Shown here: positions 1 through 64,000 of the stretch, one piece after another | How the letters are laid out: each line of letters starts with the position of its first letter | Position numbering within the stretch: position 1 is the stretch's first letter | Assembly: GCA_019241645.1 (NCBI GenBank) | Contig: JAFAWQ010000039.1 | Location: 62,001-126,000 of the forward strand | Reading direction: 5' to 3' | DNA length: 64,000 nucleotides | From: Alphaproteobacteria bacterium | GTDB taxonomy: Bacteria > Pseudomonadota > Alphaproteobacteria > Micropepsales > Micropepsaceae | Position numbers and translations under genes: made by a program | The notes under the pieces: generated by a model | Database searches by the model: none | What the model was told of the DNA's origin: nothing | Seen by the model: only the letters and a program-made list of their open reading frames with translations

Positions 1-480
1 CGCCTGATCATGCCGGAGTGGAGCGATGGTTGGCAGTACCTTCTGCTCCGCGGCGAGGCCTACGAGGTACCGGAATTCGATCTGACCCCCGAGATCGGCA
101 GCACGCAATCGCCGCTTTCGGTGGAACGGCTGGGGCCAACGGCAGCCATTACCAGGCTGGCGGACGAGCTTTCGCTGATCATCGGCCCCTACGCAAAGCT
201 TGCCGTTACGCGCGCCGGTGACCGGACGCAAAGCTATGATCAGCTTTGCCGGGAAGTGGCGCTGGAGATCGAAGACGGGCAGCGCCGGCAAGTCTTTCTC
301 GAGCGCATGATGCAAGTTCATCTGCGTGTTTGGCGCCCGGGCACGATGGTCGCAGCGCGCCGAAACGCCAGCGGGCAATTGGCGTCGGAGCCATCCTTGC
401 GCGCCAGCGGCGAGGTGACCCTGCTTGCTTTCCCCGCAGGGCTTTTGGACCGCTCCTCGATACGCGCCGCCGCGGAGTAG
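1..480 (+). CDS. C-terminal part of an unidentified protein (truncated by window edge)
   Basis: The frame is open from base 1, so the ATG at 10 is probably internal and the gene starts outside the window. About 159 residues are visible. The segment GPYAKLAVTRAGDRTQSYD, followed by a helix ending in RRQVFLERM, resembles a small helical domain found at the C-terminus of some bacterial serine/threonine kinase-like proteins. I recall that resemblance by eye only. No catalytic residues are visible in this part. The gene is convergent with the next one, whose stop is 7 bp away. Function unknown. Confidence 0.6.
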   Translation, partial: RLIMPEWSDGWQYLLLRGEAYEVPEFDLTPEIGSTQSPLSVERLGPTAAITRLADELSLIIGPYAKLAVTRAGDRTQSYDQLCREVALEIEDGQRRQVFLERMMQVHLRVWRPGTMVAARRNASGQLASEPSLRASGEVTLLAFPAGLLDRSSIRAAAE

Positions 481-486
481 ACGGCG

Positions 487-831
487 TCAGTGCGGCGCGC
501 GATGAAGGATCTGTTCGCGCAGGCCGGTTTCGTAGCCAAGTCCGAGGGCCGTCAGAACAATGCGATGCGGCCAATCTCCGCGCGCCAACCCTTTGCGCTC
601 GAGGGCGTGCCAGACCTTCTCGTTGTAAAGCCCTGTCATGTCTCTTGCGGAGACGACTGCATCGCCCAGATGCAAATGGTCGCCGTGCGCCTGTGGAAAT
701 CGCTCGACCGTGATTTCACCGGGTGCGGGACCGTTGGCTGCGCATTCGCGAAGCTGGGCAAGCGCCTGAAGAATTGCCAGGGAGCGTAGTTGAAGCGGGT
801 TGAGCTTCAACGGATTTTGCTTTGGCGGCAT
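487..831 (-). CDS. Conserved hypothetical protein, 114 aa
   Basis: A small soluble protein with no signal peptide or membrane segment. The N-terminus is basic (MPPKQNPLKLNPLQLRSL) and is followed by predicted helices, possibly a winged-helix-like fold. Two His residues fall in a short loop (AHGDHLHLGD). I do not recognise a named family. It is convergent with the truncated gene at the window start and lies 76 bp downstream of the 463-aa hypothetical gene on the same strand, so the two may share a transcript. The longer plus-strand ORF at 800 is a shadow of the 463-aa gene. Confidence 0.6.
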   Translation of the reverse strand: MPPKQNPLKLNPLQLRSLAILQALAQLRECAANGPAPGEITVERFPQAHGDHLHLGDAVVSARDMTGLYNEKVWHALERKGLARGDWPHRIVLTALGLGYETGLREQILHRAPH

Positions 832-907
832 GCGTCATTCCCGAGACAAATTTACGCGGCTCCGCGCGTGCTTTCGCATCGAGTGGAATAAGAAGCAATC
901 CGGAGGA

Positions 908-2299
908 TCAGGCCGCCAGGGTCTGGGCCGCGGCAGCCCCCCTTCGCTGGCGCAACGCTTCGCTCTCGTCGAGGCTGAAAAGGATGGTGGTCAGCTCTGT
1001 CGCGATGGCGGCGTACTGCTCGGCGTTCTGGCGCTGGTCGTCGTCCGCATAGCGCAACTCACGCACGATGGCTTCGTTGTAACGGCGAAGCGCGGCCGCG
1101 ATTTCCTGATCGGCGCGCAGGAGCGACGCCGCGAAGGAGCCGGCACTTGCCAGGCTGCGCGAGCCGGCCAGAAGGCGCGCATAGCAAAGCGCGCGATCGC
1201 ACTTCTCGAGGTCGGGCGCATTGAACATTTCCGGCACGTCGGACTGATCCACCTGCATCGGCAGGGCCGAGAGAATTTGCGATGGCGCGTCTTCCATGAA
1301 ACGGTCCATGGCTTCGGCCACGGCGGCGCAATCCTTCATCAGCCGTTCGCTCCAGAGCCCGTCGCGCCGCATTTCGACTTCCTTGACGACACCCTTGCAA
1401 AGCGTTGTGAAGCCGTGGAGATGGCCGACCAGAACGTCGGCATTGAAGTGTTCGGGGGCCGCCTCGAGAAGCGCGGCGACATGCGCTTCCAGCGCGCCGA
1501 ACAGGATTTCGCCAACCAGGCCAAGGTCGTCGCCGTGATCGGCGGACTCGTCTGGAGACTGCGTCGCGCCGAGCGGGAGGCGCAAAGCCTCCCAGGGAAA
1601 TTCCAGACGCTTCATCACCACCAGTGGCAGGTATGGCGCTGCCTCGGGCAGCCGTTTCAGCAGCGATTCGTAACTCTCCCGGAATGCATGAATCACATCG
1701 TCCGTGAGCGCGGGAATGCGGTTCGGCAATTGATCCTGCAAGGTGCAGAAATCGGCCGCGGCATAGAGCAATAGCCCCATTTCGCGCGCGTCTTCCATGA
1801 CTTCGTCGCCGCCAAGCGCCTGCCGCGCCTGCCTGCGCCCGCCCTCGCTGCCCAGCTTGTTGCGCAGAGCCTCGGCCGTAAGCCGCCAGAAATCGGCAAC
1901 CTGCTGATCGACATCCTCATCGCCCAGGCCGAGCGCCGCGGTTTTTACCGCGAGCGCGAACGCCATCGATTGCTCGGGGACAACATCGCGCGCCAGCCAG
2001 TTCCAGACAGGATTGATCGAGGACCGTGCGATCCGCCCTTTCTGCTTGCGCGCCCGGACATGGTTGGTGAGCAAATCCTCGAAAGGTCGGGCGAACACGC
2101 GCATCGGCGTGTTGGTGCGCCTGGCCTGATCGGCCTCGCGCAAGGCCGGACGGAGGCTGTCCAGGATAAGTTCGTGCGGCAGCACCTTGCCGTTGTTCAT
2201 GCGGTCCACTTCCACGGCCTGGGCCACCCGGCCGGCGAGGCCTGAGGGTAGCGAACCGAGAAAGGCCTTCAGCAAATCTGTCTTGTCCCGTGACGCCAT
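908..2299 (-). CDS. Conserved hypothetical protein, 463 aa, helical
   Basis: A large, mostly helical cytoplasmic protein with no signal peptide and no clear membrane span. The start ATG has a GAGGG ribosome-binding site 5 bases upstream. The N-terminus (MASRDKTDLLKAFLGSLP) is amphipathic. The middle contains the conserved-looking block NPVWNWLARDVVPEQ. I recognise it only as a conserved alphaproteobacterial hypothetical. There is no enzymatic motif I can name. A 324-aa plus-strand ORF antiparallel to it is a high-GC shadow. Confidence 0.7.
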   Translation of the reverse strand: MASRDKTDLLKAFLGSLPSGLAGRVAQAVEVDRMNNGKVLPHELILDSLRPALREADQARRTNTPMRVFARPFEDLLTNHVRARKQKGRIARSSINPVWNWLARDVVPEQSMAFALAVKTAALGLGDEDVDQQVADFWRLTAEALRNKLGSEGGRRQARQALGGDEVMEDAREMGLLLYAAADFCTLQDQLPNRIPALTDDVIHAFRESYESLLKRLPEAAPYLPLVVMKRLEFPWEALRLPLGATQSPDESADHGDDLGLVGEILFGALEAHVAALLEAAPEHFNADVLVGHLHGFTTLCKGVVKEVEMRRDGLWSERLMKDCAAVAEAMDRFMEDAPSQILSALPMQVDQSDVPEMFNAPDLEKCDRALCYARLLAGSRSLASAGSFAASLLRADQEIAAALRRYNEAIVRELRYADDDQRQNAEQYAAIATELTTILFSLDESEALRQRRGAAAAQTLAA

Positions 2300-2416
2300 G
2301 GAAACCCTCGCGCACGCGGCCGCACAGCCGCTCCGGCCCGGAGATTAGGGGAGGCGTGGTTAAGGCAGTGTTTCCGTGATTTGAATCGGGACGCTCACCG
2401 CCGGATCGCTTGGCGG

Positions 2417-3832
2417 TCATGCCGCGCGGGGCAGGCGCAGGATCGCGCGGAGGCCGCCGCTTGAGCTTTCGGCCAGTTCCAGCGAGCCGCCGTAAAGCCC
2501 GGCGATATCGCGCACGATGGCGAGGCCGAAGCCGGAGCCGGGCACGCTTTCATCCAGCCGCTCGCCCCGTGCGCCGACGCGAGCGCGTTCTTCCGGCTCG
2601 AGGCCGGGTCCGTCGTCATCCACGCAGAGCGAAAGCTCGCCATCGGGCAGGCGCACCGCCGTCGCCTGCACCGTCGTTTCCGCCCACTTGCAGGCGTTGT
2701 CCATCAGATTGCCGGCCATTTCCTCGAGGTCCTGGCGGTCGCCGCGAAAGAACAAATCCGCCGGGCATGTCACCGCAATCGAAAGGCCGCGCCCCGAATG
2801 GATGCGGGCAAGCGTGCGGGAAAGATCGTCCAGCACCGGCTTCACGGCGGCGCGGCTGCCCAGCAGATCGGCGGCGCCGGCCGCTCGGGCGCGCGCCAGA
2901 TAATGATCGATCTGCCGGCGCATAGTGCCGACGCGCGCCGAAACGATGCCGGCCAGCGGCCCTTGCTGCGCCGAGGCTTCGCTCGCCAGCACCGACAGCG
3001 GCGTTTTCAGCGAATGCGCGAGATTGGATACCTGGGTGCGTGCGCGATCCACCACTTCAGCGTTGTGCGCGATCAGGCTGTTCAGCTCCCGCACCAGCGG
3101 CGCGATCTCGGCCGGGAAGCGTCCTTCGAGCCGCGAAGCTTCGCCGTCGCGCACGCGCGCAAGTCCGCTGCTTAATCGCCGCAGCGGCAGCAAGCCAATG
3201 CGCACCTGCAGAAAGATGGCCGCGATCAATCCCAGGCCGAAAATCGCGAACGACCAGAACAGCATGGTGTTGAAGCCCGCCACTTCGTCCTGCACTTCCT
3301 GCATCTTGCCCGCGACCAGGAAGGTGTAGCTGCGCGTGTCGTCGCGCTGCGGCGTGGCGGTGATGGGAAACTCGATGCGCCGCGCAGCTACACGAAGTGG
3401 CGTGTCTTCCGGGCCGACGCCGTGACCCCAGGCGATGCCGTTGCGCATGCGAAAGTCGGTGAGACGGATCGCCTTGTCCCACAGCGAGCGCGAGATGCGA
3501 ATGTCGCCTTTGGGCTGCTCCGGCACGATCTGCCAGTACCAGCCGGAATAGACGCGTTCGAAACGCGGATCGGAAAACCGCTCGCGCAGCGAGACGCGGC
3601 CGTTCGAATCCGGCTCCGCTGCGGCGATCAACCCGTCAAGATCGAACTGAAGGCGCGAGTCGAAATCGCTCTCCACCGAGGCGCGAAAGATCCCGGAAAG
3701 CAGGAGGCCGCCCGCGACCAGCGCCAGCAGAGTCCAAACGGCGGCCGCCGCGATCAGGCGGCCGGAGAGGGAATCAAGCCTTGGCCACAGATTCGGCGCG
3801 AAGCGCGTCCGGAGATTCGAGAGAATAGCCAA
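2417..3832 (-). CDS. Sensor histidine kinase of a PhoQ/OmpR-type two-component system
   Basis: Membrane sensor kinase of 471 aa. A first membrane span (about residues 25-48) and a second (about 190-212) bracket a periplasmic sensor domain. HAMP, HisKA and HATPase domains follow. The phospho-acceptor His is in LAHSLKTPLSVL. The N box is GNLMDNACKWAE, the G1 box DDDGPGLEPEE and the G2 box GSGFGLAIV. It is the last gene of an operon with the PepSY protein and the response regulator, and the annotated start overlaps the regulator's end by 59 bp. It probably autophosphorylates and passes phosphate to that regulator. The signal is unknown; the operon layout suggests envelope or cation stress, as in PhoPQ-like systems. 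Confidence 0.92.
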   Translation of the reverse strand: MAILSNLRTRFAPNLWPRLDSLSGRLIAAAAVWTLLALVAGGLLLSGIFRASVESDFDSRLQFDLDGLIAAAEPDSNGRVSLRERFSDPRFERVYSGWYWQIVPEQPKGDIRISRSLWDKAIRLTDFRMRNGIAWGHGVGPEDTPLRVAARRIEFPITATPQRDDTRSYTFLVAGKMQEVQDEVAGFNTMLFWSFAIFGLGLIAAIFLQVRIGLLPLRRLSSGLARVRDGEASRLEGRFPAEIAPLVRELNSLIAHNAEVVDRARTQVSNLAHSLKTPLSVLASEASAQQGPLAGIVSARVGTMRRQIDHYLARARAAGAADLLGSRAAVKPVLDDLSRTLARIHSGRGLSIAVTCPADLFFRGDRQDLEEMAGNLMDNACKWAETTVQATAVRLPDGELSLCVDDDGPGLEPEERARVGARGERLDESVPGSGFGLAIVRDIAGLYGGSLELAESSSGGLRAILRLPRAA

Positions 3833-4466
3833 GGCCGCGCACCGTCTGGATCAGGTTGGGATCGAGCTTCTTCCGCAGGCGTCCGACAAACACCTCTATC
3901 GTATTCGAGTCGCGGTCGAAATCCTGGTCGTAAAGATGCTCGACCAGTTCGGTGCGCGACACCACGCGGCCGCGATGATGCGCAAGATAGGCGAGCAGCC
4001 GGTATTCCAGCGAGGTGAGCTTGACCGGATTGCCGTCGAAGGTGACGCGCGAGGAGCGCGTGTCGATACGCAAGGCGCCAATCTCGATCTCCGAGGTGGC
4101 GAGCCCCGCGGCGCGGCGCAGAAGCGCGCGAACCCGCGCCAGCAGCTCTTCGGTATAGAACGGCTTGGCGAGGTAATCGTCCGCGCCTGCATCGAAGCCG
4201 GCAACCTTGTCGCTCCAGCGGTCGCGCGCGGTAAGAATGAGCACGGGCATCTTGCGGCCAGCCTTGCGCCATTGCTCGAGCACACGCACGCCATCCATTT
4301 TAGGAAGGCCGAGATCGAGGATCACGACATCGTATGGCTCGGTATCGCCGAGGAAATGGCCTTCCTCGCCATCGGCCGCGGCATCGACCACATAGCCCGC
4401 ATCGCTCAGCGCCTGCTTCAGCAGACGTTGAAGATCCTTGTCGTCCTCGACCAGCAAGACTCGCAT
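3774..4466 (-). CDS. OmpR/PhoP-family response regulator
   Basis: A 230-aa two-domain regulator. The receiver domain has the acidic pocket EDD (7-9), phospho-acceptor Asp51 in VILDLGLPKMDG, Thr79 and Lys101 (LAKPF). The C-terminal half is a winged-helix Trans_reg_C DNA-binding domain ending with a typical RGLGY motif. Its ATG directly abuts the TAG stop of the PepSY gene, and its 3' end overlaps the sensor kinase, so the three genes are translationally coupled. It should act as a phosphorylation-dependent transcription factor for its partner kinase. Confidence 0.95.
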   Translation of the reverse strand: MRVLLVEDDKDLQRLLKQALSDAGYVVDAAADGEEGHFLGDTEPYDVVILDLGLPKMDGVRVLEQWRKAGRKMPVLILTARDRWSDKVAGFDAGADDYLAKPFYTEELLARVRALLRRAAGLATSEIEIGALRIDTRSSRVTFDGNPVKLTSLEYRLLAYLAHHRGRVVSRTELVEHLYDQDFDRDSNTIEVFVGRLRKKLDPNLIQTVRGLGYSLESPDALRAESVAKA

Positions 4467-4925
4467 CTATCTGCCCCTCGGCCTGTGGTGGCCTCCCCGG
4501 CCCAACCCGAAATGTCCGCCACGCCATTCACGCCACGGACGGTACGGATGAAAGTAACGCGGCGGCGGCCCGTCCGGCATTCCGACCACGGGCGGATAGA
4601 ACCCGCGCGGGTAAGGACCATAGCCGCCCCAGCCGTGATTGACGCCAAGAATCCTGCCGGTGCGGGCATCGGCATCGAGCCAGACCACCCGGCCATCCGG
4701 CGTCAGCCATTTGATCCGATAGTGCAGTCGCCCGGTAGGATCGGCAAATGGGCCATCCACGTCCGAGAAAACGCCCGGATGCGTGCTGCGAATGTGCGGC
4801 AGGATGCGATCGAGCGGCATGGCGCCGCGCGCACCCTGAGGGTGCACGTAACGCCCTTGCGCCGCTGCCGGAGAAACTGCCAGCAGGAGCGCCGAGATTG
4901 CGCAAATCAAAAGCCGCCAGCACAT
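4467..4925 (-). CDS. Exported PepSY-domain protein, first gene of the two-component operon
   Basis: A 152-aa protein with a cleavable signal peptide (ending near SPAAAQG). A PepSY-like domain follows (about residues 37-95: LDRILPHIRSTHPG ... YRIKWLTPDGRVV ... DARTGRILG). The tail is low-complexity, rich in Gly, Pro, His and Arg. PepSY proteins are often co-transcribed with PhoPQ-like systems in alphaproteobacteria and are thought to act in the periplasm as inhibitors or sensors. Here that role is inferred from synteny. The His/Arg-rich tail could bind metal or polyanions; that is speculation. Confidence 0.8.
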   Translation of the reverse strand: MCWRLLICAISALLLAVSPAAAQGRYVHPQGARGAMPLDRILPHIRSTHPGVFSDVDGPFADPTGRLHYRIKWLTPDGRVVWLDADARTGRILGVNHGWGGYGPYPRGFYPPVVGMPDGPPPRYFHPYRPWREWRGGHFGLGRGGHHRPRGR

Positions 4926-5122
4926 GGCAATTACCTAAGCTCCCGGCGATGAACCCGCGATGAATGCTGCTTCCAGAGACGGTTCAGCAGCCGCACAACA
5001 ATTTAGGGACGAATTTGCGGGATCAAGACGAGACGCATCGATTTTACGGTTGGATCGTTCTTGAGGCGGACGCGCGTTTCGCGGCAAGCCCCTCCACGCG
5101 GGGCGCGCGCACCGTCGTCAAG

Positions 5123-5163
5123 CGAGAGCCCGCGGGACCGGAAGGTCTCGCGGGTTTCTCTCT
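5123..5163 (-). terminator. Hairpin downstream of the HAF repeat gene, likely terminator
   Basis: Arms GAGAGCCCGCGGGACC and GGTCTCGCGGGTTTCTCTC pair around a GGAA loop, 25 bp past the HAF gene stop. The T-rich side is better on the plus strand, so direction is uncertain and it may work both ways. It closely resembles the hairpin at 6818-6853. Confidence 0.5.
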
Positions 5164-5187
5164 TGCCGTGAGAGCCGCGACCTCGCG

Positions 5188-6234
5188 CTATGGCGACCGA
5201 ATGAAGCCGTGAAATATGTTGGCCCCATCCTTGTAGTATCCCACGACGTGTTTTTCCCCGTTGATGCCCGCCGCGAAAGTACCCTGACCCGAACCGAAAC
5301 CGGCCCCGGGTGCTTCGAAAGTGGTGATCTTTCCCTGACCCGAGCGCAGAAATCCTATCGTATGGAAACGCGAGTCTTGCGCGATCCCGATGACAGTGGA
5401 GGTGCCATTATTTTGTGCGGTTAGATCCTGACCAAACGTATCGGCTCTCTCAGATGTCTTGAATGTTGTCACGTTTCCACCACTCTCGCGCAAAAATGCT
5501 CCGGTAGACACTCGCCTTTCATCGTATCCTGTGATCCGCCCGGCATTGTCGATGGACTTCGGATAAGTGGCGGTAGATTTCGGCGCGTCGAAAACCTCGA
5601 AAGTGCCGTCTGGATTCCGTAGGAAACCATGAGATGTGAAGCCGTCGTACCAGCTTCCCGTGACAACGCCAAACTTGTTGATGCCCGTCGGTTGGGTGAA
5701 AACCGCACTTGGAACATCGAAGGTAGTTATGGAACCATCCGGCTGCCGCACAAAGCCGTGAGTTTCTGAATTGCTATACTGTCCCAGGATCGCTCCGTTT
5801 ATGTTGATGCCGATCAGATTGGTATCGATTGCCTGCTTCAACTCGATCGTGGTGATAGCTCCGTCGGCAGTGCGCAAGAAGCCGCGCGCGTGGCCACCAC
5901 GATGGGTGTAGTAGGTCCCGACGATGCTGCCAACGCCGTTGATGGCTTGCGGATAAGTCTGAACGGAGCCGGCCGGATCAAACGAGACAATCGATCCGCT
6001 CGGCTGACGGACGAAGCCATGATAAGTGTCCGTCGATGATTTATGATAGTAGCCGGTTACGACTCCGCCGGCATTGATAGACATGGCCAGAGTATCTGAT
6101 GCGCCGGGCACATCGAATTCAACATAGGACTCGCCGAATGCCGCGCCGCTCAAGCCAGTAGCGCAGACAGCAAGAATAAACGAAAGCGCGAACACACGCC
6201 GTAAGGCGGCTGGCCAATAACTCGCGGCAACCAT
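5188..6234 (-). CDS. Secreted HAF-type extracellular repeat protein
   Basis: A 348-aa exported protein with a signal peptide (residues 1 to about 34). About six repeats of roughly 45 residues follow, each built on a GF-R-x4-G-x-hydrophobic-T-T-F-D-x-P pattern and then IN-x2-G-x-ITGYY. This is the HAF family of extracellular repeats, expected to form a beta-propeller-like or solenoid structure. The start has GGAG six bases upstream. No enzymatic motif is visible; the role may be adhesion or matrix, which is inference. A second HAF-like protein is encoded at 49971-51029. Confidence 0.8.
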   Translation of the reverse strand: MVAASYWPAALRRVFALSFILAVCATGLSGAAFGESYVEFDVPGASDTLAMSINAGGVVTGYYHKSSTDTYHGFVRQPSGSIVSFDPAGSVQTYPQAINGVGSIVGTYYTHRGGHARGFLRTADGAITTIELKQAIDTNLIGININGAILGQYSNSETHGFVRQPDGSITTFDVPSAVFTQPTGINKFGVVTGSWYDGFTSHGFLRNPDGTFEVFDAPKSTATYPKSIDNAGRITGYDERRVSTGAFLRESGGNVTTFKTSERADTFGQDLTAQNNGTSTVIGIAQDSRFHTIGFLRSGQGKITTFEAPGAGFGSGQGTFAAGINGEKHVVGYYKDGANIFHGFIRSP

Positions 6235-6442
6235 GCAAGTCTCCCCGGAAAATTTTGGCTGACGCTGACTTATACACCTTCTGACGCCCCGCGCCTACGA
6301 TTTCGCGCTTCCGTTCATCTCCGCTTCACGTAGCTGAACGGAGAATTTTTTTTCGCCCCAGAGTCCGTTCAGCACGCGCCTGCCATCTTCCGCGCATCGC
6401 TCGCCCGATGTGGGCCGAGGAAATGGACAAGGAGTGTGGATC

Positions 6443-6754
6443 ATGAAGAGCAAATTCATCGCCGGTGCGATCGGCGCGCTTGCAATGGTGGCGAGCACCG
6501 TTTCCAACGCGGCCGTCATCATCGAGAAGAAGCACAAGGTGATCGTGGCGCCGAACCGCGCCGTCGCGGCGCGTTACATCGATCGCGGCCGCGTGCTGGA
6601 AGTGGTGAAGGCGCGCAACATCCGCGTCGTCGGAGCGCCATACATGTATCGCGGCTACTACGTCGTGAAGTGCGTCAACCGCTATGGCCGCGCGGCGTTC
6701 TGCAAGGTGAATCCGCGGACCGGCGCGTTCATCGGCGTGAGCTTCCGGCTCTGA
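6443..6754 (+). CDS. Small exported protein of unknown function
   Basis: I start the gene at ATG 6443 (MKSKFIAGAIGAL) rather than the tracked 6410, because an AAGGAG site lies 8 bases upstream and a clean signal peptide then begins. The mature part, about 80 residues, is basic. It ends with a short PepSY-like pattern (FCKVNPRTGAFIGVSFRL), reminiscent of the exported PepSY protein at 4467. It stands alone and is followed by a clear terminator hairpin. Function unknown. Confidence 0.75.
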   Translation: MKSKFIAGAIGALAMVASTVSNAAVIIEKKHKVIVAPNRAVAARYIDRGRVLEVVKARNIRVVGAPYMYRGYYVVKCVNRYGRAAFCKVNPRTGAFIGVSFRL

Positions 6755-6817
6755 CGTCTCGTAGCGGAAGCGCCGGCGGTATGCCCCTCCACGTACGGCG
6801 CCGAAGCGAAAAGAGAG

Positions 6818-6853
6818 AACCCGCGGGAGCGAGAGCTTCCGCGGGTTTTCGTT
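6818..6853 (+). terminator. Bidirectional rho-independent terminator
   Basis: The stem AACCCGCGG/CCGCGGGTT with an AGCGAGAGCTT loop is followed by TTCGTTT on the plus strand. The minus-strand reading has CTCTCTTTT. It sits between the convergent small exported gene and the last gene of the GTA-type cluster and can serve both. Confidence 0.75.
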
Positions 6854-7075
6854 TCAAGCCGCGGCGACGGCGCGTTCGAGCGCGGCCCGCAGGCGGGCCA
6901 GATCGGTTTGCATCGGCTCGTGATCGTCGATCCAGCATCCGAAGACGACGAGCAAAATCTCCTGCAGCACAATGCGGATGGGCTTATCGTTGGGCAGCAC
7001 TGTCGCAATCGCGTCCATCGCAGCGTCGAAATAGTCGATCCGCTTTACGGCAGAGTTTCCCATGGCCTGTCCCAT
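6854..7075 (-). CDS. Small hypothetical protein at the 3' end of the phage cluster
   Basis: A 73-aa helical protein with a hydrophobic, possibly membrane-associated stretch (RIVLQEILLVVFGCWI). It lies 6 bp downstream of the holin-like gene on the same strand and ends at the terminator hairpin. A second in-frame ATG (residue 5) is also possible. Its position in the lysis end of the cluster makes it a possible accessory of holin or endolysin. I recognise no family. Confidence 0.45.
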   Translation of the reverse strand: MGQAMGNSAVKRIDYFDAAMDAIATVLPNDKPIRIVLQEILLVVFGCWIDDHEPMQTDLARLRAALERAVAAA

Positions 7076-7081
7076 TCCGCT

Positions 7082-7531
7082 TCAGATCTTGCCAAGGGAT
7101 TGTGCCAGCACCGGCATCGCGGGGGCGCGCGCGCCCGTTGTGCCGAACGCTGAAGGCGGCGGCACCGGGAGGTAGGCCAGGGCCTTCAGTTCGAGCGCAT
7201 CGAGATCGAGAGCGAAGGCACGCATGGCATCCGGCGCATGGTTGAGCGCGTAACGCGCGGCGAACGCGGCGATTTCGTTCCGCACCGTGATTTGCGCATG
7301 CAGCTTCTCTGCGCCTTCAATGCTTTGCATCGCCACGGCGACTCCGTTGGCGAGCGCGGTGTTGAGATCGTCCGCCGCTTTGGTTTCCAGCGCCGCTCCG
7401 ACAAAAGGCGGCGCATATTTGTGCAGCAGCCAGGTGAACCAGGCGGCGATGAACGTCGCCACGCCTCCCAGCAGTGTCAGGATGGCGTCGTTGGCGATAC
7501 GGTAGACGGGCGAGATATCTATGACGTGCAT
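7082..7531 (-). CDS. Holin-like phage membrane protein
   Basis: Starting at ATG 7531 (MHVIDISPVYR) there is an AGGAG site 6 bases upstream; the tracked 7645 start runs into the M15 peptidase gene. The 149-aa product has one strong membrane span near the N-terminus (AILTLLGGVATFIAAWFTWLL). A soluble helical domain with alternating charged residues follows, as in LLH-type phage holins. It lies next to a peptidase, so this pair is the likely lysis module of the cluster. Exact holin class is inferred. Confidence 0.65.
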   Translation of the reverse strand: MHVIDISPVYRIANDAILTLLGGVATFIAAWFTWLLHKYAPPFVGAALETKAADDLNTALANGVAVAMQSIEGAEKLHAQITVRNEIAAFAARYALNHAPDAMRAFALDLDALELKALAYLPVPPPSAFGTTGARAPAMPVLAQSLGKI

Positions 7532-7550
7532 GAAGCGCTCCTGTTGGTTG

Positions 7551-8006
7551 CTATGTGCTGATGTCTGGGGTTGCCGGAGGAAACAGTCCGGCCCAGAGCC
7601 GGCGGCTCTCCGGCCCATACGTCCATAACGCCGCGTGATGCGCATCCACCGGATGGGTGTCGCAATGCAGCGCGTGGCGCATCAGGCCGAAGCGGAGAAA
7701 TCCCGCCTCGCGCGCGGCGTTCAATAACGGGCGGCGCGCATGCGGCCCCAATGCGATGTCGAAGGCGAGTTGCAGATGAACGGAATGCGCCGCTCCGCCG
7801 ACTTCCGCGTTGTGCCGCGCACAGCGATGGCCGCTCGCCACGGTCACCGGGCCTTCAAGCAGGCGCCGCAATCGCTCCAGCGCATCGAGGGCTTGTGCAT
7901 CGACATGCATTTCGCCGCAGCAGTGGCAGGAAAGCTCGCGCGGCGTGAAATGCGGCCAGCGCGCCGAATCCCATTCGACGCGGGACCAGTGGGCCGTGTG
8001 AATCAT
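7551..8006 (-). CDS. Peptidase M15 family, putative phage endolysin (D-Ala-D-Ala carboxypeptidase-like)
   Basis: The zinc-peptidase blocks are visible. SGHRCARHNAEVGGAAHSV carries the first His region, then HLQLAFDI supplies the second His and the Asp, then LRFGLMRHALHCDTH carries the C-terminal His. I choose GTG-free start ATG 8006 (MIHTAHW), which has GAGG five bases upstream; the tracked ATG at 8108 would overlap the divergent sulfotransferase start. The usual SxHxxGxAxD motif is one residue short here because the Gly is missing (see findings), so activity is uncertain. It would cleave peptidoglycan stem peptides to release particles. Confidence 0.8.
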   Translation of the reverse strand: MIHTAHWSRVEWDSARWPHFTPRELSCHCCGEMHVDAQALDALERLRRLLEGPVTVASGHRCARHNAEVGGAAHSVHLQLAFDIALGPHARRPLLNAAREAGFLRFGLMRHALHCDTHPVDAHHAALWTYGPESRRLWAGLFPPATPDIST

Positions 8007-8106
8007 TCTGTCCTCATCCATGATGCAGCCGCGGCTGCGCCGGCCGCTTGATTTCATCGCTGCGGCTTTGCCGTTAGGCTGGCGCGGCCACAGTTGAGCA
8101 GCGCAC

Positions 8107-8781
8107 ATGAGCCAGGTGCCGGTTCATTTCCTGCACGTGCCGAAAACCGGCGGCAGCGCCATCAGGGCGGCGTTGGAACCGGTCGCGCAATCGTTCGGCC
8201 TTCAGCTTCACCGGCACAAGGTTGCACTCGCGGACATTCCCAATGGCGAAGGCGTGGTTGTTTTTCTTCGCCACCCGGTGACGCGCTTCATCAGCGCCTT
8301 CAACAGCCGCCTGCGCCGCGGGGCGCCGCATCACCAGGGGCGACACACCAAACGGGAAGAAATCGCCTTCGCGCAATTTCAAACACCCAATGCGCTGGCG
8401 GAAGCCCTGGCGAGCGGTGACGCGGATAAGAAGGCGGCGGCGGAGTTCGCCATCAATGTCATCTCCCACACGCGCCGCCGTTTGATCGACATGCTGGGCA
8501 GCATCGCGGATGTGAAACAGCGGCGTCGCGACCTCGTGTTTATCGGTTTTCAGGAAGCGCTCGCGGACGATTTCGAGCGCCTGAAGCAGCGCCTGTCACT
8601 GCCTGCATCGCTTGCATTGCCGGCAGACGATATCGTGGCGCACCGGATGCCGCCCGGCTTCGATACCGAGTTGAGCCAGGAAGGCCGCAGCGCCATCAAG
8701 GATTGGTATCGCGAAGACATCGAACTGTTTCGCTATCTGCGTTCCGTGGCGGCTGAACTTTCGGACTTCAGAAGTAGCTGA
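8107..8781 (+). CDS. Sulfotransferase-family protein, lone plus-strand gene in the phage cluster
   Basis: A 224-aa protein with both PAPS-binding signatures. FLHVPKTGGSAIR near the N-terminus is the 5'-phosphosulfate loop, and VVFLRHPVTRFISAFNS (about residues 51-68) is the 3'-phosphate binding motif. It belongs to the sulfotransferase family 2-like group that modifies carbohydrates. It is the only gene on the plus strand between 6.85 and 29.8 kb. It is divergent from the M15 peptidase and overlaps the 3' end of the DUF2793 fibre gene by 14 bp. The natural acceptor is unknown. It looks like a cargo (moron) gene in the GTA-type cluster. Confidence 0.85.
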   Translation: MSQVPVHFLHVPKTGGSAIRAALEPVAQSFGLQLHRHKVALADIPNGEGVVVFLRHPVTRFISAFNSRLRRGAPHHQGRHTKREEIAFAQFQTPNALAEALASGDADKKAAAEFAINVISHTRRRLIDMLGSIADVKQRRRDLVFIGFQEALADDFERLKQRLSLPASLALPADDIVAHRMPPGFDTELSQEGRSAIKDWYREDIELFRYLRSVAAELSDFRSS

Positions 8782-10498
8782 CGAGACGCACTTCGCCGCG
8801 CGCTCCGCCGCCGCCGGCACCCGAATTGTTGCCATTGGACGATGCACCGCCGCCCGCGCCGCCGCCGCCGGGCGTTCCACCGCTGCCGCCAGCTCCGCCT
8901 GCTGCGGCCGAATTTCCGCCGCCGCCTCCACCGCCCGCGCCGCCCCATTGATGGACGGTGTCACTAATGCTGCCGCCATTGCCGCCATTGCTTCCGGTAG
9001 TTCCTGCCGCGCCGCCATTCGTGCGGCTATTCGACGGCGTACTTCCGTTCGATCCCGCCGTGCCGGCAAACGCTGTGTTCGCGGTCGACATGCCGCCGCC
9101 ATTGCCGCCATTGCCGGGACCTGCGCCGTCGTTCGACGCAGCGGCTGTTGCTGTGACCGAAGTTGCGGTGACGGCAACGGCCGTGGCGCCTGCCAGCGCG
9201 ACTTGCTGGCTCAAAGTCGCAGAGGCAGCAGCACCGCCGCCCACTCCGGCCTGTCCGCCGAGCGCGATGAGATGCGCGCCGAAACTCGATGTTCCACCTG
9301 CGCCGCCGGCGTTTCCATCGGTGCTGTCGGCGCTCTGCGCCGCACCGCCGGAACCGGCTGCTCCGATTGTGATGCTCTCGCTTGCGGAGATTGCGGACGC
9401 GGCAAAGCTCCAGCGGTTGAGAACCCCGCTCTGTCCGCCTTGGCCGCCCGAGCGCGCGCTTCCTGCAGCGCCGCGCCTTCCCGATCCGCCGCCGGCACCG
9501 GCGCCGATCACCGTGGCTTCGATGGATTGCGCGAGCGGCGGCTTCGTGTAGGTGCCGTTGGCGGTGAACACTTGCGCGAGCGGCGCGATATTCCAGCGCA
9601 CCGGCGTCCAGGCGCCATCCCAGAAGGCGAACATCGCTTCGTCGTATTGCGACGACAGCCACGCCATATCCGTGCCACCGCTGGTCTTCACTGTGACGCG
9701 GTTGGCGCTGGAATCCTTCTTGCGCACGATCACCCAATCGTCGGCATCGGCGCCCGCAGGAAGCGTGATATTGAAGGCGCCGCCGCTGGCGTCGGCGCGG
9801 ACGACGCGGCCGAGATGCGTGGCGCCGAGCGTTGCAGTGCCGCTGATGTCGGTATGCTTCAGCAGCACGCTGCCCGTGTTGCGGTTGAGGACCACGGCTT
9901 CATAGAAGGTCGTGCCGTCCGGCGAGACCTTGAAGTGGAAATTGTCGTCGCCGGTGAGGCCGATTTCCGCGCGGCCCGAGAAATTGGTTTGATACAGCAA
10001 CGAGGCGGTGTCGCCTGCAGCGTGCTTGTTCAACTTCGCTTGCACGCTTGCGCCGATGTGATTGAACAGCACGGCAGAGCTGGCGACGCTGAGCTTGTTG
10101 GTGGCATCGGCTGTGGCGTTGATGCCGAGCATGGGCACGTTCTGCAGCGGTACGGCGCTGACGAAATCCGCCCAAGCCAAACCGTTGTAGAAGATGAGCT
10201 TCGTTTCGTCGGCCACATAGGCGCTGAGCCCTTCGAACGGCGCATAGAAACGCCAGCCGCCGTCGATGGCGTAGGCGAGCTTGCCACTTTGGCCTGTCCA
10301 GGCGCCGGTGCCGGCGGCTTTGACGAGATAAGTGTCGCCATCGTCCGGACTCGCGGGCGGTGCTGACAAATCGCGGTCCAGAATGGTGGTGGCGATCAGC
10401 GCATCGAGCCCGAGCAGCGCTTCGTTGTGGGTGACGTGCTTCTGCGATTGCGCGGCCGCGAGCAGCGGCAACGCCACGCGCGGCGTGGTGTCGGACAT
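8768..10498 (-). CDS. DUF2793 phage tail/fibre-like protein with glycine-rich C-terminus
   Basis: Starting at ATG 10498 (MSDTTPRVALPLL, AAGGA nine bases upstream), the protein is 576 aa; the tracked upstream start only adds translated repeat DNA. Residues 1 to about 130 match the DUF2793 pattern (AAAQSQKHVTHNEAL ... DGDTYLVKA ... GWRFYAPFEGLSAYV). A trimeric-looking beta region follows. The last about 220 residues are Gly/Ala/Ser-rich (GGxGG runs), like glycine-rich tail-fibre tips. It is probably a receptor-binding or baseplate component. The Gly-rich end generates a spurious 472-aa antisense ORF. Confidence 0.85.
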   Translation of the reverse strand: MSDTTPRVALPLLAAAQSQKHVTHNEALLGLDALIATTILDRDLSAPPASPDDGDTYLVKAAGTGAWTGQSGKLAYAIDGGWRFYAPFEGLSAYVADETKLIFYNGLAWADFVSAVPLQNVPMLGINATADATNKLSVASSAVLFNHIGASVQAKLNKHAAGDTASLLYQTNFSGRAEIGLTGDDNFHFKVSPDGTTFYEAVVLNRNTGSVLLKHTDISGTATLGATHLGRVVRADASGGAFNITLPAGADADDWVIVRKKDSSANRVTVKTSGGTDMAWLSSQYDEAMFAFWDGAWTPVRWNIAPLAQVFTANGTYTKPPLAQSIEATVIGAGAGGGSGRRGAAGSARSGGQGGQSGVLNRWSFAASAISASESITIGAAGSGGAAQSADSTDGNAGGAGGTSSFGAHLIALGGQAGVGGGAAASATLSQQVALAGATAVAVTATSVTATAAASNDGAGPGNGGNGGGMSTANTAFAGTAGSNGSTPSNSRTNGGAAGTTGSNGGNGGSISDTVHQWGGAGGGGGGGNSAAAGGAGGSGGTPGGGGAGGGASSNGNNSGAGGGGARGEVRLVSYF

Positions 10499-10536
10499 GA
10501 TGTGGTTCCTTGAAGATCGATGAACAGATTTGTCCT

Positions 10537-10680
10537 TCACCTTCCCCCCTTGTGGGGGAAGGTGGCTCGCTCGCACACGAGTGCGAGCGAGACGAAAGGG
10601 GGGCTGTTTGTGTTCCCCCCTTCAGTCATCCGCCGCTGGCGCGACGGCTGACAGCTTCCCCCACAAGAGGGGAAGCAGAA
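10537..10680. repeat. GC-rich palindromic repeat, copy 1
   Basis: The left arm CACCTTCCCCCCTTGTGGGGGAAGGTG and the right arm CTTCCCCCACAAGAGGGGAAG are self-complementary and also pair with each other. The copy sits between the DUF2793 start and the exported-protein gene. It belongs to the same family as the copies at 15354, 17909, 22355, 23086, 24517 and 26729, but is more diverged inside. Confidence 0.85.
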
Positions 10681-10730
10681 CGCTTTTGTACGCGCCGTGC
10701 GCGAGACTCAATCGTCAGCGGTTGGCTCCG

Positions 10731-11255
10731 TCAGGGGTGCGCGACCGTCATCGTAAATCCGTCAAAACGGGATTGGCCCTCGTTAGTGAGCCTCGATTGC
10801 GTCCTGATGACATGCTTGCCGGGCGCCACATCCGGGCAGAGGTCTGTCATGGAATTGGCATATTCGTCCTCAGTCGATCGTCCCGCGAAGGCGTTCGCAA
10901 AGGTGGCGGTGGACGGGAGACAGCCCGTTGCGCCGTCGAGGACTATCTGCACCAAAGTGAAGGTCTGTGGAGAATACGTCGGCGCTGAAAACGTGACCAG
11001 CACGCAGCCCGGTTTCTTGGTGCGGAGATTCACAAATGCACCGGGCACGTCAGTATAGATGATTGAGGTGGTAGTTGAGGCGTCAGTCGAATTCACCACA
11101 TCGATCGTTTTCAGGGCGGTGCAGCTCCTAAACTTAACTGCCGGGGGATACCGCAGCGACCGCTCGCCTTGTTCGGCATTCGCGGATGCGGCCACTGCGA
11201 ATAAAGCAGCGCACATTGTCAGAACGGCGCAAGATACCTTCGCTTTTTCACGCAT
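10731..11255 (-). CDS. Exported hypothetical protein, 174 aa
   Basis: A strong GGGAGG site lies six bases before the ATG, and a signal peptide ends near ASANAEQ. The mature protein has four Cys (CTALK, GCVLV, GCLPS, LCPDV) that could form two disulfides, and a beta-rich pattern. It resembles the exported protein at 15698-16186 in length, Cys content and a late G-x-H-x-[VI]-R-T segment, so the two may be distant paralogues. It sits between the hub gene g15 and the DUF2793 gene but does not look phage-like. Function unknown. Confidence 0.7.
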   Translation of the reverse strand: MREKAKVSCAVLTMCAALFAVAASANAEQGERSLRYPPAVKFRSCTALKTIDVVNSTDASTTTSIIYTDVPGAFVNLRTKKPGCVLVTFSAPTYSPQTFTLVQIVLDGATGCLPSTATFANAFAGRSTEDEYANSMTDLCPDVAPGKHVIRTQSRLTNEGQSRFDGFTMTVAHP

Positions 11256-11363
11256 GATTTTCCTCCCTGAACTGCCAGCAGAAACCTTATCCTCATATGC
11301 CGCCCGCTCCCAACCGGCGCGATAGTCCGCTGATCTGATTTTGCTTTTAAGCGCCCACAGGCG

Positions 11364-11949
11364 CTAGTTGAAATAAATGCCTGCCGCCTTCCCCACACCT
11401 CGGCCGAAGGTGGAGGAGAGCTGGTAGACGGTAAAGCGGAACGGCGAAGGTAAGCCGCTTGGGAAATCGGCGGTGATTTGAGCAGCGGTGTAGGTGAGCG
11501 AAGGTGAGGATACCGAGTTGAAGGAGCGGATGACATTGGAAAAGCCATCCAGGATTTCCACCTCGTAGCGTTCCGAAGACTCGCTCAGCGGAATCTCGAC
11601 CTGGTCCCAGCCGTCGCTTGCGGGATCGCGGTCGCGGCGCAGCCACGACAGCAACAAATCGCCGGATGCGGAATAGACAGCGCGCCACTGCACAGGCGAC
11701 AGCGGCCGCAAGCCGATGCCTTTGAATTGCAGCGAAATATACTGGTATGCCGGATCGGAAATCGGCTTGCCCTGCGGGCCGTAGAGATAATTGAACGGCA
11801 GCGCGTGTTCGGCCTGGCTCAACCCCAGTTGCATCAATGCTGAATCCAGAAGCACCACGCGTGCACCCGCTGCGAGCGGCGAACGCATCGCCCCTTCCGT
11901 GCCGGCCTGCCCGCGCAGCAAACGTGACAACGTCCATTCACCGGGGTCC
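11364..11949 (-). pseudogene. Frameshifted C-terminal end of the GTA hub protein g15
   Basis: The reading frame upstream of 11943 belongs to the 1135-aa g15 ORF. Past a CCCC run the homologous protein continues in the +1 frame as GEWTLSRLLRGQAGTEGAM, the block expected directly after EWEVLQFANA in GTA gp15 proteins. About 195 codons follow, ending GKAAGIYFN. Unless frameshifting or a sequencing error explains it, this part is not translated with the rest. Confidence 0.8.
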
Positions 11950-14900
11950 GGTAAGCATCGCGTTCGCGAACTGCAGCACCTCCCATTCGCCGACCGCGTT
12001 CTGCACAGCGAGTGCATTGGCGCCGCCGAGTACGGACATATCGTCGAGTGACGACAGTGCCGTGCCGTCATAGATGGCAATTTTCAGTTGGTTGACCTCG
12101 TCCCAGCGCCACGCCGGCCCGGTGAAAAAATCGGCCGTGGTTTCGCCGATGGTGGCGGGCTTCTTCAGCGCGGTGTCGAGCACGTAATTCGAGTCAGTGG
12201 CGCTGCGGAACACCAGCACCGATCCCGGCCACCGCGATGCGAAAGCCGCGGCGAACGCATCCCACGGCTTCTGCTCTTGCGTGAGCCACGGCAGATCGAG
12301 AAACACCGCAAGCGCGCGGCCGGGCGAGGATAATCCCTGCATCTGCCCCGGTCCCCGCGCTGGCCCCGCGATCTCCTCGTAAATGGAGGGATCGGTGGCG
12401 ACCGATTGAATTTCGCGCCCGCCGGCATCGTTCACTTCCGTAAGCCGCAGACGTCGCTCGCGGCCACCAGCTGTGAGCACCACTTCGTCCGCCGGATCGA
12501 GCGCGAGTTGCGACGGCGGCAGCGCGAACGCCGCGCGCTCGCGCATTGTCCAGACATCCTGCAGCAGCCGCTCGCCGATGCCGATGGCGCCTGCCTGATC
12601 CAGCACGATCGGCAGCGCCGCTTGCGTGACGCGGTCGGACGTACCGACAAGGCGACGGGCCTCCGCCACTGCCTCCCGGTAATCGGCATCCACATCGATG
12701 TAGGCGATGCGAATGTCGTTCGGCAGATCGGTTTCCTGCGCCCGGATAAACGAAAAGCCGAAACCCGGATCGCCATGCTCCGGAATCACCAGATCGGTTT
12801 CGAGAACCGAAAGCGGATCGGGACGCCCCCGCGCCAGGAATTGGATCTCACCTTCGCTTTCCACCGCATCAAAAAAATAGGCGATGGAGAGGGGCTGGAG
12901 CACGTCGCGTACGCTCATGGTATCGGTCACGGCGAAGCCGGTGACCACACCATCAATATTGGAGACGTCGATCTCGCTGAAGTTCGCGTCCGCGCAAACG
13001 TCGGTCACCAGATCGGGCAACATCACCGCGCCGAGGCGGCCGTTCAGCCAATGGCCGAGATTGTAGTCGCGCGCATCGCCCCACACATTGGCAAACGCCG
13101 GAAAGAACGGAAACGGCCGCGCGTCCCAGCACCACAGATAGAGATTCGCCGTATCCAGCATCGCGCCGGAGTAGACGGACGATGTTGGATTGTTCGCCGG
13201 ATCGCTCCAGAATTTCAGATGCGCTTCCAGAAAGCGGCGCTGGATGATGTCGTCGCGCCCGCCATTGGAGTAATACGGCAGCGCACTCTCGCTCGACTTG
13301 GGATCGAAGAACACGTTGGGCTGGTTGGCGCCCTTGTCGACCGCCGGGCAGCCAAGCTCGGTGAACCAGATCGGCTTGCTCTGCGGCACCCAGGCCGTGT
13401 GCCCCGGACTCTCCGCACCGGCCGGCCGGTTGTGGTGCGGATTGCTCCACCACGCCCAGATGTCCTTTTGCCGGAACACCCAGGGCTTACCATGACCGTC
13501 GCTGATGGTGGTCCGCGCTTGCGCATCGCGGTCGGCATCGCTGGCGTAGTACCAGTCGTAATCCTCGCCGCCGCGAATGTTGGCGGTGAGATACTCCGCA
13601 TCGTGGATGTTTGTCGGGCCGTTCGCCGCGTCGTAGTCGAGATGCGCCGTGCCGTCACGCCAGTCGGACAGCTTCATGTAGTTGTCGATGCCCACGAAAT
13701 CGATGTTGGCGTCGCTCCACAGTGGATCGAGGTTGAACAGCAGCGCGCCCGGTGCATCGCCGGTCTGGTGATTGTTGTATTCGCTCCAGTCCGCGGCGTA
13801 GCCGATCTTGGTGCTGCTGCCGAGAATGGATCGCACATCCGCCGCCAGCGCTTTCAGCGCTGCGACCGCCGGATAGCTGGTGGCGCTGCTGCGGACGCGA
13901 GTCAGCCCGCGCAGTTCCGAACCGATGAGGAAGGCATCGACGCCGCCGGCCGCCGCGCAGAGATGCGCGTAATGCAGCACCATGCGGCGGTAGCCCCAAT
14001 CGTCGCCGCCAATCCAGCTCACGTTCGTTCCGCTGACGGAAAAATCACCAGCCGTAGCGCTGCCGAAGAAGTTGCTGACCTGTGTGGCCGCTGCGGCAGT
14101 TTTGTCAGGCGAGCCGGAAACACCCGACGCCGGATCGCAGGTGATGCGGCCGCGCCACGGATATGGCGGTTGCGAGCTCGCGCCGGTGTAGGGATCTTCC
14201 AGCGCGTTGCCGGCGGCGATGTCCATGAAAAGAAACGGATTGAACAGCACGCGCAAGCCGCGCGCCTTCAGTTCCTGTATCGCCTCCACCACGCATGCGT
14301 CCGATGGCGTGCCGCCATAAGCGGGAATGCCGCCCACCTGGCTCACCAGGTGCGCGTTTGCCCGCGTGACGCCGTTCACGCTCCAGGTTTGCGGATAAGT
14401 GTTTTTCTTGGCGATCTCCACGCCAGGCTTGATGAGCGTTTCGCCGCAGCGAAGGTCGTCGCCGAACCAGCCCACAACCAATGACACCGCGCGAAAATTC
14501 TGCGCCAGTGCCTGCAGCTCGTCGAGCGACGCGGTGTAGTCGGCCGCGCCGGCGACGTTGTGCGCGTTCTGCGGCGTGGTCGTTCCCCTGCCGTCATCGG
14601 CGGTTACGACTTCCGTCGCGTAGACGAACTCGCCGGCACCGGGAATCAGCGCCACGCCGCTTAAGCGATTCTCCAGCGCATCCGGATTGTTAGCGTTGAG
14701 CGAGCGGATGATCTCGAAATTCAGTTGCGGAATTCGGTTGCCGAAATTCGTCAGGTCAATGTCCTCGAACACGACGTACGCCAGGCCGCGATAGGCCGGC
14801 GTATTGCCGGCGCCTTCGGTTTCCTCGATCAGCGGATCGGCGGTTTGCGCGTCGTCACCGGGATAGAACCGCGTGGTGAATTGCGAGATGTCGATCAGGT

Positions 14901-15345
14901 TTCCATCAGCCCACACCCGGCCAATCTTTGTCACCGCGCCGGCGCACAGGCCGACCGCAAAGGAAATCGAATAGCGGTAGCCGATATCGGTTTCGGTGAC
15001 CTTCGGGCCGCCCTTGCCCCCGCCAGTCTGCTGCTCCGACTTGACAATGGTTTCCCTGAACTTGCTGGCCCACAGCAGCTGGCCCGCAACGCGCATGCGC
15101 CCATAGATTCGCGGAATCGGCGCGCCCTCTACAGAAGCCTGAATATTCACATCCGTCAGCCGCGGGCTGGTGCGCGTGATGTGCGTGCCGGGTGCAATGA
15201 GATTGTCGAGTTCCGCACCGAGCAGTGTGCCGATCGCCCCGCCGATCTGCGCGCCCGTGATGGTGGCGCCGAACAGCGAGAAGCCGCTGCCAAGCAGCGA
15301 AGCGCCCGCGGCCGATCCCGCGATGCCGAGTACAAGCGATGCCAT
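11938..15345 (-). CDS. GTA TIM-barrel-like tail hub/host-specificity protein (gp15, megatron)
   Basis: A very large tail protein of 1135 aa in this frame. It matches GTA gp15: an N-terminal phage-baseplate segment (VEGAPIPRIYGRMRVAGQLLW), a central glycoside-hydrolase-like TIM-barrel domain with WFTELGCPAVDKGANQPNVF, and a late phage-tail domain. The frame ends early at TGA 11938 right after EVLQFANAMLTGP, and homology resumes in the +1 frame to 11364. Corrected length would be about 1330 aa, close to the roughly 1300 of the Rhodobacter GTA protein. It caps the tail and probably contacts peptidoglycan or receptor. Confidence 0.92.
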   Translation of the reverse strand: MASLVLGIAGSAAGASLLGSGFSLFGATITGAQIGGAIGTLLGAELDNLIAPGTHITRTSPRLTDVNIQASVEGAPIPRIYGRMRVAGQLLWASKFRETIVKSEQQTGGGKGGPKVTETDIGYRYSISFAVGLCAGAVTKIGRVWADGNLIDISQFTTRFYPGDDAQTADPLIEETEGAGNTPAYRGLAYVVFEDIDLTNFGNRIPQLNFEIIRSLNANNPDALENRLSGVALIPGAGEFVYATEVVTADDGRGTTTPQNAHNVAGAADYTASLDELQALAQNFRAVSLVVGWFGDDLRCGETLIKPGVEIAKKNTYPQTWSVNGVTRANAHLVSQVGGIPAYGGTPSDACVVEAIQELKARGLRVLFNPFLFMDIAAGNALEDPYTGASSQPPYPWRGRITCDPASGVSGSPDKTAAAATQVSNFFGSATAGDFSVSGTNVSWIGGDDWGYRRMVLHYAHLCAAAGGVDAFLIGSELRGLTRVRSSATSYPAVAALKALAADVRSILGSSTKIGYAADWSEYNNHQTGDAPGALLFNLDPLWSDANIDFVGIDNYMKLSDWRDGTAHLDYDAANGPTNIHDAEYLTANIRGGEDYDWYYASDADRDAQARTTISDGHGKPWVFRQKDIWAWWSNPHHNRPAGAESPGHTAWVPQSKPIWFTELGCPAVDKGANQPNVFFDPKSSESALPYYSNGGRDDIIQRRFLEAHLKFWSDPANNPTSSVYSGAMLDTANLYLWCWDARPFPFFPAFANVWGDARDYNLGHWLNGRLGAVMLPDLVTDVCADANFSEIDVSNIDGVVTGFAVTDTMSVRDVLQPLSIAYFFDAVESEGEIQFLARGRPDPLSVLETDLVIPEHGDPGFGFSFIRAQETDLPNDIRIAYIDVDADYREAVAEARRLVGTSDRVTQAALPIVLDQAGAIGIGERLLQDVWTMRERAAFALPPSQLALDPADEVVLTAGGRERRLRLTEVNDAGGREIQSVATDPSIYEEIAGPARGPGQMQGLSSPGRALAVFLDLPWLTQEQKPWDAFAAAFASRWPGSVLVFRSATDSNYVLDTALKKPATIGETTADFFTGPAWRWDEVNQLKIAIYDGTALSSLDDMSVLGGANALAVQNAVGEWEVLQFANAMLTGPR

Positions 15346-15353
15346 GTGGGTTC

Positions 15354-15492
15354 CTTCACCTCCCCCGTTGTGGGGAGGTCGATTTGCTGAAGCGCAGCGA
15401 AAGCAAATCGGGTGGGGGCGATGGCGGTTTCAACATCGTCCCCCGCCCGCATCGCTTCGCTTTGCGACCTCCCCGCAAAGGGGGAGGTGATC
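15354..15492. repeat. GC-rich palindromic repeat, copy 2
   Basis: The left end CACCTCCCCCGTTGTGGGGAGGTCG and right end CGACCTCCCCGCAAAGGGGGAGGTG are inverted copies. The interior has GCAAATCGGGTGGGGG. The copy occupies almost all the space between the g15 start and the pseudogene remnant at 15495. Confidence 0.9.
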
Positions 15493-15606
15493 TAAGGCTT
15501 CACGCCGTAGAGCAGGAATGTGTGGACGACTTCAGGATCGCGCGCGCGGGCCTGGTTGATGCCGGTGTCGCCGCCGATGGTGTCGCCGGATTTGTGTTTC
15601 GCCAGT
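15492..15606 (-). pseudogene. Remnant of the 3' end of a TPR gene
   Basis: About 112 bp nearly identical to the last 112 bp of the TPR gene at 16328-17053. The encoded AKHKSGDTIGG and the terminal FLLYGVKP parallel the FLTYGVRP of that gene. Similarity stops abruptly at 15607. The tracked 157-aa ORF covering it is not a gene, because its N-terminal part is the antisense frame of the next exported protein. Confidence 0.8.
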
Positions 15607-15697
15607 GTTGTTAGAAAGGAGCCCGGCTGCAATTCTGTCCGCTCAAAAAGAAATGGCGGCTCGCCGCCGCCATTTCTCGCTTCAAATGCGGACGAAA

Positions 15698-16186
15698 TCA
15701 GTTCTTGTACATGGTATAGGTGCTTTGCCAATTGGCAAGCGAGCTCGCCTGATTCACATACACGTCGGTTCGCACCGTGTGACTGCCGGTCGCGACAGTG
15801 ATGCTGCCCTGACCGTTGCCCGTGACATAGGAGCTGCCGCCGGCTGCAACCGACCCCTGATACGGGCATCCGGGATTGGTATAGGTGCCATCGACATTTG
15901 GACAGATCGCCCAAAGGCCGTCCGGAGTCTGGAGCTGCACCATTTCGGTGACCGCAACGGTACATGGGCCTTTCTTGCAGTTCAGTGTGTGCGAGTCTAT
16001 CGTATTGAATCCGGGATTGAGCGTTCCGCCATTTCCGTTGGCAATCAGCGCGTCCTTCAGCTTGATCGGCGGCGCCACAAAGTGCTGGCCGTTACCCGTT
16101 GGGCTGGTCCGGTCCGCGGCGGATGCCTGCAGGCAAAGCCCACCGGCCAAAGCCGTTCCCATCAATATCGCAATCAGTTTTCCCAT
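15698..16186 (-). CDS. Exported hypothetical protein, 162 aa, inserted between g14 and g15
   Basis: Starting at ATG 16186 (MGKLIAILMG), which has AGGGGA five bases upstream; the tracked start at 16225 lacks support. A signal peptide ends at ASAAD. The mature part has four Cys (LNCKKGPCTV, ICPNV, GCPYQG) and a beta-rich repeat-like end (GSHTVRTDVYVNQ). It is similar in style to the exported protein at 10731. It is flanked by two copies of the same TPR-gene end, which suggests it arrived by a duplication or insertion event. Function unknown. Confidence 0.7.
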   Translation of the reverse strand: MGKLIAILMGTALAGGLCLQASAADRTSPTGNGQHFVAPPIKLKDALIANGNGGTLNPGFNTIDSHTLNCKKGPCTVAVTEMVQLQTPDGLWAICPNVDGTYTNPGCPYQGSVAAGGSSYVTGNGQGSITVATGSHTVRTDVYVNQASSLANWQSTYTMYKN

Positions 16187-16327
16187 CGTAATCCCCTGAG
16201 TTTTCTTACACCCCATCAAACACATGGGTTCAACTTGCTATCATCATTTCGGCCATAGTTGAAGAGTCCCTGGACCGCCTTTTCGAGGGAGCACAGGCAG
16301 TGCCCTTTTGCCCGGTTTGACAGTCCC

Positions 16328-17053
16328 TTAAGGCCTCACGCCGTAAGTCAGGAAGGTGCGGACGATGTCCGGATCGCGCGCGCGGGCCTGGTCGATGTCG
16401 GCGTCGCCGCCGATGGTGTCGCCGGATTTGTGTTTCGCCACGCCGCGCAAATACAGCGCCGAAGCGAGGTTGGGATCGGCGTCCTTGGCTGCGGTGCAAT
16501 CGGCAATGGCGGGCGGGTAGGCGGCGCGACGCAGATCGACGAAGCACCGCGCATCCAGCGCCGCTGCATCGCCGGGCTTCAAGGTGAGTGCCTGGTTGCA
16601 GTCTTCCCACGCGTCGTCGAGATCGCGGCCCGAGGCGGCGCGGGCCCAGCAGCGTCCGCGAAACGCGGCCAGCGATGCGGGCTGCAGCTCGATCATTCTG
16701 CCGAAATCGGCGATGGCGTGGCGATAATCCTCGAGCGCCATCAGCGCGCGGGCGCGATTTTCCAACGCCTCCAGATCGTCCGGCTTGAGGCGCAATGCTT
16801 CGCTCAGATCGCCGACCGCGCTTCCGTACATTTTCGCCTTGAAGTAGGCCCGCCCGCGGTTGAAATAGGCCCAGGCGATTTCCGCGCCCGATCCGGTCGC
16901 GATAATCTCGCTGCACGACGCGATGGCCGCCTCGCCCTCGCCGACCGTGCACAAATCCGTGTCGCGGTTCTGCGCGAACGCCGTACCCGCTGACAACGCA
17001 ACCGCGAGTCCAGCCGACAAAATCCCAATCCGTCGCAGCGCAGAAAACAACAT
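16328..17053 (-). CDS. Exported TPR-repeat protein A
   Basis: The start ATG 17053 (MLFSALRRIG) has GGAG five bases upstream; the tracked start eight codons earlier runs into the upstream gene's stop. A signal peptide (ending near GTAFAQN) is followed by about five tetratricopeptide repeats (AWAYFNRGRAYFKAKMYGSAV, ALENRARALMALEDYRHAI, and so on), a scaffold for protein contacts in the periplasm. It lies 2 bp after TPR protein B and probably in one transcript with g14. These genes are not part of the classical GTA set. Confidence 0.85.
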   Translation of the reverse strand: MLFSALRRIGILSAGLAVALSAGTAFAQNRDTDLCTVGEGEAAIASCSEIIATGSGAEIAWAYFNRGRAYFKAKMYGSAVGDLSEALRLKPDDLEALENRARALMALEDYRHAIADFGRMIELQPASLAAFRGRCWARAASGRDLDDAWEDCNQALTLKPGDAAALDARCFVDLRRAAYPPAIADCTAAKDADPNLASALYLRGVAKHKSGDTIGGDADIDQARARDPDIVRTFLTYGVRP

Positions 17054-17055
17054 CG

Positions 17056-17808
17056 TTACTCCTTGATGCCCCACGAGCCCAGCACATCCGCCGTGCGTGG
17101 ACTGAGGCGAATGGCGGCGGCCATGTCTTGTTTACCAGCGTCTTCCTGACCCGCATGGCGCCTGGCCAGTCCGCGCATGTAGAGAGCCCCGGCGCTCTCC
17201 GGCTTTTCCTTCAGCACAGCATCGCAATCCGCGACGGCGTCCGCATAGCGGCCCAGCCGGTAGAGCACGAAGCAGCGCGCCTCGCGCGCGTTGGTATCTT
17301 CCGGCTTCAGCCGGATGGCCTCGTCGCATTCGCTGAGCGCTCGCGCCAGGGGTTTGCCCCGCACGACCCGCACCCAGCAGAGATTCGTCAAAGCCTCTCT
17401 CTCCGGCTTGCCCTTGGCGGCCTCCGCGTAATCGGCGAGTGCCTTTTCATGATCGCCCGTATCTTCGTAGGCATCGCCGCGCATTTCGTAGATGGCGGTC
17501 GGATCGTGCATCCAGCCGAGAGCATGGGTGTAATCGTCGATCGCGCTTTGCGGATCGCCGTCGAAATGCTGCAGCAGGCCGCGCGCGAACAGCATGCAGG
17601 CCTGCGCCCGGGTCGGCGCATGCGGATTGCGCAGCATGCGCGTCAACTCCGCGATGCGGTAGTGAATGGGCGGCGCCAGCACCGGATAGGCAAAGCAACG
17701 ATCGGGACTGAACGCCGATGACGGAGGCGCGACGAAGATCGCAATCGCACACAGCATTGCGGCACCGCCGACGCGAACGCTTCCGGCCATTGCCCACTTT
17801 AACGCCAT
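17056..17808 (-). CDS. Exported TPR-repeat protein B
   Basis: A 250-aa protein with a signal peptide (about residues 1-33). TPR units follow (YTHALGWMHDPTAIYEMRG, EKALADYAEAAKGKPERE, CDEAIRLKPEDTNAREARC). Its ATG directly abuts the TGA of the NlpC/P60 gene g14, which implies translational coupling to the GTA operon. It is paralogous to TPR protein A downstream. A role in envelope passage or assembly of particles would be speculative. Confidence 0.85.
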   Translation of the reverse strand: MALKWAMAGSVRVGGAAMLCAIAIFVAPPSSAFSPDRCFAYPVLAPPIHYRIAELTRMLRNPHAPTRAQACMLFARGLLQHFDGDPQSAIDDYTHALGWMHDPTAIYEMRGDAYEDTGDHEKALADYAEAAKGKPEREALTNLCWVRVVRGKPLARALSECDEAIRLKPEDTNAREARCFVLYRLGRYADAVADCDAVLKEKPESAGALYMRGLARRHAGQEDAGKQDMAAAIRLSPRTADVLGSWGIKE

Positions 17809-18546
17809 TCAAGCGGAGATGCGAAAGGCAAAGGCGAGCTTGCCGCGCCAGAACGGCGAAAGCGGCTCCTCGCTCACCCGCTTGTTCTGGCGAGAATGGA
17901 TCAAGGCTAGATTCCCTCCCTTGAAAAGGGAGGGTCGGATCGCGCAGCGATCCGGGGAGGGATCATTCTCCGGTGCTGGCAGCATGACCCCCACCCGATC
18001 CGCTCTGCGGATCGACCTCCCCCTTTCCGGGGGAGGAAACGAAGCCACAATCCCGCAATGTTTGGCCGGGCCGTGCGGCAGCATGCGGAACAGCACGATG
18101 TCGCCCGGGCCGATGTCTTTCGCGGAAATCTCCGCCGCATGGCGCCGGAGCGCCATATAGAAGGTTTCGACCCCGGTGGCCTCTGCCCAGTCCAGCGAAT
18201 AGGGCGGAACATCCTCGGGCTCCTCGCCGCGCAACTCGCGCCAGATGCCACGCAGCAAACCCAGACAATCACATCCGATGCCTTTGAGACTTGCCTGATG
18301 CACATACGGCGTCCCGATCCAGGATCGCGCGATGGCAACGATTTGGGATTCCCTCTCCCCCTCGGGGGGAGAGGGATACAGGGTGAGGGGGATGGCGGAA
18401 TTCAGAACACAGAAGTCGGAAGTCAGAACCGGATGCGAATAAGGAGCGGTTTCGATTTCTGATTTCTGACTTCTGATTTCCGATACCCCCTCACCCCTGC
18501 CCCTCTCCCCCATAGGGGGCGAGGGGAATCGTTGTTCAGTTTCCAT
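17809..18546 (-). CDS. GTA gp14 NlpC/P60 cell-wall peptidase carrying two in-frame repeat insertions
   Basis: The catalytic Cys lies in GCDCLGLLRGIW and the His in AKHCGIVAS, as in GTA gp14 NlpC/P60 peptidases that act on peptidoglycan at the tail tip. The product is 245 aa, whereas the family is near 140-150. The excess is explained by two translated palindromic repeats: about 62 codons after METE at the N-terminus and about 44 codons between HCGIVAS and LALIHS. The start ATG overlaps the TGA of g13 (ATGGAAACTGA), so it is probably ancestral. Whether the inserted loops are tolerated is unknown. Confidence 0.88.
   Translation of the reverse strand: METEQRFPSPPMGERGRGEGVSEIRSQKSEIETAPYSHPVLTSDFCVLNSAIPLTLYPSPPEGERESQIVAIARSWIGTPYVHQASLKGIGCDCLGLLRGIWRELRGEEPEDVPPYSLDWAEATGVETFYMALRRHAAEISAKDIGPGDIVLFRMLPHGPAKHCGIVASFPPPERGRSIRRADRVGVMLPAPENDPSPDRCAIRPSLFKGGNLALIHSRQNKRVSEEPLSPFWRGKLAFAFRISA
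17909..18043. repeat. GC-rich palindromic repeat, copy 3, inside the g14 coding region
   Basis: The ends CCCTCCCTTGAAAAGGGAGGG and CCTCCCCCTTTCCGGGGGAGG are each hairpins, with CCACCCGATCC inside. The copy is translated in frame as FPPPERGRSIRR ... PSLFKGGN within the peptidase. Confidence 0.9.
18345..18532. repeat. GC-rich palindromic repeat, copy 4, coding for the g14 N-terminus
   Basis: The ends CCCTCTCCCCCTCGGGGGGAGAGGG and CCCCTCTCCCCCATAGGGGGCGAGGGG flank an AT-richer core with repeated TTCTGATTTCTGA-type pyrimidine stretches. It is read in frame directly after METE of the peptidase. It is a different sub-type from the AGGTCGATTTGC copies. Confidence 0.85.
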
Positions 18547-19429
18547 AGCGGCTGCCTCCGTCGAGGAGTTGCGATTGCGCCGGGTAGGACGTCACCGCGT
18601 CGTTGCCGGGCATGTAGGGGAAGCCGCGGAAGTTCAGGGTATTGGCGAACTTCGCCTTGCAGGTGCCGAACTGCTTGTCGCAGCCGGCGCTGACGATGAA
18701 GGAATCGCCGATCGCGATCGCTTCGCTCATCCGCTGCCAGAGTTCGAGACTGACCCGCGTACCGACAACGCCGTGGCGCTTCACTTCGATGGCACGCCCC
18801 GCATTGGCGCCGCTCGTCCAGCTGAGCTTGCCGCCGGCGAACCATTGATCCGCGAAATCGTCGAGCCCGCTTGCCGTGAAGCGCCGCTGATCGGTGATCG
18901 TGGCCACGCTTCCAACGCCGCTATACAGCGGATTGCTCAGGTCGATGGTGCAGCGCGCATCGCCGAGATCGGCATCGCAGGAATATCCGTAGGCGCGGCC
19001 GACCGGCTGATTGAGCCGATGCGCCAGGCCGCGCACCTCCGCCTGGAACGCGGTGCGCCCGCGCTTCACCTCGCCGAGATTACCTTTGCGCATCAGCACG
19101 CGCTGATCCGGCGCCGCCCAATTTACCCGCCAGATTTCGATGCTCGCATTGTCGTAGAGGCCAGCGGCAAGATCGGCTTCGCCGATGGCGCCGGACGACA
19201 GCGCGCCAAGCACGGTGAGATTGTCCACCGCCAGGCCGAGCGTGGACTGCACCTCGCTGGCGGTGAAGCCGCTCACCGCTTCGTAAGTCACGCCATCGAA
19301 CACCACCGCGACATCATGATCGGTGAAGCCAAGCGTCGTCGCATCGCCGCGCACGATCTTCCAGCACCAGCACAAGGTGGTGGTGCCGGAGTTCAGGTGT
19401 GATTGGAGAGCGGGTGAGATGGATTTCAC
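18536..19429 (-). CDS. GTA gp13, DUF2163 tail tip protein
   Basis: A 297-aa protein matching the DUF2163 family of GTA and siphophage distal tail proteins. The N-terminal part reads CWKIVRGDATTLGFTDHD, then GFTASEVQSTLGLAVDN. A C-terminal Cys-containing segment (YSCDADLGDARC, CDKQFGTCKAKF, NTLNFRGFPYMPG) is typical of gp13. It starts with GTG in a GTGA overlap with g12, and its stop overlaps the g14 start, so the tail genes are coupled. In the Rhodobacter GTA this protein binds an iron-sulfur-type cluster near the tail tip; the Cys residues here fit that. Confidence 0.93.
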   Translation of the reverse strand: MKSISPALQSHLNSGTTTLCWCWKIVRGDATTLGFTDHDVAVVFDGVTYEAVSGFTASEVQSTLGLAVDNLTVLGALSSGAIGEADLAAGLYDNASIEIWRVNWAAPDQRVLMRKGNLGEVKRGRTAFQAEVRGLAHRLNQPVGRAYGYSCDADLGDARCTIDLSNPLYSGVGSVATITDQRRFTASGLDDFADQWFAGGKLSWTSGANAGRAIEVKRHGVVGTRVSLELWQRMSEAIAIGDSFIVSAGCDKQFGTCKAKFANTLNFRGFPYMPGNDAVTSYPAQSQLLDGGSRYGN

Positions 19430-20049
19430 AGCCGAATCTCCACCAGCGGGATCGAGGGGATTTCACCGGCGGCGAAGTTCGAGAGATTGATCGAAAGAGA
19501 ATCCGTGTCGAATCGCACCGGTGTGTCGAATTCGTAACCGGCGGTGATGGCGGCGCCGGCAGCAGGCGCGGAGGCAAACGCAATCAGGCCCGTTGTATCG
19601 TCGATTGTGATACCCGAGGTTTGCTCCAGGCCCGCGACGGCGATACGCACCGTTCCGGCGACTGGTTTCTTGATGGTACGCACCGAACTGGAGGGGCCCG
19701 AGATGTAGGTCTTGATCAGCTGAAACTGCGTTGTTGTTCCATCGCCGGTGCCGATGTTCTGATCGAGCGGCGCCAAGGCCGCGTTCGGCGCGCAGGATTT
19801 GAAATCGGCGAAATCCCTGAAGCGAAAGCCATAGAGGCGCCCCAGGCGAGCTTCGAAGAATGCAATGACCGCGTGCAGATCGTCCAGAGTTTTCACGCCG
19901 TAGCCCACATCGTAATGCCTTCGCGAATTGGCCCACACGGCGTTGCGCTCCTCGAAGCCGGAGCCGAGCGTGACGATTTCCGTCTTGCGCTCCGGCCCGC
20001 CGCTCGAGTGAAAGGCAATGGCGGTGGGGAATTGAATTTCGTGGAACAT
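19426..20049 (-). CDS. GTA gp12, DUF2460 distal tail protein
   Basis: I start at ATG 20049 (MFHEIQFPTAIAFHSSGG), giving 207 aa; the tracked 399-aa ORF only adds antisense of g11. The N-terminal pattern (FPTAIAFHSSGGPERKTEIVTLGSGFEERNAVW) and FEARLGRLYGFRFRDFADFK are characteristic of TIGR02217/DUF2460. The TGATG overlap with g11 upstream and GTGA overlap with g13 downstream show tight coupling. It forms the distal tail ring. Confidence 0.93.
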   Translation of the reverse strand: MFHEIQFPTAIAFHSSGGPERKTEIVTLGSGFEERNAVWANSRRHYDVGYGVKTLDDLHAVIAFFEARLGRLYGFRFRDFADFKSCAPNAALAPLDQNIGTGDGTTTQFQLIKTYISGPSSSVRTIKKPVAGTVRIAVAGLEQTSGITIDDTTGLIAFASAPAAGAAITAGYEFDTPVRFDTDSLSINLSNFAAGEIPSIPLVEIRL

Positions 20050-20612
20050 CACAAATTCCTTTGGCCGCGGGCTAGCGCGCGGGACAGCATGGCGGCTACT
20101 TGCGTTTCCGATTTGAGAAAGCTCTGCGCGTCGCGCGCGTTCACGTTGAGCACGATCTGCGGCCGTGCCGACGCACCTACCGCACCGTTCGGCACGATCG
20201 AGCCCACGCCTTGCGGCACGAACAGCTCCGGCCCTTGCTCGCCGACGAGATAAGCAAGCCCTGCATCCACCGGTCCACCTGCCGCGCGCGCGCCGCCCAC
20301 AGGCAACAGCGAGGATATCAGCGACGACAGCAAACCTTCGATCGGCTTCTCGATGAACTGCCTGACCGCGATGCGATCGAAATCCGCCAGGATCGCATTG
20401 ACCAGCGAATCCATCGACGCTTTGCCGGAAAGCACGGCGCGCGCAATGGTGTCGGCGATGGCGTTGAAGCTGCCGCTGACTGCGCGCTCGATTTGCGTGG
20501 CGCTGTCGGTGACCGGCCCTTTGGCGAACGCATCGAGCGATTTCGCCACGGCGGCCAGCGCGGTATCCACGCCGGAGAAATCGGCGTTTACGTTTACGGT
20601 TGCGCTCGCCAT
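20049..20612 (-). CDS. GTA gp11, short tail tape measure protein
   Basis: A 187-aa protein similar to the C-terminal region of lambda-type tape measure proteins: ADFDRIAVRQFIEKPIEGLLSSL, AAGGPVDAGLAYLVGEQGPELFVPQGVGSIVPNG. The short length fits the short tails of GTA particles. The start ATG overlaps the end of g10.1. It sets tail length and is ejected with DNA. Confidence 0.9.
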   Translation of the reverse strand: MASATVNVNADFSGVDTALAAVAKSLDAFAKGPVTDSATQIERAVSGSFNAIADTIARAVLSGKASMDSLVNAILADFDRIAVRQFIEKPIEGLLSSLISSLLPVGGARAAGGPVDAGLAYLVGEQGPELFVPQGVGSIVPNGAVGASARPQIVLNVNARDAQSFLKSETQVAAMLSRALARGQRNL

Positions 20613-20764
20613 GGTGGCACCTCATCCGGATAAAGCTGCATCAGATGTTCGAGATCGGCGCGCGAGAGCGGAGCAGCGCGGTGCGAGCGGCGGGCGAATC
20701 CGTTCACCGCTGCGCGCCACTCGCCGAGCGACATGGCCCAGAACACCTCCGGTGTTATCCGCAT
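20594..20764 (-). CDS. GTA g10.1 (rcc01693-type tail assembly chaperone), N-terminally truncated
   Basis: This 56-aa ORF is below the track cutoff. It reads MRITPEVFWAMSLGEWRAAVNG ... LEHLMQLYPDEVPPWRAQP, the typical end of g10.1 proteins found between g10 and the tape measure. In the same frame just upstream the DNA still encodes KPFGWDRILELAFG, the expected N-terminus. No start codon precedes it, because a palindromic repeat has replaced that DNA. Translation can only begin at the GTG/ATG overlapping the g10 stop. Function may be impaired. Confidence 0.8.
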   Translation of the reverse strand: MRITPEVFWAMSLGEWRAAVNGFARRSHRAAPLSRADLEHLMQLYPDEVPPWRAQP

Positions 20765-21171
20765 CACGCCGAAGGCGAGTTCGAGGATGCGGTCCCAGCC
20801 AAAGGGCTTGCGTGCGCCCCCTCCACCGCGCTTTGCGCGGTCCCCCTCCCCGGCTGCGCAGGGGAGGATCCCTCTCGCTTCAGCCCGACAGCATCGAAGG
20901 CATCGGTGATGGCGCCGATTAAGGTGCCGAGGCCGGTGTCGAGCTTCAGCACTTCGGCCGGCGCGATGTCATGTCCGGCGCCGCGCAACAATGCCGCCGC
21001 AACCATCGCCAGATCCATGGTGCCAAGGGATTTCAGCTTGCCGGCGATTTCGCTCAAGCTGGAAACGCCTAGGCCGTTTTCGATTTCGGCCAGCGCGCCG
21101 AGCGTCAGCCGCATGACATAGCGTTCGGTTCCGGCAAGAAATTCGCTCTCGCCCCGGATTTTGTTGGGCAT
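20764..21171 (-). CDS. GTA gp10-family tail assembly protein with repeat-derived C-terminus
   Basis: The start ATG 21171 (MPNKIRGESEFLAGTERYV) has AAGGAG seven bases upstream. Residues 1 to about 100 match the GTA-gp10 family (LTLGALAEIENGLGVSSLSEIAGKL ... LLRGAGHDIAPAEVLKLD), a tail assembly chaperone-like protein. After GLKREG the sequence (SSPAQPGRGTAQSAVEGA ...) is a translated palindromic repeat followed by out-of-frame g10.1 DNA. The natural C-terminus has therefore been replaced by about 35 foreign residues. Confidence 0.88.
   Translation of the reverse strand: MPNKIRGESEFLAGTERYVMRLTLGALAEIENGLGVSSLSEIAGKLKSLGTMDLAMVAAALLRGAGHDIAPAEVLKLDTGLGTLIGAITDAFDAVGLKREGSSPAQPGRGTAQSAVEGAHASPLAGTASSNSPSA
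20815..20876. repeat. Partial palindromic repeat, copy 5, in the 3' end of g10
   Basis: CCCCCTCCACCGCGCTTTGCGCGGTCCCCCTCCCCGGCTGCGCAGGGGAGG contains two hairpins (CCGCGC/GCGCGG and CTCCCC/GGGGAG). It is a shorter sub-type than the 140-bp copies and lies wholly inside the g10 reading frame. Confidence 0.75.
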
Positions 21172-21191
21172 TGTGAAACTCCTTCTCTCGA

Positions 21192-21608
21192 TCAAAGCGC
21201 CGTAAACGTCAGCGCGCCGGCGGAATGCAGCGACAGCGACAGCTTTACTTCGCCATCGTGCGGGCCTTCGTATTGCAGGGAGGCGATCTGGAACGGTCCG
21301 GCGATGGTTCCGAAGTTCGGAACGATCACCTGGAAGTTCGGCGTTGTCTGATTGAAGAATGCGCTACGCAGACTTTCGTCGCTCGCCGCATCCTTGAACA
21401 CACCGGAGCCGGAGAAGCTTGCGGCTTTCACACCAGCGCCCGCCAGCAATTCGCGCCAGTGATTGGCCGAATCGGCATTGGTGACATCGACGGTGGTGGA
21501 ATTGAACGACAAGGTCGTGGTGCGCAGGCCGGCGACGGTGGTGAAAGTCTCGGGCATCCCGCCATCGCCGATCTTGACGAGCAGGTCGCGCCCCTTTTGT
21601 GCGGACAT
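21192..21608 (-). CDS. GTA gp9, major tail tube protein (TP901-1 family)
   Basis: A 138-aa protein beginning MSAQKGRDLLVKIGDG and containing the family pattern LRTTTLSFNSTTVDVTNADS, GAGVKAASFSGSGVFKD and EVKLSLSLHSAGALTFTAL. It polymerises into the tail tube. It lies between g8 and g10 as in the Rhodobacter GTA, with intact length and no repeat insertion. Confidence 0.93.
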   Translation of the reverse strand: MSAQKGRDLLVKIGDGGMPETFTTVAGLRTTTLSFNSTTVDVTNADSANHWRELLAGAGVKAASFSGSGVFKDAASDESLRSAFFNQTTPNFQVIVPNFGTIAGPFQIASLQYEGPHDGEVKLSLSLHSAGALTFTAL

Positions 21609-21619
21609 GTTGTTTCTCC

Positions 21620-22021
21620 TTAGGGTTCGGTGACGGCGCGGAAGGTGAGCCGCGCGCGAAAGGTCTGGCCGTCGGGCTCGCGGCTGAAGCCAGTCGCGAG
21701 ATGGCGGATATCGATCAGGGTGGCGCCGCTGATCGCGAGCACAGCATTGTGCAGCGTGGCGCGGACGATTTCGGCGATCTGCTTGGCTTCCTCGTGCCCT
21801 GCGCTTCGCGACCAGACATCAATTTGAACCGCATGCTCGCTGCCGGTTTCGGTCGCGGTGCTCCAGTCGCTTTCGCCACCATCGCCCAGCACCACATAGG
21901 GAAAGACGCTTTCGCGCGGCACGAAATCGAACAGGCAAGTGCCGATCAGCGCCTGCAGTTCACTGCTGGCCGAAAGCGCGGCGAAGATCGCCTGCTGCAG
22001 AGCGAAAGAGATGCCGCTCAT
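21620..22021 (-). CDS. GTA gp8, DUF3168 tail terminator-like protein
   Basis: A 133-aa protein of the DUF3168 family (LQALIGTCLFDFVPRESVFPYVVLGDG ... IDVWSRSAGHEEAKQIAEIVRATL). It probably forms the tail-terminator ring. The ATGA overlap with the g7 stop shows translational coupling. Confidence 0.9.
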   Translation of the reverse strand: MSGISFALQQAIFAALSASSELQALIGTCLFDFVPRESVFPYVVLGDGGESDWSTATETGSEHAVQIDVWSRSAGHEEAKQIAEIVRATLHNAVLAISGATLIDIRHLATGFSREPDGQTFRARLTFRAVTEP

Positions 22022-22332
22022 GCGATTTTCTCCGTCATCAGAGTGAGGAATTGGGCTTGGGGGCCATCGTCGAGCACCGCATGAATGGTGAACACGCGTC
22101 CGCCGTCGGTCGCGCGCATGCCGGCGGCTACGTCCGTGCGGCGGCGAATGGTGATGCGATAGCGAACGCGCGCTTCGCTGGCATCGGGACCGAACACATC
22201 GGCGCCGCTGACTGGTTCGATCTCAGCCCATACGGTGGCGAGCGTGCTCCAGCCCGCGCTGTATCCGCCGCCGCCGTCGGGCAAGAGCGTCTGCGCTTCC
22301 AGCGTGACGCGGCGGTTCAGTGAAGAGAGCAT
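22018..22332 (-). CDS. GTA gp7, phage head-tail adaptor / head closure protein
   Basis: A 104-aa SPP1 gp16-type head closure protein: MLSSLNRRVTLEAQ, then STLATVWAEIEPVSG, then VRYRITIRRRTDVAAGMRA. It joins the connector to the tail. The upstream space to g6 is filled by a palindromic repeat, unlike the tight junction with g8 downstream. Confidence 0.9.
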   Translation of the reverse strand: MLSSLNRRVTLEAQTLLPDGGGGYSAGWSTLATVWAEIEPVSGADVFGPDASEARVRYRITIRRRTDVAAGMRATDGGRVFTIHAVLDDGPQAQFLTLMTEKIA

Positions 22333-22354
22333 GATGTTTCTCCAACGCGCTGCC

Positions 22355-22503
22355 TAACCCCCTCCCCTCGCGGGAGGGGGCAAATGCTTTGAGCGAAGCG
22401 AAAAGTATTTGGGGGAGGGGAGAACGAGGCTTTGCCCCTCCCCCAAGCCTCACGCGCGTGTGCACGTTCGGCTTGCCCCCTCCCGCGAGGGGAGGGGGTA
22501 GTA
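22355..22503. repeat. GC-rich palindromic repeat, copy 6
   Basis: The ends CCCCCTCCCCTCGCGGGAGGGGG and CCCCCTCCCGCGAGGGGAGGGGG are inverted copies, so the whole ~149 bp can fold on itself. The interior has ATTTGGGGGAGGGG and CCCCTCCCCCAA. It lies between g6 and g7. Confidence 0.9.
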
Positions 22504-22512
22504 AGCGCATCG

Positions 22513-23076
22513 CTAGAGATGCAAGACTCGGAACGGCGACAGCAGCGCTAGAATGTCCAGCGGCAATTCAGCCGGCGCTTCGCCGCGGTGTTCGTACAGG
22601 AAGGCAGTCAGTTCCAAGATGGCGTCGCGAATTCCTGCCGGAACATCGGTCGCGGCGCTGCCGTAACCGGCCGTAAAGGCCACGGCCACCGCATTCATCG
22701 CGCGCAGGTTGATCGGCGGCAGCACCGTCGATTTCAATGCAAGCCGCGCGGGCGCGGAGGCTGCATCCACCTGGTAGGCCGCTGGATCGATCACGCTGGC
22801 GCTATCGTTCGGCGCGTACACCGTGACCGAACTCACGCCCTGCAGTGGCGGCAGCGCGATTTCAATTGGGGCGCAGAGCGGCCAGCCATCCAGCCACAAA
22901 ATCCAGCTTTGCGTGTTGAGCGCGCGGCCGGTGTGCCATTCGGCGCGGGCGCGCGCGGCGATGATGAGGCGGGCGATCAGCGCGTCGTCGTCGCTTGTAT
23001 CGACCTTCAGATGCAGCTTGGCATCGGCCAGAGTCACCGGCTCGACCGCCGGCGGGGTGATGAGTTGGAGGGACAT
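22513..23076 (-). CDS. GTA gp6, head-tail connector protein
   Basis: A 187-aa protein of the phage gp6-like connector family. The N-terminus LITPPAVEPVTLADAKLHLKVD and the helical ALIARLIIAARARAEWHTGR block are diagnostic. It binds the portal and links head to tail. Palindromic repeats flank both ends. Confidence 0.92.
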   Translation of the reverse strand: MSLQLITPPAVEPVTLADAKLHLKVDTSDDDALIARLIIAARARAEWHTGRALNTQSWILWLDGWPLCAPIEIALPPLQGVSSVTVYAPNDSASVIDPAAYQVDAASAPARLALKSTVLPPINLRAMNAVAVAFTAGYGSAATDVPAGIRDAILELTAFLYEHRGEAPAELPLDILALLSPFRVLHL

Positions 23077-23085
23077 AATTCAATC

Positions 23086-23224
23086 CTTCACCTCCCCCAT
23101 TGTGGGGAGGTCGATTTGCTTGAGCGAAAACGAAAGCAAATCGGGTGGGGGGCGATGCTTGTTTTAGGACTGTCCCCCCACCCGCGTCGCTGGGCTCCGC
23201 GACCTCCCCACAAGGGGCAAGTGA
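23086..23224. repeat. GC-rich palindromic repeat, copy 7
   Basis: The left end CACCTCCCCCATTGTGGGGAGGTCGATTTGC is matched by CGACCTCCCCACAAGGGG on the right. The core motif AAAGCAAATCGGGTGGGG is shared with copies 2 and 8. It lies between the capsid gene stop and the g6 start. Confidence 0.92.
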
Positions 23225-23228
23225 TGGG

Positions 23229-24485
23229 CTAGCTCACCGCGAACTTCATCAGCTTGATGGCCTCGAAATTCTGCACGCCGCCGCCCACGCGCTTCGTCGT
23301 GTAGAACAGCACGTAAGGCTTGGCCGAATACGGATCGCGCAGCACGCGAATGCCCACGCGATCCACCACCAGATAACCGCGGGCGAAATCGCCGAAGGCA
23401 ATCGAGTAGGAATTCGTAGCGATGTCCGGCATGTCTTCGGCGACCGCCACCGGGAAGCCGAACAGCGTTGCCGGCTGGCCTGCCGCAAGTCCCGGCGACC
23501 AGATGTAGTTGCCGGTCGAGTCCTTGAACTTGCGGATGGCCGCCTCAACCTTGCGATTCATCACCCAGCTCGCGTTGGCGCGATAAGCCTGCTTCGGAGC
23601 ATATGCCAGATCGAGCAGAGCATCGCTGGGATTGGAGACGGGAAACCCGCCTGCGGAGCCGGAAGGAATGTAGCCGAGATTGCCCCAGCTCCAGCTTCCC
23701 TCCGCCACGTTGGTGTAGCTGAGCAGGCCTTTGGGCTGCGTGGTGCCGTTGCCCGTGATGAACGCGGCACCTTCCTGCACGCCGAAAACGATCTGCACTT
23801 CGGAAGCGAGCCAGGTTTCGATATCCACCTGCGCATCGTCCAGCAATGCCTGCGTCGCGGCCGGCATGGCGTAAAGCTCCATCGCCGGGAAATCGATGGC
23901 CGCGAGATTGGGCGTGCTGGTTTGCGGCCGCGCGTCGGTTTCCGCAACCCAGCCGCTACCCGCGTCGTTGGTGCTGATCGGCTTGCGGTACACATTGCCG
24001 CCGATCTGCTGCACCGTGGCGATGGCGCGGATGGGCGAGACCTTGGCCAACACGCGGTCGATAGTCTGCTCGATCTCCAGCGGCACAACGTAACCGCCGT
24101 CCGGGTTGGAGCCGATGCTCATTGCCTTCAGCTCCAGCGTGTTGAAGCCGCTCGCATCGCCCTTGCGCACGTATGTGTCGAACGCCGCCTTGCGCTCGCG
24201 CGCGGTGCGATCGCTGGCGGCTTTGGTTTCGCCGCCGAGCTGCGGCCGCGCCGCCGACAGCATCAGCTCATCGAGCAGCCGCTTCTGCGTGTCCAGCGCC
24301 TTGTTGATGCGCTCGACCTTTTCTTCGGTGACGACATCGGCGCCGCGCTTCTCCAACTGCGCCAGGCGATTGTCGTTTGCTTCCTTGAAGCTTTCGAAGG
24401 CGTGCAGGAATTCTCCGAACGCCTCCTTGATTTCGCGGCTCTGCGCCGCGTCGCGCGTTTCCAGCGCCTTGGTTTCCAGTTCCAT
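23229..24485 (-). CDS. GTA gp5, HK97-type major capsid protein
   Basis: A 418-aa HK97-fold capsid protein. The N-terminal about 120 residues are a coiled-coil scaffold (delta) domain (AFGEFLHAFESFKEANDNRLAQLEKRG) removed by the prohead protease. The coat domain follows (MSIGSNPDGGYVVPLEIEQ ... VSPIRAIATVQQIGGNVYRKP ... SWVMNRKVEAAIRKFKDSTGNYIW). Length and domains look intact. Confidence 0.96.
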   Translation of the reverse strand: MELETKALETRDAAQSREIKEAFGEFLHAFESFKEANDNRLAQLEKRGADVVTEEKVERINKALDTQKRLLDELMLSAARPQLGGETKAASDRTARERKAAFDTYVRKGDASGFNTLELKAMSIGSNPDGGYVVPLEIEQTIDRVLAKVSPIRAIATVQQIGGNVYRKPISTNDAGSGWVAETDARPQTSTPNLAAIDFPAMELYAMPAATQALLDDAQVDIETWLASEVQIVFGVQEGAAFITGNGTTQPKGLLSYTNVAEGSWSWGNLGYIPSGSAGGFPVSNPSDALLDLAYAPKQAYRANASWVMNRKVEAAIRKFKDSTGNYIWSPGLAAGQPATLFGFPVAVAEDMPDIATNSYSIAFGDFARGYLVVDRVGIRVLRDPYSAKPYVLFYTTKRVGGGVQNFEAIKLMKFAVS

Positions 24486-24512
24486 GTGTGTGGTTCTCCT
24501 TGGGGGTTGAAA

Positions 24513-25190
24513 TCACCTCCCCTGTTGTGGGGAGGTCGATTTGCTTGAGCAGAGCGAAAGCAAATCGGGTGGGCGGCTGCGCGTGCCTTTGCACCTTCCC
24601 CCATCCGGCTCGCTTCGCTTGCCGACCTCCCCACAAAGGGGGAGGTGAATTTTTGGGCGAACGGCTTCAGCCGCGAGCCGAATGTGTTGCGCCGTGACGC
24701 TTTTCGCGCCGATGGCTGTGACGGCGCTTCCTTCCAACAGCGGGAAGGTCACGACCGAAACTTCCCAAAGCTCGACTTCGATGAGCGTGCGCGCGCCGGT
24801 TGCCGGATCGCGGCGCGCGCTTTTCGTCTTGAATCCGATGGAGAGGCCGTCGAGCGCGCCGTCGTTCAGCAGCGCCAGCACGTCGCGGCCACGCTCGATA
24901 TCGGTGGTGAGGCGGCCGCGCACATAAAGCCCGCGCGCATCCTCCCGGATCTCCGCCCACACGCCGATGGGCTCATGCGCGAAATGCTGGTAGAGCATGC
25001 GAATGCGCGAGAGGCCGCGGCTGCGCAGCGATTTGGCGAAAGCACCGGGCGCCATCACGTCGCCCGCGCCATCGGGGACCCCAAACAGCGAGGCGTAGCC
25101 TTCGAACTCACCGCGACTGAGAGTGCTAAGCGCGGCCGGCGCGTCGAGACGCGCCAGCCTGCGCCGCAAATGCATGACTTGCGGGGGCAT
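24513..25190 (-). CDS. GTA gp4, HK97 prohead protease with repeat-derived C-terminus
   Basis: Starting at ATG 25190 (MPPQVMHLRRRLA); the tracked upstream start adds only repeat DNA. The peptidase S78 core is intact (GEFEGYASLFGVPDGAGDVMAPGAFAKSL; MLYQHFAHEPIGVW; DGLSIGFKTKSARRD; ELWEVSVVTFPLL), with the His and Ser of the catalytic site visible. After about AEAVRPK the last 45 codons (IHLPLCGEVGKR ... STSPQQGR) are a translated palindromic repeat whose last bases supply the TGA stop. The enzyme processes the capsid precursor. Confidence 0.92.
   Translation of the reverse strand: MPPQVMHLRRRLARLDAPAALSTLSRGEFEGYASLFGVPDGAGDVMAPGAFAKSLRSRGLSRIRMLYQHFAHEPIGVWAEIREDARGLYVRGRLTTDIERGRDVLALLNDGALDGLSIGFKTKSARRDPATGARTLIEVELWEVSVVTFPLLEGSAVTAIGAKSVTAQHIRLAAEAVRPKIHLPLCGEVGKRSEPDGGRCKGTRSRPPDLLSLCSSKSTSPQQGR
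24517..24653. repeat. GC-rich palindromic repeat, copy 8, encoding the protease C-terminus
   Basis: The ends CACCTCCCCTGTTGTGGGGAGGTCGATTTGC and CGACCTCCCCACAAAGGGGGAGGTG are inverted copies. The minus-strand reading ends GGGAGGTGA, so the repeat edge itself is the stop codon of the protease gene. Confidence 0.92.
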
Positions 25191-25211
25191 GATGATTCTC
25201 TGTGTGTTGGA

Positions 25212-25238
25212 TTCACCTCCCCACAAAGAGGGAGGTCG
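25212..25238. repeat. Partial palindromic repeat, copy 9 (single hairpin)
   Basis: TCACCTCCCCACAAAGAGGGAGGTCGAG is one end of the repeat only, between the small membrane-protein gene and the prohead protease start. It may be a deletion product of a full copy. Confidence 0.7.
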
Positions 25239-25240
25239 AG

Positions 25241-25525
25241 TTATTGCGCGTGCGACTGCGAGCTCGTTCCCTGCATGCGGTCGAGCTTGCCTTCGATGCG
25301 AGACAGCTGATCTTTCATCTCGCGCACCTGTTCTCCCAGCACGGCAACTTGCGCAATCGCCGCCTGCTCGCTCTGCACAGTGTGCTCAAGCACACTGATG
25401 CGGTTGGCGGCGGAGCCTGCCCAGAACAGCGCGCCGGCCGTTTGCAACAAAAAAGCCGCCACGAGGGCGGCCGGAACTTTCTTGGCATCCAGCGCCGGCT
25501 GGATGTGGTCGCCGATGATACTCAT
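25241..25525 (-). CDS. Small membrane-anchored coiled-coil protein between portal and protease
   Basis: A 94-aa protein with one membrane span (VPAALVAAFLLQTAGALFWAGSA). A coiled-coil tail follows (ISVLEHTVQSEQAAIAQVAVLGEQVREMKDQLSRIEGKLDRM). Its position matches the small gene 3.5 region of GTA clusters, but a membrane anchor there is unusual. It lies 3 bp downstream of the portal gene. It could be a second holin/spanin-like factor or a head-assembly anchor; both are guesses. Confidence 0.7.
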   Translation of the reverse strand: MSIIGDHIQPALDAKKVPAALVAAFLLQTAGALFWAGSAANRISVLEHTVQSEQAAIAQVAVLGEQVREMKDQLSRIEGKLDRMQGTSSQSHAQ

Positions 25526-25528
25526 TGC

Positions 25529-26719
25529 TCACTCCATTGTATCCCCGTCGTCGAGCGGGCCGTAGCCGGCGGCGGCGCGCTTTTCGTTGAGCGTTAGAAA
25601 CGAAGCGCCGGTCAACTTCTCCCAGGTGGCTTCGCGCGCTTCGCTGAGCGCGGGCACCGCATCGATGTCGTAATCGATGCGCAACGCCTCGCCGAATTTC
25701 GGCTTGAGCCAGCGCGTGAGCTGCGCGGCTGTGCGCGCCACCAGCGGCAGCACCGTCTGCCGCCACAGCGCCAGATTCGCCTGCGCGTAATTCGAGTAGG
25801 TATTGTCGCCGGGAATGCCGAGCAGCATCGGCGGCACGCCGAAGGCGAGCGCGATCTCGCGCGCCGCCACGTCGCGCGTGTTGGCGAAATCGAGATCGGC
25901 CGGCGAGTGGCTCATGCTCTGCCATTCGAGCCCGCCTTCCAGCACCATCGGCCGGCCGGCATTGATGGCGCCCTGGTAGCCGGTTTCGAGCTCGTCCTTC
26001 AGCCGCCGGAACTGATCGTCGGTCAGGTTGGGCGCGCCGTCCGGGCCTTTGTAGACGAGCGCGCCGGAAGGCCGCGCCGCATTGTCGAGCAGCGCCTTCG
26101 TCCACGATGCGCCCTGGTTGTGCACGTCGATGGCGTTGAGCGCGGGCTCGATCGGCGACAATCCGTAATGATCGTCGAGGGGATGAAACAGGCTGCCGTG
26201 CAGCAGCGGAAGGAACCCGCTGGCATCGCGGCCGATGCGTGCGCTTCGCCCGTTGACGCAGTATTCGTACGCCAGCGGCCAGCCGCCGGCGCTTTCGATG
26301 GCCTTCACGCGATCCGGACGCAGCACATGCAGCTCGCGCACCTCGCCCTGAATGGTGAGTGCCTGCAGATACGAATTGCCGGCGCATTGCAGAAAGGCAT
26401 ACCAGCGCTCGAACAAGGTCGCGCCGCTTTCCCGTGCATTGGGCGATCGCAGCAATGCGAGCAATGGATGCTGCTCCAGCTCGGTCTCGCCTTCGTACAG
26501 CAGAAACGGCACACTGGCTGCGGCCTCGGCGATCATTCGCACGCAGCGATAGACCACGGCGTTTTTCATCACGCCGTTTCGCGCCAGGCTGGCGTAATCG
26601 CGCGAACTCCAGCGCGGGCCGCCGATGAGTTGCAACGCGATCCACGGCGGCGTGGATTTGGTTTCCGGCACGCAGGTTTGCGCCCGCCGCTCCATCGAGC
26701 GGAAGAGTCGTTCGAACAT
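25529..26719 (-). CDS. GTA gp3, HK97-family portal protein
   Basis: The start ATG 26719 (MFERLFRSMERRA) has AGGA upstream; the tracked longer start is translated repeat. The 396-aa product has portal signatures: NAVVYRCVRMIAEAAASVPF, LFERWYAFLQCAGNSYLQAL, PIEPALNAIDVHNQGASWTKALLDNAARPSGAL and IALAFGVPPMLLGIPGDNTYSN. It forms the dodecameric DNA entry ring. No internal disruption seen. Confidence 0.96.
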   Translation of the reverse strand: MFERLFRSMERRAQTCVPETKSTPPWIALQLIGGPRWSSRDYASLARNGVMKNAVVYRCVRMIAEAAASVPFLLYEGETELEQHPLLALLRSPNARESGATLFERWYAFLQCAGNSYLQALTIQGEVRELHVLRPDRVKAIESAGGWPLAYEYCVNGRSARIGRDASGFLPLLHGSLFHPLDDHYGLSPIEPALNAIDVHNQGASWTKALLDNAARPSGALVYKGPDGAPNLTDDQFRRLKDELETGYQGAINAGRPMVLEGGLEWQSMSHSPADLDFANTRDVAAREIALAFGVPPMLLGIPGDNTYSNYAQANLALWRQTVLPLVARTAAQLTRWLKPKFGEALRIDYDIDAVPALSEAREATWEKLTGASFLTLNEKRAAAGYGPLDDGDTME

Positions 26720-26728
26720 GTGGTTCCT

Positions 26729-26873
26729 TTCACCTCCCCCAACGTGGGGAGGTCGAAGTGGCGAGCGAAGCGAGACACTTCGGGTGGGGGGCGAAGGGAG
26801 CATACTCCCCCACCCGATCCATTTCCGCTTCGCTCAAATGGATCGACCTCCCCACGTCGGGGGAGGTGAATCA
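26729..26873. repeat. GC-rich palindromic repeat, copy 10
   Basis: The ends CACCTCCCCCAACGTGGGGAGGTCG and CGACCTCCCCACGTCGGGGGAGGTG are perfect long inverted repeats. The interior shows GGGTGGGGGG and CCCCCACCCGATCC. It begins at the terminase stop codon and ends just before the portal ribosome-binding site. Confidence 0.92.
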
Positions 26874-28160
26874 GTAGCGTACCTTCGGAACTCCCTGGCG
26901 CTGCTGCGGGAACAGTTCCGTCAGGGCCCAAACCAGCGCATCGAGGCGGTCGGGAGATTTGCCGGAGCCGTCATACTGGCAGAGCTGATCCTCCAGTTGC
27001 GGAAACACGCCGGCGTGATGCACGCGGCCATTTTCGTACATTGCCGACACCGGCTCGGCGCGTAGCAGCTTGCCTTTGGAGGCGTGCACTTTCCTGACAT
27101 TCATGTTGGAATGCGCGTTGAACAACGTGCTCTTCACCATGTCGCCGCCTTGGTTGGCTTCGGCCACCACGCAATCGGCTTCGTACTGTTCGTAGGCATC
27201 GGCCACGCGATCGGCCCATTGCTTGGCGCTGAGCCGTTCGCGCGTGAAGTCGGCGAGCACGTAGGCGTCATCTTCTACCCTGCCGGCAACTACGATGCCG
27301 CATGCGCCTGTCTGACTCGCCGGAGGATCGACGCCGACGACAACGCGCGTGCAGTGCGGCTCCTGCCTCACCCGCGCGCTTTCGATCCATTCGCGGCGCC
27401 ACAACGCGCCTTCCACATCCTCGATGATTTCGCCATCCAGCTCCTGGCGGCCCAATCGCGTTTTGCCGTAAGTTTTCTTCATCGTGGCGATGAACGCCTT
27501 CGGCAGATTGGCCTTGTTCTCATACGTCGTGCTTTTGGTCACAATGCAATCGGACGACTTTGCGAGGTCGAGCAGCGCCGGAATCGGCCGAGGCGTGGTG
27601 GTGAGCATCAGCCTGGGATCCTCTCCCAGCCGCAATCCCATGCGCAGCATGTCGAGCGCATTCTGCGCCTCCGGCCATTTGCAGAACTCATCGCCCCAGG
27701 CGAGATCGAACTGATAGCCGCGAAGAGAATCCGGCTCGTCGGCGCTCATGACGCAGGCTTCGGCACCGTTGGCCGGCCAGCGCACACGGCGCAAGGATGG
27801 CTCATATTCCGCCCCGGGACTGACAGAGAGCAATCCCGCCGGGCCTTCGATCATCACCATGCGCGCATCGCCATGGGTGGCGGCAATGAGCGCCACCCGT
27901 TTGGCGCGGCCGCTGCGAACGTGCTCCGCCACCCATTCGGCGCCGGCGCGGGTTTTTCCCGCCCCGCGTCCGCCAAGAAACAACCAGATGCGCCAGTCGC
28001 CTTCTGGCTCATATTGTTCATCTCGCGCCCAGAATGACCATGTTCCATGCAGCTCTTTGGCTTGCGCTTCAGTCAGACCCCGGAAGAGTTCGTCTCTCTC
28101 GTTCAATTGTAACGATGCGAGTGACCTCACGCTGAAGCGCTTCCAAGGCAGTTCCGTCAT
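26871..28160 (-). CDS. GTA gp2, terminase large subunit
   Basis: A 429-aa DNA packaging motor. The ATPase Walker A is FLGGRGAGKTRAGAEW, the Walker B region is YQFDLAWGDEFCKW, and the coupling motif is LTTTPRP. The C-terminal nuclease domain has VVGVDPPASQTGACGIVVAG and a late acidic cluster. It packages DNA into heads; in GTAs this is random host DNA by headful packaging. The start overlaps the upstream small gene by 92 bp. Confidence 0.96.
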   Translation of the reverse strand: MTELPWKRFSVRSLASLQLNERDELFRGLTEAQAKELHGTWSFWARDEQYEPEGDWRIWLFLGGRGAGKTRAGAEWVAEHVRSGRAKRVALIAATHGDARMVMIEGPAGLLSVSPGAEYEPSLRRVRWPANGAEACVMSADEPDSLRGYQFDLAWGDEFCKWPEAQNALDMLRMGLRLGEDPRLMLTTTPRPIPALLDLAKSSDCIVTKSTTYENKANLPKAFIATMKKTYGKTRLGRQELDGEIIEDVEGALWRREWIESARVRQEPHCTRVVVGVDPPASQTGACGIVVAGRVEDDAYVLADFTRERLSAKQWADRVADAYEQYEADCVVAEANQGGDMVKSTLFNAHSNMNVRKVHASKGKLLRAEPVSAMYENGRVHHAGVFPQLEDQLCQYDGSGKSPDRLDALVWALTELFPQQRQGVPKVRY

Positions 28161-28458
28161 TCTTGCTTACCTGACTCTTGCGCGCGGCGGCGCGGCCGGC
28201 TTCGACATTGGCGAGCCGTTCCATGGTGCGTTCCAGCGAAGCGAGAATGCGCGCATCGCGCTCGCGCACGGCCGCTTCCTCGGCATTTTTCTTTCCGGTG
28301 TGTTCCAGCAAATTCATTTGCCGCGTCAGTTCGTTGAAGATACGCATGACGAGTTCGTCCATCTTGTCGGAGTCGATATCGGAGGGCTTCAGCCCTTTGG
28401 TCGAAAGCGGCGGGCGCGAATCCGCGCTCGCCGCCGGTGTGTCCGGCACGTGAGGCAT
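28069..28458 (-). CDS. Small coiled-coil protein upstream of terminase, possible gp1
   Basis: Starting at ATG 28458 (MPHVPDTPAAS) there is AGGAAG six bases upstream, giving 129 aa. The N-terminal part is polar. A helical, charged middle (ELVMRIFNELTRQMNLLEHTGKKNAEEAAVRERDARILASLERTMERL) looks like a coiled coil. Position directly before the large terminase is that of GTA g1, the small terminase. Sequence similarity is not evident to me, so the call is by synteny only. Confidence 0.6.
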   Translation of the reverse strand: MPHVPDTPAASADSRPPLSTKGLKPSDIDSDKMDELVMRIFNELTRQMNLLEHTGKKNAEEAAVRERDARILASLERTMERLANVEAGRAAARKSQVSKNDGTALEALQREVTRIVTIERERRTLPGSD

Positions 28459-28475
28459 GTCGATCTTCCTTACTG

Positions 28476-29165
28476 TTAGATCGGAACGTTGGTCAGCTGC
28501 GAAACGACCGGCGTTTCCTTGCCGATCCATTCGTACTGAAAGTGATCGCCCTGCGTGACGTTCAGCACCAGGCGCGGATGAAACACCGCGAGGTTCACGC
28601 CGCCATCGTACCGCACACTGTCGAAGCAGAGACCGTTCGAGCCGCTTTTGCGCAGCGCCACCCCATAGGGCTGCGATTGCGCATAGCTGCTCGGCGAATA
28701 TAGCGCCGGCAATTCTTTGCGCATCCCTCGCAGATCGTGAAACTCGTCGTCCACATCCGCGCGCAGCTCGCGCATCTGGATCGTCTGGTAATAACGCGCC
28801 GCCGAATGCGAAAGCCGGCGGGTGTGGTGATACACCGTCTCCACAATCGCCGTCTGCAGGTCGAATGAGCAGTACCAGCAGCCCAACGTGCCGTCGGTGA
28901 ATCGTCCGCCTTGCTCATCGGCATGCAGCCAGGCGGCCATGACGATGTTCGCGTGCGGAATGCCGACCACCCATTCGCTTTCCGGCAGCTCGTGCAATCG
29001 CTCCAGCGGAACACGCAGCCGATCGTTGGTCATCATCTCCAGCTCATACGCCGCCTGGATGTCGGCCGGCACGCTCACGCGATCGAACACGCCGATGGTC
29101 GGCCAGCGGCTGGCGATCAGTCGGCGCGTGGCTTGCGTGATGTGCGCCAGTTTCGGCGGCGTCAC
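28476..29165 (-). CDS. RES-domain toxin of a RES-Xre toxin-antitoxin pair
   Basis: A 229-aa RES protein. The motif GSNGLCFDSVRYDGGVNLAVF matches the RES Ser/Arg block, and FDRVSVPADIQAAYELEMMTND carries the N-terminal active-site region. RES toxins are ADP-ribosyltransferase-fold enzymes that degrade NAD+ or modify targets and arrest growth. It overlaps the antitoxin stop by 4 bp (ATGA). It sits just upstream of the GTA-type cluster on the same strand. Confidence 0.88.
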   Translation of the reverse strand: MTPPKLAHITQATRRLIASRWPTIGVFDRVSVPADIQAAYELEMMTNDRLRVPLERLHELPESEWVVGIPHANIVMAAWLHADEQGGRFTDGTLGCWYCSFDLQTAIVETVYHHTRRLSHSAARYYQTIQMRELRADVDDEFHDLRGMRKELPALYSPSSYAQSQPYGVALRKSGSNGLCFDSVRYDGGVNLAVFHPRLVLNVTQGDHFQYEWIGKETPVVSQLTNVPI

Positions 29166-29593
29166 CGTACGCCGCGCCAGGCATCAAGGTAGCGCCGCGC
29201 GGCGTAGAGATCTTCGATGCCGCCGCGCAGCATGCGCGCCAGCGGCGAGAAGCCACCGAACACGGCCTCCGTGTTGGCGCTTTTGAGCCAGCGCTTGCCG
29301 CCATCGCCATCGGCGAACAAGAGCGCCATGCCCTTGTAGATGCCCATCACCAGCGACACGCGCTCCAGCTGATCGCGCGACAGCGCCGCGACCTGCCCGG
29401 CTTTCCAGTTGTGCAACGACGACTTCGAAATCCCGCCCAGCAGGGTTCGCTGCTGCTCGGTGGTCAGGCCCCAGTCATCGGCGATATTGAAAAAGGTGCG
29501 CAGTCCCGGCCCGGTGAGCCGTGTGCGATCCGCCAGACTATCGAGGGAACTTCGCGGCGGCTGCCATTTCACCGCTGCTTCGGCAAAGCCCAT
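29162..29593 (-). CDS. Xre/MbcA/ParS-type antitoxin
   Basis: Starting at ATG 29593 (MGFAEAAVKWQPP), with GGAG nine bases upstream; the tracked start and an intermediate ATG fall inside the operator repeats. The 143-aa product has an Xre-like HTH (WGLTTEQQRTLLGGISKSSLHNWKAG). A C-terminal toxin-binding domain (SVVMGIYKGMALLF-like; NTEAVFGGFSPLARMLRGGIEDLYAARRYLDAWRG) follows. It neutralises the RES toxin and represses its own promoter. Confidence 0.9.
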   Translation of the reverse strand: MGFAEAAVKWQPPRSSLDSLADRTRLTGPGLRTFFNIADDWGLTTEQQRTLLGGISKSSLHNWKAGQVAALSRDQLERVSLVMGIYKGMALLFADGDGGKRWLKSANTEAVFGGFSPLARMLRGGIEDLYAARRYLDAWRGVR

Positions 29594-29601
29594 TTCGGCG
29601 T

Positions 29602-29655
29602 TCTCCATAATTGGAGTATTAGTCCATAATTGGACAACGATCAAGAGCTGTCAAA
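29602..29655 (-). promoter_or_regulatory. Promoter and operator repeats of the RES-Xre pair
   Basis: The 12-mer TCCATAATTGGA occurs at 29604-29615 and at 29623-29634, 19 bp apart (about two helical turns). On the minus strand a TTGACA box lies at 29649-29654, and AATTAT lies 17 bp further on, inside the upstream repeat. The layout fits a promoter occluded by antitoxin dimers. Confidence 0.65.
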
Positions 29656-29842
29656 GTTCGCCCTCCGGGTTAGACCGTGGTGATCGCGAGGCAGAATTCG
29701 GGAGATGGGGATAATATGCAAACGGAGCGGCACGGTGTCAACAGCCGATATGAAAATTTTTGCTCAATGGCGTAAAAAATCATATCTGCGGGAAATCGTT
29801 ACGTTTTTACCTTCAGCACGGCCGAGTAGCCAGGAGGTTGGC

Positions 29843-30766
29843 ATGGTATTAGCTTGTCCGAAGGGGCCGGTGGGAGCGAAGGGAACGTTAATGGTCGGGA
29901 GAATTAACCAAACGGCGTTCGCGGCCGCGCTGTTGCTGGGGGGAATGATGGGCGCAAGCACCGGCATGGCCCACAGCTTTGTCGATGGCCCGGTGGCCTA
30001 TGTGCAGATCCAAGACGATGAATCCGGCTATGGCGGAGCGCCGGACTATGACGACTCCACCGAGGCGCCCGACGATCGCGACTACCGAAGCGCGCCGGAT
30101 TATCGTGACCGGTCCTATCGCAGCCGCCCGGATGAGCAGCGCCAGCCCGATTATCGAAGCCAACCTGCCTATCGGGAGCGACAGACCTATCGCGGCTATC
30201 CCGACTCGCGCGACGTGCCGAGCTATGGGGCATCGCCGCGCGATCGAGAAACTCCGCGCTATCGCCAGCGGCGCGATTTCGGCCACGCCCGGCAATATGC
30301 CGAAGACACCGCAAGCGCCAGCACCGGACCGTCGATCACGGTGGCGAAATTTCGCTCCGACGGACTCCATACCAGCGCCGTGATTGCCGATAACCTGCGT
30401 GCATTCCTGATCGACGCCCTGTCGCGCGACGGACGTTTCGGCGTGACGGATGAGCCCGGCAACATCCGTATCGAAGGCACGGTCACACGATACGACGCCG
30501 GTGAGCGGGCCGCCGATCCGCGGCTGAAGCAAGGGTCGATCGAGATTTCACTGCGCATCGTCAACGGCACCACCGGTTGGCTGATCGGCAGCGTGCAAGC
30601 GCAAGGCTCCGGCACCGCGATGAGTTCGGGAATGGATGCGGTCAACAGCGCGGGCCCTCCCGCGCCGCTTGAGATCTATCGCGAAACGGCACTGGGACGG
30701 GCCAGCGTGGAAGCCGCCCGCGCGGCAGCCGACAAGATCGCCTCGATGGCACAGCGCGCATTCTAG
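29843..30766 (+). CDS. Exported protein with arginine/tyrosine-rich linker and CsgG-like C-terminal domain
   Basis: I start at ATG 29843, which has a perfect AGGAGG five bases upstream; an alternative is ATG 29891. A signal peptide (AAALLLGGMMGASTGMAHS) is followed by about 110 residues of Tyr/Asp/Arg/Pro-rich low complexity (YRSAPDYRDRSYRSRPDEQ). A folded domain (ITVAKFRSDGLHTSAVIADNLRAFLIDALSRDGRF ... IVNGTTGWLIGSVQAQGSG) resembles CsgG/LpoB-like periplasmic domains. Role in envelope assembly is inferred. It is monocistronic and convergent with the next gene. Confidence 0.7.
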   Translation: MVLACPKGPVGAKGTLMVGRINQTAFAAALLLGGMMGASTGMAHSFVDGPVAYVQIQDDESGYGGAPDYDDSTEAPDDRDYRSAPDYRDRSYRSRPDEQRQPDYRSQPAYRERQTYRGYPDSRDVPSYGASPRDRETPRYRQRRDFGHARQYAEDTASASTGPSITVAKFRSDGLHTSAVIADNLRAFLIDALSRDGRFGVTDEPGNIRIEGTVTRYDAGERAADPRLKQGSIEISLRIVNGTTGWLIGSVQAQGSGTAMSSGMDAVNSAGPPAPLEIYRETALGRASVEAARAAADKIASMAQRAF

Positions 30767-30786
30767 CGCGCAGCCCACGCGGCTGA

Positions 30787-31950
30787 TCAGTAAAAGAATT
30801 GCGTCAGCTGGTTGCGGCCGTCGCCATCCGGTCCGCCATACAACCAGCCCATCCGCTTGGAGGGATTGATGCGCGGCGGCGGATTGATCACGGCATCTTT
30901 CGGCAGGGTGAAGCCGGCGATGGTGTTCACGAGCTTGCCGCGCTCGTTGTAAACCAGCAGCGCGCTGCCCTGGCTGCCGTCGCAATAATTCGGCTCGACA
31001 ACGAGGAACAGTTTGTTCAGCGGGTCGTTGGCGATCGTCGTGCCGCTGTTGAGCTGATCGGTGGCGCCGGTGCAGGGCAACTGGGCAAAGGTGATACCGC
31101 TCATTTTCTTGAGATCATAGAACTCCACTTGCGCGTTCAGTTCCGTGGTTGTGGCGGCGATCCCGGCGTTGGGATCCACGGCCAGCCCGTTCACCGCCCC
31201 GGCGTGGAAAAAGCCATTGTTGTAGCCGTTGAACTGCGTCTGCTTGCCGTTCGACAGATCGATCAGCACGTTAATGGGCGCAACGCCGCCGACCGCGCCG
31301 CCATCCGGCGAGAGCGCGAACACCGCCTGGTTGGCGGCTGTGTACTGCGCCAGGTTGGGCCCGGTGTTCAGCCCGAACAGGTCAGGATCGAGATGAAAAA
31401 CCTGGCTGAAGGTGTTGGCGGCGACATCCGAAACCAGGAGAAGCGGCACCTCATCCTGTTTCAGGCCGGCGAGCGCGAAGACGGATGTGATCGCTGAAGA
31501 CTGATCCTCCGACATTTGCTGCGCGATGATCTGGTGCTGCGTTGGCGTCCATTTGCCGGTGAACTTCTGCCCGCTGACGGGATTCATCACCAGATAATGT
31601 CGCTTGGGGAAAATTTCGCCTTCCGGCACCACCTCGTGATCCACAAGGCCGACATCGCCCGCGGCAATGCCGTAAACCACATAATCGCTATCGGAAGTTT
31701 TCGAGTGCCCAATCGCCTTGAGAATTTTGCCCTTGTCCTGGTCGAAAATCTGGACGGAGCTCGCCGTTGCCAGCACCCCGTCATTGCCCTCCCGGTTGAT
31801 ATCGAAGCCGAATATCTGGCCCTGACCTTCCGAGGTGAGCACCTTGCCGAGGCCCACCTTGTGTGTGGGCGCCGCTCGCGTGACTGCCGAGCAGGGAACA
31901 GAAAGAGCGAGCAATACGCCGGTCGCGGCGATGAAGCGGAATGGTGTCAC
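30787..31950 (-). CDS. Exported protein with beta-propeller-like repeats
   Basis: I use GTG 31950, which has AGGGGG five bases upstream and gives a clean signal peptide (TPFRFIAATGVLLALSVPCSAV); the track starts six codons earlier. The remaining about 360 residues show repeated hydrophobic-Gly-Asp patterns typical of WD/NHL-like propellers (AVNGLAVDPNAGIAATTTELNAQVEFYDL; TTIANDPLNKLFLVVEPNY). There is no catalytic motif. Function unknown; possibly an outer-surface or periplasmic binding protein. Confidence 0.7.
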   Translation of the reverse strand: MTPFRFIAATGVLLALSVPCSAVTRAAPTHKVGLGKVLTSEGQGQIFGFDINREGNDGVLATASSVQIFDQDKGKILKAIGHSKTSDSDYVVYGIAAGDVGLVDHEVVPEGEIFPKRHYLVMNPVSGQKFTGKWTPTQHQIIAQQMSEDQSSAITSVFALAGLKQDEVPLLLVSDVAANTFSQVFHLDPDLFGLNTGPNLAQYTAANQAVFALSPDGGAVGGVAPINVLIDLSNGKQTQFNGYNNGFFHAGAVNGLAVDPNAGIAATTTELNAQVEFYDLKKMSGITFAQLPCTGATDQLNSGTTIANDPLNKLFLVVEPNYCDGSQGSALLVYNERGKLVNTIAGFTLPKDAVINPPPRINPSKRMGWLYGGPDGDGRNQLTQFFY

Positions 31951-32062
31951 TTTAGCCCCCTGAAACACGCGGACAGGTCAGCCGCCGCGCGATTCCACGA
32001 CGCTTCGGCTGTTGGTTTTATTCCCGTGAAGGCAGTCCGCCCGCCCTAGTCCACGTGACGCG

Positions 32063-32308
32063 TCAGTGTTTCGTACAGAGCACGGGGATGGTAAAAACAG
32101 GCTCGCCGCTCGCATCGGCGACCTCCAGCTCGCCATCGAGCTCGCTTTCGTCGTTCAGCATTGCGATCATCGCAAGATCGCGGCAGGTGTCCAGGGCTGC
32201 CGCACGCGCCGTCTCGACATCCGGCAAATACATGCCGATGCTGTCGTGCGCGATTTCGCTTCCACTGCGAAAATTGAAGAAGTAGCGATTCAACCCGACG
32301 CGCTCCAA
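32063..32308 (-). CDS. DUF6894-family small protein
   Basis: An 81-aa protein starting at TTG (GAGG six bases upstream). It fits the DUF6894 pattern: RYFFNFRSGSEIAHDSIGMYLPDVETARAAALDTCRDLA, common as a short single-domain protein in alphaproteobacteria. The function of the family is unknown. It lies alone in a 600-bp region between an exported protein and a plus-strand gene. Confidence 0.75.
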   Translation of the reverse strand: MERVGLNRYFFNFRSGSEIAHDSIGMYLPDVETARAAALDTCRDLAMIAMLNDESELDGELEVADASGEPVFTIPVLCTKH

Positions 32309-32557
32309 CGAAATCCTCTTAGATAGTCGCGAAAGCAGCAGGGGTTCCCATCGTTGTCGCGTTTAACGATGAGTGCGGCGTCATTGTGGCAGGCCCGTGC
32401 GGCCGAATGACATTTGACATCTCGGGTCGGCGCACCGCGCAACCGCATTCCACTGAATCGAACAAAACAAGACACAACTCAAATGTGAATATCGGAACGC
32501 GTGCGACGAAAAAGCATTTTCATATTAGGGGCAGCTCGAACGACTAAGGAGTTGCAG

Positions 32558-32971
32558 ATGAACACTTCTCGTTTGTTAGGAACTATTGCGGTCGCGACAG
32601 TCCTCGGTTTAGCTCCGGCTTTTGCAAAGGGTGGCGGTTCGCCGACGACAGGAAAAACTCAGCGCGATGCCACCACGCTATCGACCGGCTCGGGGCCGAA
32701 AGCGGACCCGACGGGATCTCCGCGCCAGTTGGACCCCCCGCCCAATCCAATACCCGTCAGTACCATGGGATCTAATTCGACACCCACCGCTCAACCGCGG
32801 GCAATCGATCCGCCACCGTCCGCAGGGGGCGATGGTGGCACCAACCACATTGTAACGCCTGTAGCGAATCGGCCAGGTGGCGCGCGTCCGGACGACACAA
32901 ACCAGCATATTTACCGCAAAGTGCCGCCCCCGCCACCGAAAACCGTTCCTAACGGTCCAGCGCAAGACTAG
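32558..32971 (+). CDS. Small exported proline-rich protein
   Basis: The start ATG 32558 has AAGGAG six bases upstream; the tracked start 19 codons earlier lacks one. A signal peptide (MNTSRLLGTIAVATVLGLAPAFAKG) is followed by a disordered Pro/Thr/Gly/Asn-rich region with two similar segments (PRQLDPPPNPIP and PRAIDPPPSAGG). The end reads KVPPPPPKTVPNG. A cell-wall or matrix linker role is possible. It is followed by a strong terminator. The 249 bp upstream are AT-richer and probably hold its promoter. Confidence 0.65.
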   Translation: MNTSRLLGTIAVATVLGLAPAFAKGGGSPTTGKTQRDATTLSTGSGPKADPTGSPRQLDPPPNPIPVSTMGSNSTPTAQPRAIDPPPSAGGDGGTNHIVTPVANRPGGARPDDTNQHIYRKVPPPPPKTVPNGPAQD

Positions 32972-32990
32972 ATCGCCGCGCGAAACGCTT

Positions 32991-33024
32991 AGAGCAGCAG
33001 GCATGCCTGCTGCTCTTTCTTTTA
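32991..33024 (+). terminator. Rho-independent terminator
   Basis: A perfect 13-bp stem AGAGCAGCAGGCA/TGCCTGCTGCTCT is followed by TTCTTTT. It ends the proline-rich protein gene. The T-tract overlaps the stop of the convergent barrel gene. Confidence 0.9.
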
Positions 33025-34359
33025 TGCGTGAAGCAAAAATCCAGCGCTGATCACGCTGTCGCGAAAATCGGCGGAGTCCACTGTCGAACCCCGTGACGTA
33101 TAAAGATATGAGAATTGCAGGCTCGCATCCCGGTTCAGGAAATAACGCAGCGTGACGCCCGCGGATGGATATTGGTCGACGCGGTCCCCGCCGGCGAAGC
33201 GGCTATAGGTGTACGCGCCAAAGCTCTGGAGGACGACATCCCTCGCCAGTTCACAATCGATGCCAAGCCGCACCGATTGGTCATCCGATGTCGTGACCCC
33301 GGGGAGGATGACATCGGAAAGGGAGCGGGCCGCCGAAACATGTACCGTCAGCTCGGGCCCGGGATACCAGTTGAGGGCCGCTCCGTAGTCGAGCGTTTTG
33401 AAATCGGGAAGCGGCGGCACAGCACTGTCGGGAAAAATCTGCTGCAGATAGCCCACGAACATTTCACCTTTAACGGTCCTTGCCACGTCGACGACGGCAC
33501 CCGCCTGCAGCCGGTAGCCCCATGATGAACGGTCAAGCTCGAGCGAAGCCGGGTGATGAAAATCACGGCTGTTGAAAATCGCGCGCCCAAAAAGCTGAAG
33601 CTCCCCGGTGATCTGATAACCGGCCTTGATCCATTCCTCGCCAGTGCTCTCGTCGCGGATTCGATTGCTGGCCGTTCGAATATCACCGCTACGATGAAGC
33701 AGCGATGTCGGCTGCCAGTCGAAAGAGTCGAAGGATCCTCCCAGGCCAAACCGCCACAGGCCCGGCTCATAGGCGATAGCGGAGTCGAGATGCCCCCGAT
33801 AGTACCGGGTGTAGTTGCGCTGCTGCAGTTTCGGCGTGACTTCCGCCGATTCAAAGCTCTCGTGATATGCGCCATAATAGCCGGATGCCGAGGCGCGCAG
33901 CACATTGTCGCTCGTGGCGACGCTAGCATCGGCGCCGGCTGTCCAGTCCGTCAGATTGAGCTGGTGGAACCTCGCATAGTTGAGGGTATCGAGATTGCCG
34001 GAGAAGCCAATCACGGCATTGCTGGTTTTCCGCTGCACCCGCACGATAGGCGTGGTTTCCAGGAACCAGTCTGACGGTGCGCGGCCCGGGAGCAGACTGC
34101 GGAAGACGTTGTTGTCGTAATTGGCGGTGGCGATCAACGAGGGCAGCAGCAGCCAGTCGCCGATGGCAATTCCGGTGGCGTCGTAGTCCGGCCGCGAACG
34201 CTCCATCACGCCCGGCGGCTCTTGCGCCGTCGTTTGCGCCCGCGTTTCTGCGCTGGACAAGGCACAAGGCAAAGCGGCGGCAAGCCAGCACGCGGACAGT
34301 TTCTGCTTGCGAAAAAACGACGACAGAGCCGGTGCCATTACCCCCAGTCTTTCCCCCAT
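33022..34359 (-). CDS. Outer membrane beta-barrel protein, BBP2 family
   Basis: A 445-aa protein with a signal peptide (cleaved near RAQT). The family pattern is RPDYDATGIAIGDWLLLPSLIATANYDNNVF, as in beta-barrel porin 2 (PF10082) proteins linked to exopolysaccharide export. Alternating hydrophobic strands follow to a C-terminal VISAGFLLHA that ends in a small residue rather than Phe. A second ATG at residue 8 is an alternative start. The gene is isolated, so the export partner is not evident. Confidence 0.8.
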   Translation of the reverse strand: MGERLGVMAPALSSFFRKQKLSACWLAAALPCALSSAETRAQTTAQEPPGVMERSRPDYDATGIAIGDWLLLPSLIATANYDNNVFRSLLPGRAPSDWFLETTPIVRVQRKTSNAVIGFSGNLDTLNYARFHQLNLTDWTAGADASVATSDNVLRASASGYYGAYHESFESAEVTPKLQQRNYTRYYRGHLDSAIAYEPGLWRFGLGGSFDSFDWQPTSLLHRSGDIRTASNRIRDESTGEEWIKAGYQITGELQLFGRAIFNSRDFHHPASLELDRSSWGYRLQAGAVVDVARTVKGEMFVGYLQQIFPDSAVPPLPDFKTLDYGAALNWYPGPELTVHVSAARSLSDVILPGVTTSDDQSVRLGIDCELARDVVLQSFGAYTYSRFAGGDRVDQYPSAGVTLRYFLNRDASLQFSYLYTSRGSTVDSADFRDSVISAGFLLHA

Positions 34360-34459
34360 CCATCAGACACGTTCTATTGCCGCGAAAACGCATCAGGAAA
34401 GAGAAGGCTCCCCGGACCGATGCCTGCGGCTGATGTCGCACGGCCTCCCGCCTGCGAGT

Positions 34460-34660
34460 TCAGATCAGTTCTTCAATGATATAGAAAACGCCGACCATTG
34501 CGCCTGCTCCCGCAGCGGCCACGAGCACCGCGGCAACGAAGCCGACCGCCCGCTCGCTGACTGGAATGGGCGCGCGCCGGAAGGCGGCGTAGAGCCCATA
34601 CGCGACGAATGCCACGGCCCAGACCACGGCTGAAAAATAGATGAGCGGCTGAAACCACAT
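34460..34660 (-). CDS. Small two-span membrane protein
   Basis: A 66-aa protein consisting of two membrane spans (FSAVVWAVAFVAYGLYAAF and VGFVAAVLVAAAGAGAMVGVFYII) with a short basic loop, ending in acidic EELI. Codon positions look normal for the window. No family recognised. It lies 72 bp downstream of a 70-aa hypothetical on the same strand. Confidence 0.55.
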   Translation of the reverse strand: MWFQPLIYFSAVVWAVAFVAYGLYAAFRRAPIPVSERAVGFVAAVLVAAAGAGAMVGVFYIIEELI

Positions 34661-34732
34661 ACGCGACCCCTCTGCCGGCCGCCAAGACTAGCGCCTGCCA
34701 CGCGGCTTTGCACCTCCCGAACAGTCAATCCA

Positions 34733-34945
34733 TCAGGATGCCATGCAGGGGCTGGCGTCACGACGGCACTCCTCCAGATCCAGCCGCGTGACCACGCGCC
34801 GCCCCAAGGGATCCTCGACATGGACATGCCAGACCCCCGGATCGGCGAGCAGCGAAACCGCACGCGCCAGCGCCTGCTCCCAGGATGAGTAATCGTCCGC
34901 CAGGGAAAACGAACCCTGGCGATAAATGACGCGAAATGCATGCAT
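34733..34945 (-). CDS. Small hypothetical protein, 70 aa
   Basis: A soluble protein (MHAFRVIYRQGSFSLADDYSSWEQALARAVSLLADPGVWHVHVEDPLGRRVV). It looks like a small alpha/beta sensor-like fold with two Cys near the end. The codon usage is consistent. It reads like the short DUF6894-style proteins of this window but I cannot assign it. Confidence 0.5.
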   Translation of the reverse strand: MHAFRVIYRQGSFSLADDYSSWEQALARAVSLLADPGVWHVHVEDPLGRRVVTRLDLEECRRDASPCMAS

Positions 34946-35087
34946 GACAGAATTGCTCCCGGCCCTTGTGCGTAACTAACGCATGCGCTGCGAATTCAGG
35001 CGCGACCGCAGGTGTTTTGGAGTTAATGGATTACGAAGGATACGACGCGGCGTGAAATGAATGAGGCTTTGTTTCACACGGAGCTAA

Positions 35088-35420
35088 TCAGACGATAGGT
35101 TCGTCCACGAAGGCGCGTCCATCGCGATCTTCTATTTCCAAAATCCACAAATCGGGATCGAAGCGCGCCTGCTTTTCGAGATAAGCCAGCACCGCGTTTT
35201 CATCGGCGCTTTCGCCGAGCGGCTTGGTCCAGATCAGTTCGCCATCGCCGCGCCGTGCCTGGTTGAGAACCGTGAATGTGCCATCGAGACGCGATAGCTT
35301 GAGGAACAGCGCGCCCGCATCTTCCTGCCCCCTGCGCACGAGATAGGCCTGCGCGCCCGCCACTTCGGCGCGGCGGATGATGGCCTTGGCCTGAATGGCG
35401 CTCTTGATGCGAGGCTGCAT
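35088..35420 (-). CDS. DUF1491-family protein
   Basis: I start at ATG 35420 (MQPRIKSAIQAKAIIRRAE), with GGAG eight bases upstream. The 110-aa product matches DUF1491: RRAEVAGAQAYLVRRGQEDAGALFLKLSRLDG and LEKQARFDPDLWILEIEDRDGRAFVDE. This is a conserved alphaproteobacterial protein of unknown function. It lies 11 bp downstream of the methyltransferase gene, probably in one transcript. Confidence 0.88.
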   Translation of the reverse strand: MQPRIKSAIQAKAIIRRAEVAGAQAYLVRRGQEDAGALFLKLSRLDGTFTVLNQARRGDGELIWTKPLGESADENAVLAYLEKQARFDPDLWILEIEDRDGRAFVDEPIV

Positions 35421-35431
35421 GCGGCCAGCTC

Positions 35432-36097
35432 CTATTCTTCCGGCACGCGAAATATGGCGGCGGTCACCCGATAGTTGTGTTTGAGCCAATAAAGCTTGCC
35501 CATGGAGCGCCGCCATTTCTTAAGTCCAAGGAACGGCACCGGCGCGCGGAACACATGACGCAAAAGTATCCAGGGCCGCTTTTTCACCTGGTCGCGATAG
35601 GATTCACCCACGTCGAGAATTTCCCCTTCCAGCATCCTCGCCGGCGCGAACAGCTGGGCGAGCGCGGCGGGAGACGGGCGGTACATCGTGTCGATCGGAT
35701 CGCGATGATGGGGATAGCTGTAAGGCACGGTCACGAAAACCAGCCCGCCCGGGCCGGCGATTTCGAGACAGCGCGACGCGAGCCGTTCTGGCTCGCGCAC
35801 ATGCTCCAGAATGTTGCAGCAAAGAATCGCCTTCGCCCCAACCGCCTTCAATCGCGGCAGATCGGCATCCGCAAGAATATCTGCACGCAAATCGATGCCG
35901 TCGCCTTCGCGGAAATCGAGATGGACGAGATGAATTCCGGCCGCTTCCAGCGGCGCGAACAGTTCCCGATGCGTCCAGGGCTGCTCAACCTCGCGAAACG
36001 CGCGCGTGCTGGAGCCGATGTTCAGCAGCGGCGAAACCCGCGCGATCGGGAAATCGCGCACCTTGCGGCAGAGCCAGCGAGCTTCGGCTTCGAACAT
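35432..36097 (-). CDS. SAM-dependent methyltransferase (class I)
   Basis: A 221-aa protein with a Rossmann-type SAM fold. LLNIGSSTRAFRE is motif I-like, HLDFREGDGIDLRADI is the acidic loop, KAILCCNILEHVREPERLASRCLEIAGPGGLVFVTVPYSYPHHRDP covers motifs II-III. The basic C-terminus suggests a carbohydrate or lipid substrate rather than DNA. It is upstream of DUF1491. Substrate unknown. Confidence 0.82.
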   Translation of the reverse strand: MFEAEARWLCRKVRDFPIARVSPLLNIGSSTRAFREVEQPWTHRELFAPLEAAGIHLVHLDFREGDGIDLRADILADADLPRLKAVGAKAILCCNILEHVREPERLASRCLEIAGPGGLVFVTVPYSYPHHRDPIDTMYRPSPAALAQLFAPARMLEGEILDVGESYRDQVKKRPWILLRHVFRAPVPFLGLKKWRRSMGKLYWLKHNYRVTAAIFRVPEE

Positions 36098-36157
36098 GCG
36101 ATTGCAAAATCCGGAATGACTTCTGCCGCAGGATAGCGCGGGCGGGACAATCCAATG

Positions 36158-37864
36158 TCAAGCCGCGCAGCTGCCGTGCATCGTCTCGCGTTCATCGCGC
36201 CTTCCAAGCACGCAGCTCACCTTTCGGGCCAGATCGTCCTTGGCGAAGGGCTTGCCGAGGATGTGGTCGGCGTCCACCCCCGCGACCGCGGCGCGATCCG
36301 CAAATCCGGTGACAAACAGGACAGGCAAATCGGGGCGGCGCTGCTTAGCTTCGCGCGCGAGCTCGGCGCCATTCATGCCAGGCATGGCAAAATCGAACAC
36401 CGCAAGATCGATGCCGTGCTCACGCTCCACAAGATCGAGTGCCGCGCCGCCACTGCCGGCCTCCAGGACCGAATATCCGAGATCGCGGAGCATGACAGCG
36501 GTCACGTCACGCACCGCCCGATCGTCGTCGACCAGCAGGATCGTCCCGCCGCCGGTGGCATACGGACTACCCTTTGCCCGATCGATGACGCGGCCGTCGG
36601 ACACATTGGCCCGTGCGCGCGGCAGATAAATGCGCACGGTGGTGCCTTCATTCGCAGCCGAGTCGATCCGAACGCCACCGCCCGACTGTTTGGCGAAACC
36701 GAGAACCTGGCTGAGGCCCAGACCCGATCCCTTGCCGATTTCCTTGGTGGTGAAAAAGGGTTCGAAGGCTTTCTGGCGCACCTCTTCGGTCATGCCGGTG
36801 CCGGTATCGTGCACGCACACTTCCACATAGTCGCCGGCGGGTGGCTCCTCCGGCGACATCGGCGCACCCAGTGTCACGTTCGATGTTTTGACGGTGAGTT
36901 CCCCGCCTTTCGGCATCGCATCCCGCGCATTGATTGCAAGATTGAGAATGGCGAGCTCCACCTGCGTGGGGTCCGCCAGCGCCGGCCACAGCCCTGCGCC
37001 AGATTCGGTGGTGATATGCACGCCGCCGCCGATGGTGGTCTGCAAGAGATCGCGAATGCGTTCCACGACATTGTTCAGGTCGAGTGTCTTGGGAAGCAGG
37101 CGTTGGCGGCGCGAGAAGGAGAGCAGCTGGTCGGTGAGCTTCGCGCCGCGCTCCGCGGCCGTGCGCATATAGGAAAGCCGCTGCAGGGATTTGGCGTCGA
37201 CCCCTGCCGTTTGCAGGTCGCGCTCCAGGAACTGGATATTTCCCAGGACGACGGTGAGCAGATTATTGAAATCATGGGCCACGCCGGAGGTCAGCTGGCC
37301 CACAGCTTCCAGCCGCTGCATCTGACGAAGCGTGGCCTCCACGCGCTCGCGTTCCTCGATCTGATTGAGCAGCTGGCGGTTGGCGGTCGCGAGCTCCTCG
37401 GTGCGCTCGTTCACCCGCAACTCGAGTTCTTCGTTCAGCCGCTGCCAGGCATACTGCCGCTGGCGGCTGCGAAGATTGGTGTGCACCAGACTGACGAGGG
37501 TGGTCGGATGAAACGGCCTCTCCAGGAACGTGACGTTTCCAAGCGTCCTTGTCAGTTCCGCGGCGGCGGGATTGCGCTCCAGCCCGCCGCCATGCTGCGT
37601 CAGCAGGACGAAGGGAAAATCCGACCAGGGCGGCTGATCTCTCACCCATTCCACCAGCATGCGCAGTTCCCCAGCCTGCAAAGCTTCCTCGGTGACGATC
37701 GCGGTTTCCGCGCCCCGGTTCAGCTCACCCACAAGCTGATTCAGATCCTCGCAGATGAGGCACGAGAGCTTCGCGTCGCGAAGGATGGTAGCCGCCACCG
37801 ACGCATCGCGGCCCCGCGGCGCCAGGATCAGCGTCATCGGCGCAGCATTGCGCGATTCGGTCAC
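36158..37864 (-). CDS. Hybrid histidine kinase coupled to the KaiC-like protein
   Basis: A 568-aa soluble hybrid kinase. Residues 10-125 form a receiver-like domain with no clear phospho-acceptor Asp. A coiled coil (140-185) leads to HisKA with His197 (SGVAHDFNNLL). A HATPase domain follows with NLAINARDAMPKGG, HDTGTGM and GKGSGLGLSQVLGF. A C-terminal receiver has VDDDRAV and the Asp of FDFAMPGMNG. The start overlaps the KaiC gene stop by 4 bp, so the two are made together. It likely relays the state of the KaiC-like protein to unknown partners. Confidence 0.93.
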   Translation of the reverse strand: MTESRNAAPMTLILAPRGRDASVAATILRDAKLSCLICEDLNQLVGELNRGAETAIVTEEALQAGELRMLVEWVRDQPPWSDFPFVLLTQHGGGLERNPAAAELTRTLGNVTFLERPFHPTTLVSLVHTNLRSRQRQYAWQRLNEELELRVNERTEELATANRQLLNQIEERERVEATLRQMQRLEAVGQLTSGVAHDFNNLLTVVLGNIQFLERDLQTAGVDAKSLQRLSYMRTAAERGAKLTDQLLSFSRRQRLLPKTLDLNNVVERIRDLLQTTIGGGVHITTESGAGLWPALADPTQVELAILNLAINARDAMPKGGELTVKTSNVTLGAPMSPEEPPAGDYVEVCVHDTGTGMTEEVRQKAFEPFFTTKEIGKGSGLGLSQVLGFAKQSGGGVRIDSAANEGTTVRIYLPRARANVSDGRVIDRAKGSPYATGGGTILLVDDDRAVRDVTAVMLRDLGYSVLEAGSGGAALDLVEREHGIDLAVFDFAMPGMNGAELAREAKQRRPDLPVLFVTGFADRAAVAGVDADHILGKPFAKDDLARKVSCVLGRRDERETMHGSCAA

Positions 37865-39357
37865 GCCTTGCCCTCGAGCAGGGGCGAGCTTTTCCCGACA
37901 TAGGTTGGAACGCCTCCCAGCACACCGTGGAAATCCACCAATGGCGGTCCTACAGTCACGCCGTCGTCCCCGATGCGGAATTCGCGAATGGTATCCTCGT
38001 GCTTGCCGGTGCGTTTCTTGATGACCGAGATGGCGCGCCGCACCCGGCCGCCGGCTTCGAAGTAGCGGAGCAATATGACCGTGTCGGCGAGATAGGTGAC
38101 ATCCACCGTCTGCTTCATATCGCCCACCATGCCGTGCTGCGCGACGGTGAGAAACGTGGCCGCGCCCCGCCGGTTCAAATACTGCAGCAACTCGTGCAGA
38201 TGCAGGATCAGGTACTGCTCCTCCGGCATGGCGGCCTGGTAGCCGTTGACGCTGTCGATACCCACGAGCTTGGCGCCGCTGCGGTCCACCGCGGCGCGCA
38301 CCCGGTGCGAAAACTCACCGGGAGACAATTCCGCCGCATCCATCTGTTCGATGAACAACTTGCCGGAATCCCGCATCGCCGCGAGATCCACGCCCAATTC
38401 GAGGGCGCGGGAAAAGAGCAGGCCGATTTCCTCGTCGAACAGGAACAGCGCGACGCGATCGCCACGCTTCACGGCAGCCTGCATGTATTTCAGGACAAGT
38501 AGCGACTTTCCGCTCCCTGCCGGGCCGAGAAGCAAGGTGCTGGAGCCGGACGTGACGCCTCCGCCCATCAGCGCATCCAGTTCCGGAATGTCGCTTGCGA
38601 TGATGTTGCTGACAAAGCTTCCGCGATGCTCTGCCGCGACAAGGCGCGGATAAACGTTCACGCCGCCCATGGTGATCGTGAAATCGTGAAAGCCGCTGCG
38701 GAAGCTCTGCCCGCGGCACTTCACCGCCCGGAGCCTGCGGCGTTCGCCGCCGTAGACCGGCGCGAGCTGGTCCAGATGCACCACGCTATGCGCAATGGAA
38801 TGCACCGCGCGATCGACGGTGTCGGCCGTCATGTCGTCGAGCAGGATGACGGTCGTCTGATGCTCGGCGAAGTAATGCTTGAGCGCGAGGATTTGCCGGC
38901 GGTAGCGCAGCGAGCTTTGCGCCAGCAAGCGGATCTCGGAGAGGCTGTCGATCACCACGCGCTTGGGCTTCAACCGCTCGATCGCGGCGAAAATCCGCTC
39001 CATGGTTTCGCCGAGCTCAAGGTCGGACGAGTAGAGCAGGCTTTGATGCTGCTCGGGATCGAGCACGCTTTCCGGCGGCACCAGCTCGAACACTTCGATG
39101 TGATCGTCGAGCGTCCAGCCGTGGGATTTCGCGCCGGCCCGCAGCTCATCCTCCGTTTCCGCCAGGCTGACGTAGATACCGCTCTCTCCCGCTTTCGCGC
39201 CCGCCATGAGGAAGTGGAGCGCGATGGTGGTTTTTCCCGTGCCGGGCGTGCCTTCCAGCAGATGCAGGCGGTTGCGCGCCCAGCCCCCGTAAAGAATCTC
39301 GTCCAGCCCGGAGATCCCCGAGGAAGCCTTGGGAAGCGTGAGTGCGGGATCGTTCAT
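37861..39357 (-). CDS. KaiC-like double RecA-fold ATPase
   Basis: A 498-aa protein with two KaiC domains. CI has Walker A GTPGTGKTT (36-44) and the catalytic acidic segment LAETEDEL. CII has Walker A GPAGSGKSLL and the DEE pair of LFLFDEEIGLLF. The segment corresponding to the cyanobacterial phosphosites Ser431-Thr432 reads VDVTYLADT here, giving Thr-Tyr by eye alignment. The R-finger-like basic segments are present. No kaiA or kaiB is in the window. It is followed by the histidine kinase in an overlapping pair. Confidence 0.93.
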   Translation of the reverse strand: MNDPALTLPKASSGISGLDEILYGGWARNRLHLLEGTPGTGKTTIALHFLMAGAKAGESGIYVSLAETEDELRAGAKSHGWTLDDHIEVFELVPPESVLDPEQHQSLLYSSDLELGETMERIFAAIERLKPKRVVIDSLSEIRLLAQSSLRYRRQILALKHYFAEHQTTVILLDDMTADTVDRAVHSIAHSVVHLDQLAPVYGGERRRLRAVKCRGQSFRSGFHDFTITMGGVNVYPRLVAAEHRGSFVSNIIASDIPELDALMGGGVTSGSSTLLLGPAGSGKSLLVLKYMQAAVKRGDRVALFLFDEEIGLLFSRALELGVDLAAMRDSGKLFIEQMDAAELSPGEFSHRVRAAVDRSGAKLVGIDSVNGYQAAMPEEQYLILHLHELLQYLNRRGAATFLTVAQHGMVGDMKQTVDVTYLADTVILLRYFEAGGRVRRAISVIKKRTGKHEDTIREFRIGDDGVTVGPPLVDFHGVLGGVPTYVGKSSPLLEGKA

Positions 39358-39467
39358 GCAGCGAAACCAAAATAGACGGCTAGTTTTCGGCTCCGCCCGA
39401 AACTCGCCCCGGCGAGAGTAAACGCTCCGCGGCCTGCGCGGGTTCCCGGCCAGCCGCGTATCGACCC

Positions 39468-41858
39468 TTACTCCGGATTGTCCTCGTCCGTGCCGTCGGG
39501 ATTCTGGGCGCCTTCGTCATCGACATCGGGCGGCGGTGCGGGCGGCGGGCCGACTCGCGGCGGCGGCGGCGGCGGACGATCATCGCGCGGCGGCGGAGGC
39601 TCGGCATAGCGCGGCCGCTGCGAGCGAACGCCGCCGACGGATTCTCGATCGATACCAGGGCTCTCGGCGGCGGGTTGGGGTTCCTGGGGCACGATCACGC
39701 GCGCGGGCGGCGGCTGCTGCCGCACCACGCCGGAACGCGCCGACGGTTCTCCCGGCGGCGCTCTGCTTCGATCTTCGTTGAACAGCCAGTTCCACCACGA
39801 CCCGTTGCGCTCGCCCCTGCTGCTGTCCCTTCCGCGCGCGGAGCCGGTGTCTTTGTCCGCTGAGTCCGAATCGTCTTCGATATTCGCGCCGCCCGACTCC
39901 TCGTCCACATCCACCGATGTCGGGCTGTCATCCTCGATCGCGGCACCGCCCTCTTCAGCCGTGACGATGCCGTTGTCCATTTCCACGGTCTGCGGTGCGG
40001 ACTTTTCGAGTGGCTTTGCGGGCAGTCCATCTTCGGCGCTCGTCATCACCGCCTTCCACACTTCGGCGGGAATGCTGCCGCCGGTGACGTTGCGCATGGG
40101 CGAAGAGTCATCGTTGCCGATCCACACGCAAGCCACGTAATCGGCGGTGAAGCCCACAAACCAGGCATCGCGATAGTCCTGCGTGGTGCCGGTCTTGCCG
40201 GCGGCTTCATGGCCTGAAATCGCGGCGCTGCGGCCGGTGCCTTCAGCGACCACGCCATAGAGCATCGCCACCATGTCGCGGTTGGTGGTTTCCGTGACGA
40301 CGCGCTGCGGCGAGGGCTGCAGCCTGCGATAGAGCATGCGGCCTCTGGTATCGTCCACTTCCGTCACCATGTAGGGCTGCACGCGCAGGCCGCCATTGGC
40401 GAAGGCGGCATAAGCGGTGGTGAGTTCCAGCGGCGTGACTTCGGAGGTGCCAAGCGCCAACGACGCATTCGCTTCCAGCGGCGATTTGATGCCGAGGCGC
40501 TGCGCCGCCTGAATCACCTTCTCGATGCCGACTTCCTGGCCCAGCCCCGCAGTGATGGTGTTGACGGAATGCGCGAGCGCGCTCGCCAGCGTGATGGTGC
40601 CCCAGGAGCGGCCACCGTAATTCGTGGGCGTCCACCCATCGATATCGACGGATGAGTCGTTGCGGGTCTCCCACGGGCTGATGCCGCTTTCGAGCGCCGC
40701 CAGATACACGAAGGGCTTGAAGGCGCTGCCGGGTTGCCGTTTCGCCTGGGTGGCGCGGTTGAAGACGCTTTCGTCGTAATCGCGGCCGCCGACCAGTGCG
40801 GAGATCATCCCGTCGGGCTTCATCAGGATCACAGCGCCTTCATGCGCGCGGGCGCGGCGGCCCTCTTTTGCCAGCACGCGGTTGAGGCTACGGCGCGCGT
40901 TCTCCTGCAGGCGCGGATCGAGGGTGGTGCGCACCACCAGATCGCCGCTGGGCGGCTCGCCATTGATGCTGGCGAGCCGCGTGGCTTCGTCGGCCGCGGT
41001 GTCGAGAAAAAAGTTCCGCGCGTCCTGAACAGCGCGGTCGGTGATCACGGCAGGGTTGGCCTTGGCCTCCTCCGCCTGCTCACGGGTGATGGCATGTGTC
41101 TTCACCATCAGGTTGAGCACGTGGACAGCGCGCTCCTGGGCGCGGACGAGATCGCGCCGCGGCGAAAACACCGACGGCGCCGTGGTGAGCGTCGCCAGCA
41201 TGGCCGCTTCCGGCAGCGTGACGTCGCGCGCGCTCTTGCCGAAATACACATGCGCCGCGCCATCCACCCCATAAGCGCCGGAGCCGAGATAGATGCGATT
41301 CAGATAGAGCTGGAGAATCTCGGCCTTGCTGAGAGAATTCTCCAGGCTTGCCGCATCGAACAGCTCTTCCAGCTTGCGTGCATAAGTGCGCTTGGGATTG
41401 AGGAAGACGATCTTCGCCGTTTGCTGCGTGATGGTGGAACCGCCCTGCACCACATGCCCGGCGCGGAAGTTGATCCACATGGCGCGCAGCAGGCCGTGCA
41501 TGTCGATGCCGCCATGCGAATAGAAATGGCGGTCTTCCACCGCGATGAAGGCGGCAGGCAGATAGGCGGGCATCTCGTTCAGCTTCAGCCGCTCGCCGAC
41601 CATGGCGCCGCGGTGCCCGAGCTGGTTGCCCTCGGCATCCAGGAAGGTGAAAGCGATCGGGCGATTGACGGTGTAGAGGTCCTTGCGCGTGTCCAGCGGT
41701 GGCGCGAACTGGCGAAGGAGGGCCGGTGCGAGCGCAAGGCCAAGCAGGGGCAGAGCGATCAAAATCGTCGCGATGGCAAAATACTTGGCGAAGGGGCCAT
41801 GGGGACGCGCGAGCCACTGGCCAAACGCCCGGAGATTCTCCTCGAAATGATCGGCCAT
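39468..41858 (-). CDS. Class A penicillin-binding protein (PBP1A family)
   Basis: I start at ATG 41858 (MADHFEENLRAFG), giving 796 aa; the tracked start is 39 codons upstream. One membrane anchor (IATILIALPLLGLALAPALL) precedes a GT51 glycosyltransferase (VEDRHFYSHGGIDMHG; GGSTITQQTAK). The transpeptidase has the serine motif PGSAFKP, then HSVNT and KTGTTQDYRDAW. The last about 150 residues are disordered, acidic then Pro-rich (DRPPPPPPRVGPPPAPPPD). It polymerises and cross-links peptidoglycan. Confidence 0.95.
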   Translation of the reverse strand: MADHFEENLRAFGQWLARPHGPFAKYFAIATILIALPLLGLALAPALLRQFAPPLDTRKDLYTVNRPIAFTFLDAEGNQLGHRGAMVGERLKLNEMPAYLPAAFIAVEDRHFYSHGGIDMHGLLRAMWINFRAGHVVQGGSTITQQTAKIVFLNPKRTYARKLEELFDAASLENSLSKAEILQLYLNRIYLGSGAYGVDGAAHVYFGKSARDVTLPEAAMLATLTTAPSVFSPRRDLVRAQERAVHVLNLMVKTHAITREQAEEAKANPAVITDRAVQDARNFFLDTAADEATRLASINGEPPSGDLVVRTTLDPRLQENARRSLNRVLAKEGRRARAHEGAVILMKPDGMISALVGGRDYDESVFNRATQAKRQPGSAFKPFVYLAALESGISPWETRNDSSVDIDGWTPTNYGGRSWGTITLASALAHSVNTITAGLGQEVGIEKVIQAAQRLGIKSPLEANASLALGTSEVTPLELTTAYAAFANGGLRVQPYMVTEVDDTRGRMLYRRLQPSPQRVVTETTNRDMVAMLYGVVAEGTGRSAAISGHEAAGKTGTTQDYRDAWFVGFTADYVACVWIGNDDSSPMRNVTGGSIPAEVWKAVMTSAEDGLPAKPLEKSAPQTVEMDNGIVTAEEGGAAIEDDSPTSVDVDEESGGANIEDDSDSADKDTGSARGRDSSRGERNGSWWNWLFNEDRSRAPPGEPSARSGVVRQQPPPARVIVPQEPQPAAESPGIDRESVGGVRSQRPRYAEPPPPRDDRPPPPPPRVGPPPAPPPDVDDEGAQNPDGTDEDNPE

Positions 41859-42054
41859 GGTCCTCGGGTGGTTCCGCGCGAGACAGCCCGTCCAGAACGA
41901 CAGTAACTCGCCGATGTTTGCGGCGGTTTCAAGACTCGGGACGCTAACGCGCGGACGCCGCGCCGGCCTGCGCATTGAAAAGCCGGTTGCCGGCCAACAT
42001 TAAGAAACCGACAGGAGCGTCCGGGGTCGCCCACCGACGCGGCGGCTACTTTGA

Positions 42055-42092
42055 TGTATCGCAGAAAAATCGCAGAAATATCGCGAAACATG
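42055..42092. repeat. Short tandem motif upstream of the 171-aa gene
   Basis: ATCGCAGAAAA, ATCGCAGAAAT and ATCGCGAAACA follow each other in 34 bp, and TTCTGCCGAAA comes shortly after in partly inverted form. It lies between divergent genes and could be an operator. Confidence 0.4.
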
Positions 42093-42111
42093 TTGAATTC
42101 TGCCGAAATAT

Positions 42112-42627
42112 GTGCGACGCAAGGATGCGATTTGGAGGGGGCAGGGGTTGGGTCAACCGGCAGGACGAAAGGATCATTCCGCTTTTCTTGCCGAGCTTGC
42201 AGCCGCTCTGCAGGAATCCCAGGCCCGGCCGGGCGTGTCGGCGGAAGAGCGCGGACGGCACGCGCGCTGGCTGGAGCATGCGCAGGCGCTGAGCGAACTC
42301 TTTGGCGCCGATGCGACGGGGAGCGCCGGCGCGACGACTCCCGAACACGCTTTGCCGCCGGCGCTGCTGAAGGAGTTGAGCCCGCGCAAGCGCGATCAGT
42401 TGGAGCAGCAAATCGTGGCCGTGCTTGCCGCCTCCGACGGCAGCGCCGACCTCGATCATATCCTCATCGGATTGTATCGCGGCTATGGAGTGATCGCGAA
42501 ACGCCGCGTCATCCAGAACAAGCTGTGGCGGCTGGTGCGCACCGGCAGAATTCGCAAAGCCAAGAACACCCGCAACGTCTTCGCCCTCAACGCGCCGAAA
42601 GAGCGCCGCAGCAAACGCAAGCGATAA
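42112..42627 (+). CDS. Hypothetical protein with possible C-terminal winged helix
   Basis: A 171-aa protein starting at GTG. The N-terminal half is helical and Ala-rich. The C-terminal part (QIVAVLAASDGSADLDHILIGLYRGYGVIAKRRVIQNKLWRLVRTGRIRKAKNTRNVFAL) has the spacing of a winged-helix domain with a basic recognition region and wing. The end is very basic (KERRSKRKR). It is divergent from the PBP gene, with a repeated motif in the 253-bp upstream region. A DNA-binding role is inferred. Confidence 0.65.
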   Translation: MRRKDAIWRGQGLGQPAGRKDHSAFLAELAAALQESQARPGVSAEERGRHARWLEHAQALSELFGADATGSAGATTPEHALPPALLKELSPRKRDQLEQQIVAVLAASDGSADLDHILIGLYRGYGVIAKRRVIQNKLWRLVRTGRIRKAKNTRNVFALNAPKERRSKRKR

Positions 42628-42673
42628 GCGTCAAAAAAGGAATTCAGCCCTGTACACCTTCATCCATCTGAAT

Positions 42674-42874
42674 ATGCCGGAAATGCAGGGCGGATTGCTG
42701 GCCATTGTTGTTCTGGCGGGCGGTGCGCTCTGTTCCCTCGTGATCCTTGCCTTCCTGGCCGCGGTGTACCGGGTTGCGTTGCAACGCATGCGCAAGCCCC
42801 GGCGAGCGGCACCTCCACGCCCCCTCAGGATGCCTGCTGCGAAACCGCAAATCCCCTTGCGGCGCGCTGCCTGA
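42674..42874 (+). CDS. Small one-span membrane protein (uncertain)
   Basis: A 66-aa ORF with one membrane span (GLLAIVVLAGGALCSLVILAFLAAVY). A basic Pro/Arg tail follows (RMRKPRRAAPPRPLRM). It lies 46 bp after the 171-aa gene and 52 bp before the antiporter gene on the same strand. Without it the gap would be about 300 bp. The ribosome-binding site is poor, so I keep low confidence. Confidence 0.4.
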   Translation: MPEMQGGLLAIVVLAGGALCSLVILAFLAAVYRVALQRMRKPRRAAPPRPLRMPAAKPQIPLRRAA

Positions 42875-42926
42875 GCAGGTGCTATCTCGTTCGCGCAAAC
42901 AATCACGCGGCGCGCGGGGAGTCTGA

Positions 42927-44675
42927 GTGGCTCATGCATCGCCTCTGATTCTGGTGCTGGTAGCGGGCTTCGGCCTGGCGTTCGCGTTGGGCACTTTGGC
43001 CGTGCGCCTGCGGCTGTCGCCGATCGCGGGCTACCTGCTCGCAGGCATCGCCATCGGGCCGTTCACGCCGGGCTTCGTCGCCGACTCGCATTTGACGCTC
43101 GACCTCGCCGAGATCGGCGTCATCCTGCTGATGTTCGGCGTGGGGCTGCAGTTCTCGCCGAAGGAATTGCTGGCCGTGCGGGCCATCGCCCTGCCCGGCG
43201 CGCTGCTTCAGGTACTTCTTTCTACCGCCATCGGTACCGGCGTGGCGTGGATGCTCGGCTGGCCTCCGCTCGGCGGCGGCCTCGTGATCGGCATCGCGCT
43301 CTCCATCAGCAGCACGATCGTCACCATGCGCACCTTGCAGGAGCGCCGCATCGTCGACAGCGAGCGCGGCCACATCCTGGCCGGCTGGCTGGTGGTGCAG
43401 GACATCGTCACTGTCCTTGCACTGGTGCTGCTGCCGGCGCTCGCGCCTCTGTTGAGCACCACGCCGACTATGCAGACGGTCTCATTTGCCGCCGTTCTGT
43501 TGTCGCTTGCTTTCACGCTTGCGAAACTTGCCGCCTTCGGGGCGTTGATGTGGCTCGTGGGACGGCGAATCATTCCCGCAGTTCTGCATTACGTGGCACA
43601 CACCGGCTCGCGCGAACTGTTCCGCCTGGCCGTGCTGTCGCTGGCGCTCGGCGTCGCCTTCGCGGCGTCGGAGATATTCGGCGTCTCGCTCGCGCTCGGC
43701 GCCTTCATCGCCGGCATGATCCTGAGCGAATCGCCGCTCAGCCAGCAGGCCGCCGCGGAATCCCTGCCGCTGCGCGACGCGTTTGCCGTGCTGTTTTTTG
43801 TCTCGGTCGGGATGCTGTTCGATCCCTCCACGCTTGTGCATGCGCCGTTTACGCTGATCGCCACTGTTCTGGCCGTTCTGCTGGCGATTTCCGTCAGCGT
43901 CTTCCTGCTGATCCGGGTGCTCGGAGGATCGGCGGGCACAGCGCTCTTCGCGGCGGCGGCCCTGGCGCAGATCGGCGAATTCTCCTTCATCCTCATGGAT
44001 CTCGGCCTGGGTTTGAAGCTGGTGCCGCCGGACGCGCGCAACGTGGTGCTGGGCACCTCCATCGTCACAATCCTTCTCAATCCGGCGTTGCTTGCGGGTG
44101 TGGGATATCTGCTGCGCCGGAATGAACCCGCGCCTTCTGCAAGAGATGCGCGCGCCGAAGCGCTGATGCCGACCGCTCTCAGGGATCATGCCGTGGTGGT
44201 GGGTTACGGCCGCGTCGGCAGCCTTGTCGCCGATGAACTGGCGAAGTCTGGCATGCCGGTGCTGGTCATCGAGGAAATTCGCGATGTGGTGAAGCTGCGC
44301 GGCGATGTGTCAATGGAATTCCTGGCAGGCAATGCCGCCGATGAGCGCGTGCTGGGCGCGGCGGGGCTGAAAGATGCCCGGCTGCTTTTCGTGGCGATTC
44401 CGCAAGCGTTCGACGCAGGCCAGATCGTCGAACAGGCGCGCGCCATCAATCCCGGTTTGCGAATTGTTGCACGCGCGCATTTCGACGCGGAAACCGAGCA
44501 CCTGATGCAGCACGGCGCCGATGCCGTCATCATGGGCGAACGCGAAATCGCCCGCGCCATGCTGGATTTCGCTCTATTGCATGGTCAGAAAGAGTTCGCC
44601 GGCCGGGCATTTACGCCGACCGCACCGATGCGCCGGCCGCACGGGCAACCTTCAGGCACTGCTGATCAAAACTGA
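42927..44675 (+). CDS. ybaL: Monovalent cation:proton antiporter-2 family (KefB/YbaL type)
   Basis: A 582-aa protein starting at GTG. Twelve or so membrane spans form a CPA2 exchanger domain (LSPIAGYLLAGIAIGPFTPG; ISSTIVTMRTLQER; FAASEIFGVSLALGAFIAGMILSESPLSQQAAAESLPLRDAFAVLFF). A C-terminal TrkA-N/RCK domain follows with VVVGYGRVGSLVADEL. It exchanges K+ or Na+ for H+, likely gated by NAD(H). Its last 65 bp overlap the convergent vapC gene. Confidence 0.93.
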   Translation: MAHASPLILVLVAGFGLAFALGTLAVRLRLSPIAGYLLAGIAIGPFTPGFVADSHLTLDLAEIGVILLMFGVGLQFSPKELLAVRAIALPGALLQVLLSTAIGTGVAWMLGWPPLGGGLVIGIALSISSTIVTMRTLQERRIVDSERGHILAGWLVVQDIVTVLALVLLPALAPLLSTTPTMQTVSFAAVLLSLAFTLAKLAAFGALMWLVGRRIIPAVLHYVAHTGSRELFRLAVLSLALGVAFAASEIFGVSLALGAFIAGMILSESPLSQQAAAESLPLRDAFAVLFFVSVGMLFDPSTLVHAPFTLIATVLAVLLAISVSVFLLIRVLGGSAGTALFAAAALAQIGEFSFILMDLGLGLKLVPPDARNVVLGTSIVTILLNPALLAGVGYLLRRNEPAPSARDARAEALMPTALRDHAVVVGYGRVGSLVADELAKSGMPVLVIEEIRDVVKLRGDVSMEFLAGNAADERVLGAAGLKDARLLFVAIPQAFDAGQIVEQARAINPGLRIVARAHFDAETEHLMQHGADAVIMGEREIARAMLDFALLHGQKEFAGRAFTPTAPMRRPHGQPSGTADQN

Positions 44676-44997
44676 CAAATGCTTCGCAATCCTTCGCGGC
44701 AGTCAGATGCAACGCGTCGGCGAAGTCCATACCGGCGTCCACCAACCGTAGGGCTTCCGCCGCAAGGAACGGATTCTCTGGTCGGACTTGCGGCAATCCA
44801 ATGAACGCCGCGAACGCTTCGGCCACCTGCTTTGGCGAAAAGCCGTAGACACTTCTTAGAACCCACTCTGCCTCGAGAAGAACGGTGGTGGTAATGAACA
44901 CCTCGTTGTTTTCGATCAAACGCCGCGCCTTGCCTTTCTGCGCGGGATCATCCTGCACCAAATACCTGATGAGTATATTAGTATCGATTGCGAGCAT
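44611..44997 (-). CDS. VapC-type PIN-domain toxin
   Basis: A 128-aa PIN ribonuclease. Acidic metal-binding residues are in MLAIDTNILIRYLVQDD, LEAEWVL, DAGMDFADALHL and VSFDQ. VapC toxins cut tRNA or rRNA. It overlaps its antitoxin by 20 bp upstream and the antiporter 3' end by 65 bp downstream, both in coding sense on opposite strands. The last residues GASVRSA therefore share DNA with the antiporter C-terminus. Confidence 0.92.
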   Translation of the reverse strand: MLAIDTNILIRYLVQDDPAQKGKARRLIENNEVFITTTVLLEAEWVLRSVYGFSPKQVAEAFAAFIGLPQVRPENPFLAAEALRLVDAGMDFADALHLTAAKDCEAFVSFDQQCLKVARAAGASVRSA

Positions 44998-45259
44998 GGC
45001 GGCGCTTCACCTCTTCCGCGATGCCGGCGTTCATCTCCTCAATGGTTATTGGGGGTCCCTCGTACCGGAGGCAGCCACAAACGTCTTCCGGCCGGGTGCG
45101 TGGAAAAGGCGATGTGGATTTCAACAGCACGCCATCAGGCGTTTCTTCCACAACCAGCCGCGTTCCCGGCTCCCACCGCCGCCGGTCGCGAACGGCTTTG
45201 GGCAGGATCACTTGCCCCTTGGTCGATACAATTGTCGTTTCCGGTGCGCCTCTGGCCAT
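44978..45259 (-). CDS. AbrB/MazE-fold antitoxin (VapB)
   Basis: A 93-aa protein. The N-terminal swapped-hairpin AbrB domain reads TTIVSTKGQVILPKAVRDRRRWEPGTRLVVEET and binds operator DNA. The C-terminal part (ITIEEMNAGIAEEVKRRHA) would wrap the toxin. It is first in the operon and overlaps vapC. Confidence 0.9.
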   Translation of the reverse strand: MARGAPETTIVSTKGQVILPKAVRDRRRWEPGTRLVVEETPDGVLLKSTSPFPRTRPEDVCGCLRYEGPPITIEEMNAGIAEEVKRRHARNRY

Positions 45260-45321
45260 TCGTCTGCTCTAGGTAAGACGAAAGTAAGATAGCAACATCC
45301 TACGGCATTTGCAAGCTGCCG

Positions 45322-46137
45322 TTAAACCGGCACGCCGAGCGTGCAGGTCGCCGTGTAGCCATCCTTGATGCTGCCCTCGAACTTAGGCGTCATGGCGCGA
45401 AGCTGGCGCTTCGTGTCATCGCGAAACACCGAGTCCGTTTCGATCGAAATGTTGGCGAAGCTTGTACGGCTCGCTCTATATCCCGGGGCATTGTCGTAGA
45501 CGTCCTGGCAGACATCGCCCGGCAGCGCGAGCTGCGTGGTGAGCACGGCATTGTGCCCGTTGGTTGCCTGCTCAAGGCTCTCGAAAATCTCGAGATGCAT
45601 GTGCGGATAGCGGCCCGGATAGCAGGCGGGGAAAATCGTCTTGAAGGTCAGGTTGCCGTTCTCGTCCGCCACCTGCACGCCGCGCAGATAACTTTCCTTC
45701 GGCACCGTGTAGAGCGAATAGCCCGCATCCCGGTCGCATTGCCAGATGTACACCGCATAGCCCGGCAAAATCGCGCATCCGCCATGCGTATTCACGACCT
45801 GCATCGTCAGCTTGACGGGAACGCCCTTCGCCTTGGCCACAGAACCGATGAAGCTCGAGCGGATATCGCGGCGCACCACGCCGGCTTCGGTGAGGACATC
45901 GCTGGTCGGGCCCTGCGACTGGTTGGTGCCGTCGGCCGGGTACGGGCCGGCTGTCTCCGGCGCATCGGCTACGCAGTGGTCGCCGGCGGCAGCCGCAACA
46001 GGCGTCAGCAACTTGCCGATCCCGCCAAGCGCCGCGAACCCTGCCGCCGCGCCGAACAGCTTCAACGCGCGCCTGCGCTCCAGCATTCGTGCAAAAATCG
46101 CCAGATCCTGCTTCAGACCGCCGTCTTCATGGTGCAT
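45322..46137 (-). CDS. Tat-exported intradiol ring-cleavage dioxygenase-like protein
   Basis: A 271-aa protein whose N-terminus has a twin-arginine type signal (ERRRALKLFGAAAGFAALG). The intradiol fold core follows. Iron ligands are suggested by Tyr in GYAVYIWQCDRDAGYSLY and by Tyr/His in ACYPGRYPHMHLEIF, the Y-Y-H-H arrangement of protocatechuate 3,4-dioxygenases. Exported members are known with unclear substrates. No aromatic pathway genes lie nearby. The start could also be residue 18. Confidence 0.85.
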   Translation of the reverse strand: MHHEDGGLKQDLAIFARMLERRRALKLFGAAAGFAALGGIGKLLTPVAAAAGDHCVADAPETAGPYPADGTNQSQGPTSDVLTEAGVVRRDIRSSFIGSVAKAKGVPVKLTMQVVNTHGGCAILPGYAVYIWQCDRDAGYSLYTVPKESYLRGVQVADENGNLTFKTIFPACYPGRYPHMHLEIFESLEQATNGHNAVLTTQLALPGDVCQDVYDNAPGYRASRTSFANISIETDSVFRDDTKRQLRAMTPKFEGSIKDGYTATCTLGVPV

Positions 46138-46225
46138 GGCTGCATTCCCCTTGATCCCCGGACATCGTTCCGGCCTGACGCCGCCTTGTCAATGCAAGTG
46201 GCCGACATCGCCGCCAGAGCGCCGC

Positions 46226-47335
46226 CTATCGCGTCTTTTCCCAGTGCGCGTAGAAATTTTCGTATCGTTCCACCACCCGACGCAGCGCCTCTTTGCGCAC
46301 ATCGCCATCCAACAATAGTGGCACCAGTTCGTGCCGGCGGTCGATCATCGCCTGGCAAGCGTCGAGATTCGCTTCGCACCATGCAATCTTTTCGGGCACG
46401 TCCGAGAAATCCACTGCCACCGGCACGTAGTGCTCCCAGGGGTGGAAGTGCCCATCAAAGAACACCTGCCAGGAATAGGGCTCGCGCAGGATCACGCTGT
46501 TGGTGCCGAGCAACCAGGCGAAATTGGTGGCGACATCGGTGCCCTGAATTGCAATCTGGTAGCGGTGGTGCAGCTGCTCTTCCGGCGCCATGAAAGCGCC
46601 CGCGTAACGCGCGACGTCTGGTGCCTGCAAGGCGTCCAGACCGCGTTTTGGCCGGGTGAGTCCCACGTCAAAACCTTGCTGGCGGAAATAGCGCATGACG
46701 AAGGCGTAGCGCGGCACGGTTTTCAGATGCGAAAGCAACTTGGCGTTATCCGTCCTGCCATCGAGAAATGCCTTCAGAGGTCCCTGTATGTTTGCCGGCG
46801 CTGCTCCAAGCCTGCTGAAGCCCCGCAGCGATCCGCGCCAAACGAGACCGGGTTTTTTGTCGCGCAGTCTCGGTTCTGCCGGATCGGGCGCGGAACACAG
46901 AGCACCTTTCGCCAAATCGTGGACTCGGTTGTGCGGCCAGAGGATGGAATTCTTCGCGCCACTCTGCCGGTTGTACTGAAACGTTGGAAATGCATTGCTG
47001 CTGTGGACCGCATCGTTCATGTCCATCAATACGGGTGAGGCCAGCTTGGATTGATAGAGACCGGTCAGGAGATCGGCTTTCCGGTTCGCCTTCATCTTCC
47101 TGCCGGGTAGCGCCTCCTGTGGCAGAGACACTTGCCATCTTCCATGGCGATCCATCGCGAGACCCACACCGCGATCTTCCGGCACGAACGATCCGGTTCC
47201 CGGATCGTGAAAGGCGAGCGACGGTCTGGTTTCGGCCCCGGTGCGCGCCAATTCAGCAAGGCCAACCTTCGGCTCGGCGGAGCAGCTTCCAAACTGGAAG
47301 GCCACCTGCGTTTCAATGAATTGCTCGCGATCCAT
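46226..47335 (-). CDS. Glycosyltransferase family 90 (CAP10-like, LPS modification)
   Basis: A 369-aa protein. The GT90 patterns are LVWRGSLRGFSRLG, RYAFVMRYFRQQGFDVGLT, the central QIAIQGTDVATNFAWLLGTNSVILREPYSWQVFFDGHFHPWEHYVPV and DVPEKIAWCEAN. The family transfers xylose or glucose-like sugars, and bacterial members decorate LPS or capsule. No membrane span is seen. It fits with the Kdo-hydroxylase-like gene at the window end as envelope modification, but they are 16 kb apart. Confidence 0.88.
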   Translation of the reverse strand: MDREQFIETQVAFQFGSCSAEPKVGLAELARTGAETRPSLAFHDPGTGSFVPEDRGVGLAMDRHGRWQVSLPQEALPGRKMKANRKADLLTGLYQSKLASPVLMDMNDAVHSSNAFPTFQYNRQSGAKNSILWPHNRVHDLAKGALCSAPDPAEPRLRDKKPGLVWRGSLRGFSRLGAAPANIQGPLKAFLDGRTDNAKLLSHLKTVPRYAFVMRYFRQQGFDVGLTRPKRGLDALQAPDVARYAGAFMAPEEQLHHRYQIAIQGTDVATNFAWLLGTNSVILREPYSWQVFFDGHFHPWEHYVPVAVDFSDVPEKIAWCEANLDACQAMIDRRHELVPLLLDGDVRKEALRRVVERYENFYAHWEKTR

Positions 47336-47430
47336 GCGCCGTTGCTCGAATGGGAGGCCGAGGCGTAGGCATGCCTCCGCGCAGGGTCAAGCGCATGCGT
47401 TGGAGCACATGGGGTCTTGGAATCGATCGG

Positions 47431-49158
47431 TCAGGCGGCGCCTTTGAGCGAGACAGCGGGAGGAGACGCGGCTTCCTCTGCGCGGCCGTGCGCATCCGCC
47501 GCCGCATGGGGCAGCGTGATGCACACAACAGTGCCCCGGCCCGGTTTCGATTCGATCGATAGCCTGCCGCCATGCGCGGCGGTTAGTGCCTTTATCAGCG
47601 CGAGGCCAAGGCCGGTGCCCTCCTGACGCTTCACCTGCATGCCATCGGCCTGTTCGAAGGGACGCCCCAGCCGCTGCAAATCCTCTTCCGAAATACCGAC
47701 ACCCGTATCGCGCACCGCAAGCTGAACCACGCGGCCATCGCGCGCCGCGGAAACTTTCACCTCGCCTCCACGCGGGGTGAACTTCACGGCATTGGTCAGC
47801 AGGTTGATAAGAATCTGCTTTATCGCGCGCTCGTCGGCGAAGATGTTGGCGCAATCCTCGGCGATGGCCGCCCTCAGCACGAGCCCTTTCCGGTCCGCCT
47901 GCAGCTTGACGAAACGCATGGCCTGCGTCGCCACCTTGTTCAAATCGAACAGATCTTCCGAGACCTGGAATTTCCCGGCCTCGATCTTCGACATGTCGAG
48001 CACGCCGTTGATCAACTCCAGCAGATGCTCGCCGGATTCGTGGATCAGGCCCGCATATTCGCGGTACTTCGGCCCGCCCAGCGGACCGAACATTTCGTGC
48101 GTCATCACTTCGGAGAAGCCGATGATGGCATTCAGCGGCGTGCGCAGTTCGTGGCTCATGTTGGCGAGGAAGCCCGACTTCGCGCGATTGGCCTGGTCCG
48201 CCGCGTCCCGCGCCTGGATCAGCGCGTGCTCCTGCGCCTTGCGCTCCGAAATATCGCGCGTGACGGCGACGATCTCGGATTGCTGACCGATGCCGCGCCC
48301 TGCCGGGCGGCAACGGATTTCCGTCCAGACGAAACCTCCATCCGCGCATTTCAAGCGGACTTCCGCTTCGGCGTCCTGACCGAAATAGCTGGCGCGCACG
48401 AAGGCATAGTGCATCGGCTTCACATCGTCGCCATGCACCAGCATGGCCGGCGCCTCGCCGACCAGCGATTCCGGGTCGCGGCCAAGCAGCGACCGCGCCG
48501 CCGGGCTGGCGTAGCGGATGCGGCCGTCCGAGCCGTGCAAGGTGATGAGATCCATCGCGTTGTTGGCGAGGAAGCGATACATCGTCGTGCCCGCCGCGGC
48601 GGCTTCATCGGCGCGGCGTTGCCGGTCTTGCGCCGCGGATGCGATCAGCGCGGCCTGGATCACGGCGATGAACGCGGAGCCCACGTAAAATTGCCAGCCG
48701 GCGACGAGCAGGCGGGAAGCAGGAACCAGGTTCAGGTATTCAGTCACCCCGATGCAAAGCACGGCGGCCGCGGCGGCGATGGTTGCGTAAACCACCGGCC
48801 ACTTTCCGCCGGAGAGCGCGGCTTCGGCCGGCACCAGCACCAGCCAGAGCAGCAGCGGCGAGGCCGCGCCGCCGGTGATCAGCACAAGATACGCAATGGT
48901 GGCGGCGAGAAACACCTGCGCCGCTGTTTCGAGCACCGGCAGAGGGGCCCGCAACAGGGCTGCGAGCGCGAGCAGGCCAGGCGACAGGAGCGCGCCGATC
49001 GCGATGGAATCGAGGAGATCAGGGATACCGAAAAGCAGGCCGTAAGCCCCGCCGAGCAGCGCCCCGAGGCCGGCTTTGCTCAGCTGAACGCGGATGAAGC
49101 GACGGCGCAATGCCGCCTTGTTCCGCTTGGCTTTATCCTTACCTGCCGCCAAGCCCAC
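47431..49158 (-). CDS. Membrane PAS sensor histidine kinase (PleC/DivL-like class)
   Basis: A 575-aa protein from a GTG start. Five or six N-terminal membrane spans (about residues 30-175) precede a PAS domain (TMYRFLANNAMDLITLHGSDGRIRYASPAARSLLG; PAC region with VTRDISERKAQ). HisKA follows with the His of FLANMSHELRTPLNAIIGFSE and HATPase with ILINLLTNAVKFTPRGG, DTGVGIS and GTGLGLALIKAL. No receiver domain is attached, so the partner regulator is elsewhere. The HisKA helix resembles the PleC group. Confidence 0.93.
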   Translation of the reverse strand: MGLAAGKDKAKRNKAALRRRFIRVQLSKAGLGALLGGAYGLLFGIPDLLDSIAIGALLSPGLLALAALLRAPLPVLETAAQVFLAATIAYLVLITGGAASPLLLWLVLVPAEAALSGGKWPVVYATIAAAAAVLCIGVTEYLNLVPASRLLVAGWQFYVGSAFIAVIQAALIASAAQDRQRRADEAAAAGTTMYRFLANNAMDLITLHGSDGRIRYASPAARSLLGRDPESLVGEAPAMLVHGDDVKPMHYAFVRASYFGQDAEAEVRLKCADGGFVWTEIRCRPAGRGIGQQSEIVAVTRDISERKAQEHALIQARDAADQANRAKSGFLANMSHELRTPLNAIIGFSEVMTHEMFGPLGGPKYREYAGLIHESGEHLLELINGVLDMSKIEAGKFQVSEDLFDLNKVATQAMRFVKLQADRKGLVLRAAIAEDCANIFADERAIKQILINLLTNAVKFTPRGGEVKVSAARDGRVVQLAVRDTGVGISEEDLQRLGRPFEQADGMQVKRQEGTGLGLALIKALTAAHGGRLSIESKPGRGTVVCITLPHAAADAHGRAEEAASPPAVSLKGAA

Positions 49159-49398
49159 ATCCTTTCCAGCTGTTTGTAGGAGGGGGATGCTGGCCCGGCC
49201 AAACTTAACGAAGTTTGAATCCCGGCGTTCTTTATTGAGAAATCCACAAGGAATGATCGAGTCCCGTTCTGTGCCTGTTTACCTAACAAACCAAGGTAAT
49301 AGGGCGCCCCGCCGTTCGAAATTGCGATAAATTTTATCTTTTCGCCTAAGCCTGGAGCAAACCGGCTGCTATAGCGTTGGCTTCGCGAAAGGCGAGGT

Positions 49399-49611
49399 AT
49401 GATTTTTCGGGCGATTTTCTGGCTGGCGGTGGTGGCTCTCCTCATGCCGCATGGCGGCGGGGCGGGTGCTGCGCCGGATTGCCATCGCGCTTCCTGTTCC
49501 GCCGGCGCACAATTCCTCGACCGCATTAAGGATGCCGGACTTCACAGTCTCGTGCGCGTGCGCGCCGACATAAAAACAGCCGAGCGCGCCCGCAACCACG
49601 CCGCCGGCTAG
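49399..49611 (+). CDS. Small exported protein, DUF5330-like
   Basis: A 70-aa ORF. The N-terminus MIFRAIFWLAVVALLMPHG is a short signal/membrane anchor with the FW-x2-VxxLLxP pattern seen in DUF5330 proteins of Rhizobiales. The mature part has two Cys (DCHRASCSAGAQFLDRI) and a basic helical end. It overlaps the stop of the convergent lipoprotein gene by 4 bp. Family call is tentative. Confidence 0.55.
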   Translation: MIFRAIFWLAVVALLMPHGGGAGAAPDCHRASCSAGAQFLDRIKDAGLHSLVRVRADIKTAERARNHAAG

Positions 49612-49949
49612 TGCTGTCCGGGAATCGGGCTCAACGAATTGCCGGGTAGCGATCCGCCCATCGTCTGATTGCGGCAGGTGGCAAAGCCGCTGCTCCATCC
49701 CGCGCGATAAGCCTGGTCGGACTCATACAACGCATCGTCGCGGTATGGCTGGCCGCGCGGATTGGCGCCCATGGTGCTCGCCGCCGCGCAACCGTCATCG
49801 TAGCCGGCACGATAGTTGGGAGTCTTCTGCATCGCGCGCTCCGCGTCCGATTGAAACAAGCCGCACCCCGCCAGTAACAACGCGGGCAGAAACATCAGAT
49901 TCCGTACCACTATCGCGGCGCGCAAACGGTGGTAGGCCTCTCGCCCCAT
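49608..49949 (-). CDS. Small lipoprotein
   Basis: A 113-aa protein with a lipobox LLAGC (Cys29) after a hydrophobic N-terminus. The mature part has a GYDDGCAAASTMGANPRG block and a matching SGFATCRNQTMGG near the end. The pattern NYRAGYDDGC ... YRAGWSSGF looks like two copies of an RAG-x5 unit. The start could also be ATG 49895 (residue 19), leaving a shorter signal. Anchored in a membrane, function unknown. Confidence 0.6.
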   Translation of the reverse strand: MGREAYHRLRAAIVVRNLMFLPALLLAGCGLFQSDAERAMQKTPNYRAGYDDGCAAASTMGANPRGQPYRDDALYESDQAYRAGWSSGFATCRNQTMGGSLPGNSLSPIPGQH

Positions 49950-49970
49950 GATAGTTTCGGCAGTTCCGAT

Positions 49971-51029
49971 CTAGCGCGAAAGATTCAATGGCAGAAAGTA
50001 ATCCACCCGGTCCGCGGTGGGCGAATTCGCTCCCGTCGCGGTACGGTGCCGAACACCGTGCCCCGGATGATGGCGGGCCAATTTTTGCGCCGGGACATGG
50101 ATGCCCGGGCCGAATGACACCGCCATGCCTCCCCCCGGACATTTGGCAGGTTTGTGCGGGCAGTAGATGAAGTCGCCCGCATCGGATTGAACGGCAATGA
50201 ACCCGGCGGCATTGATCCCTTGAAGATAGGTATACAGCAGCGCGCCCGGAACATCGAGCGGATAGAAAGTGCTCGTTTTCGTATCGTAAGAAAATCCATG
50301 CACGATGTAATCCGGAGCGCCTGTATCCCAATAGCCGACGGCGATGCCCGACTTGTTGATTTTGTAAAGATAGGTGTTGGAGGCTGTGTCATCGGGATAG
50401 TCAACAAGCGTTGAGACGCCGTGCTGCAGCACAAATCCGCTATCGTGGTCCGTGCCCGGACTATAACCGACAATAGTACCGTGACTGTTGATGCCACGCG
50501 CTCGAGGTGATGGCATGTCGGATCGTAGATCCTTTTTGTACTTGGTCTTCTGTCCAACGAAGCTGTGATTGTGACGGTCAAGGTCGTAGTAGCTGCCGAC
50601 AAATCTCGCTTTTGAGCTGATCTGGCCAACGAGTCCTGAAAGCGGCGTGCCATGTTTGCTGAGCGTCACGAATGTCCCGTCGGGCTTGCGGACGAACTCG
50701 CATTGCCCTGCGGGCGGACAGATATCCCCATTCAGATAATATCCAGTGATCCAGCCGTCGTTGTTGATGCCAATGGCCTTGGCAAAGCCCTGATAATTCT
50801 CGCCATCGAACGATGTATATTGTCCGTCCAGTGTGCCGAAGAACGCATGATAGAAGCCATTGTCGGCAACGTAGAAGCCTGCAATCTCGTTCTTGTCATT
50901 GATGTCGTAAGCCGTGGTGCCCGAACTATCCGGAAAGGGGACGACCGGAATCAGCGTCCCCGCCGCCGCCGGCCCTGCGCACCCGATGAAAGCAATCATC
51001 GAGATCAACTGCCGGGCAAAATTGCGCAT
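49971..51029 (-). CDS. Secreted HAF-like repeat protein
   Basis: Start at ATG 51029 (MRNFARQLISMIAFIGCAGPAAAG) with a GAGGGG site. A signal peptide is followed by HAF-type repeats: YDINDKNEIAGFYVADNGFYHAFFGTLDG, IGINNDGWITGYYLNGD, GINSHGTIVGYSPGTDHDSGFVL, INKSGIAVGYWDTGAPDYIVHGFSYD. It parallels the HAF protein at 5188. The last about 45 residues are not repeat-like. It starts a run of secreted repeat proteins on the minus strand. Role unknown. Confidence 0.75.
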   Translation of the reverse strand: MRNFARQLISMIAFIGCAGPAAAGTLIPVVPFPDSSGTTAYDINDKNEIAGFYVADNGFYHAFFGTLDGQYTSFDGENYQGFAKAIGINNDGWITGYYLNGDICPPAGQCEFVRKPDGTFVTLSKHGTPLSGLVGQISSKARFVGSYYDLDRHNHSFVGQKTKYKKDLRSDMPSPRARGINSHGTIVGYSPGTDHDSGFVLQHGVSTLVDYPDDTASNTYLYKINKSGIAVGYWDTGAPDYIVHGFSYDTKTSTFYPLDVPGALLYTYLQGINAAGFIAVQSDAGDFIYCPHKPAKCPGGGMAVSFGPGIHVPAQKLARHHPGHGVRHRTATGANSPTADRVDYFLPLNLSR

Positions 51030-51107
51030 GCCCCCTCCCCGTGAGTACCACGCTAAGTTGTAGCACGCCGCGATGTCAGCGGCCAGCGGGTATCGCAAGT
51101 TCGGCGG

Positions 51108-52334
51108 CTAATGTTTCTTGATATCGATCGCGTAGAGCCAGGAGTGATATTTCTTCGGCGACTCGCAAAGCTGCACGGCCGGGATATACGCGCGGTCGCC
51201 CGACGGCGTGAAGCGCGGACGGGCAAACGGCACCGCGCAAGTCCCATCTTTCTCCTTGGGAATGTTGATCTCGAACTGGAGCGCGCCGTTCGCCGGCGAA
51301 AATCCCTGGATCAACCCCGGCTCGCCGTAGGTCGGCTGCCCGCCAAGCAGGACGAGATCGTTCGCGGGGCTGACGATGGGCCCCGAGATGGGACCTTGCG
51401 ACAGCAGGCTCGGGGAAACCCAGCGCGTCGCAGGCTTGGGCGTGAGCGAATAGAGCTCGCCCAGATTGCGAACGATGTAGATGTTGCCGTCCGGGCCGAC
51501 ATCCGGCGCGGTCAGATCGTTGGTCACGGTCTGCTCATCGCCGAAGAACGACCACAGGAACTTCCCGTTGGGCGAAAATGCGTTCAGCCGCGGCTGCAGC
51601 TGTGTCGGCACCAACACGCTGCCGTCCTTTGCGACATCGGCCTGGCCAGCGCGGCCGACGTTCACGTTGAATCGCTGCTTCCCGGTCTCGATATCGAAGG
51701 CCCAGACATCGCCGGTGTAGGTCGCCGTGAAGTAGACGTTGCCGCCGCCGAAGACCAGCTCGCGTCCCAGCTGCCCATATTCGAACACGCGCGGATTTCC
51801 ATGCGTGTTCCACCGCCTGGTACCCGCCGGCGTGAGAGAGACGGCGCCGATCGGACCTCCGATATCGAACATCGCATAGATGTTTCCATCCGGTCCGATC
51901 CCGGGCCCACCGATGATCCCCTGCGAATCTTTCGCCACGAAAATCCATTTGCGCGTTCCGTCGGGATTGACGGCGTGAACGGCGCTGAGCGACGCCGTGC
52001 CGAAATAGATGGTGCCGTCCGGACCCACCACCGTCGGGCCTTGCGAGCCCAAACCGTGGCCGTTGTACGTCCATTTCTGCGTGCCTTCCGGCGTGAGCGC
52101 GTGAAGTATTCCGGAGGAGTCGTTGAAATAAACCGTACCGTCCGGCCCGACAGCCGCGCGGTGGCTGATAAAGTTCGCCAGAACCTTGAAGCGCCACGCC
52201 ACCTTGCCTTTGACGGCGGGCTGCGCGGCAACGGATGCCGCTTTTCCTGCCGCGCTGGCGCCGAGAGGCGCGCCCAGCACGGTCGTGGCCAACAACATCG
52301 CCAGTGTGAGGCGAAGACACGTCTGCATTTTCAT
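51108..52334 (-). CDS. Exported PQQ-like beta-propeller protein
   Basis: A 408-aa protein with a signal peptide (ending at GASAAG). Repeated propeller blades follow, each with a GPDGTVYF/IYF core (AAVGPDGTVYFNDSSGILHALTPEGTQKW; VVGPDGTIYFGTASLSAVHAVNPDG; GIGPDGNIYAMFD). No PQQ-dependent dehydrogenase motifs are seen, so it is more likely structural or binding. It lies upstream of the HAF-like gene on the same strand. Confidence 0.85.
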   Translation of the reverse strand: MKMQTCLRLTLAMLLATTVLGAPLGASAAGKAASVAAQPAVKGKVAWRFKVLANFISHRAAVGPDGTVYFNDSSGILHALTPEGTQKWTYNGHGLGSQGPTVVGPDGTIYFGTASLSAVHAVNPDGTRKWIFVAKDSQGIIGGPGIGPDGNIYAMFDIGGPIGAVSLTPAGTRRWNTHGNPRVFEYGQLGRELVFGGGNVYFTATYTGDVWAFDIETGKQRFNVNVGRAGQADVAKDGSVLVPTQLQPRLNAFSPNGKFLWSFFGDEQTVTNDLTAPDVGPDGNIYIVRNLGELYSLTPKPATRWVSPSLLSQGPISGPIVSPANDLVLLGGQPTYGEPGLIQGFSPANGALQFEINIPKEKDGTCAVPFARPRFTPSGDRAYIPAVQLCESPKKYHSWLYAIDIKKH

Positions 52335-52495
52335 CGAACAACTCTCAGGTGAGGTTCAGTCAATATCTCAACGTCCCGAACGCACCGAAGTTGCCGATTG
52401 ATTAAAGCTTTGAAGGAAACGGTGCGTTTCCATTTGAAGTCGCGCGTGGGCCAATCATCGTCTCGATTGCGCCGAGGGAGCATCATGTTGCCGGA

Positions 52496-53038
52496 TCATT
52501 CTTGCGAGGCAGCCGGTCGTGGAAATGGGGCCGGGTCTTCCGGCCGCAACGCCTGCGATACGGCCGTAGCGTCGACGGCTTCTGTCATCTGTTGCGCCTC
52601 CGAATCGATGCGGTTTGGCACGTGAGGCAGATCGCGGCGAAGTTCTTCCACCAAAGCGATAAGCTTGGCGGACTTTTGTTCACTGACGAAGGTCAGCTGC
52701 AGTATCAGCTTCTCGCGATGCTCGGCGAGCCGGTCCGCGCGCCACTGCGTTGAAAGAACCAGCACCGTGATGCAAACCGCGGCGAACGCGAGTGCAAGGG
52801 ACAAATAGAGGAAGGGCGGCGGATCCAGCCGCAGGCGGATAGGCAGAGTGGCATTGGCGAGCACCCAGGCCAGAACGCTTGCCAGCAGAAAGCCAAGAAA
52901 ACCCGGACGGCTAATTAAAGCCTTCGTGCCATCCAGCAAGCGATCGACAGGACTGGCACATTCGCGGTGCTCGACATGCAGCTGTTCCACCGCGCGGACC
53001 GTCTGCTCGATGTGCGGGGGCAAGTGTGGATCCGGCAT
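52496..53038 (-). CDS. DUF1003-family membrane protein
   Basis: A 180-aa protein. Two membrane spans (GFLGFLLASVLAWVLANATLP; FLYLSLALAFAAVCITVLVLS) are followed by the DUF1003 hallmark TQWRADRLAEHREKLILQLTFVSEQKSAKLIALVEEL. Function of the family is unknown; these proteins are widespread in bacteria. The C-terminal tail is disordered. The 161-bp gap upstream of the PQQ-like gene is otherwise empty. Confidence 0.78.
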   Translation of the reverse strand: MPDPHLPPHIEQTVRAVEQLHVEHRECASPVDRLLDGTKALISRPGFLGFLLASVLAWVLANATLPIRLRLDPPPFLYLSLALAFAAVCITVLVLSTQWRADRLAEHREKLILQLTFVSEQKSAKLIALVEELRRDLPHVPNRIDSEAQQMTEAVDATAVSQALRPEDPAPFPRPAASQE

Positions 53039-53191
53039 GCCGATCTGGCCTCTCGCGTCACGGGGTGTGTTCTATCACCAGAGCGCTTCCGACCAACGTT
53101 CGGCACGCTGCATTGATCCTTCGGGAAAACAGCATGGCGGACGCGCGCCGTCCGCGGTTCCTTCGTCCCGCCAACTATTGCCGGTCACCTT

Positions 53192-54373
53192 TTACTTCTT
53201 CACGACGTAGACCGTGCCGAGGCCGCTCGCGCCGCCGAGATCGGTGGTGCCGTAGAGATTGCGATCGTTGTCCATGGCGATGCCGGACAGCGGCTCGAAA
53301 CCGTCACCAGTCGCGCCGAAAATGTGCAGGATGATTTCCTTGCCGTCCGGCCGCAGCTTGAACACGGTGCCTTTCGAGCCGTCATTGGTGGTTCCGTACA
53401 GATCCCCATTTTGTGTGCGGCGCAAAGTCGAAAGCGGATTGGCGCCATCCCTGCCGCCTGCGAAGGCATGCAGGATCGTCAGCATTTTGTCGGCCCCAAG
53501 CATGAACACGGTGCCGCAGCCATAGGTGCAGTTGTCGTGTCCGCCGCCGCCTTGCGTGACGCCGTAGATATTCCCGGCCGCATCGATGATCAGTCCCGCG
53601 GCCGGATAGCGGCCGTCAGTGCCGCCGGCGAAAGAATGCAGCAGCTTGAATTTGCCGTTCGGCGCAACGCGATAGATCGTGCCGTAGTCGCTGGCGCCGC
53701 CGAACTGCGTCATGCCGTAGAGATTGCCCGCCGCATCCATCGCCAATCCGGAGCTGGTGGGATTGACTCCGTCTTTCGCACCGCCGGCAAAAGAATGCAG
53801 CACGGTCTGCGTGCCGTCGGCGGCCAGCTTGTACACGGTGCCCTTGCTGTTCGCGCCACCGCCATAGGTGGTGCCGTAGATCGTGCCGGCATCGTCGCGC
53901 AGCAGACGGCCTTCCGGCGTGTTGCCGTCGGCGCCCCCGCTGAAGGAATAGAGCGTGGTCAGCGTGCCGTCGCTCCCCAGTCTGAAGATGGTACCGGCGC
54001 CGCCGGAGCCGCCCGAAAGCGTGCTGCCGTAAAGATCGCCGGTTTTCTTGTCGAGGATGAGATCGCTGGCGGGATTGCCGCCGTCGTTCCAGTTGAAATT
54101 GTGCAGCACGGAGAAGGTGCCGTCCGGCGTCAGCTTGTAGATGTTGCCGCAACCGGACGGACCACAGTTTTCGCTGGCGCCGGCGAACGTCACCGCGCCA
54201 TAGATGTTGCCCGCGTTGTCGAGGGTGACGCCGGCCCAGGGCTGCTGTCCGTCGACACCGCCGGTGAAGCTGTAAAGCACCTGCTCTTCCTTGGCATGCG
54301 CCACCGCAACGCTGGCAAATGCAATGGCGATAAACGCCGCGGCAAAGAACGGCTTGCGATTGTCCAACATCAT
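53192..54373 (-). CDS. Secreted GloVer-type tandem repeat protein 1
   Basis: A 393-aa protein. A signal peptide (ending at AHAKE) is followed by about seven repeats of roughly 50 residues built on GTVFKLxxDG, LYSFxGGxDGxxP, LxxDxxGNLYGTTxxGG. This is the GloVer tandem-repeat group, predicted to be a beta-propeller or solenoid attached to the surface. It is paralogous to the gene at 54993-56222. The clustered pair suggests local duplication. Confidence 0.85.
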   Translation of the reverse strand: MMLDNRKPFFAAAFIAIAFASVAVAHAKEEQVLYSFTGGVDGQQPWAGVTLDNAGNIYGAVTFAGASENCGPSGCGNIYKLTPDGTFSVLHNFNWNDGGNPASDLILDKKTGDLYGSTLSGGSGGAGTIFRLGSDGTLTTLYSFSGGADGNTPEGRLLRDDAGTIYGTTYGGGANSKGTVYKLAADGTQTVLHSFAGGAKDGVNPTSSGLAMDAAGNLYGMTQFGGASDYGTIYRVAPNGKFKLLHSFAGGTDGRYPAAGLIIDAAGNIYGVTQGGGGHDNCTYGCGTVFMLGADKMLTILHAFAGGRDGANPLSTLRRTQNGDLYGTTNDGSKGTVFKLRPDGKEIILHIFGATGDGFEPLSGIAMDNDRNLYGTTDLGGASGLGTVYVVKK

Positions 54374-54416
54374 CCCCTCCCCGCATCGCTAACGATGGAT
54401 TTTCGATAAGCCGCAG

Positions 54417-54860
54417 CTAGCGCCGCAGATCGATCAGACGCTTCAATCCCGCGATGTCGCGCCGCGCGCCGGGCGGGTTCACCGTGTAGGTACCGCCCCC
54501 TTCCTTCGACAAGGTCTTGCCGTCCTGGGTGAAGACGGTGGTGAATTTGCCGCCGGTGACGAGCGGATAATCGACGACGAAAATGTATTGATACGCCTCC
54601 CCGCCTTTTGGGCTGAGATTGATGGCGAAGGTGATGGCATTGCCGCGGTTATTGATGCGGCCGATGGTGCCGAGGCCGAAATGCGCGCCCTCGTCGCAAC
54701 CGTTGCCGGTTTCGAGCGCCAGCCGGCCCGGCTTGTCGAGGATGATATCCAGTCCGTCGCAAAAGCCGTCGAACGAGATCGACACCTTGTTTTTCGCAGT
54801 CGCCGAACTGGCCACGCACAGCGCCAGGGCGGCGGCCGCCAGCGGAAGAAATGCTTTCAT
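54417..54860 (-). CDS. Exported hypothetical protein between the GloVer genes
   Basis: Starting at ATG 54860 (MKAFLPLAAAALALCVASSATAK), with GAGG nine bases upstream. The 147-aa product has a signal peptide. Its mature part has two Cys (FCDGLDI, NGCDEGAHFG), possibly a disulfide, and beta-strand-like segments (AYQYIFVVDYPLVTGGKFTTVFTQDGK). I do not recognise a family. It lies between the two GloVer genes and may be cotranscribed with them. Confidence 0.7.
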   Translation of the reverse strand: MKAFLPLAAAALALCVASSATAKNKVSISFDGFCDGLDIILDKPGRLALETGNGCDEGAHFGLGTIGRINNRGNAITFAINLSPKGGEAYQYIFVVDYPLVTGGKFTTVFTQDGKTLSKEGGGTYTVNPPGARRDIAGLKRLIDLRR

Positions 54861-54992
54861 GTCACTGTCCCTCGAAGAGTCAGATTGCACCTGGGCGAAC
54901 CCTAGAGTGCAAAGCGCCGTGGGTTCAAGCCACGCGGGCCGCCGCCATGCGAACAGGGTGCATGGTGACGGCGCGCGTACGGGACTTGGCTG

Positions 54993-56222
54993 CTACTTCT
55001 TCGTCACGCTGAAAACGACGCCATTGCTGGAGGCGCCGCCCGAGGCAGTGGTGCCATAGAAGACGTGATTGTCTTCCACCAGGCCGGCCGAATAACCGCC
55101 GCCATCGGCGCCGGTGAAGGCATGCAGCACCTTCTCCTTGCCCTTTGAGGTGACCTCATAGACGGCGCCGCATTGGCAGCCCGCATCGCCGCCGCTGCTG
55201 GCGGTGCTGTAGAGATTCTTCCCGACCAGCAGCATATCGCCTTCCGGGGCGCCGCCATCGGTTCCGCCGGTGAAGTTGTACAAGGTGGTCAGCGTTCCAT
55301 CCTGGGTGAGCTTGAAGACCGTGCCGGCGGCATGGGCGCCGCCATCGACGGTGCTGCCATAGACGTTGCCGTCCTTGTCGAGCGCCAGCCCGCCATAGAG
55401 GAAGCCTCCATCCTCTTGGCCGGTGAAGCTGTAGAGCGTCTTGAGCTTTCCTTTCGGCGAAAGTTTGTAAACGGTGCCTTCATCGCTGGCGCCGCCGAAC
55501 GCGGTAACGCCGTACAGATTTCCCGCGGAATCGCTCACCACCCCGTGCTCCGGAAACAATCCGTCGGTGCCGTTGAAGGCATGCAGGACGGTGAATGTCC
55601 CGTCGGCGGCGTATTTGTAGACCGTGCCGTCGCCATTGACGCCGCCGAACAGCGCCGTACCGTAAATGTTGCCCTGTTTATCGCGGATCAGATTTCCCCG
55701 GAGGAAAGCGCCATCGTCCGCCGTAAAATCGTGCAGGATTTTGTACTTTCCCTTCGCCGTGATCTTGAAGAGAACGCCATTGCCGTTCGCGCCACCGGAT
55801 CCGGCCGTCCCGACGATATCGCCGTTCGGCATCAGAAGAACGGCGCCATCGGGACCCGAACCGTCGGTGCTATTGAAGGAATGAAGCAGAGTCTGCGTTC
55901 CGTCCGGCGCGAGCTTGAAGACGGTGCCGAAACCGTTGGCGCCGCCGAAATCGGTGGTGCCGTAGATGTTGCCTTCGTCGTCCAGCGTGACATTGGCGCC
56001 TGAGCCGCCGCCGTCATTCGGGCTTCCGGCAAAATCATGCAGGACCGTGTAGGTGGGATCAGCCGCCACGCCGCGCGCCGCGCCAAACGCGGATGTATGG
56101 TTGCCGTGCAGCGCGCGGTCTCGGTGCGAATCGGCGCGAGACGCCGCAGCAGGCGTCAAGGCGGCGAGCGCCAGCGCCGAACCGAGCAGCGCAACGCGAA
56201 TGTGTGTGAAACTCAAACGCAT
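54993..56222 (-). CDS. Secreted GloVer-type tandem repeat protein 2
   Basis: I start at ATG 56222 (MRLSFTHIRV), with a strong AAGGAGG six bases upstream. The 409-aa product has a signal peptide and seven to eight repeats of the GloVer pattern (GTVFKLAPDGTQTLLHSFNSTDGSGPDGAVL; GTVYKLSPKGKLKTLYSFTGQEDG). The C-terminus VVFSVTKK is comparable to the VVKK end of GloVer 1. Secreted; role unknown. Confidence 0.85.
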   Translation of the reverse strand: MRLSFTHIRVALLGSALALAALTPAAASRADSHRDRALHGNHTSAFGAARGVAADPTYTVLHDFAGSPNDGGGSGANVTLDDEGNIYGTTDFGGANGFGTVFKLAPDGTQTLLHSFNSTDGSGPDGAVLLMPNGDIVGTAGSGGANGNGVLFKITAKGKYKILHDFTADDGAFLRGNLIRDKQGNIYGTALFGGVNGDGTVYKYAADGTFTVLHAFNGTDGLFPEHGVVSDSAGNLYGVTAFGGASDEGTVYKLSPKGKLKTLYSFTGQEDGGFLYGGLALDKDGNVYGSTVDGGAHAAGTVFKLTQDGTLTTLYNFTGGTDGGAPEGDMLLVGKNLYSTASSGGDAGCQCGAVYEVTSKGKEKVLHAFTGADGGGYSAGLVEDNHVFYGTTASGGASSNGVVFSVTKK

Positions 56223-56383
56223 GGAAATCCTCCTTGAAGACATTGCCCATCTCCTCGTGTGCCTGGGAGATTTGAGAGTGCGGGAGACTAAGCATCGAGC
56301 GCGGCTCTCCGCAATGCGATTTCGCTTCCGCCAATGTGTTTCACGCGTCCTGCATTTTCGCCCGTGGATTGGGCGTGCCGGGA

Positions 56384-56989
56384 CTACCGCTTTGCGAGTT
56401 CGGAGCTGATTGCTTGCGCAAGCAAGGGTACAACATCATGAAAAGCTGCAATCACTCGTTCCTGCGAATAGTTGCTGCAACTGGGGTCGGTGTACTTCGG
56501 GTCGGCGCGAAGCAGAACGTATCCCGGTAGCCGGGGGACGGTCGCAGTGTCCACGTAATCGTATTCGCGCTCAAGAAGGGTTTCACCGCGCGCGTCTGTC
56601 AGCTTTGTCCCGATCAACATGATCGGTTTGCAATCTCGGCCAAAAGGCGCATCGGGCATATAGTCTGCGACCTTTATAATGACGGACAGAACAGCGTCAG
56701 CCGACCTCTCATCTGGAACGAATTGATATCCTTCCTTGATTAGAGCCGCTCCGATGGCATTTCTGCCATCCACCGCGACATTCGCGCGTCCTAACAGGGA
56801 TCGAGGCGGTCCCCCGGCCTTTTCAAAGAAAGGACGGTCTGGGGGTTCTATAATTGCACCAAAGTAGATGGTGTGAACCGACGCGAGTCGTTCTCGGTCC
56901 ACTGGCGCAGTGGCGCAGGCCGGAACCAACAAGAAGGCAATGGACACTTGAGCGGCGACTGCAGCACATCTAGTCCAGCGCACGATCAA
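56384..56989 (-). CDS. Hypothetical lipoprotein
   Basis: A 201-aa protein with an apparent lipobox (LLVPACATAP). A beta-rich mature part follows (ALIKEGYQFVPDERSADAVLSVIIKVADYMPDAPFGRDCKPIMLIGTKLTDARGETLLEREYDYVDT). The DADAVL pattern is like periplasmic DUF4410/lipoprotein domains that handle surface components; I cannot assign it. The start overlaps the upstream small membrane gene (ATGA). Confidence 0.68.
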   Translation of the reverse strand: MIVRWTRCAAVAAQVSIAFLLVPACATAPVDRERLASVHTIYFGAIIEPPDRPFFEKAGGPPRSLLGRANVAVDGRNAIGAALIKEGYQFVPDERSADAVLSVIIKVADYMPDAPFGRDCKPIMLIGTKLTDARGETLLEREYDYVDTATVPRLPGYVLLRADPKYTDPSCSNYSQERVIAAFHDVVPLLAQAISSELAKR

Positions 56990-57234
56990 TATTCTCCATT
57001 GAGCGCTACCTGACGTTCAGGAACAGTGACGCGCGTTAGGCACATTTCATTTTGACGCGCTGAGTCCCAAATGGTTATCGGCTCGCACTGCGGCGATAGA
57101 TAGGTGATTGTTTCGCGCTTTTCCGAAATCGGGTGATACGGGGCAGTCACCATGAAAAGCCCGCCCACGCTAGCGACAATCGCTAACGTGAAAAGCAACG
57201 CGATTGCGCCTGGCAGGACTGACTCACGCGTCAT
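56986..57234 (-). CDS. Small membrane protein upstream of the lipoprotein
   Basis: Starting at ATG 57234 (MTRESVLPGAIALLF) rather than the tracked 57294. One membrane span (GAIALLFTLAIVASVGGLFMVT) is followed by a periplasmic or extracellular end with two Cys (PQCEPITIW, EMCLTRV). It overlaps the lipoprotein gene by 4 bp, so they form a two-gene unit. Function unknown. Confidence 0.6.
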   Translation of the reverse strand: MTRESVLPGAIALLFTLAIVASVGGLFMVTAPYHPISEKRETITYLSPQCEPITIWDSARQNEMCLTRVTVPERQVALNGEY

Positions 57235-57487
57235 TGTGTAAAGAATATCACGCCCCGCGACGCTGCCAATCCTGAGATGAATACCGATTTCCACGCGGCG
57301 GATGCGTCATAAAAAGACCCGAGGAGTGCCGATACGCAACCTGCCAGCGGGGCGAAGCCACAGCTCGCAAGGCGAAACCGCCATTTGTACACGCAATAAA
57401 ATTTTTTCTTAAATATCGTCTACCACGTCCTATTATGTGCTACTATTCCTTCTATGGGTACAAGATGACACAGGACGCGGCAAAAAC

Positions 57488-57823
57488 ATGGCTATAGTCG
57501 GAACAAAACAGGAATATCGTGCACCTATCCAGATTGCGCAGGCGGTGGCGGCCCATGCGTTCGGCCTGCCGTTAGCGGCTATCGCGAACGCCGAAGTGCC
57601 GGCCGGCCCGCAGGCCTTCAGGGGCCGGCAGCTCGCCATTTATCTCTCCCGCTCAGTCCTGAAACGCAGTCTGCGAGGGGTGGGCCGCGCCTTCGGCCGT
57701 ACGCATCCGACCGTGCTGCACGCCTGCCGTCGGATCGAGGAAGAACGCGAAGATCCCGTCTTCGACCGCACAGTGGAATGGCTGGAAATGCTGGTGCGGC
57801 GTGCCGCCCGGGTGGCGGCATGA
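57488..57823 (+). CDS. DnaA domain IV-like helix-turn-helix protein
   Basis: Starting at ATG 57488 (MAIVGTKQEYRAPIQIAQAVAAHAFG), giving 111 aa; the track begins at an upstream GTG. The C-terminal part (ARQLAIYLSRSVLKRSLRGVGRAFGRTHPTVLHACRRIEEER) closely follows the DnaA box-binding domain (GRDHTTVLHACRKI in DnaA), without the ATPase. It could bind DnaA boxes and act in replication control or transcription. Its stop overlaps the DUF6456 start (ATGA). Confidence 0.85.
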   Translation: MAIVGTKQEYRAPIQIAQAVAAHAFGLPLAAIANAEVPAGPQAFRGRQLAIYLSRSVLKRSLRGVGRAFGRTHPTVLHACRRIEEEREDPVFDRTVEWLEMLVRRAARVAA

Positions 57824-58620
57824 GCGCGATACCCGAGCACGAACTGCAGCGAGAAGGCCGGCGTGTTTTGCGCAAGCTGGCCGATTCCAAGGCGCACCTG
57901 GAGCACCTCCCCAACGGCAGCTGGACCGTGGTCCAGCGCGGCGACCGCGAGTCCGGCCGCATGCGAATCGCATCCGGACTGATCAAGGCGTTCCGCGAGC
58001 GTGGCTGGCTCGAGGCAGCGGAGGGCGAGGCATTGCGCCTCGGCGCCGGCGGGCGCAGCTGGCTGATCGCGGAGCTGGCCGGGATCGATATCTCGGCCGC
58101 GCAGCACCAGTCGCTGGGTTTGCGGCTGGTGCAGAACGACCGTGGCGGCGAGGATCTGGTGGTGGTCAATCAGGCGGAGTCGCCGCTAGCCTGGCTGCAT
58201 GCCCGCGGCGCGCTCGACAGCGTTCAGTTCGAGGCCGGCGAGCGCCTGCGCCGGGACTATACCCTGGCGCAGCTCGAGCCCCGGCTATGCACCGATCTGA
58301 GTGCACCCGTCGTTTTGGGCGGCAACGGCCCGAAAACGATGTTCATTTCCGACACTGTTCTCGCCGCCAAACAGCGTTTGGCGAAAGCCTTGGGGGCTGT
58401 GGGACCGGGCCTTTCGGACGTCCTGTTCGATGTCTGCTGCGCGCTTAAGGGGCTCGAAACGGCAGAGAAAGAGAAAAGCTGGCCGCGCCGTTCTGGCAAG
58501 GTTGTCTTGGCACTCGCGCTCGATCGCTTGGCCGACCACTACGGTCTGCGGCCCGCGGCCATCTCAGGCCGCATGCGCAGCTGGTCGGCCGACAACCTCG
58601 AACCGGCGCGGCCGATTTAA
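57820..58620 (+). CDS. DUF6456-family protein paired with the DnaA-like gene
   Basis: Starting at ATG 57820 (MSAIPEHELQREGRRVL), 266 aa, overlapping the DnaA-like stop. N-terminal winged-helix-like region (LRKLADSKAHLEHLPNGSWTVVQRGDRESGRMRI) and a C-terminal domain (LRRDYTLAQLEPRLCTDLSAPV ... SDVLFDVCCALKGLETAEKEKSWPRRSGKVVLALALDRLADHYGL) that fits DUF6456. The family is common beside such DnaA-like genes in alphaproteobacteria. Function unknown; replication or transcription regulation is inferred from the partner. Confidence 0.85.
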   Translation: MSAIPEHELQREGRRVLRKLADSKAHLEHLPNGSWTVVQRGDRESGRMRIASGLIKAFRERGWLEAAEGEALRLGAGGRSWLIAELAGIDISAAQHQSLGLRLVQNDRGGEDLVVVNQAESPLAWLHARGALDSVQFEAGERLRRDYTLAQLEPRLCTDLSAPVVLGGNGPKTMFISDTVLAAKQRLAKALGAVGPGLSDVLFDVCCALKGLETAEKEKSWPRRSGKVVLALALDRLADHYGLRPAAISGRMRSWSADNLEPARPI

Positions 58621-58724
58621 TGGGGTCGAAAAACCCAAAAGTGGTGATATCGACTGCTGCCCCTCAGGCCCAACCACAAAATGTTGTGCCGTGGTGCATG
58701 CAGCGGCGGCGGCTGGCGAGCGGC

Positions 58725-58817
58725 TGGCGGACAGGGAGGGATTCGAACCCTCGAAACGGCTCATCACCGTTTACGCACTTTCCAGGCGCGCGCCTTCAAC
58801 CGCTCGGCCACCTGTCC
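58725..58817 (-). tRNA. tRNA-Ser (anticodon GGA)
   Basis: The minus strand reads GGACAGGTGGCCGAGCGG at the 5' end and CCTGTCC plus G and an encoded CCA at the 3' end; the seven-base acceptor stem pairs fully. The anticodon loop is CTGGAAA. A long variable arm and TTCGAATCC T-loop fit class II tRNA-Ser. It reads UCC and UCU. Confidence 0.97.
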
Positions 58818-58947
58818 GCGGAAGGCGCGGACTATAGCCAGCGCGACCCGCGCCGCAACTGCACAACCGCGCCGCTTCTTGAAACCGCGGGGCTGCGCGC
58901 CATATCGCAACTCTTTGCCCGCCGGTGGCAAACGCCCAAAGGAGCTT

Positions 58948-59643
58948 ATGCCCGAACCTGTACCTGCCATTCTCCTGCGAGACATTTCTCTGACGCTGAC
59001 GAGCGCGGCGGGGCCGGTGAATATCTTGTCCGGCGTGTCGCTCGCGGTGGAGCCGGGAGAAGCCGTGGCGCTGGTAGGGCCGTCCGGCTCCGGCAAATCA
59101 TCGCTGCTGATGGTCGCCGCGGGCCTGGAAGCGCCGACCTGCGGCCGCGCCATGGTCGCCGGAACCGACATCACCGGGCTTGGCGAGGATGCGCTGGCAC
59201 GCTTCCGCCGCGGCACGATCGGCATCGTGTTCCAGTCCTTCCATCTCATTCCCACCATGACGGCGTTGGAAAACGTCGCCGTGCCGTTGGAGTTGGCGGG
59301 CATGCGCGACGCGTTCGAGCGGGCGCGCGCGGAACTGGCAACGGTGGGTTTGGCCGCGCGCGTGGATCATTATCCCGCGCAACTCTCCGGCGGCGAGCAG
59401 CAGCGCGTGGCGCTGGCGCGCGCCACCGCGCCGCGTCCTGCCGTGCTGTTTGCCGACGAGCCTACCGGCAATCTCGACACGCAGACGGGCGCAGATGTCG
59501 CCGAACTGCTGTTCGCATTGCAGGCGCGCGATCGCACCACGCTTTTTCTCGTGACTCATGAGGAATCCCTGGCGCGGCGCTGCCATCGCATCCTGCGCAT
59601 GAAGGATGGCCGCATCGTCGCAGACGAACGTGTGAACGCATGA
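58948..59643 (+). CDS. ABC transporter ATP-binding protein (YbbA/LolD-like)
   Basis: Starting at ATG 58948 (MPEPVPAILLRDISL), with AAAGGAG three to seven bases upstream; the tracked ORF start lies upstream of the tRNA and is false. The 231-aa product has Walker A GPSGSGKSS, Q loop FQSFHLIP, signature LSGGEQQRVALARA, Walker B VLFADEPTGNLD and H loop VTHEE. It overlaps the permease gene by 4 bp. It powers the neighbouring permease, probably moving a lipid or lipoprotein out. Confidence 0.94.
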   Translation: MPEPVPAILLRDISLTLTSAAGPVNILSGVSLAVEPGEAVALVGPSGSGKSSLLMVAAGLEAPTCGRAMVAGTDITGLGEDALARFRRGTIGIVFQSFHLIPTMTALENVAVPLELAGMRDAFERARAELATVGLAARVDHYPAQLSGGEQQRVALARATAPRPAVLFADEPTGNLDTQTGADVAELLFALQARDRTTLFLVTHEESLARRCHRILRMKDGRIVADERVNA

Positions 59644-62171
59644 CAGCGTTGATGTTGGCAGTGCGGTTCGCACACCGCGAATTGCGCAGCGGATTTTCCG
59701 GCTTCCGCATCTTCTTCGCCTGTCTGGTACTGGGCGTGGCGGCAATTGCCGGTGTCGGCTCGCTGGCACAGGCAATGCTTATCGGGCTCGCGTCGCAGGG
59801 GCGCGAATTGCTTGGCGGCGATGTTTCGGTGGAGATCGTGCATCGCGCCGCCACGCCAGACGAGCATGCGTTTCTGTCGCGATATGGCCGCGTATCCGAA
59901 GTCACCTCGATGCGCGCCATGGCGTACGCGCTGGCCAAAGGCGCTCAGAGCGAACGCCAGCTCATCGAATTGAAAGCGGCAGATTCCGCTTATCCGTTGT
60001 ACGGCAGCGTCGGCCTCACGCCAAGTCCATCTCTGTCCCGTGCACTGATTTGCAATGGACAAACCTGCGGCGCGGTTGTCGAACAGACATTGCTGGAACG
60101 ACTGCATCTGTCCGTAGGCGGAACGATGCGCATCGGCAGCCAGACTTTCCGCATAGCGGCGGTGTTGCAAGGCGAGCCCGACCGCATCTCCGGCGGCTTC
60201 AGCCTCGGTCCGCATGTGCTGATCTCGAACGAGGCATTGAAACGAACGGGTTTGGTCGTTCTCGGCAGCCTGATCGAATATCGCTATCGCGTGGCGATGC
60301 CGCCGGGCAGTTCCATTCCTGCATTCAAGGCAGCGGCGAAACGCGAGTTCCCCGATGCCGGATGGCAAATCCGCGACCGCAGCGACGCGGCGCCGGGCCT
60401 GCGGAGGTTCATCGAGCAGATCACCATGTTCCTCACACTGGTCGGGCTCACGGCGCTTGCAGTCGGCGGCGTGGGCGCCGGTCAGGCGGTGAGCGCCTTC
60501 CTTGACCGCAAGCGCACCGAAATTGCGATCCTGAAGTCGCTGGGCGCGGACGGCGTGCTCATCTTCCTCACTTTTTTTCTGCAGGTGATGGCGATTGCGC
60601 TGCTTGCGGTGATCTGCGGATTGCTGATCGGCATCTTCCTGCCTTTCCTGCTTGAACAATCCTATGGCGCGCAAATTCCGGCACCTGCGCAGTATGGGAT
60701 CTACGCCGGTCCGCTGATTCTTGCGGCAGCGTTCGGACTGCTGTCAGCCATCGTGTTTTCCGTGCCGCCGCTGGCGCGCGCGAGGGAGATCGCGCCGGCC
60801 TCGCTGTTCCGCGATATTGTTGCGCCCGCGAAACATCGTGGCCGGCTGCCCTATCTCGCGCTGACCGGTACGGCCGCGTTGTTCGTGATCGCGCTGGCGC
60901 TGTGGATTTCGCCTTCGCCGATTTTCGCAGCGTGGTTTCTGGCCGGTGCCGCTGGTTCTCTGATTGCCTTGCGGCTGATCGCTGCGGGTTTTCGGCTTCT
61001 CTTGCGCAAGCTGCCGCGGCCACGGCGCGCGGGGTGGCGGCTTGCGCTCGCCAATCTCACACGGCCTGGTGCGGCAACGGCCGGCGTTGTTGTCGCGCTC
61101 GGCCTGGGACTGACACTGCTTACGGCCGTGACTTTGATCGACCGCACCATCTCCGCGCAGGTGAAGGACGCGCTGCCCGGCAGGGCGCCCACCTTCTATT
61201 TCGTCGACATCCAGCCGGATCAGGCGGCAGCGTTCGACCGCATCATCGCCCGTTTCCCCGCCGCGCGGGATTACCGGCGCACGCCTATGATCCGTGGACG
61301 CATAATCGCGCTGAACGGCGTTCCCGCGGCACAGGCGAAAGTCGACCAGGGTTCCCGCTGGGCGCTGAACGGCGACCGCGGCATCACCTACGCCGCCACG
61401 CCACCGAAAGGCACAGACATCGCTGAAGGGAAATGGTGGGCGCCGGACTATCGCGGCCCCACCCTCATCTCCTTCGACTCGGACCTCGCCGAAGGCATGC
61501 ATCTCAAGCTCGGCGACCGCATGACCTTGAATGTGCTCGGACGCGAGATCGAGGGCCGGATCGCCAATCTCCGCAACGTGGACTTTTCCAATGGCCGCCA
61601 GAATTTCGTGCTTGTTCTTTCACCGGGATTGATCGATCGCGCGCCCCACAGCTTCCTCGCCACTGTCGCTGTTCCGCCGCGCGACGAAGAACCGATGTAT
61701 CGCGCCGTCACAGATCGTTTCCCCAACATCTCGACCGTTCGCGTGAAGGACGCGATCGCGCAGGTGAACGGGCTCTTGCGACAGTTGGCGGATGGTGTGC
61801 GCGCGGCCAGCCTCGTTACCATCCTCGCGGGATTGCTTGTGCTGGCGGGCGCCATTGCCGCGGGGCAGCGCGCGCGCATCTACGATTCCACGGTGCTGAA
61901 AGTGCTTGGCGCCACGCGCGCCCGGATCGCCGGAATCTATGCACTGGAATACGGGCTGCTGGGCATCATCACCGGGACGCTGGCACTTGCCGCGGGAACA
62001 GCCGCCGCCTGGCTCGTCGCGCGCCGCGTGTTCGATGTGCCGTTCGTGTTCGATGGCGGCGCGGCACTCGTTACGGTGCTGGGCGGCGCGTCTGCTACCT
62101 TGCTCTTCGGGCTTGCGTCGACCTGGACTGCCCTCTCCGCCCGCCCCGCCACGCAGCTGCGCAAGCCATGA
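59640..62171 (+). CDS. ABC transporter permease (YbbP-type, MacB/FtsX superfamily)
   Basis: An 843-aa protein. An N-terminal membrane span is followed by a large extracytoplasmic domain, several spans around 260-430 with FtsX domain motifs (VSAFLDRKRTEIAILKSLGADG), a second extracytoplasmic domain and C-terminal spans (AARIYDSTVLKVLGATRARIAGIYALEYGLLG). It forms a YbbA-YbbP-type exporter with the gene upstream. Substrate unknown. Confidence 0.92.
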   Translation: MTALMLAVRFAHRELRSGFSGFRIFFACLVLGVAAIAGVGSLAQAMLIGLASQGRELLGGDVSVEIVHRAATPDEHAFLSRYGRVSEVTSMRAMAYALAKGAQSERQLIELKAADSAYPLYGSVGLTPSPSLSRALICNGQTCGAVVEQTLLERLHLSVGGTMRIGSQTFRIAAVLQGEPDRISGGFSLGPHVLISNEALKRTGLVVLGSLIEYRYRVAMPPGSSIPAFKAAAKREFPDAGWQIRDRSDAAPGLRRFIEQITMFLTLVGLTALAVGGVGAGQAVSAFLDRKRTEIAILKSLGADGVLIFLTFFLQVMAIALLAVICGLLIGIFLPFLLEQSYGAQIPAPAQYGIYAGPLILAAAFGLLSAIVFSVPPLARAREIAPASLFRDIVAPAKHRGRLPYLALTGTAALFVIALALWISPSPIFAAWFLAGAAGSLIALRLIAAGFRLLLRKLPRPRRAGWRLALANLTRPGAATAGVVVALGLGLTLLTAVTLIDRTISAQVKDALPGRAPTFYFVDIQPDQAAAFDRIIARFPAARDYRRTPMIRGRIIALNGVPAAQAKVDQGSRWALNGDRGITYAATPPKGTDIAEGKWWAPDYRGPTLISFDSDLAEGMHLKLGDRMTLNVLGREIEGRIANLRNVDFSNGRQNFVLVLSPGLIDRAPHSFLATVAVPPRDEEPMYRAVTDRFPNISTVRVKDAIAQVNGLLRQLADGVRAASLVTILAGLLVLAGAIAAGQRARIYDSTVLKVLGATRARIAGIYALEYGLLGIITGTLALAAGTAAAWLVARRVFDVPFVFDGGAALVTVLGGASATLLFGLASTWTALSARPATQLRKP

Positions 62172-62263
62172 GACATCGAATAGCGGCTTCGCACGGGCGT
62201 TCACCCGGAACCGGGAGGTGGCACAATCGTTCCGAAACGGGGCCGAAACAGGAGCACTGAACC

Positions 62264-62497
62264 ATGACAAAACTCGGCATCGCCGCAGGCCTGACTGCCG
62301 CATCGCTGCTGGCCGCCTGCGCGCACAACGATTCTGCACCACCGCCTCCCCCGCCACCGGCGCCTCAGGCCGACATGCAGACGCAGCAGAGCACCACCAC
62401 AACGACGGAAGACACCGGCGGCGGCGCGTCTTATCGATCGAACAGCGTAGGCCCCTCGGGCGGCGGATCCGGTGGTGGATCCGGCGGCGGCCGCTAG
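62264..62497 (+). CDS. Small lipoprotein with proline and glycine-rich tail
   Basis: A 77-aa protein with a lipobox LLAACAH (Cys at residue 19). The tail is low complexity: a Pro run (PPPPPPPAP), Thr-rich segment and a GGGSGGG end. It is followed by a terminator hairpin. Probably an envelope-anchored linker; function unknown. Confidence 0.65.
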   Translation: MTKLGIAAGLTAASLLAACAHNDSAPPPPPPPAPQADMQTQQSTTTTTEDTGGGASYRSNSVGPSGGGSGGGSGGGR

Positions 62498-62507
62498 AGA
62501 AGAAGAG

Positions 62508-62540
62508 GCGGCGGACCTTTTCGCCCGCCGCCTTCTACTT
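62508..62540. terminator. Bidirectional terminator between convergent genes
   Basis: The stem AGGCGGCGG/CCGCCGCCT with a CCTTTTCGC loop lies between the small lipoprotein gene (+) and the Lrp regulator (-). The plus-strand side is followed by TCTACTTTA. Confidence 0.7.
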
Positions 62541-63011
62541 TACGTCCACCGGAACGCCGGGCTCGCGCTTGGCGGGGCGAATGACCAGCGAAGACTTAAC
62601 ACCGGCCACGTTCTTGGCGGCCGTCAGCGTATTCGTAATGAAGGCCTGAAAGCTGGTGAGATCCTTCGCGACACACTTCAGCAGGAAATCCACTTCGCCG
62701 GAGAGCATGTAACATTCGCGCACCTCCGGCCAACTCCGCACCTGCTCCTCGAAGCGCTTCAAGTCGCCGTCGGCCTGGCTTGAAAGCCCTACGAATACAT
62801 ACGCACTGACCTCATATCCCAACCGTTTCGCATCGAGGTCGGCATGATAGCCGCGGATGTATCCGGCCTTCTCGAGCGCTCGCATGCGGCGCAGGCACGG
62901 CGGCGCGGTTATCTTCGCGCGCCGGGATAATTCCACGTTGGTAATGCGGCCATTTGCCTGCAGCTCGGACAGAATTCTGAGATCGATTGAATCGAGTTTC
63001 TGATGTTCCAT
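62535..63011 (-). CDS. Lrp/AsnC-family transcriptional regulator
   Basis: Starting at ATG 63011 (MEHQKLDSIDLRIL), with AAGG five bases upstream; the tracked start is 54 codons upstream with no support. The 158-aa product has the AsnC-type HTH (NGRITNVELSRRAKITAPPCLRRMRALEKAGYIRGY) and the RAM/AsnC effector domain (VEVRECYMLSGEVDFLLKCVA). It is divergent from the Kdo-hydroxylase-like gene, 150 bp away, and may control it or an amino-acid operon elsewhere. Confidence 0.93.
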   Translation of the reverse strand: MEHQKLDSIDLRILSELQANGRITNVELSRRAKITAPPCLRRMRALEKAGYIRGYHADLDAKRLGYEVSAYVFVGLSSQADGDLKRFEEQVRSWPEVRECYMLSGEVDFLLKCVAKDLTSFQAFITNTLTAAKNVAGVKSSLVIRPAKREPGVPVDVK

Positions 63012-63161
63012 GTGGACCTTGAGGAATATGAGGTAAGCGGCATTAAACTCCTCTTGGCCCGGTTGAGCAATAAAGTGTCGCAAGTATAAGGCGTCGATCG
63101 CTAGCCTTTTTCCGGGAATTGGGCGCAGGCAAGCGTAAACCATCATCACAGGATCGCGAGG

Positions 63162-64000
63162 ATGACCAGACACGAACGGGACATCGGCGAGATTCTCGAA
63201 ACCCTGGATGTGATCGCGTGGGACGGTCCGGTGTTAACCAACATGTCGGGGTCGCCGGTTGACGCGCTGGAGGATGGAAAAGTTCTTTATCTGCCTCGAT
63301 TGGGATTCGGCTTGTCCGCCGGTGAAACGCGGTTTCTCTCGCCCGCCATGGCGGATGCCGCGGCCAAGAATGTCAGCTACCATCCGCCGTCGGACGCGCT
63401 GAAACACGCGCTGGGCTCGGCCGAAGACCTCGCCGCGATGAAGGCGATGCTGCGCCGCTATCATGAGCACGCGCTCGCGCTCGTCCGCCTGCTGCTTCCG
63501 CAATATGCCGACTCACTTGAGATCGGCCGTACGAGTTTTCGCCCCGCTGAGATCGCAGGCCGGCGGCTCAGTGCGAAAAGAGATGACACACGCCTGCATG
63601 TGGACGCGTTTCCGTCTGCGCCTACCGGTGGCAAGCGAATTCTTCGCGTGTTCACAAACGTCAATCCGGACGGCAAAGGCCGCGACTGGCGTCTGGGCGA
63701 GAGATTTGAAGAGGTGGCGCTCGCCTTCTCGGGTAAGCTGCCCCCATATTCCCGCGCGCGCGCCAGATTCCTGAACACCATTGGAGCGACAAAAGCATTT
63801 CGCACGGCCTACGATCACACAATGCTCAACATCCATGACCGCATGAAAGCCGACGACGAATATCAACGCGCGGCCGAACAAAACGCATTCAGCTTTCCGC
63901 CGGGATCGACATGGATTGTGTACACCGATCGGGTGAGCCATGCCGCGATGGCGGGACAGCATCTTTTCGAGCAGACATTCTATCTGCCTGTGAAGGCGAT
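63162..64000 (+). CDS. Kdo hydroxylase family protein, 3' truncated by window end
   Basis: The frame from ATG 63162 stays open to base 64000 and so is missing from the ORF track. About 279 residues are visible. The blocks HVDAFPSAPTGGKRILRVFTNVNP and SHAAMAGQHLFEQTFYLP match the iron/2-oxoglutarate Kdo hydroxylase (KdoO, PF11004) family; the His and Asp of HVD and a late His would bind iron. KdoO hydroxylates Kdo of LPS core. AGGA lies eight bases before the ATG. Confidence 0.82.
   Translation, partial: MTRHERDIGEILETLDVIAWDGPVLTNMSGSPVDALEDGKVLYLPRLGFGLSAGETRFLSPAMADAAAKNVSYHPPSDALKHALGSAEDLAAMKAMLRRYHEHALALVRLLLPQYADSLEIGRTSFRPAEIAGRRLSAKRDDTRLHVDAFPSAPTGGKRILRVFTNVNPDGKGRDWRLGERFEEVALAFSGKLPPYSRARARFLNTIGATKAFRTAYDHTMLNIHDRMKADDEYQRAAEQNAFSFPPGSTWIVYTDRVSHAAMAGQHLFEQTFYLPVKA

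Follow-up and report, generated by a model that had tools for sequence, protein, structure and literature searches.

A palindromic repeat encodes the C-terminal tail and stop codon of a prohead protease gene in an RcGTA-type gene cluster

Within a 64,000-nt stretch of an alphaproteobacterial genome (the window; genome G000, 2.87 Mb in 53 contigs), the gene for an HK97-type prohead protease of family S78 (g4) ends inside an interspersed palindromic repeat. This 136-bp repeat, element D (positions 24513 to 24648, minus strand), forms the 3' end of the gene, contributing 44 sense codons (24516 to 24647) and the TGA stop (24513 to 24515), which is the final three bases of the terminal GGAGGTGA of the element. 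The g4 gene is the exception in this repeat family, as other copies lie almost always just behind a gene's own stop. The history that we consider probable is that the element inserted behind the g4 stop and that this stop was lost later, leaving the edge TGA to catch translation. An earlier note, made from the sequence, had described the last 45 or so residues of the protease as one 137-bp repeat that supplies the TGA and leaves the catalytic core intact; that observation was real and correctly read, with residue count and length off by no more than 1, while its interpretation was partly supported.

The host cluster (11938 to 28160, minus strand, like the genes g2 to g15 and the repeat elements described within it) carries structural genes g2 to g15 in the order terminase (26871 to 28160), portal, g3.5, protease g4, capsid g5, connectors, tail tube, GTA-gp10, tape measure, an Rcc01695-family protein, and g15, a protein of 1,135 residues with a GTA_TIM domain (E value of 5e-149). 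This RcGTA-type order, together with the gene transfer agent (GTA)-specific families GTA_TIM, Rcc01698_C, DUF2460/TIGR02217 (the Rcc01695 family), and GTA-gp10, identifies the cluster as a predicted gene transfer agent of the RcGTA type. Three more full copies of the element D family (at 15356, 23088, and 26730) occupy its gene junctions: element F between g2 and g3 (26730 to 26869; g2 stop 2 nt before it), element C between g5 and g6 (23088 to 23226; g5 stop 3 nt before it), and element A just upstream of g15 (15356 to 15490), whose ATG lies 11 nt after the element. Element E, a single hairpin of the same family, lies between g3.5 and g4 (25212 to 25237; g3.5 stop 4 nt before it), and element B, with the architecture of D and another sequence (CCCCCTCCCC type), lies between g6 and g7 (22357 to 22499). 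A palindrome of the CCCTCTCCCCC type at the g13/g14 junction (18351 to 18525) extends into the called start of g14; because that start (METEQRFPSPPMGERGRGEG; region 18351 to 18546) falls inside the palindrome, the true start is probably further downstream.

Several neighboring features were recorded in passing. Between g14 and g15 (15698 to 17682) lie two TPR genes and a gene for a small, secreted-looking protein. Right beside element A, 112 nt from the 3' end of a TPR gene are present in two copies (15493 to 15604 and 16329 to 16440; 89% identical, 836 nt apart). Upstream of the terminase gene is a putative toxin-antitoxin-like gene pair, of the RES/Xre kind by eye (28476 to 29593), and divergent direct repeats with a period of about 153 nt occupy positions 53200 to 56000.

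The g4 open reading frame (24513 to 25190) encodes 225 amino acids counted from the ATG and ends in HLPLCGEVGKRSEPDGGRCKGTRSRPPDLLSLCSSKSTSPQQGR-stop. Its core matches the S78 profiles PF04586 and TIGR01543 (E value of 1e-31 for each), and H69, S117, and E143, which we take to be the catalytic residues of S78 proteases, are invariant across 28 aligned sequences; the core of the protease is intact. Beyond it, the repeat-encoded residues (HLPLCG...SPQQGR) include the peptides SRPPDLLSLCSSK and STSPQQGR. Where the window protein reads VTAIG..IRLAAEAVRPK|IHLPLC, relatives end at VTAIG..LRRASARLRA*; in insert-free relatives the stop falls at the position of AVRPK, just ahead of the element, which begins within 1 to 2 codons of that site. 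Because the relatives' proteases end where element D starts, the tail is foreign to g4 and made of repeat, and it would presumably be produced as part of the protein. The comparison of C termini proposed in the earlier note thus found homologs that lack the tail. The sole locus with an identical tail is an IMG/VR contig (L214) matching the window over 6,735 bp, perhaps not an independent sample, since it may come from the same metagenome or the same reads. The capsid gene g5 (23229 to 24485; PF05065, TIGR01554) starts 27 nt past the g4 stop and has its own AAGGAG 10 nt before its ATG, a likelier Shine-Dalgarno site than the GGAGG of the element.

Element D has inverted arms of 26 nt, of which 24 are matched, and is laid out as an outer stem, two lateral hairpins, and a central stem (CGGGTGGG/CCCAYCCG), with a predicted folding energy of −85 to −88 kcal/mol; the four full window copies range from −84 to −109 kcal/mol. 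BLAST within the same genome places the repeat far beyond chance, the best other copies being 77 to 82% identical with E values down to 6e-31. Alignment of 25 full copies from three genomes gave the consensus TCACCTCCCC-loop-GGGGAGGTCG-hairpin-CGGGTGGGGG-spacer-CCCCCACCCG-hairpin-CGACCTCCCC-loop-GGGGGAGGTGA, with termini TCACCTCC/GGAGGTGA and a length of 111 to 147 bp. The outer and central stems hardly vary, and the lateral hairpins change in sequence among copies while keeping their pairing: 37 of 49 are distinct, and the average of 4.7 contiguous pairs from the base drops to 2.7 if the two halves are taken from different copies. The C-rich/G-rich/G-rich order of the TMECO intrastrand triplex motif (PMC4666352) recurs across the family, with CCTCCCC, GGGGAGG, and GGTGGGG in 42 of 50 half-elements. 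The second loop, however, is a hairpin of roughly 10 to 35 nt, compared to 3 nt in TMECO, and a triplex is a candidate structure suggested by the arrangement of the sequence.

This family is narrowly distributed. Wide spread across alphaproteobacteria was rejected, as only 5 of the 289 genomes sampled contained the strict motif, which hardly occurs outside this genus and one other family. An Rfam search of the window gave no match for the element (one tRNA alone reached the gathering score), and a search of a plasmid collection in distant mode gave none either. In size and arms the element resembles a MITE (70 to 300 bp, terminal inverted repeats of 15 to 30 bp, no coding gene), but none of the 25 full copies has the target-site duplication of a MITE at 3 nt or more, and none has a GTAG or CGTC tetranucleotide at the foot of a 20- to 40-bp palindrome. 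The Y1_Tnp (RAYT) transposase profile PF01797, which is found in some congeners, had no match in G000 or G022, and a RAYT-driven REP was rejected because the window genome lacks a Y1 transposase. The family probably represents lineage-restricted palindromic repeats that are, or once were, mobile.

Where family copies sit relative to genes was determined for 66 copies in four congeneric genomes (60 loci from G034, G022, and G002, plus those of G000). In 49, the upstream gene stops 1 to 28 nt before the element (median of 7 nt); no upstream stop lies inside any element, and g4 alone uses the edge TGA. Among large inverted repeats of all families in four genomes, upstream stops fell before the element in 52 cases, inside it in 8, straddling its near edge in 2, just beyond it in 4, and at its distal edge in 1, with 10 elements wholly inside a called open reading frame. 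The repeats do end in TGA (53 of 56 full-copy strands, counting both strands), as the earlier note had assumed, but its suggestion that this makes them tolerable at gene ends is not supported, with 49 stops ahead of the element against one at the edge. Nor is element D's family a three-frame stop, a function rejected because the edge TGA serves one frame and the interiors are stop-poor: 89 of 168 frames through the element are open, compared to 73% closed in mononucleotide shuffles. Since read-through would meet the edge TGA in 43 of 168 frame and copy combinations, about 1 in 4, no special design is needed, and the TGA of g4 is a lucky catch rather than the reason for the repeat's position. 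The idea that repeats bring stops fails as a rule for the element D family and holds at the g4-g5 junction, mostly through other repeats built of heptamers.

That junction was compared at 41 loci, some closely related and hence not all independent events. Palindromic repeats of at least five unrelated families occur in about 21 of the 41 (three weaker 10- to 11-bp repeats were left out of this count), and the distance from the conserved TFPL motif to the g5 ATG is 54 to 138 nt without an element and 126 to 271 nt with one. In the nearest relatives the junction varies, with a heptamer repeat in L215 (82% identical core), another G+C-rich palindrome in L050 (79%), and no insert in L051 (78%). 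Heptamer repeats of the CGAATAG/GGCAGTAG kind occur in about 11 loci, with g4 ending on one of the first units (-KRVANSE*, -KRIANGE*), and with a unit of 7 nt, TAG comes up in each of the three frames over about 21 nt. Heptamer palindromes (CGAATAG, GGCAGTAG, GAGTAGT) supplying the g4 stop were noted at L010/L058, L021, L022, L023, L056, L215 to L218, L222, L225, L226, and L233, and genome G035 has such palindromes at several GTA junctions. In L052, an unrelated element (CCGGGATGA/CCCGGGATGAC type) gives g4 its stop at a far-edge TGA, as in the window; in L224 and L012, an element of the CCTCCCCC type lies in the g4 frame, and the stop falls just past it; and in L050 (10519 to 10795), g4 crosses a different palindrome and then runs 71 nt into g5 out of frame. 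The assembly of genome G012 (L026/L117) breaks g4 in two with an in-frame stop and a change of frame; this copy may be a pseudogene or contain a sequencing error. One junction thus offers a natural series: no repeat, a repeat behind the stop, a stop near the start of the repeat, a stop at its far end, and no stop supplied.

Sister copies follow intact stops at a distance of a few bases, so the most parsimonious history places stop loss after insertion. The element would first have sat a few bases behind g4's own stop, which a substitution, a small indel, or an imprecise insertion would then have removed. Translation would then run into the repeat, which is open in that frame, until the terminal GGAGGTGA provided the TGA, leaving a 44-residue tail on an otherwise normal protease. 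Such a tail may be tolerated because the core ends before it, g5 has its own start 27 nt on, and GTA genes apparently tolerate junction insertions. This order of events is probable, although no strain with an intact stop ahead of the same element was found that would set it apart from direct insertion over the stop. Direct insertion into the g4 stop, abolishing it at once so that only the frame reaching the edge TGA survived, would fit the start of the element within 1 to 2 codons of the relatives' stop site. It is unlikely, as every other copy has an undamaged upstream stop 1 to 28 nt away, and read-through survives without an edge stop in L050, L012, and L224.

Doubts about the tail itself carry less weight. 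With the host assembly in 53 contigs and one boundary substitution being enough, a single base error or a binning artefact could have removed the g4 stop; we regard this as very improbable given the identical IMG/VR contig (though possibly built from the same reads) and the same kind of read-through in other relatives. A selected function for the tail within the protease is hardly credible: beyond its presence in an open frame nothing speaks for it, homologs lack it, its composition is that of the repeat, and an AlphaFold model from the 28 sequences had a mean pLDDT of 42.6, too low to reveal any tail fold. The explanation of insertion and later stop loss goes together with a tail that likely has no conserved function and is probably neutral.

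A different reading concerns the repeat ends, which could be selected as portable stop/start hinges: GGAGGTGA combines TGA with a Shine-Dalgarno sequence, so that insertion between codirectional genes would keep both working. The 16S rRNA 3' end is TGGATCACCTCC in four congeners (in G000 itself the tail was searched for and not found, probably being missing from the assembly), and GGAGGTGA, its exact complement, is a perfect Shine-Dalgarno sequence. In six copies a called gene starts 3 to 7 nt beyond the element, too close for any Shine-Dalgarno site other than the element's GGAGG; these are MAQLKSS.. in L175, L160, L178, and L184, and in two congeners (L139 and L188) a gene that starts 4 nt beyond the repeat and that we take, by eye from its N terminus, to be fmt. 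The element end thus apparently serves several downstream genes. Against these six copies, and the TGA on 53 of 56 strands, stand use of the TGA half by one gene out of 50, starts scattered over many other distances (as far as 115 nt), and a gene caller that slightly favors starts with a Shine-Dalgarno site; selected hinges are rather unlikely.

Stops supplied by repeats are already known from REPs and MITEs, and g4 adds a clean example to them. With their termini, GTAG REPs reportedly often provide flanking ORFs with a stop codon (PMC3733652, Di Nocera et al. 2013), and GTAG/CGTC REPs, like element D, are palindromic and intergenic and mostly follow the 3' end of the preceding gene by less than 20 bp. 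Element D differs in its 136-bp four-stem form, in having no GTAG/CGTC tag at the stem foot, in placing its TGA inside a Shine-Dalgarno-like GGAGGTGA, and in a genome where no Y1/RAYT transposase was found. Rickettsia palindromic elements, as cited in that paper, are likewise read in frame within genes thought functional, but lie inside ORFs, whereas element D is at a C terminus and supplies the stop. QMITE1 and QMITE2 of Coxiella also sit at gene 3' ends, and QMITE2 adds 33 repeat-coded residues to enhC in one strain, while in another the stop lies just before the same element (PMC5896051). Although the sequence is unrelated and the QMITE stop is found just past the element and not in its last triplet, enhC offers a close parallel to the history proposed for g4. 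Escherichia coli REPs within 15 nt of stop codons lower translation (PMC12306157), and the stop distance of the sister copies (median of 7 nt) is within that range; their sequence is unrelated, however, and a ribosome translating g4 would pass through the element.

GTA gene junctions show an enrichment of palindromic repeats from unrelated families. In four genomes picked for long contigs around the GTA cluster, large inverted repeats occurred at 17 of 63 codirectional GTA junctions compared to 26 of 687 elsewhere (odds ratio of 9.4, Fisher P value of 5e-9; per-genome P values of 0.0004 to 0.046), against a background outside the cluster of about 448 kb (G000), 385 kb (G028), 183 kb (G022), and 180 kb (G035). 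Some selection bias remains in this comparison, because a g4-g5 repeat had already been seen in G028, G035, and the window genome. The repeat families at these junctions differ between genomes. The cause may be relaxed selection, the operon being silent most of the time, or a role in translation; in wild-type Caulobacter, GTA genes account for <0.1% of mRNA reads (PMC9632790). The fullest version of the second idea, in which GTA clusters of the genus are preferential homes for repeats of several unrelated families that act as stop-plus-Shine-Dalgarno or three-frame-stop spacers setting termination and reinitiation between structural genes, with the g4 copy having taken over the stop completely, we consider quite unlikely. 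The g4 case shows how interspersed palindromes rewrite protein ends. Of greater interest is the pattern across junctions, which deserves a wider survey; if it holds in more genera, why domesticated phage operons gather repeats would become a testable question.
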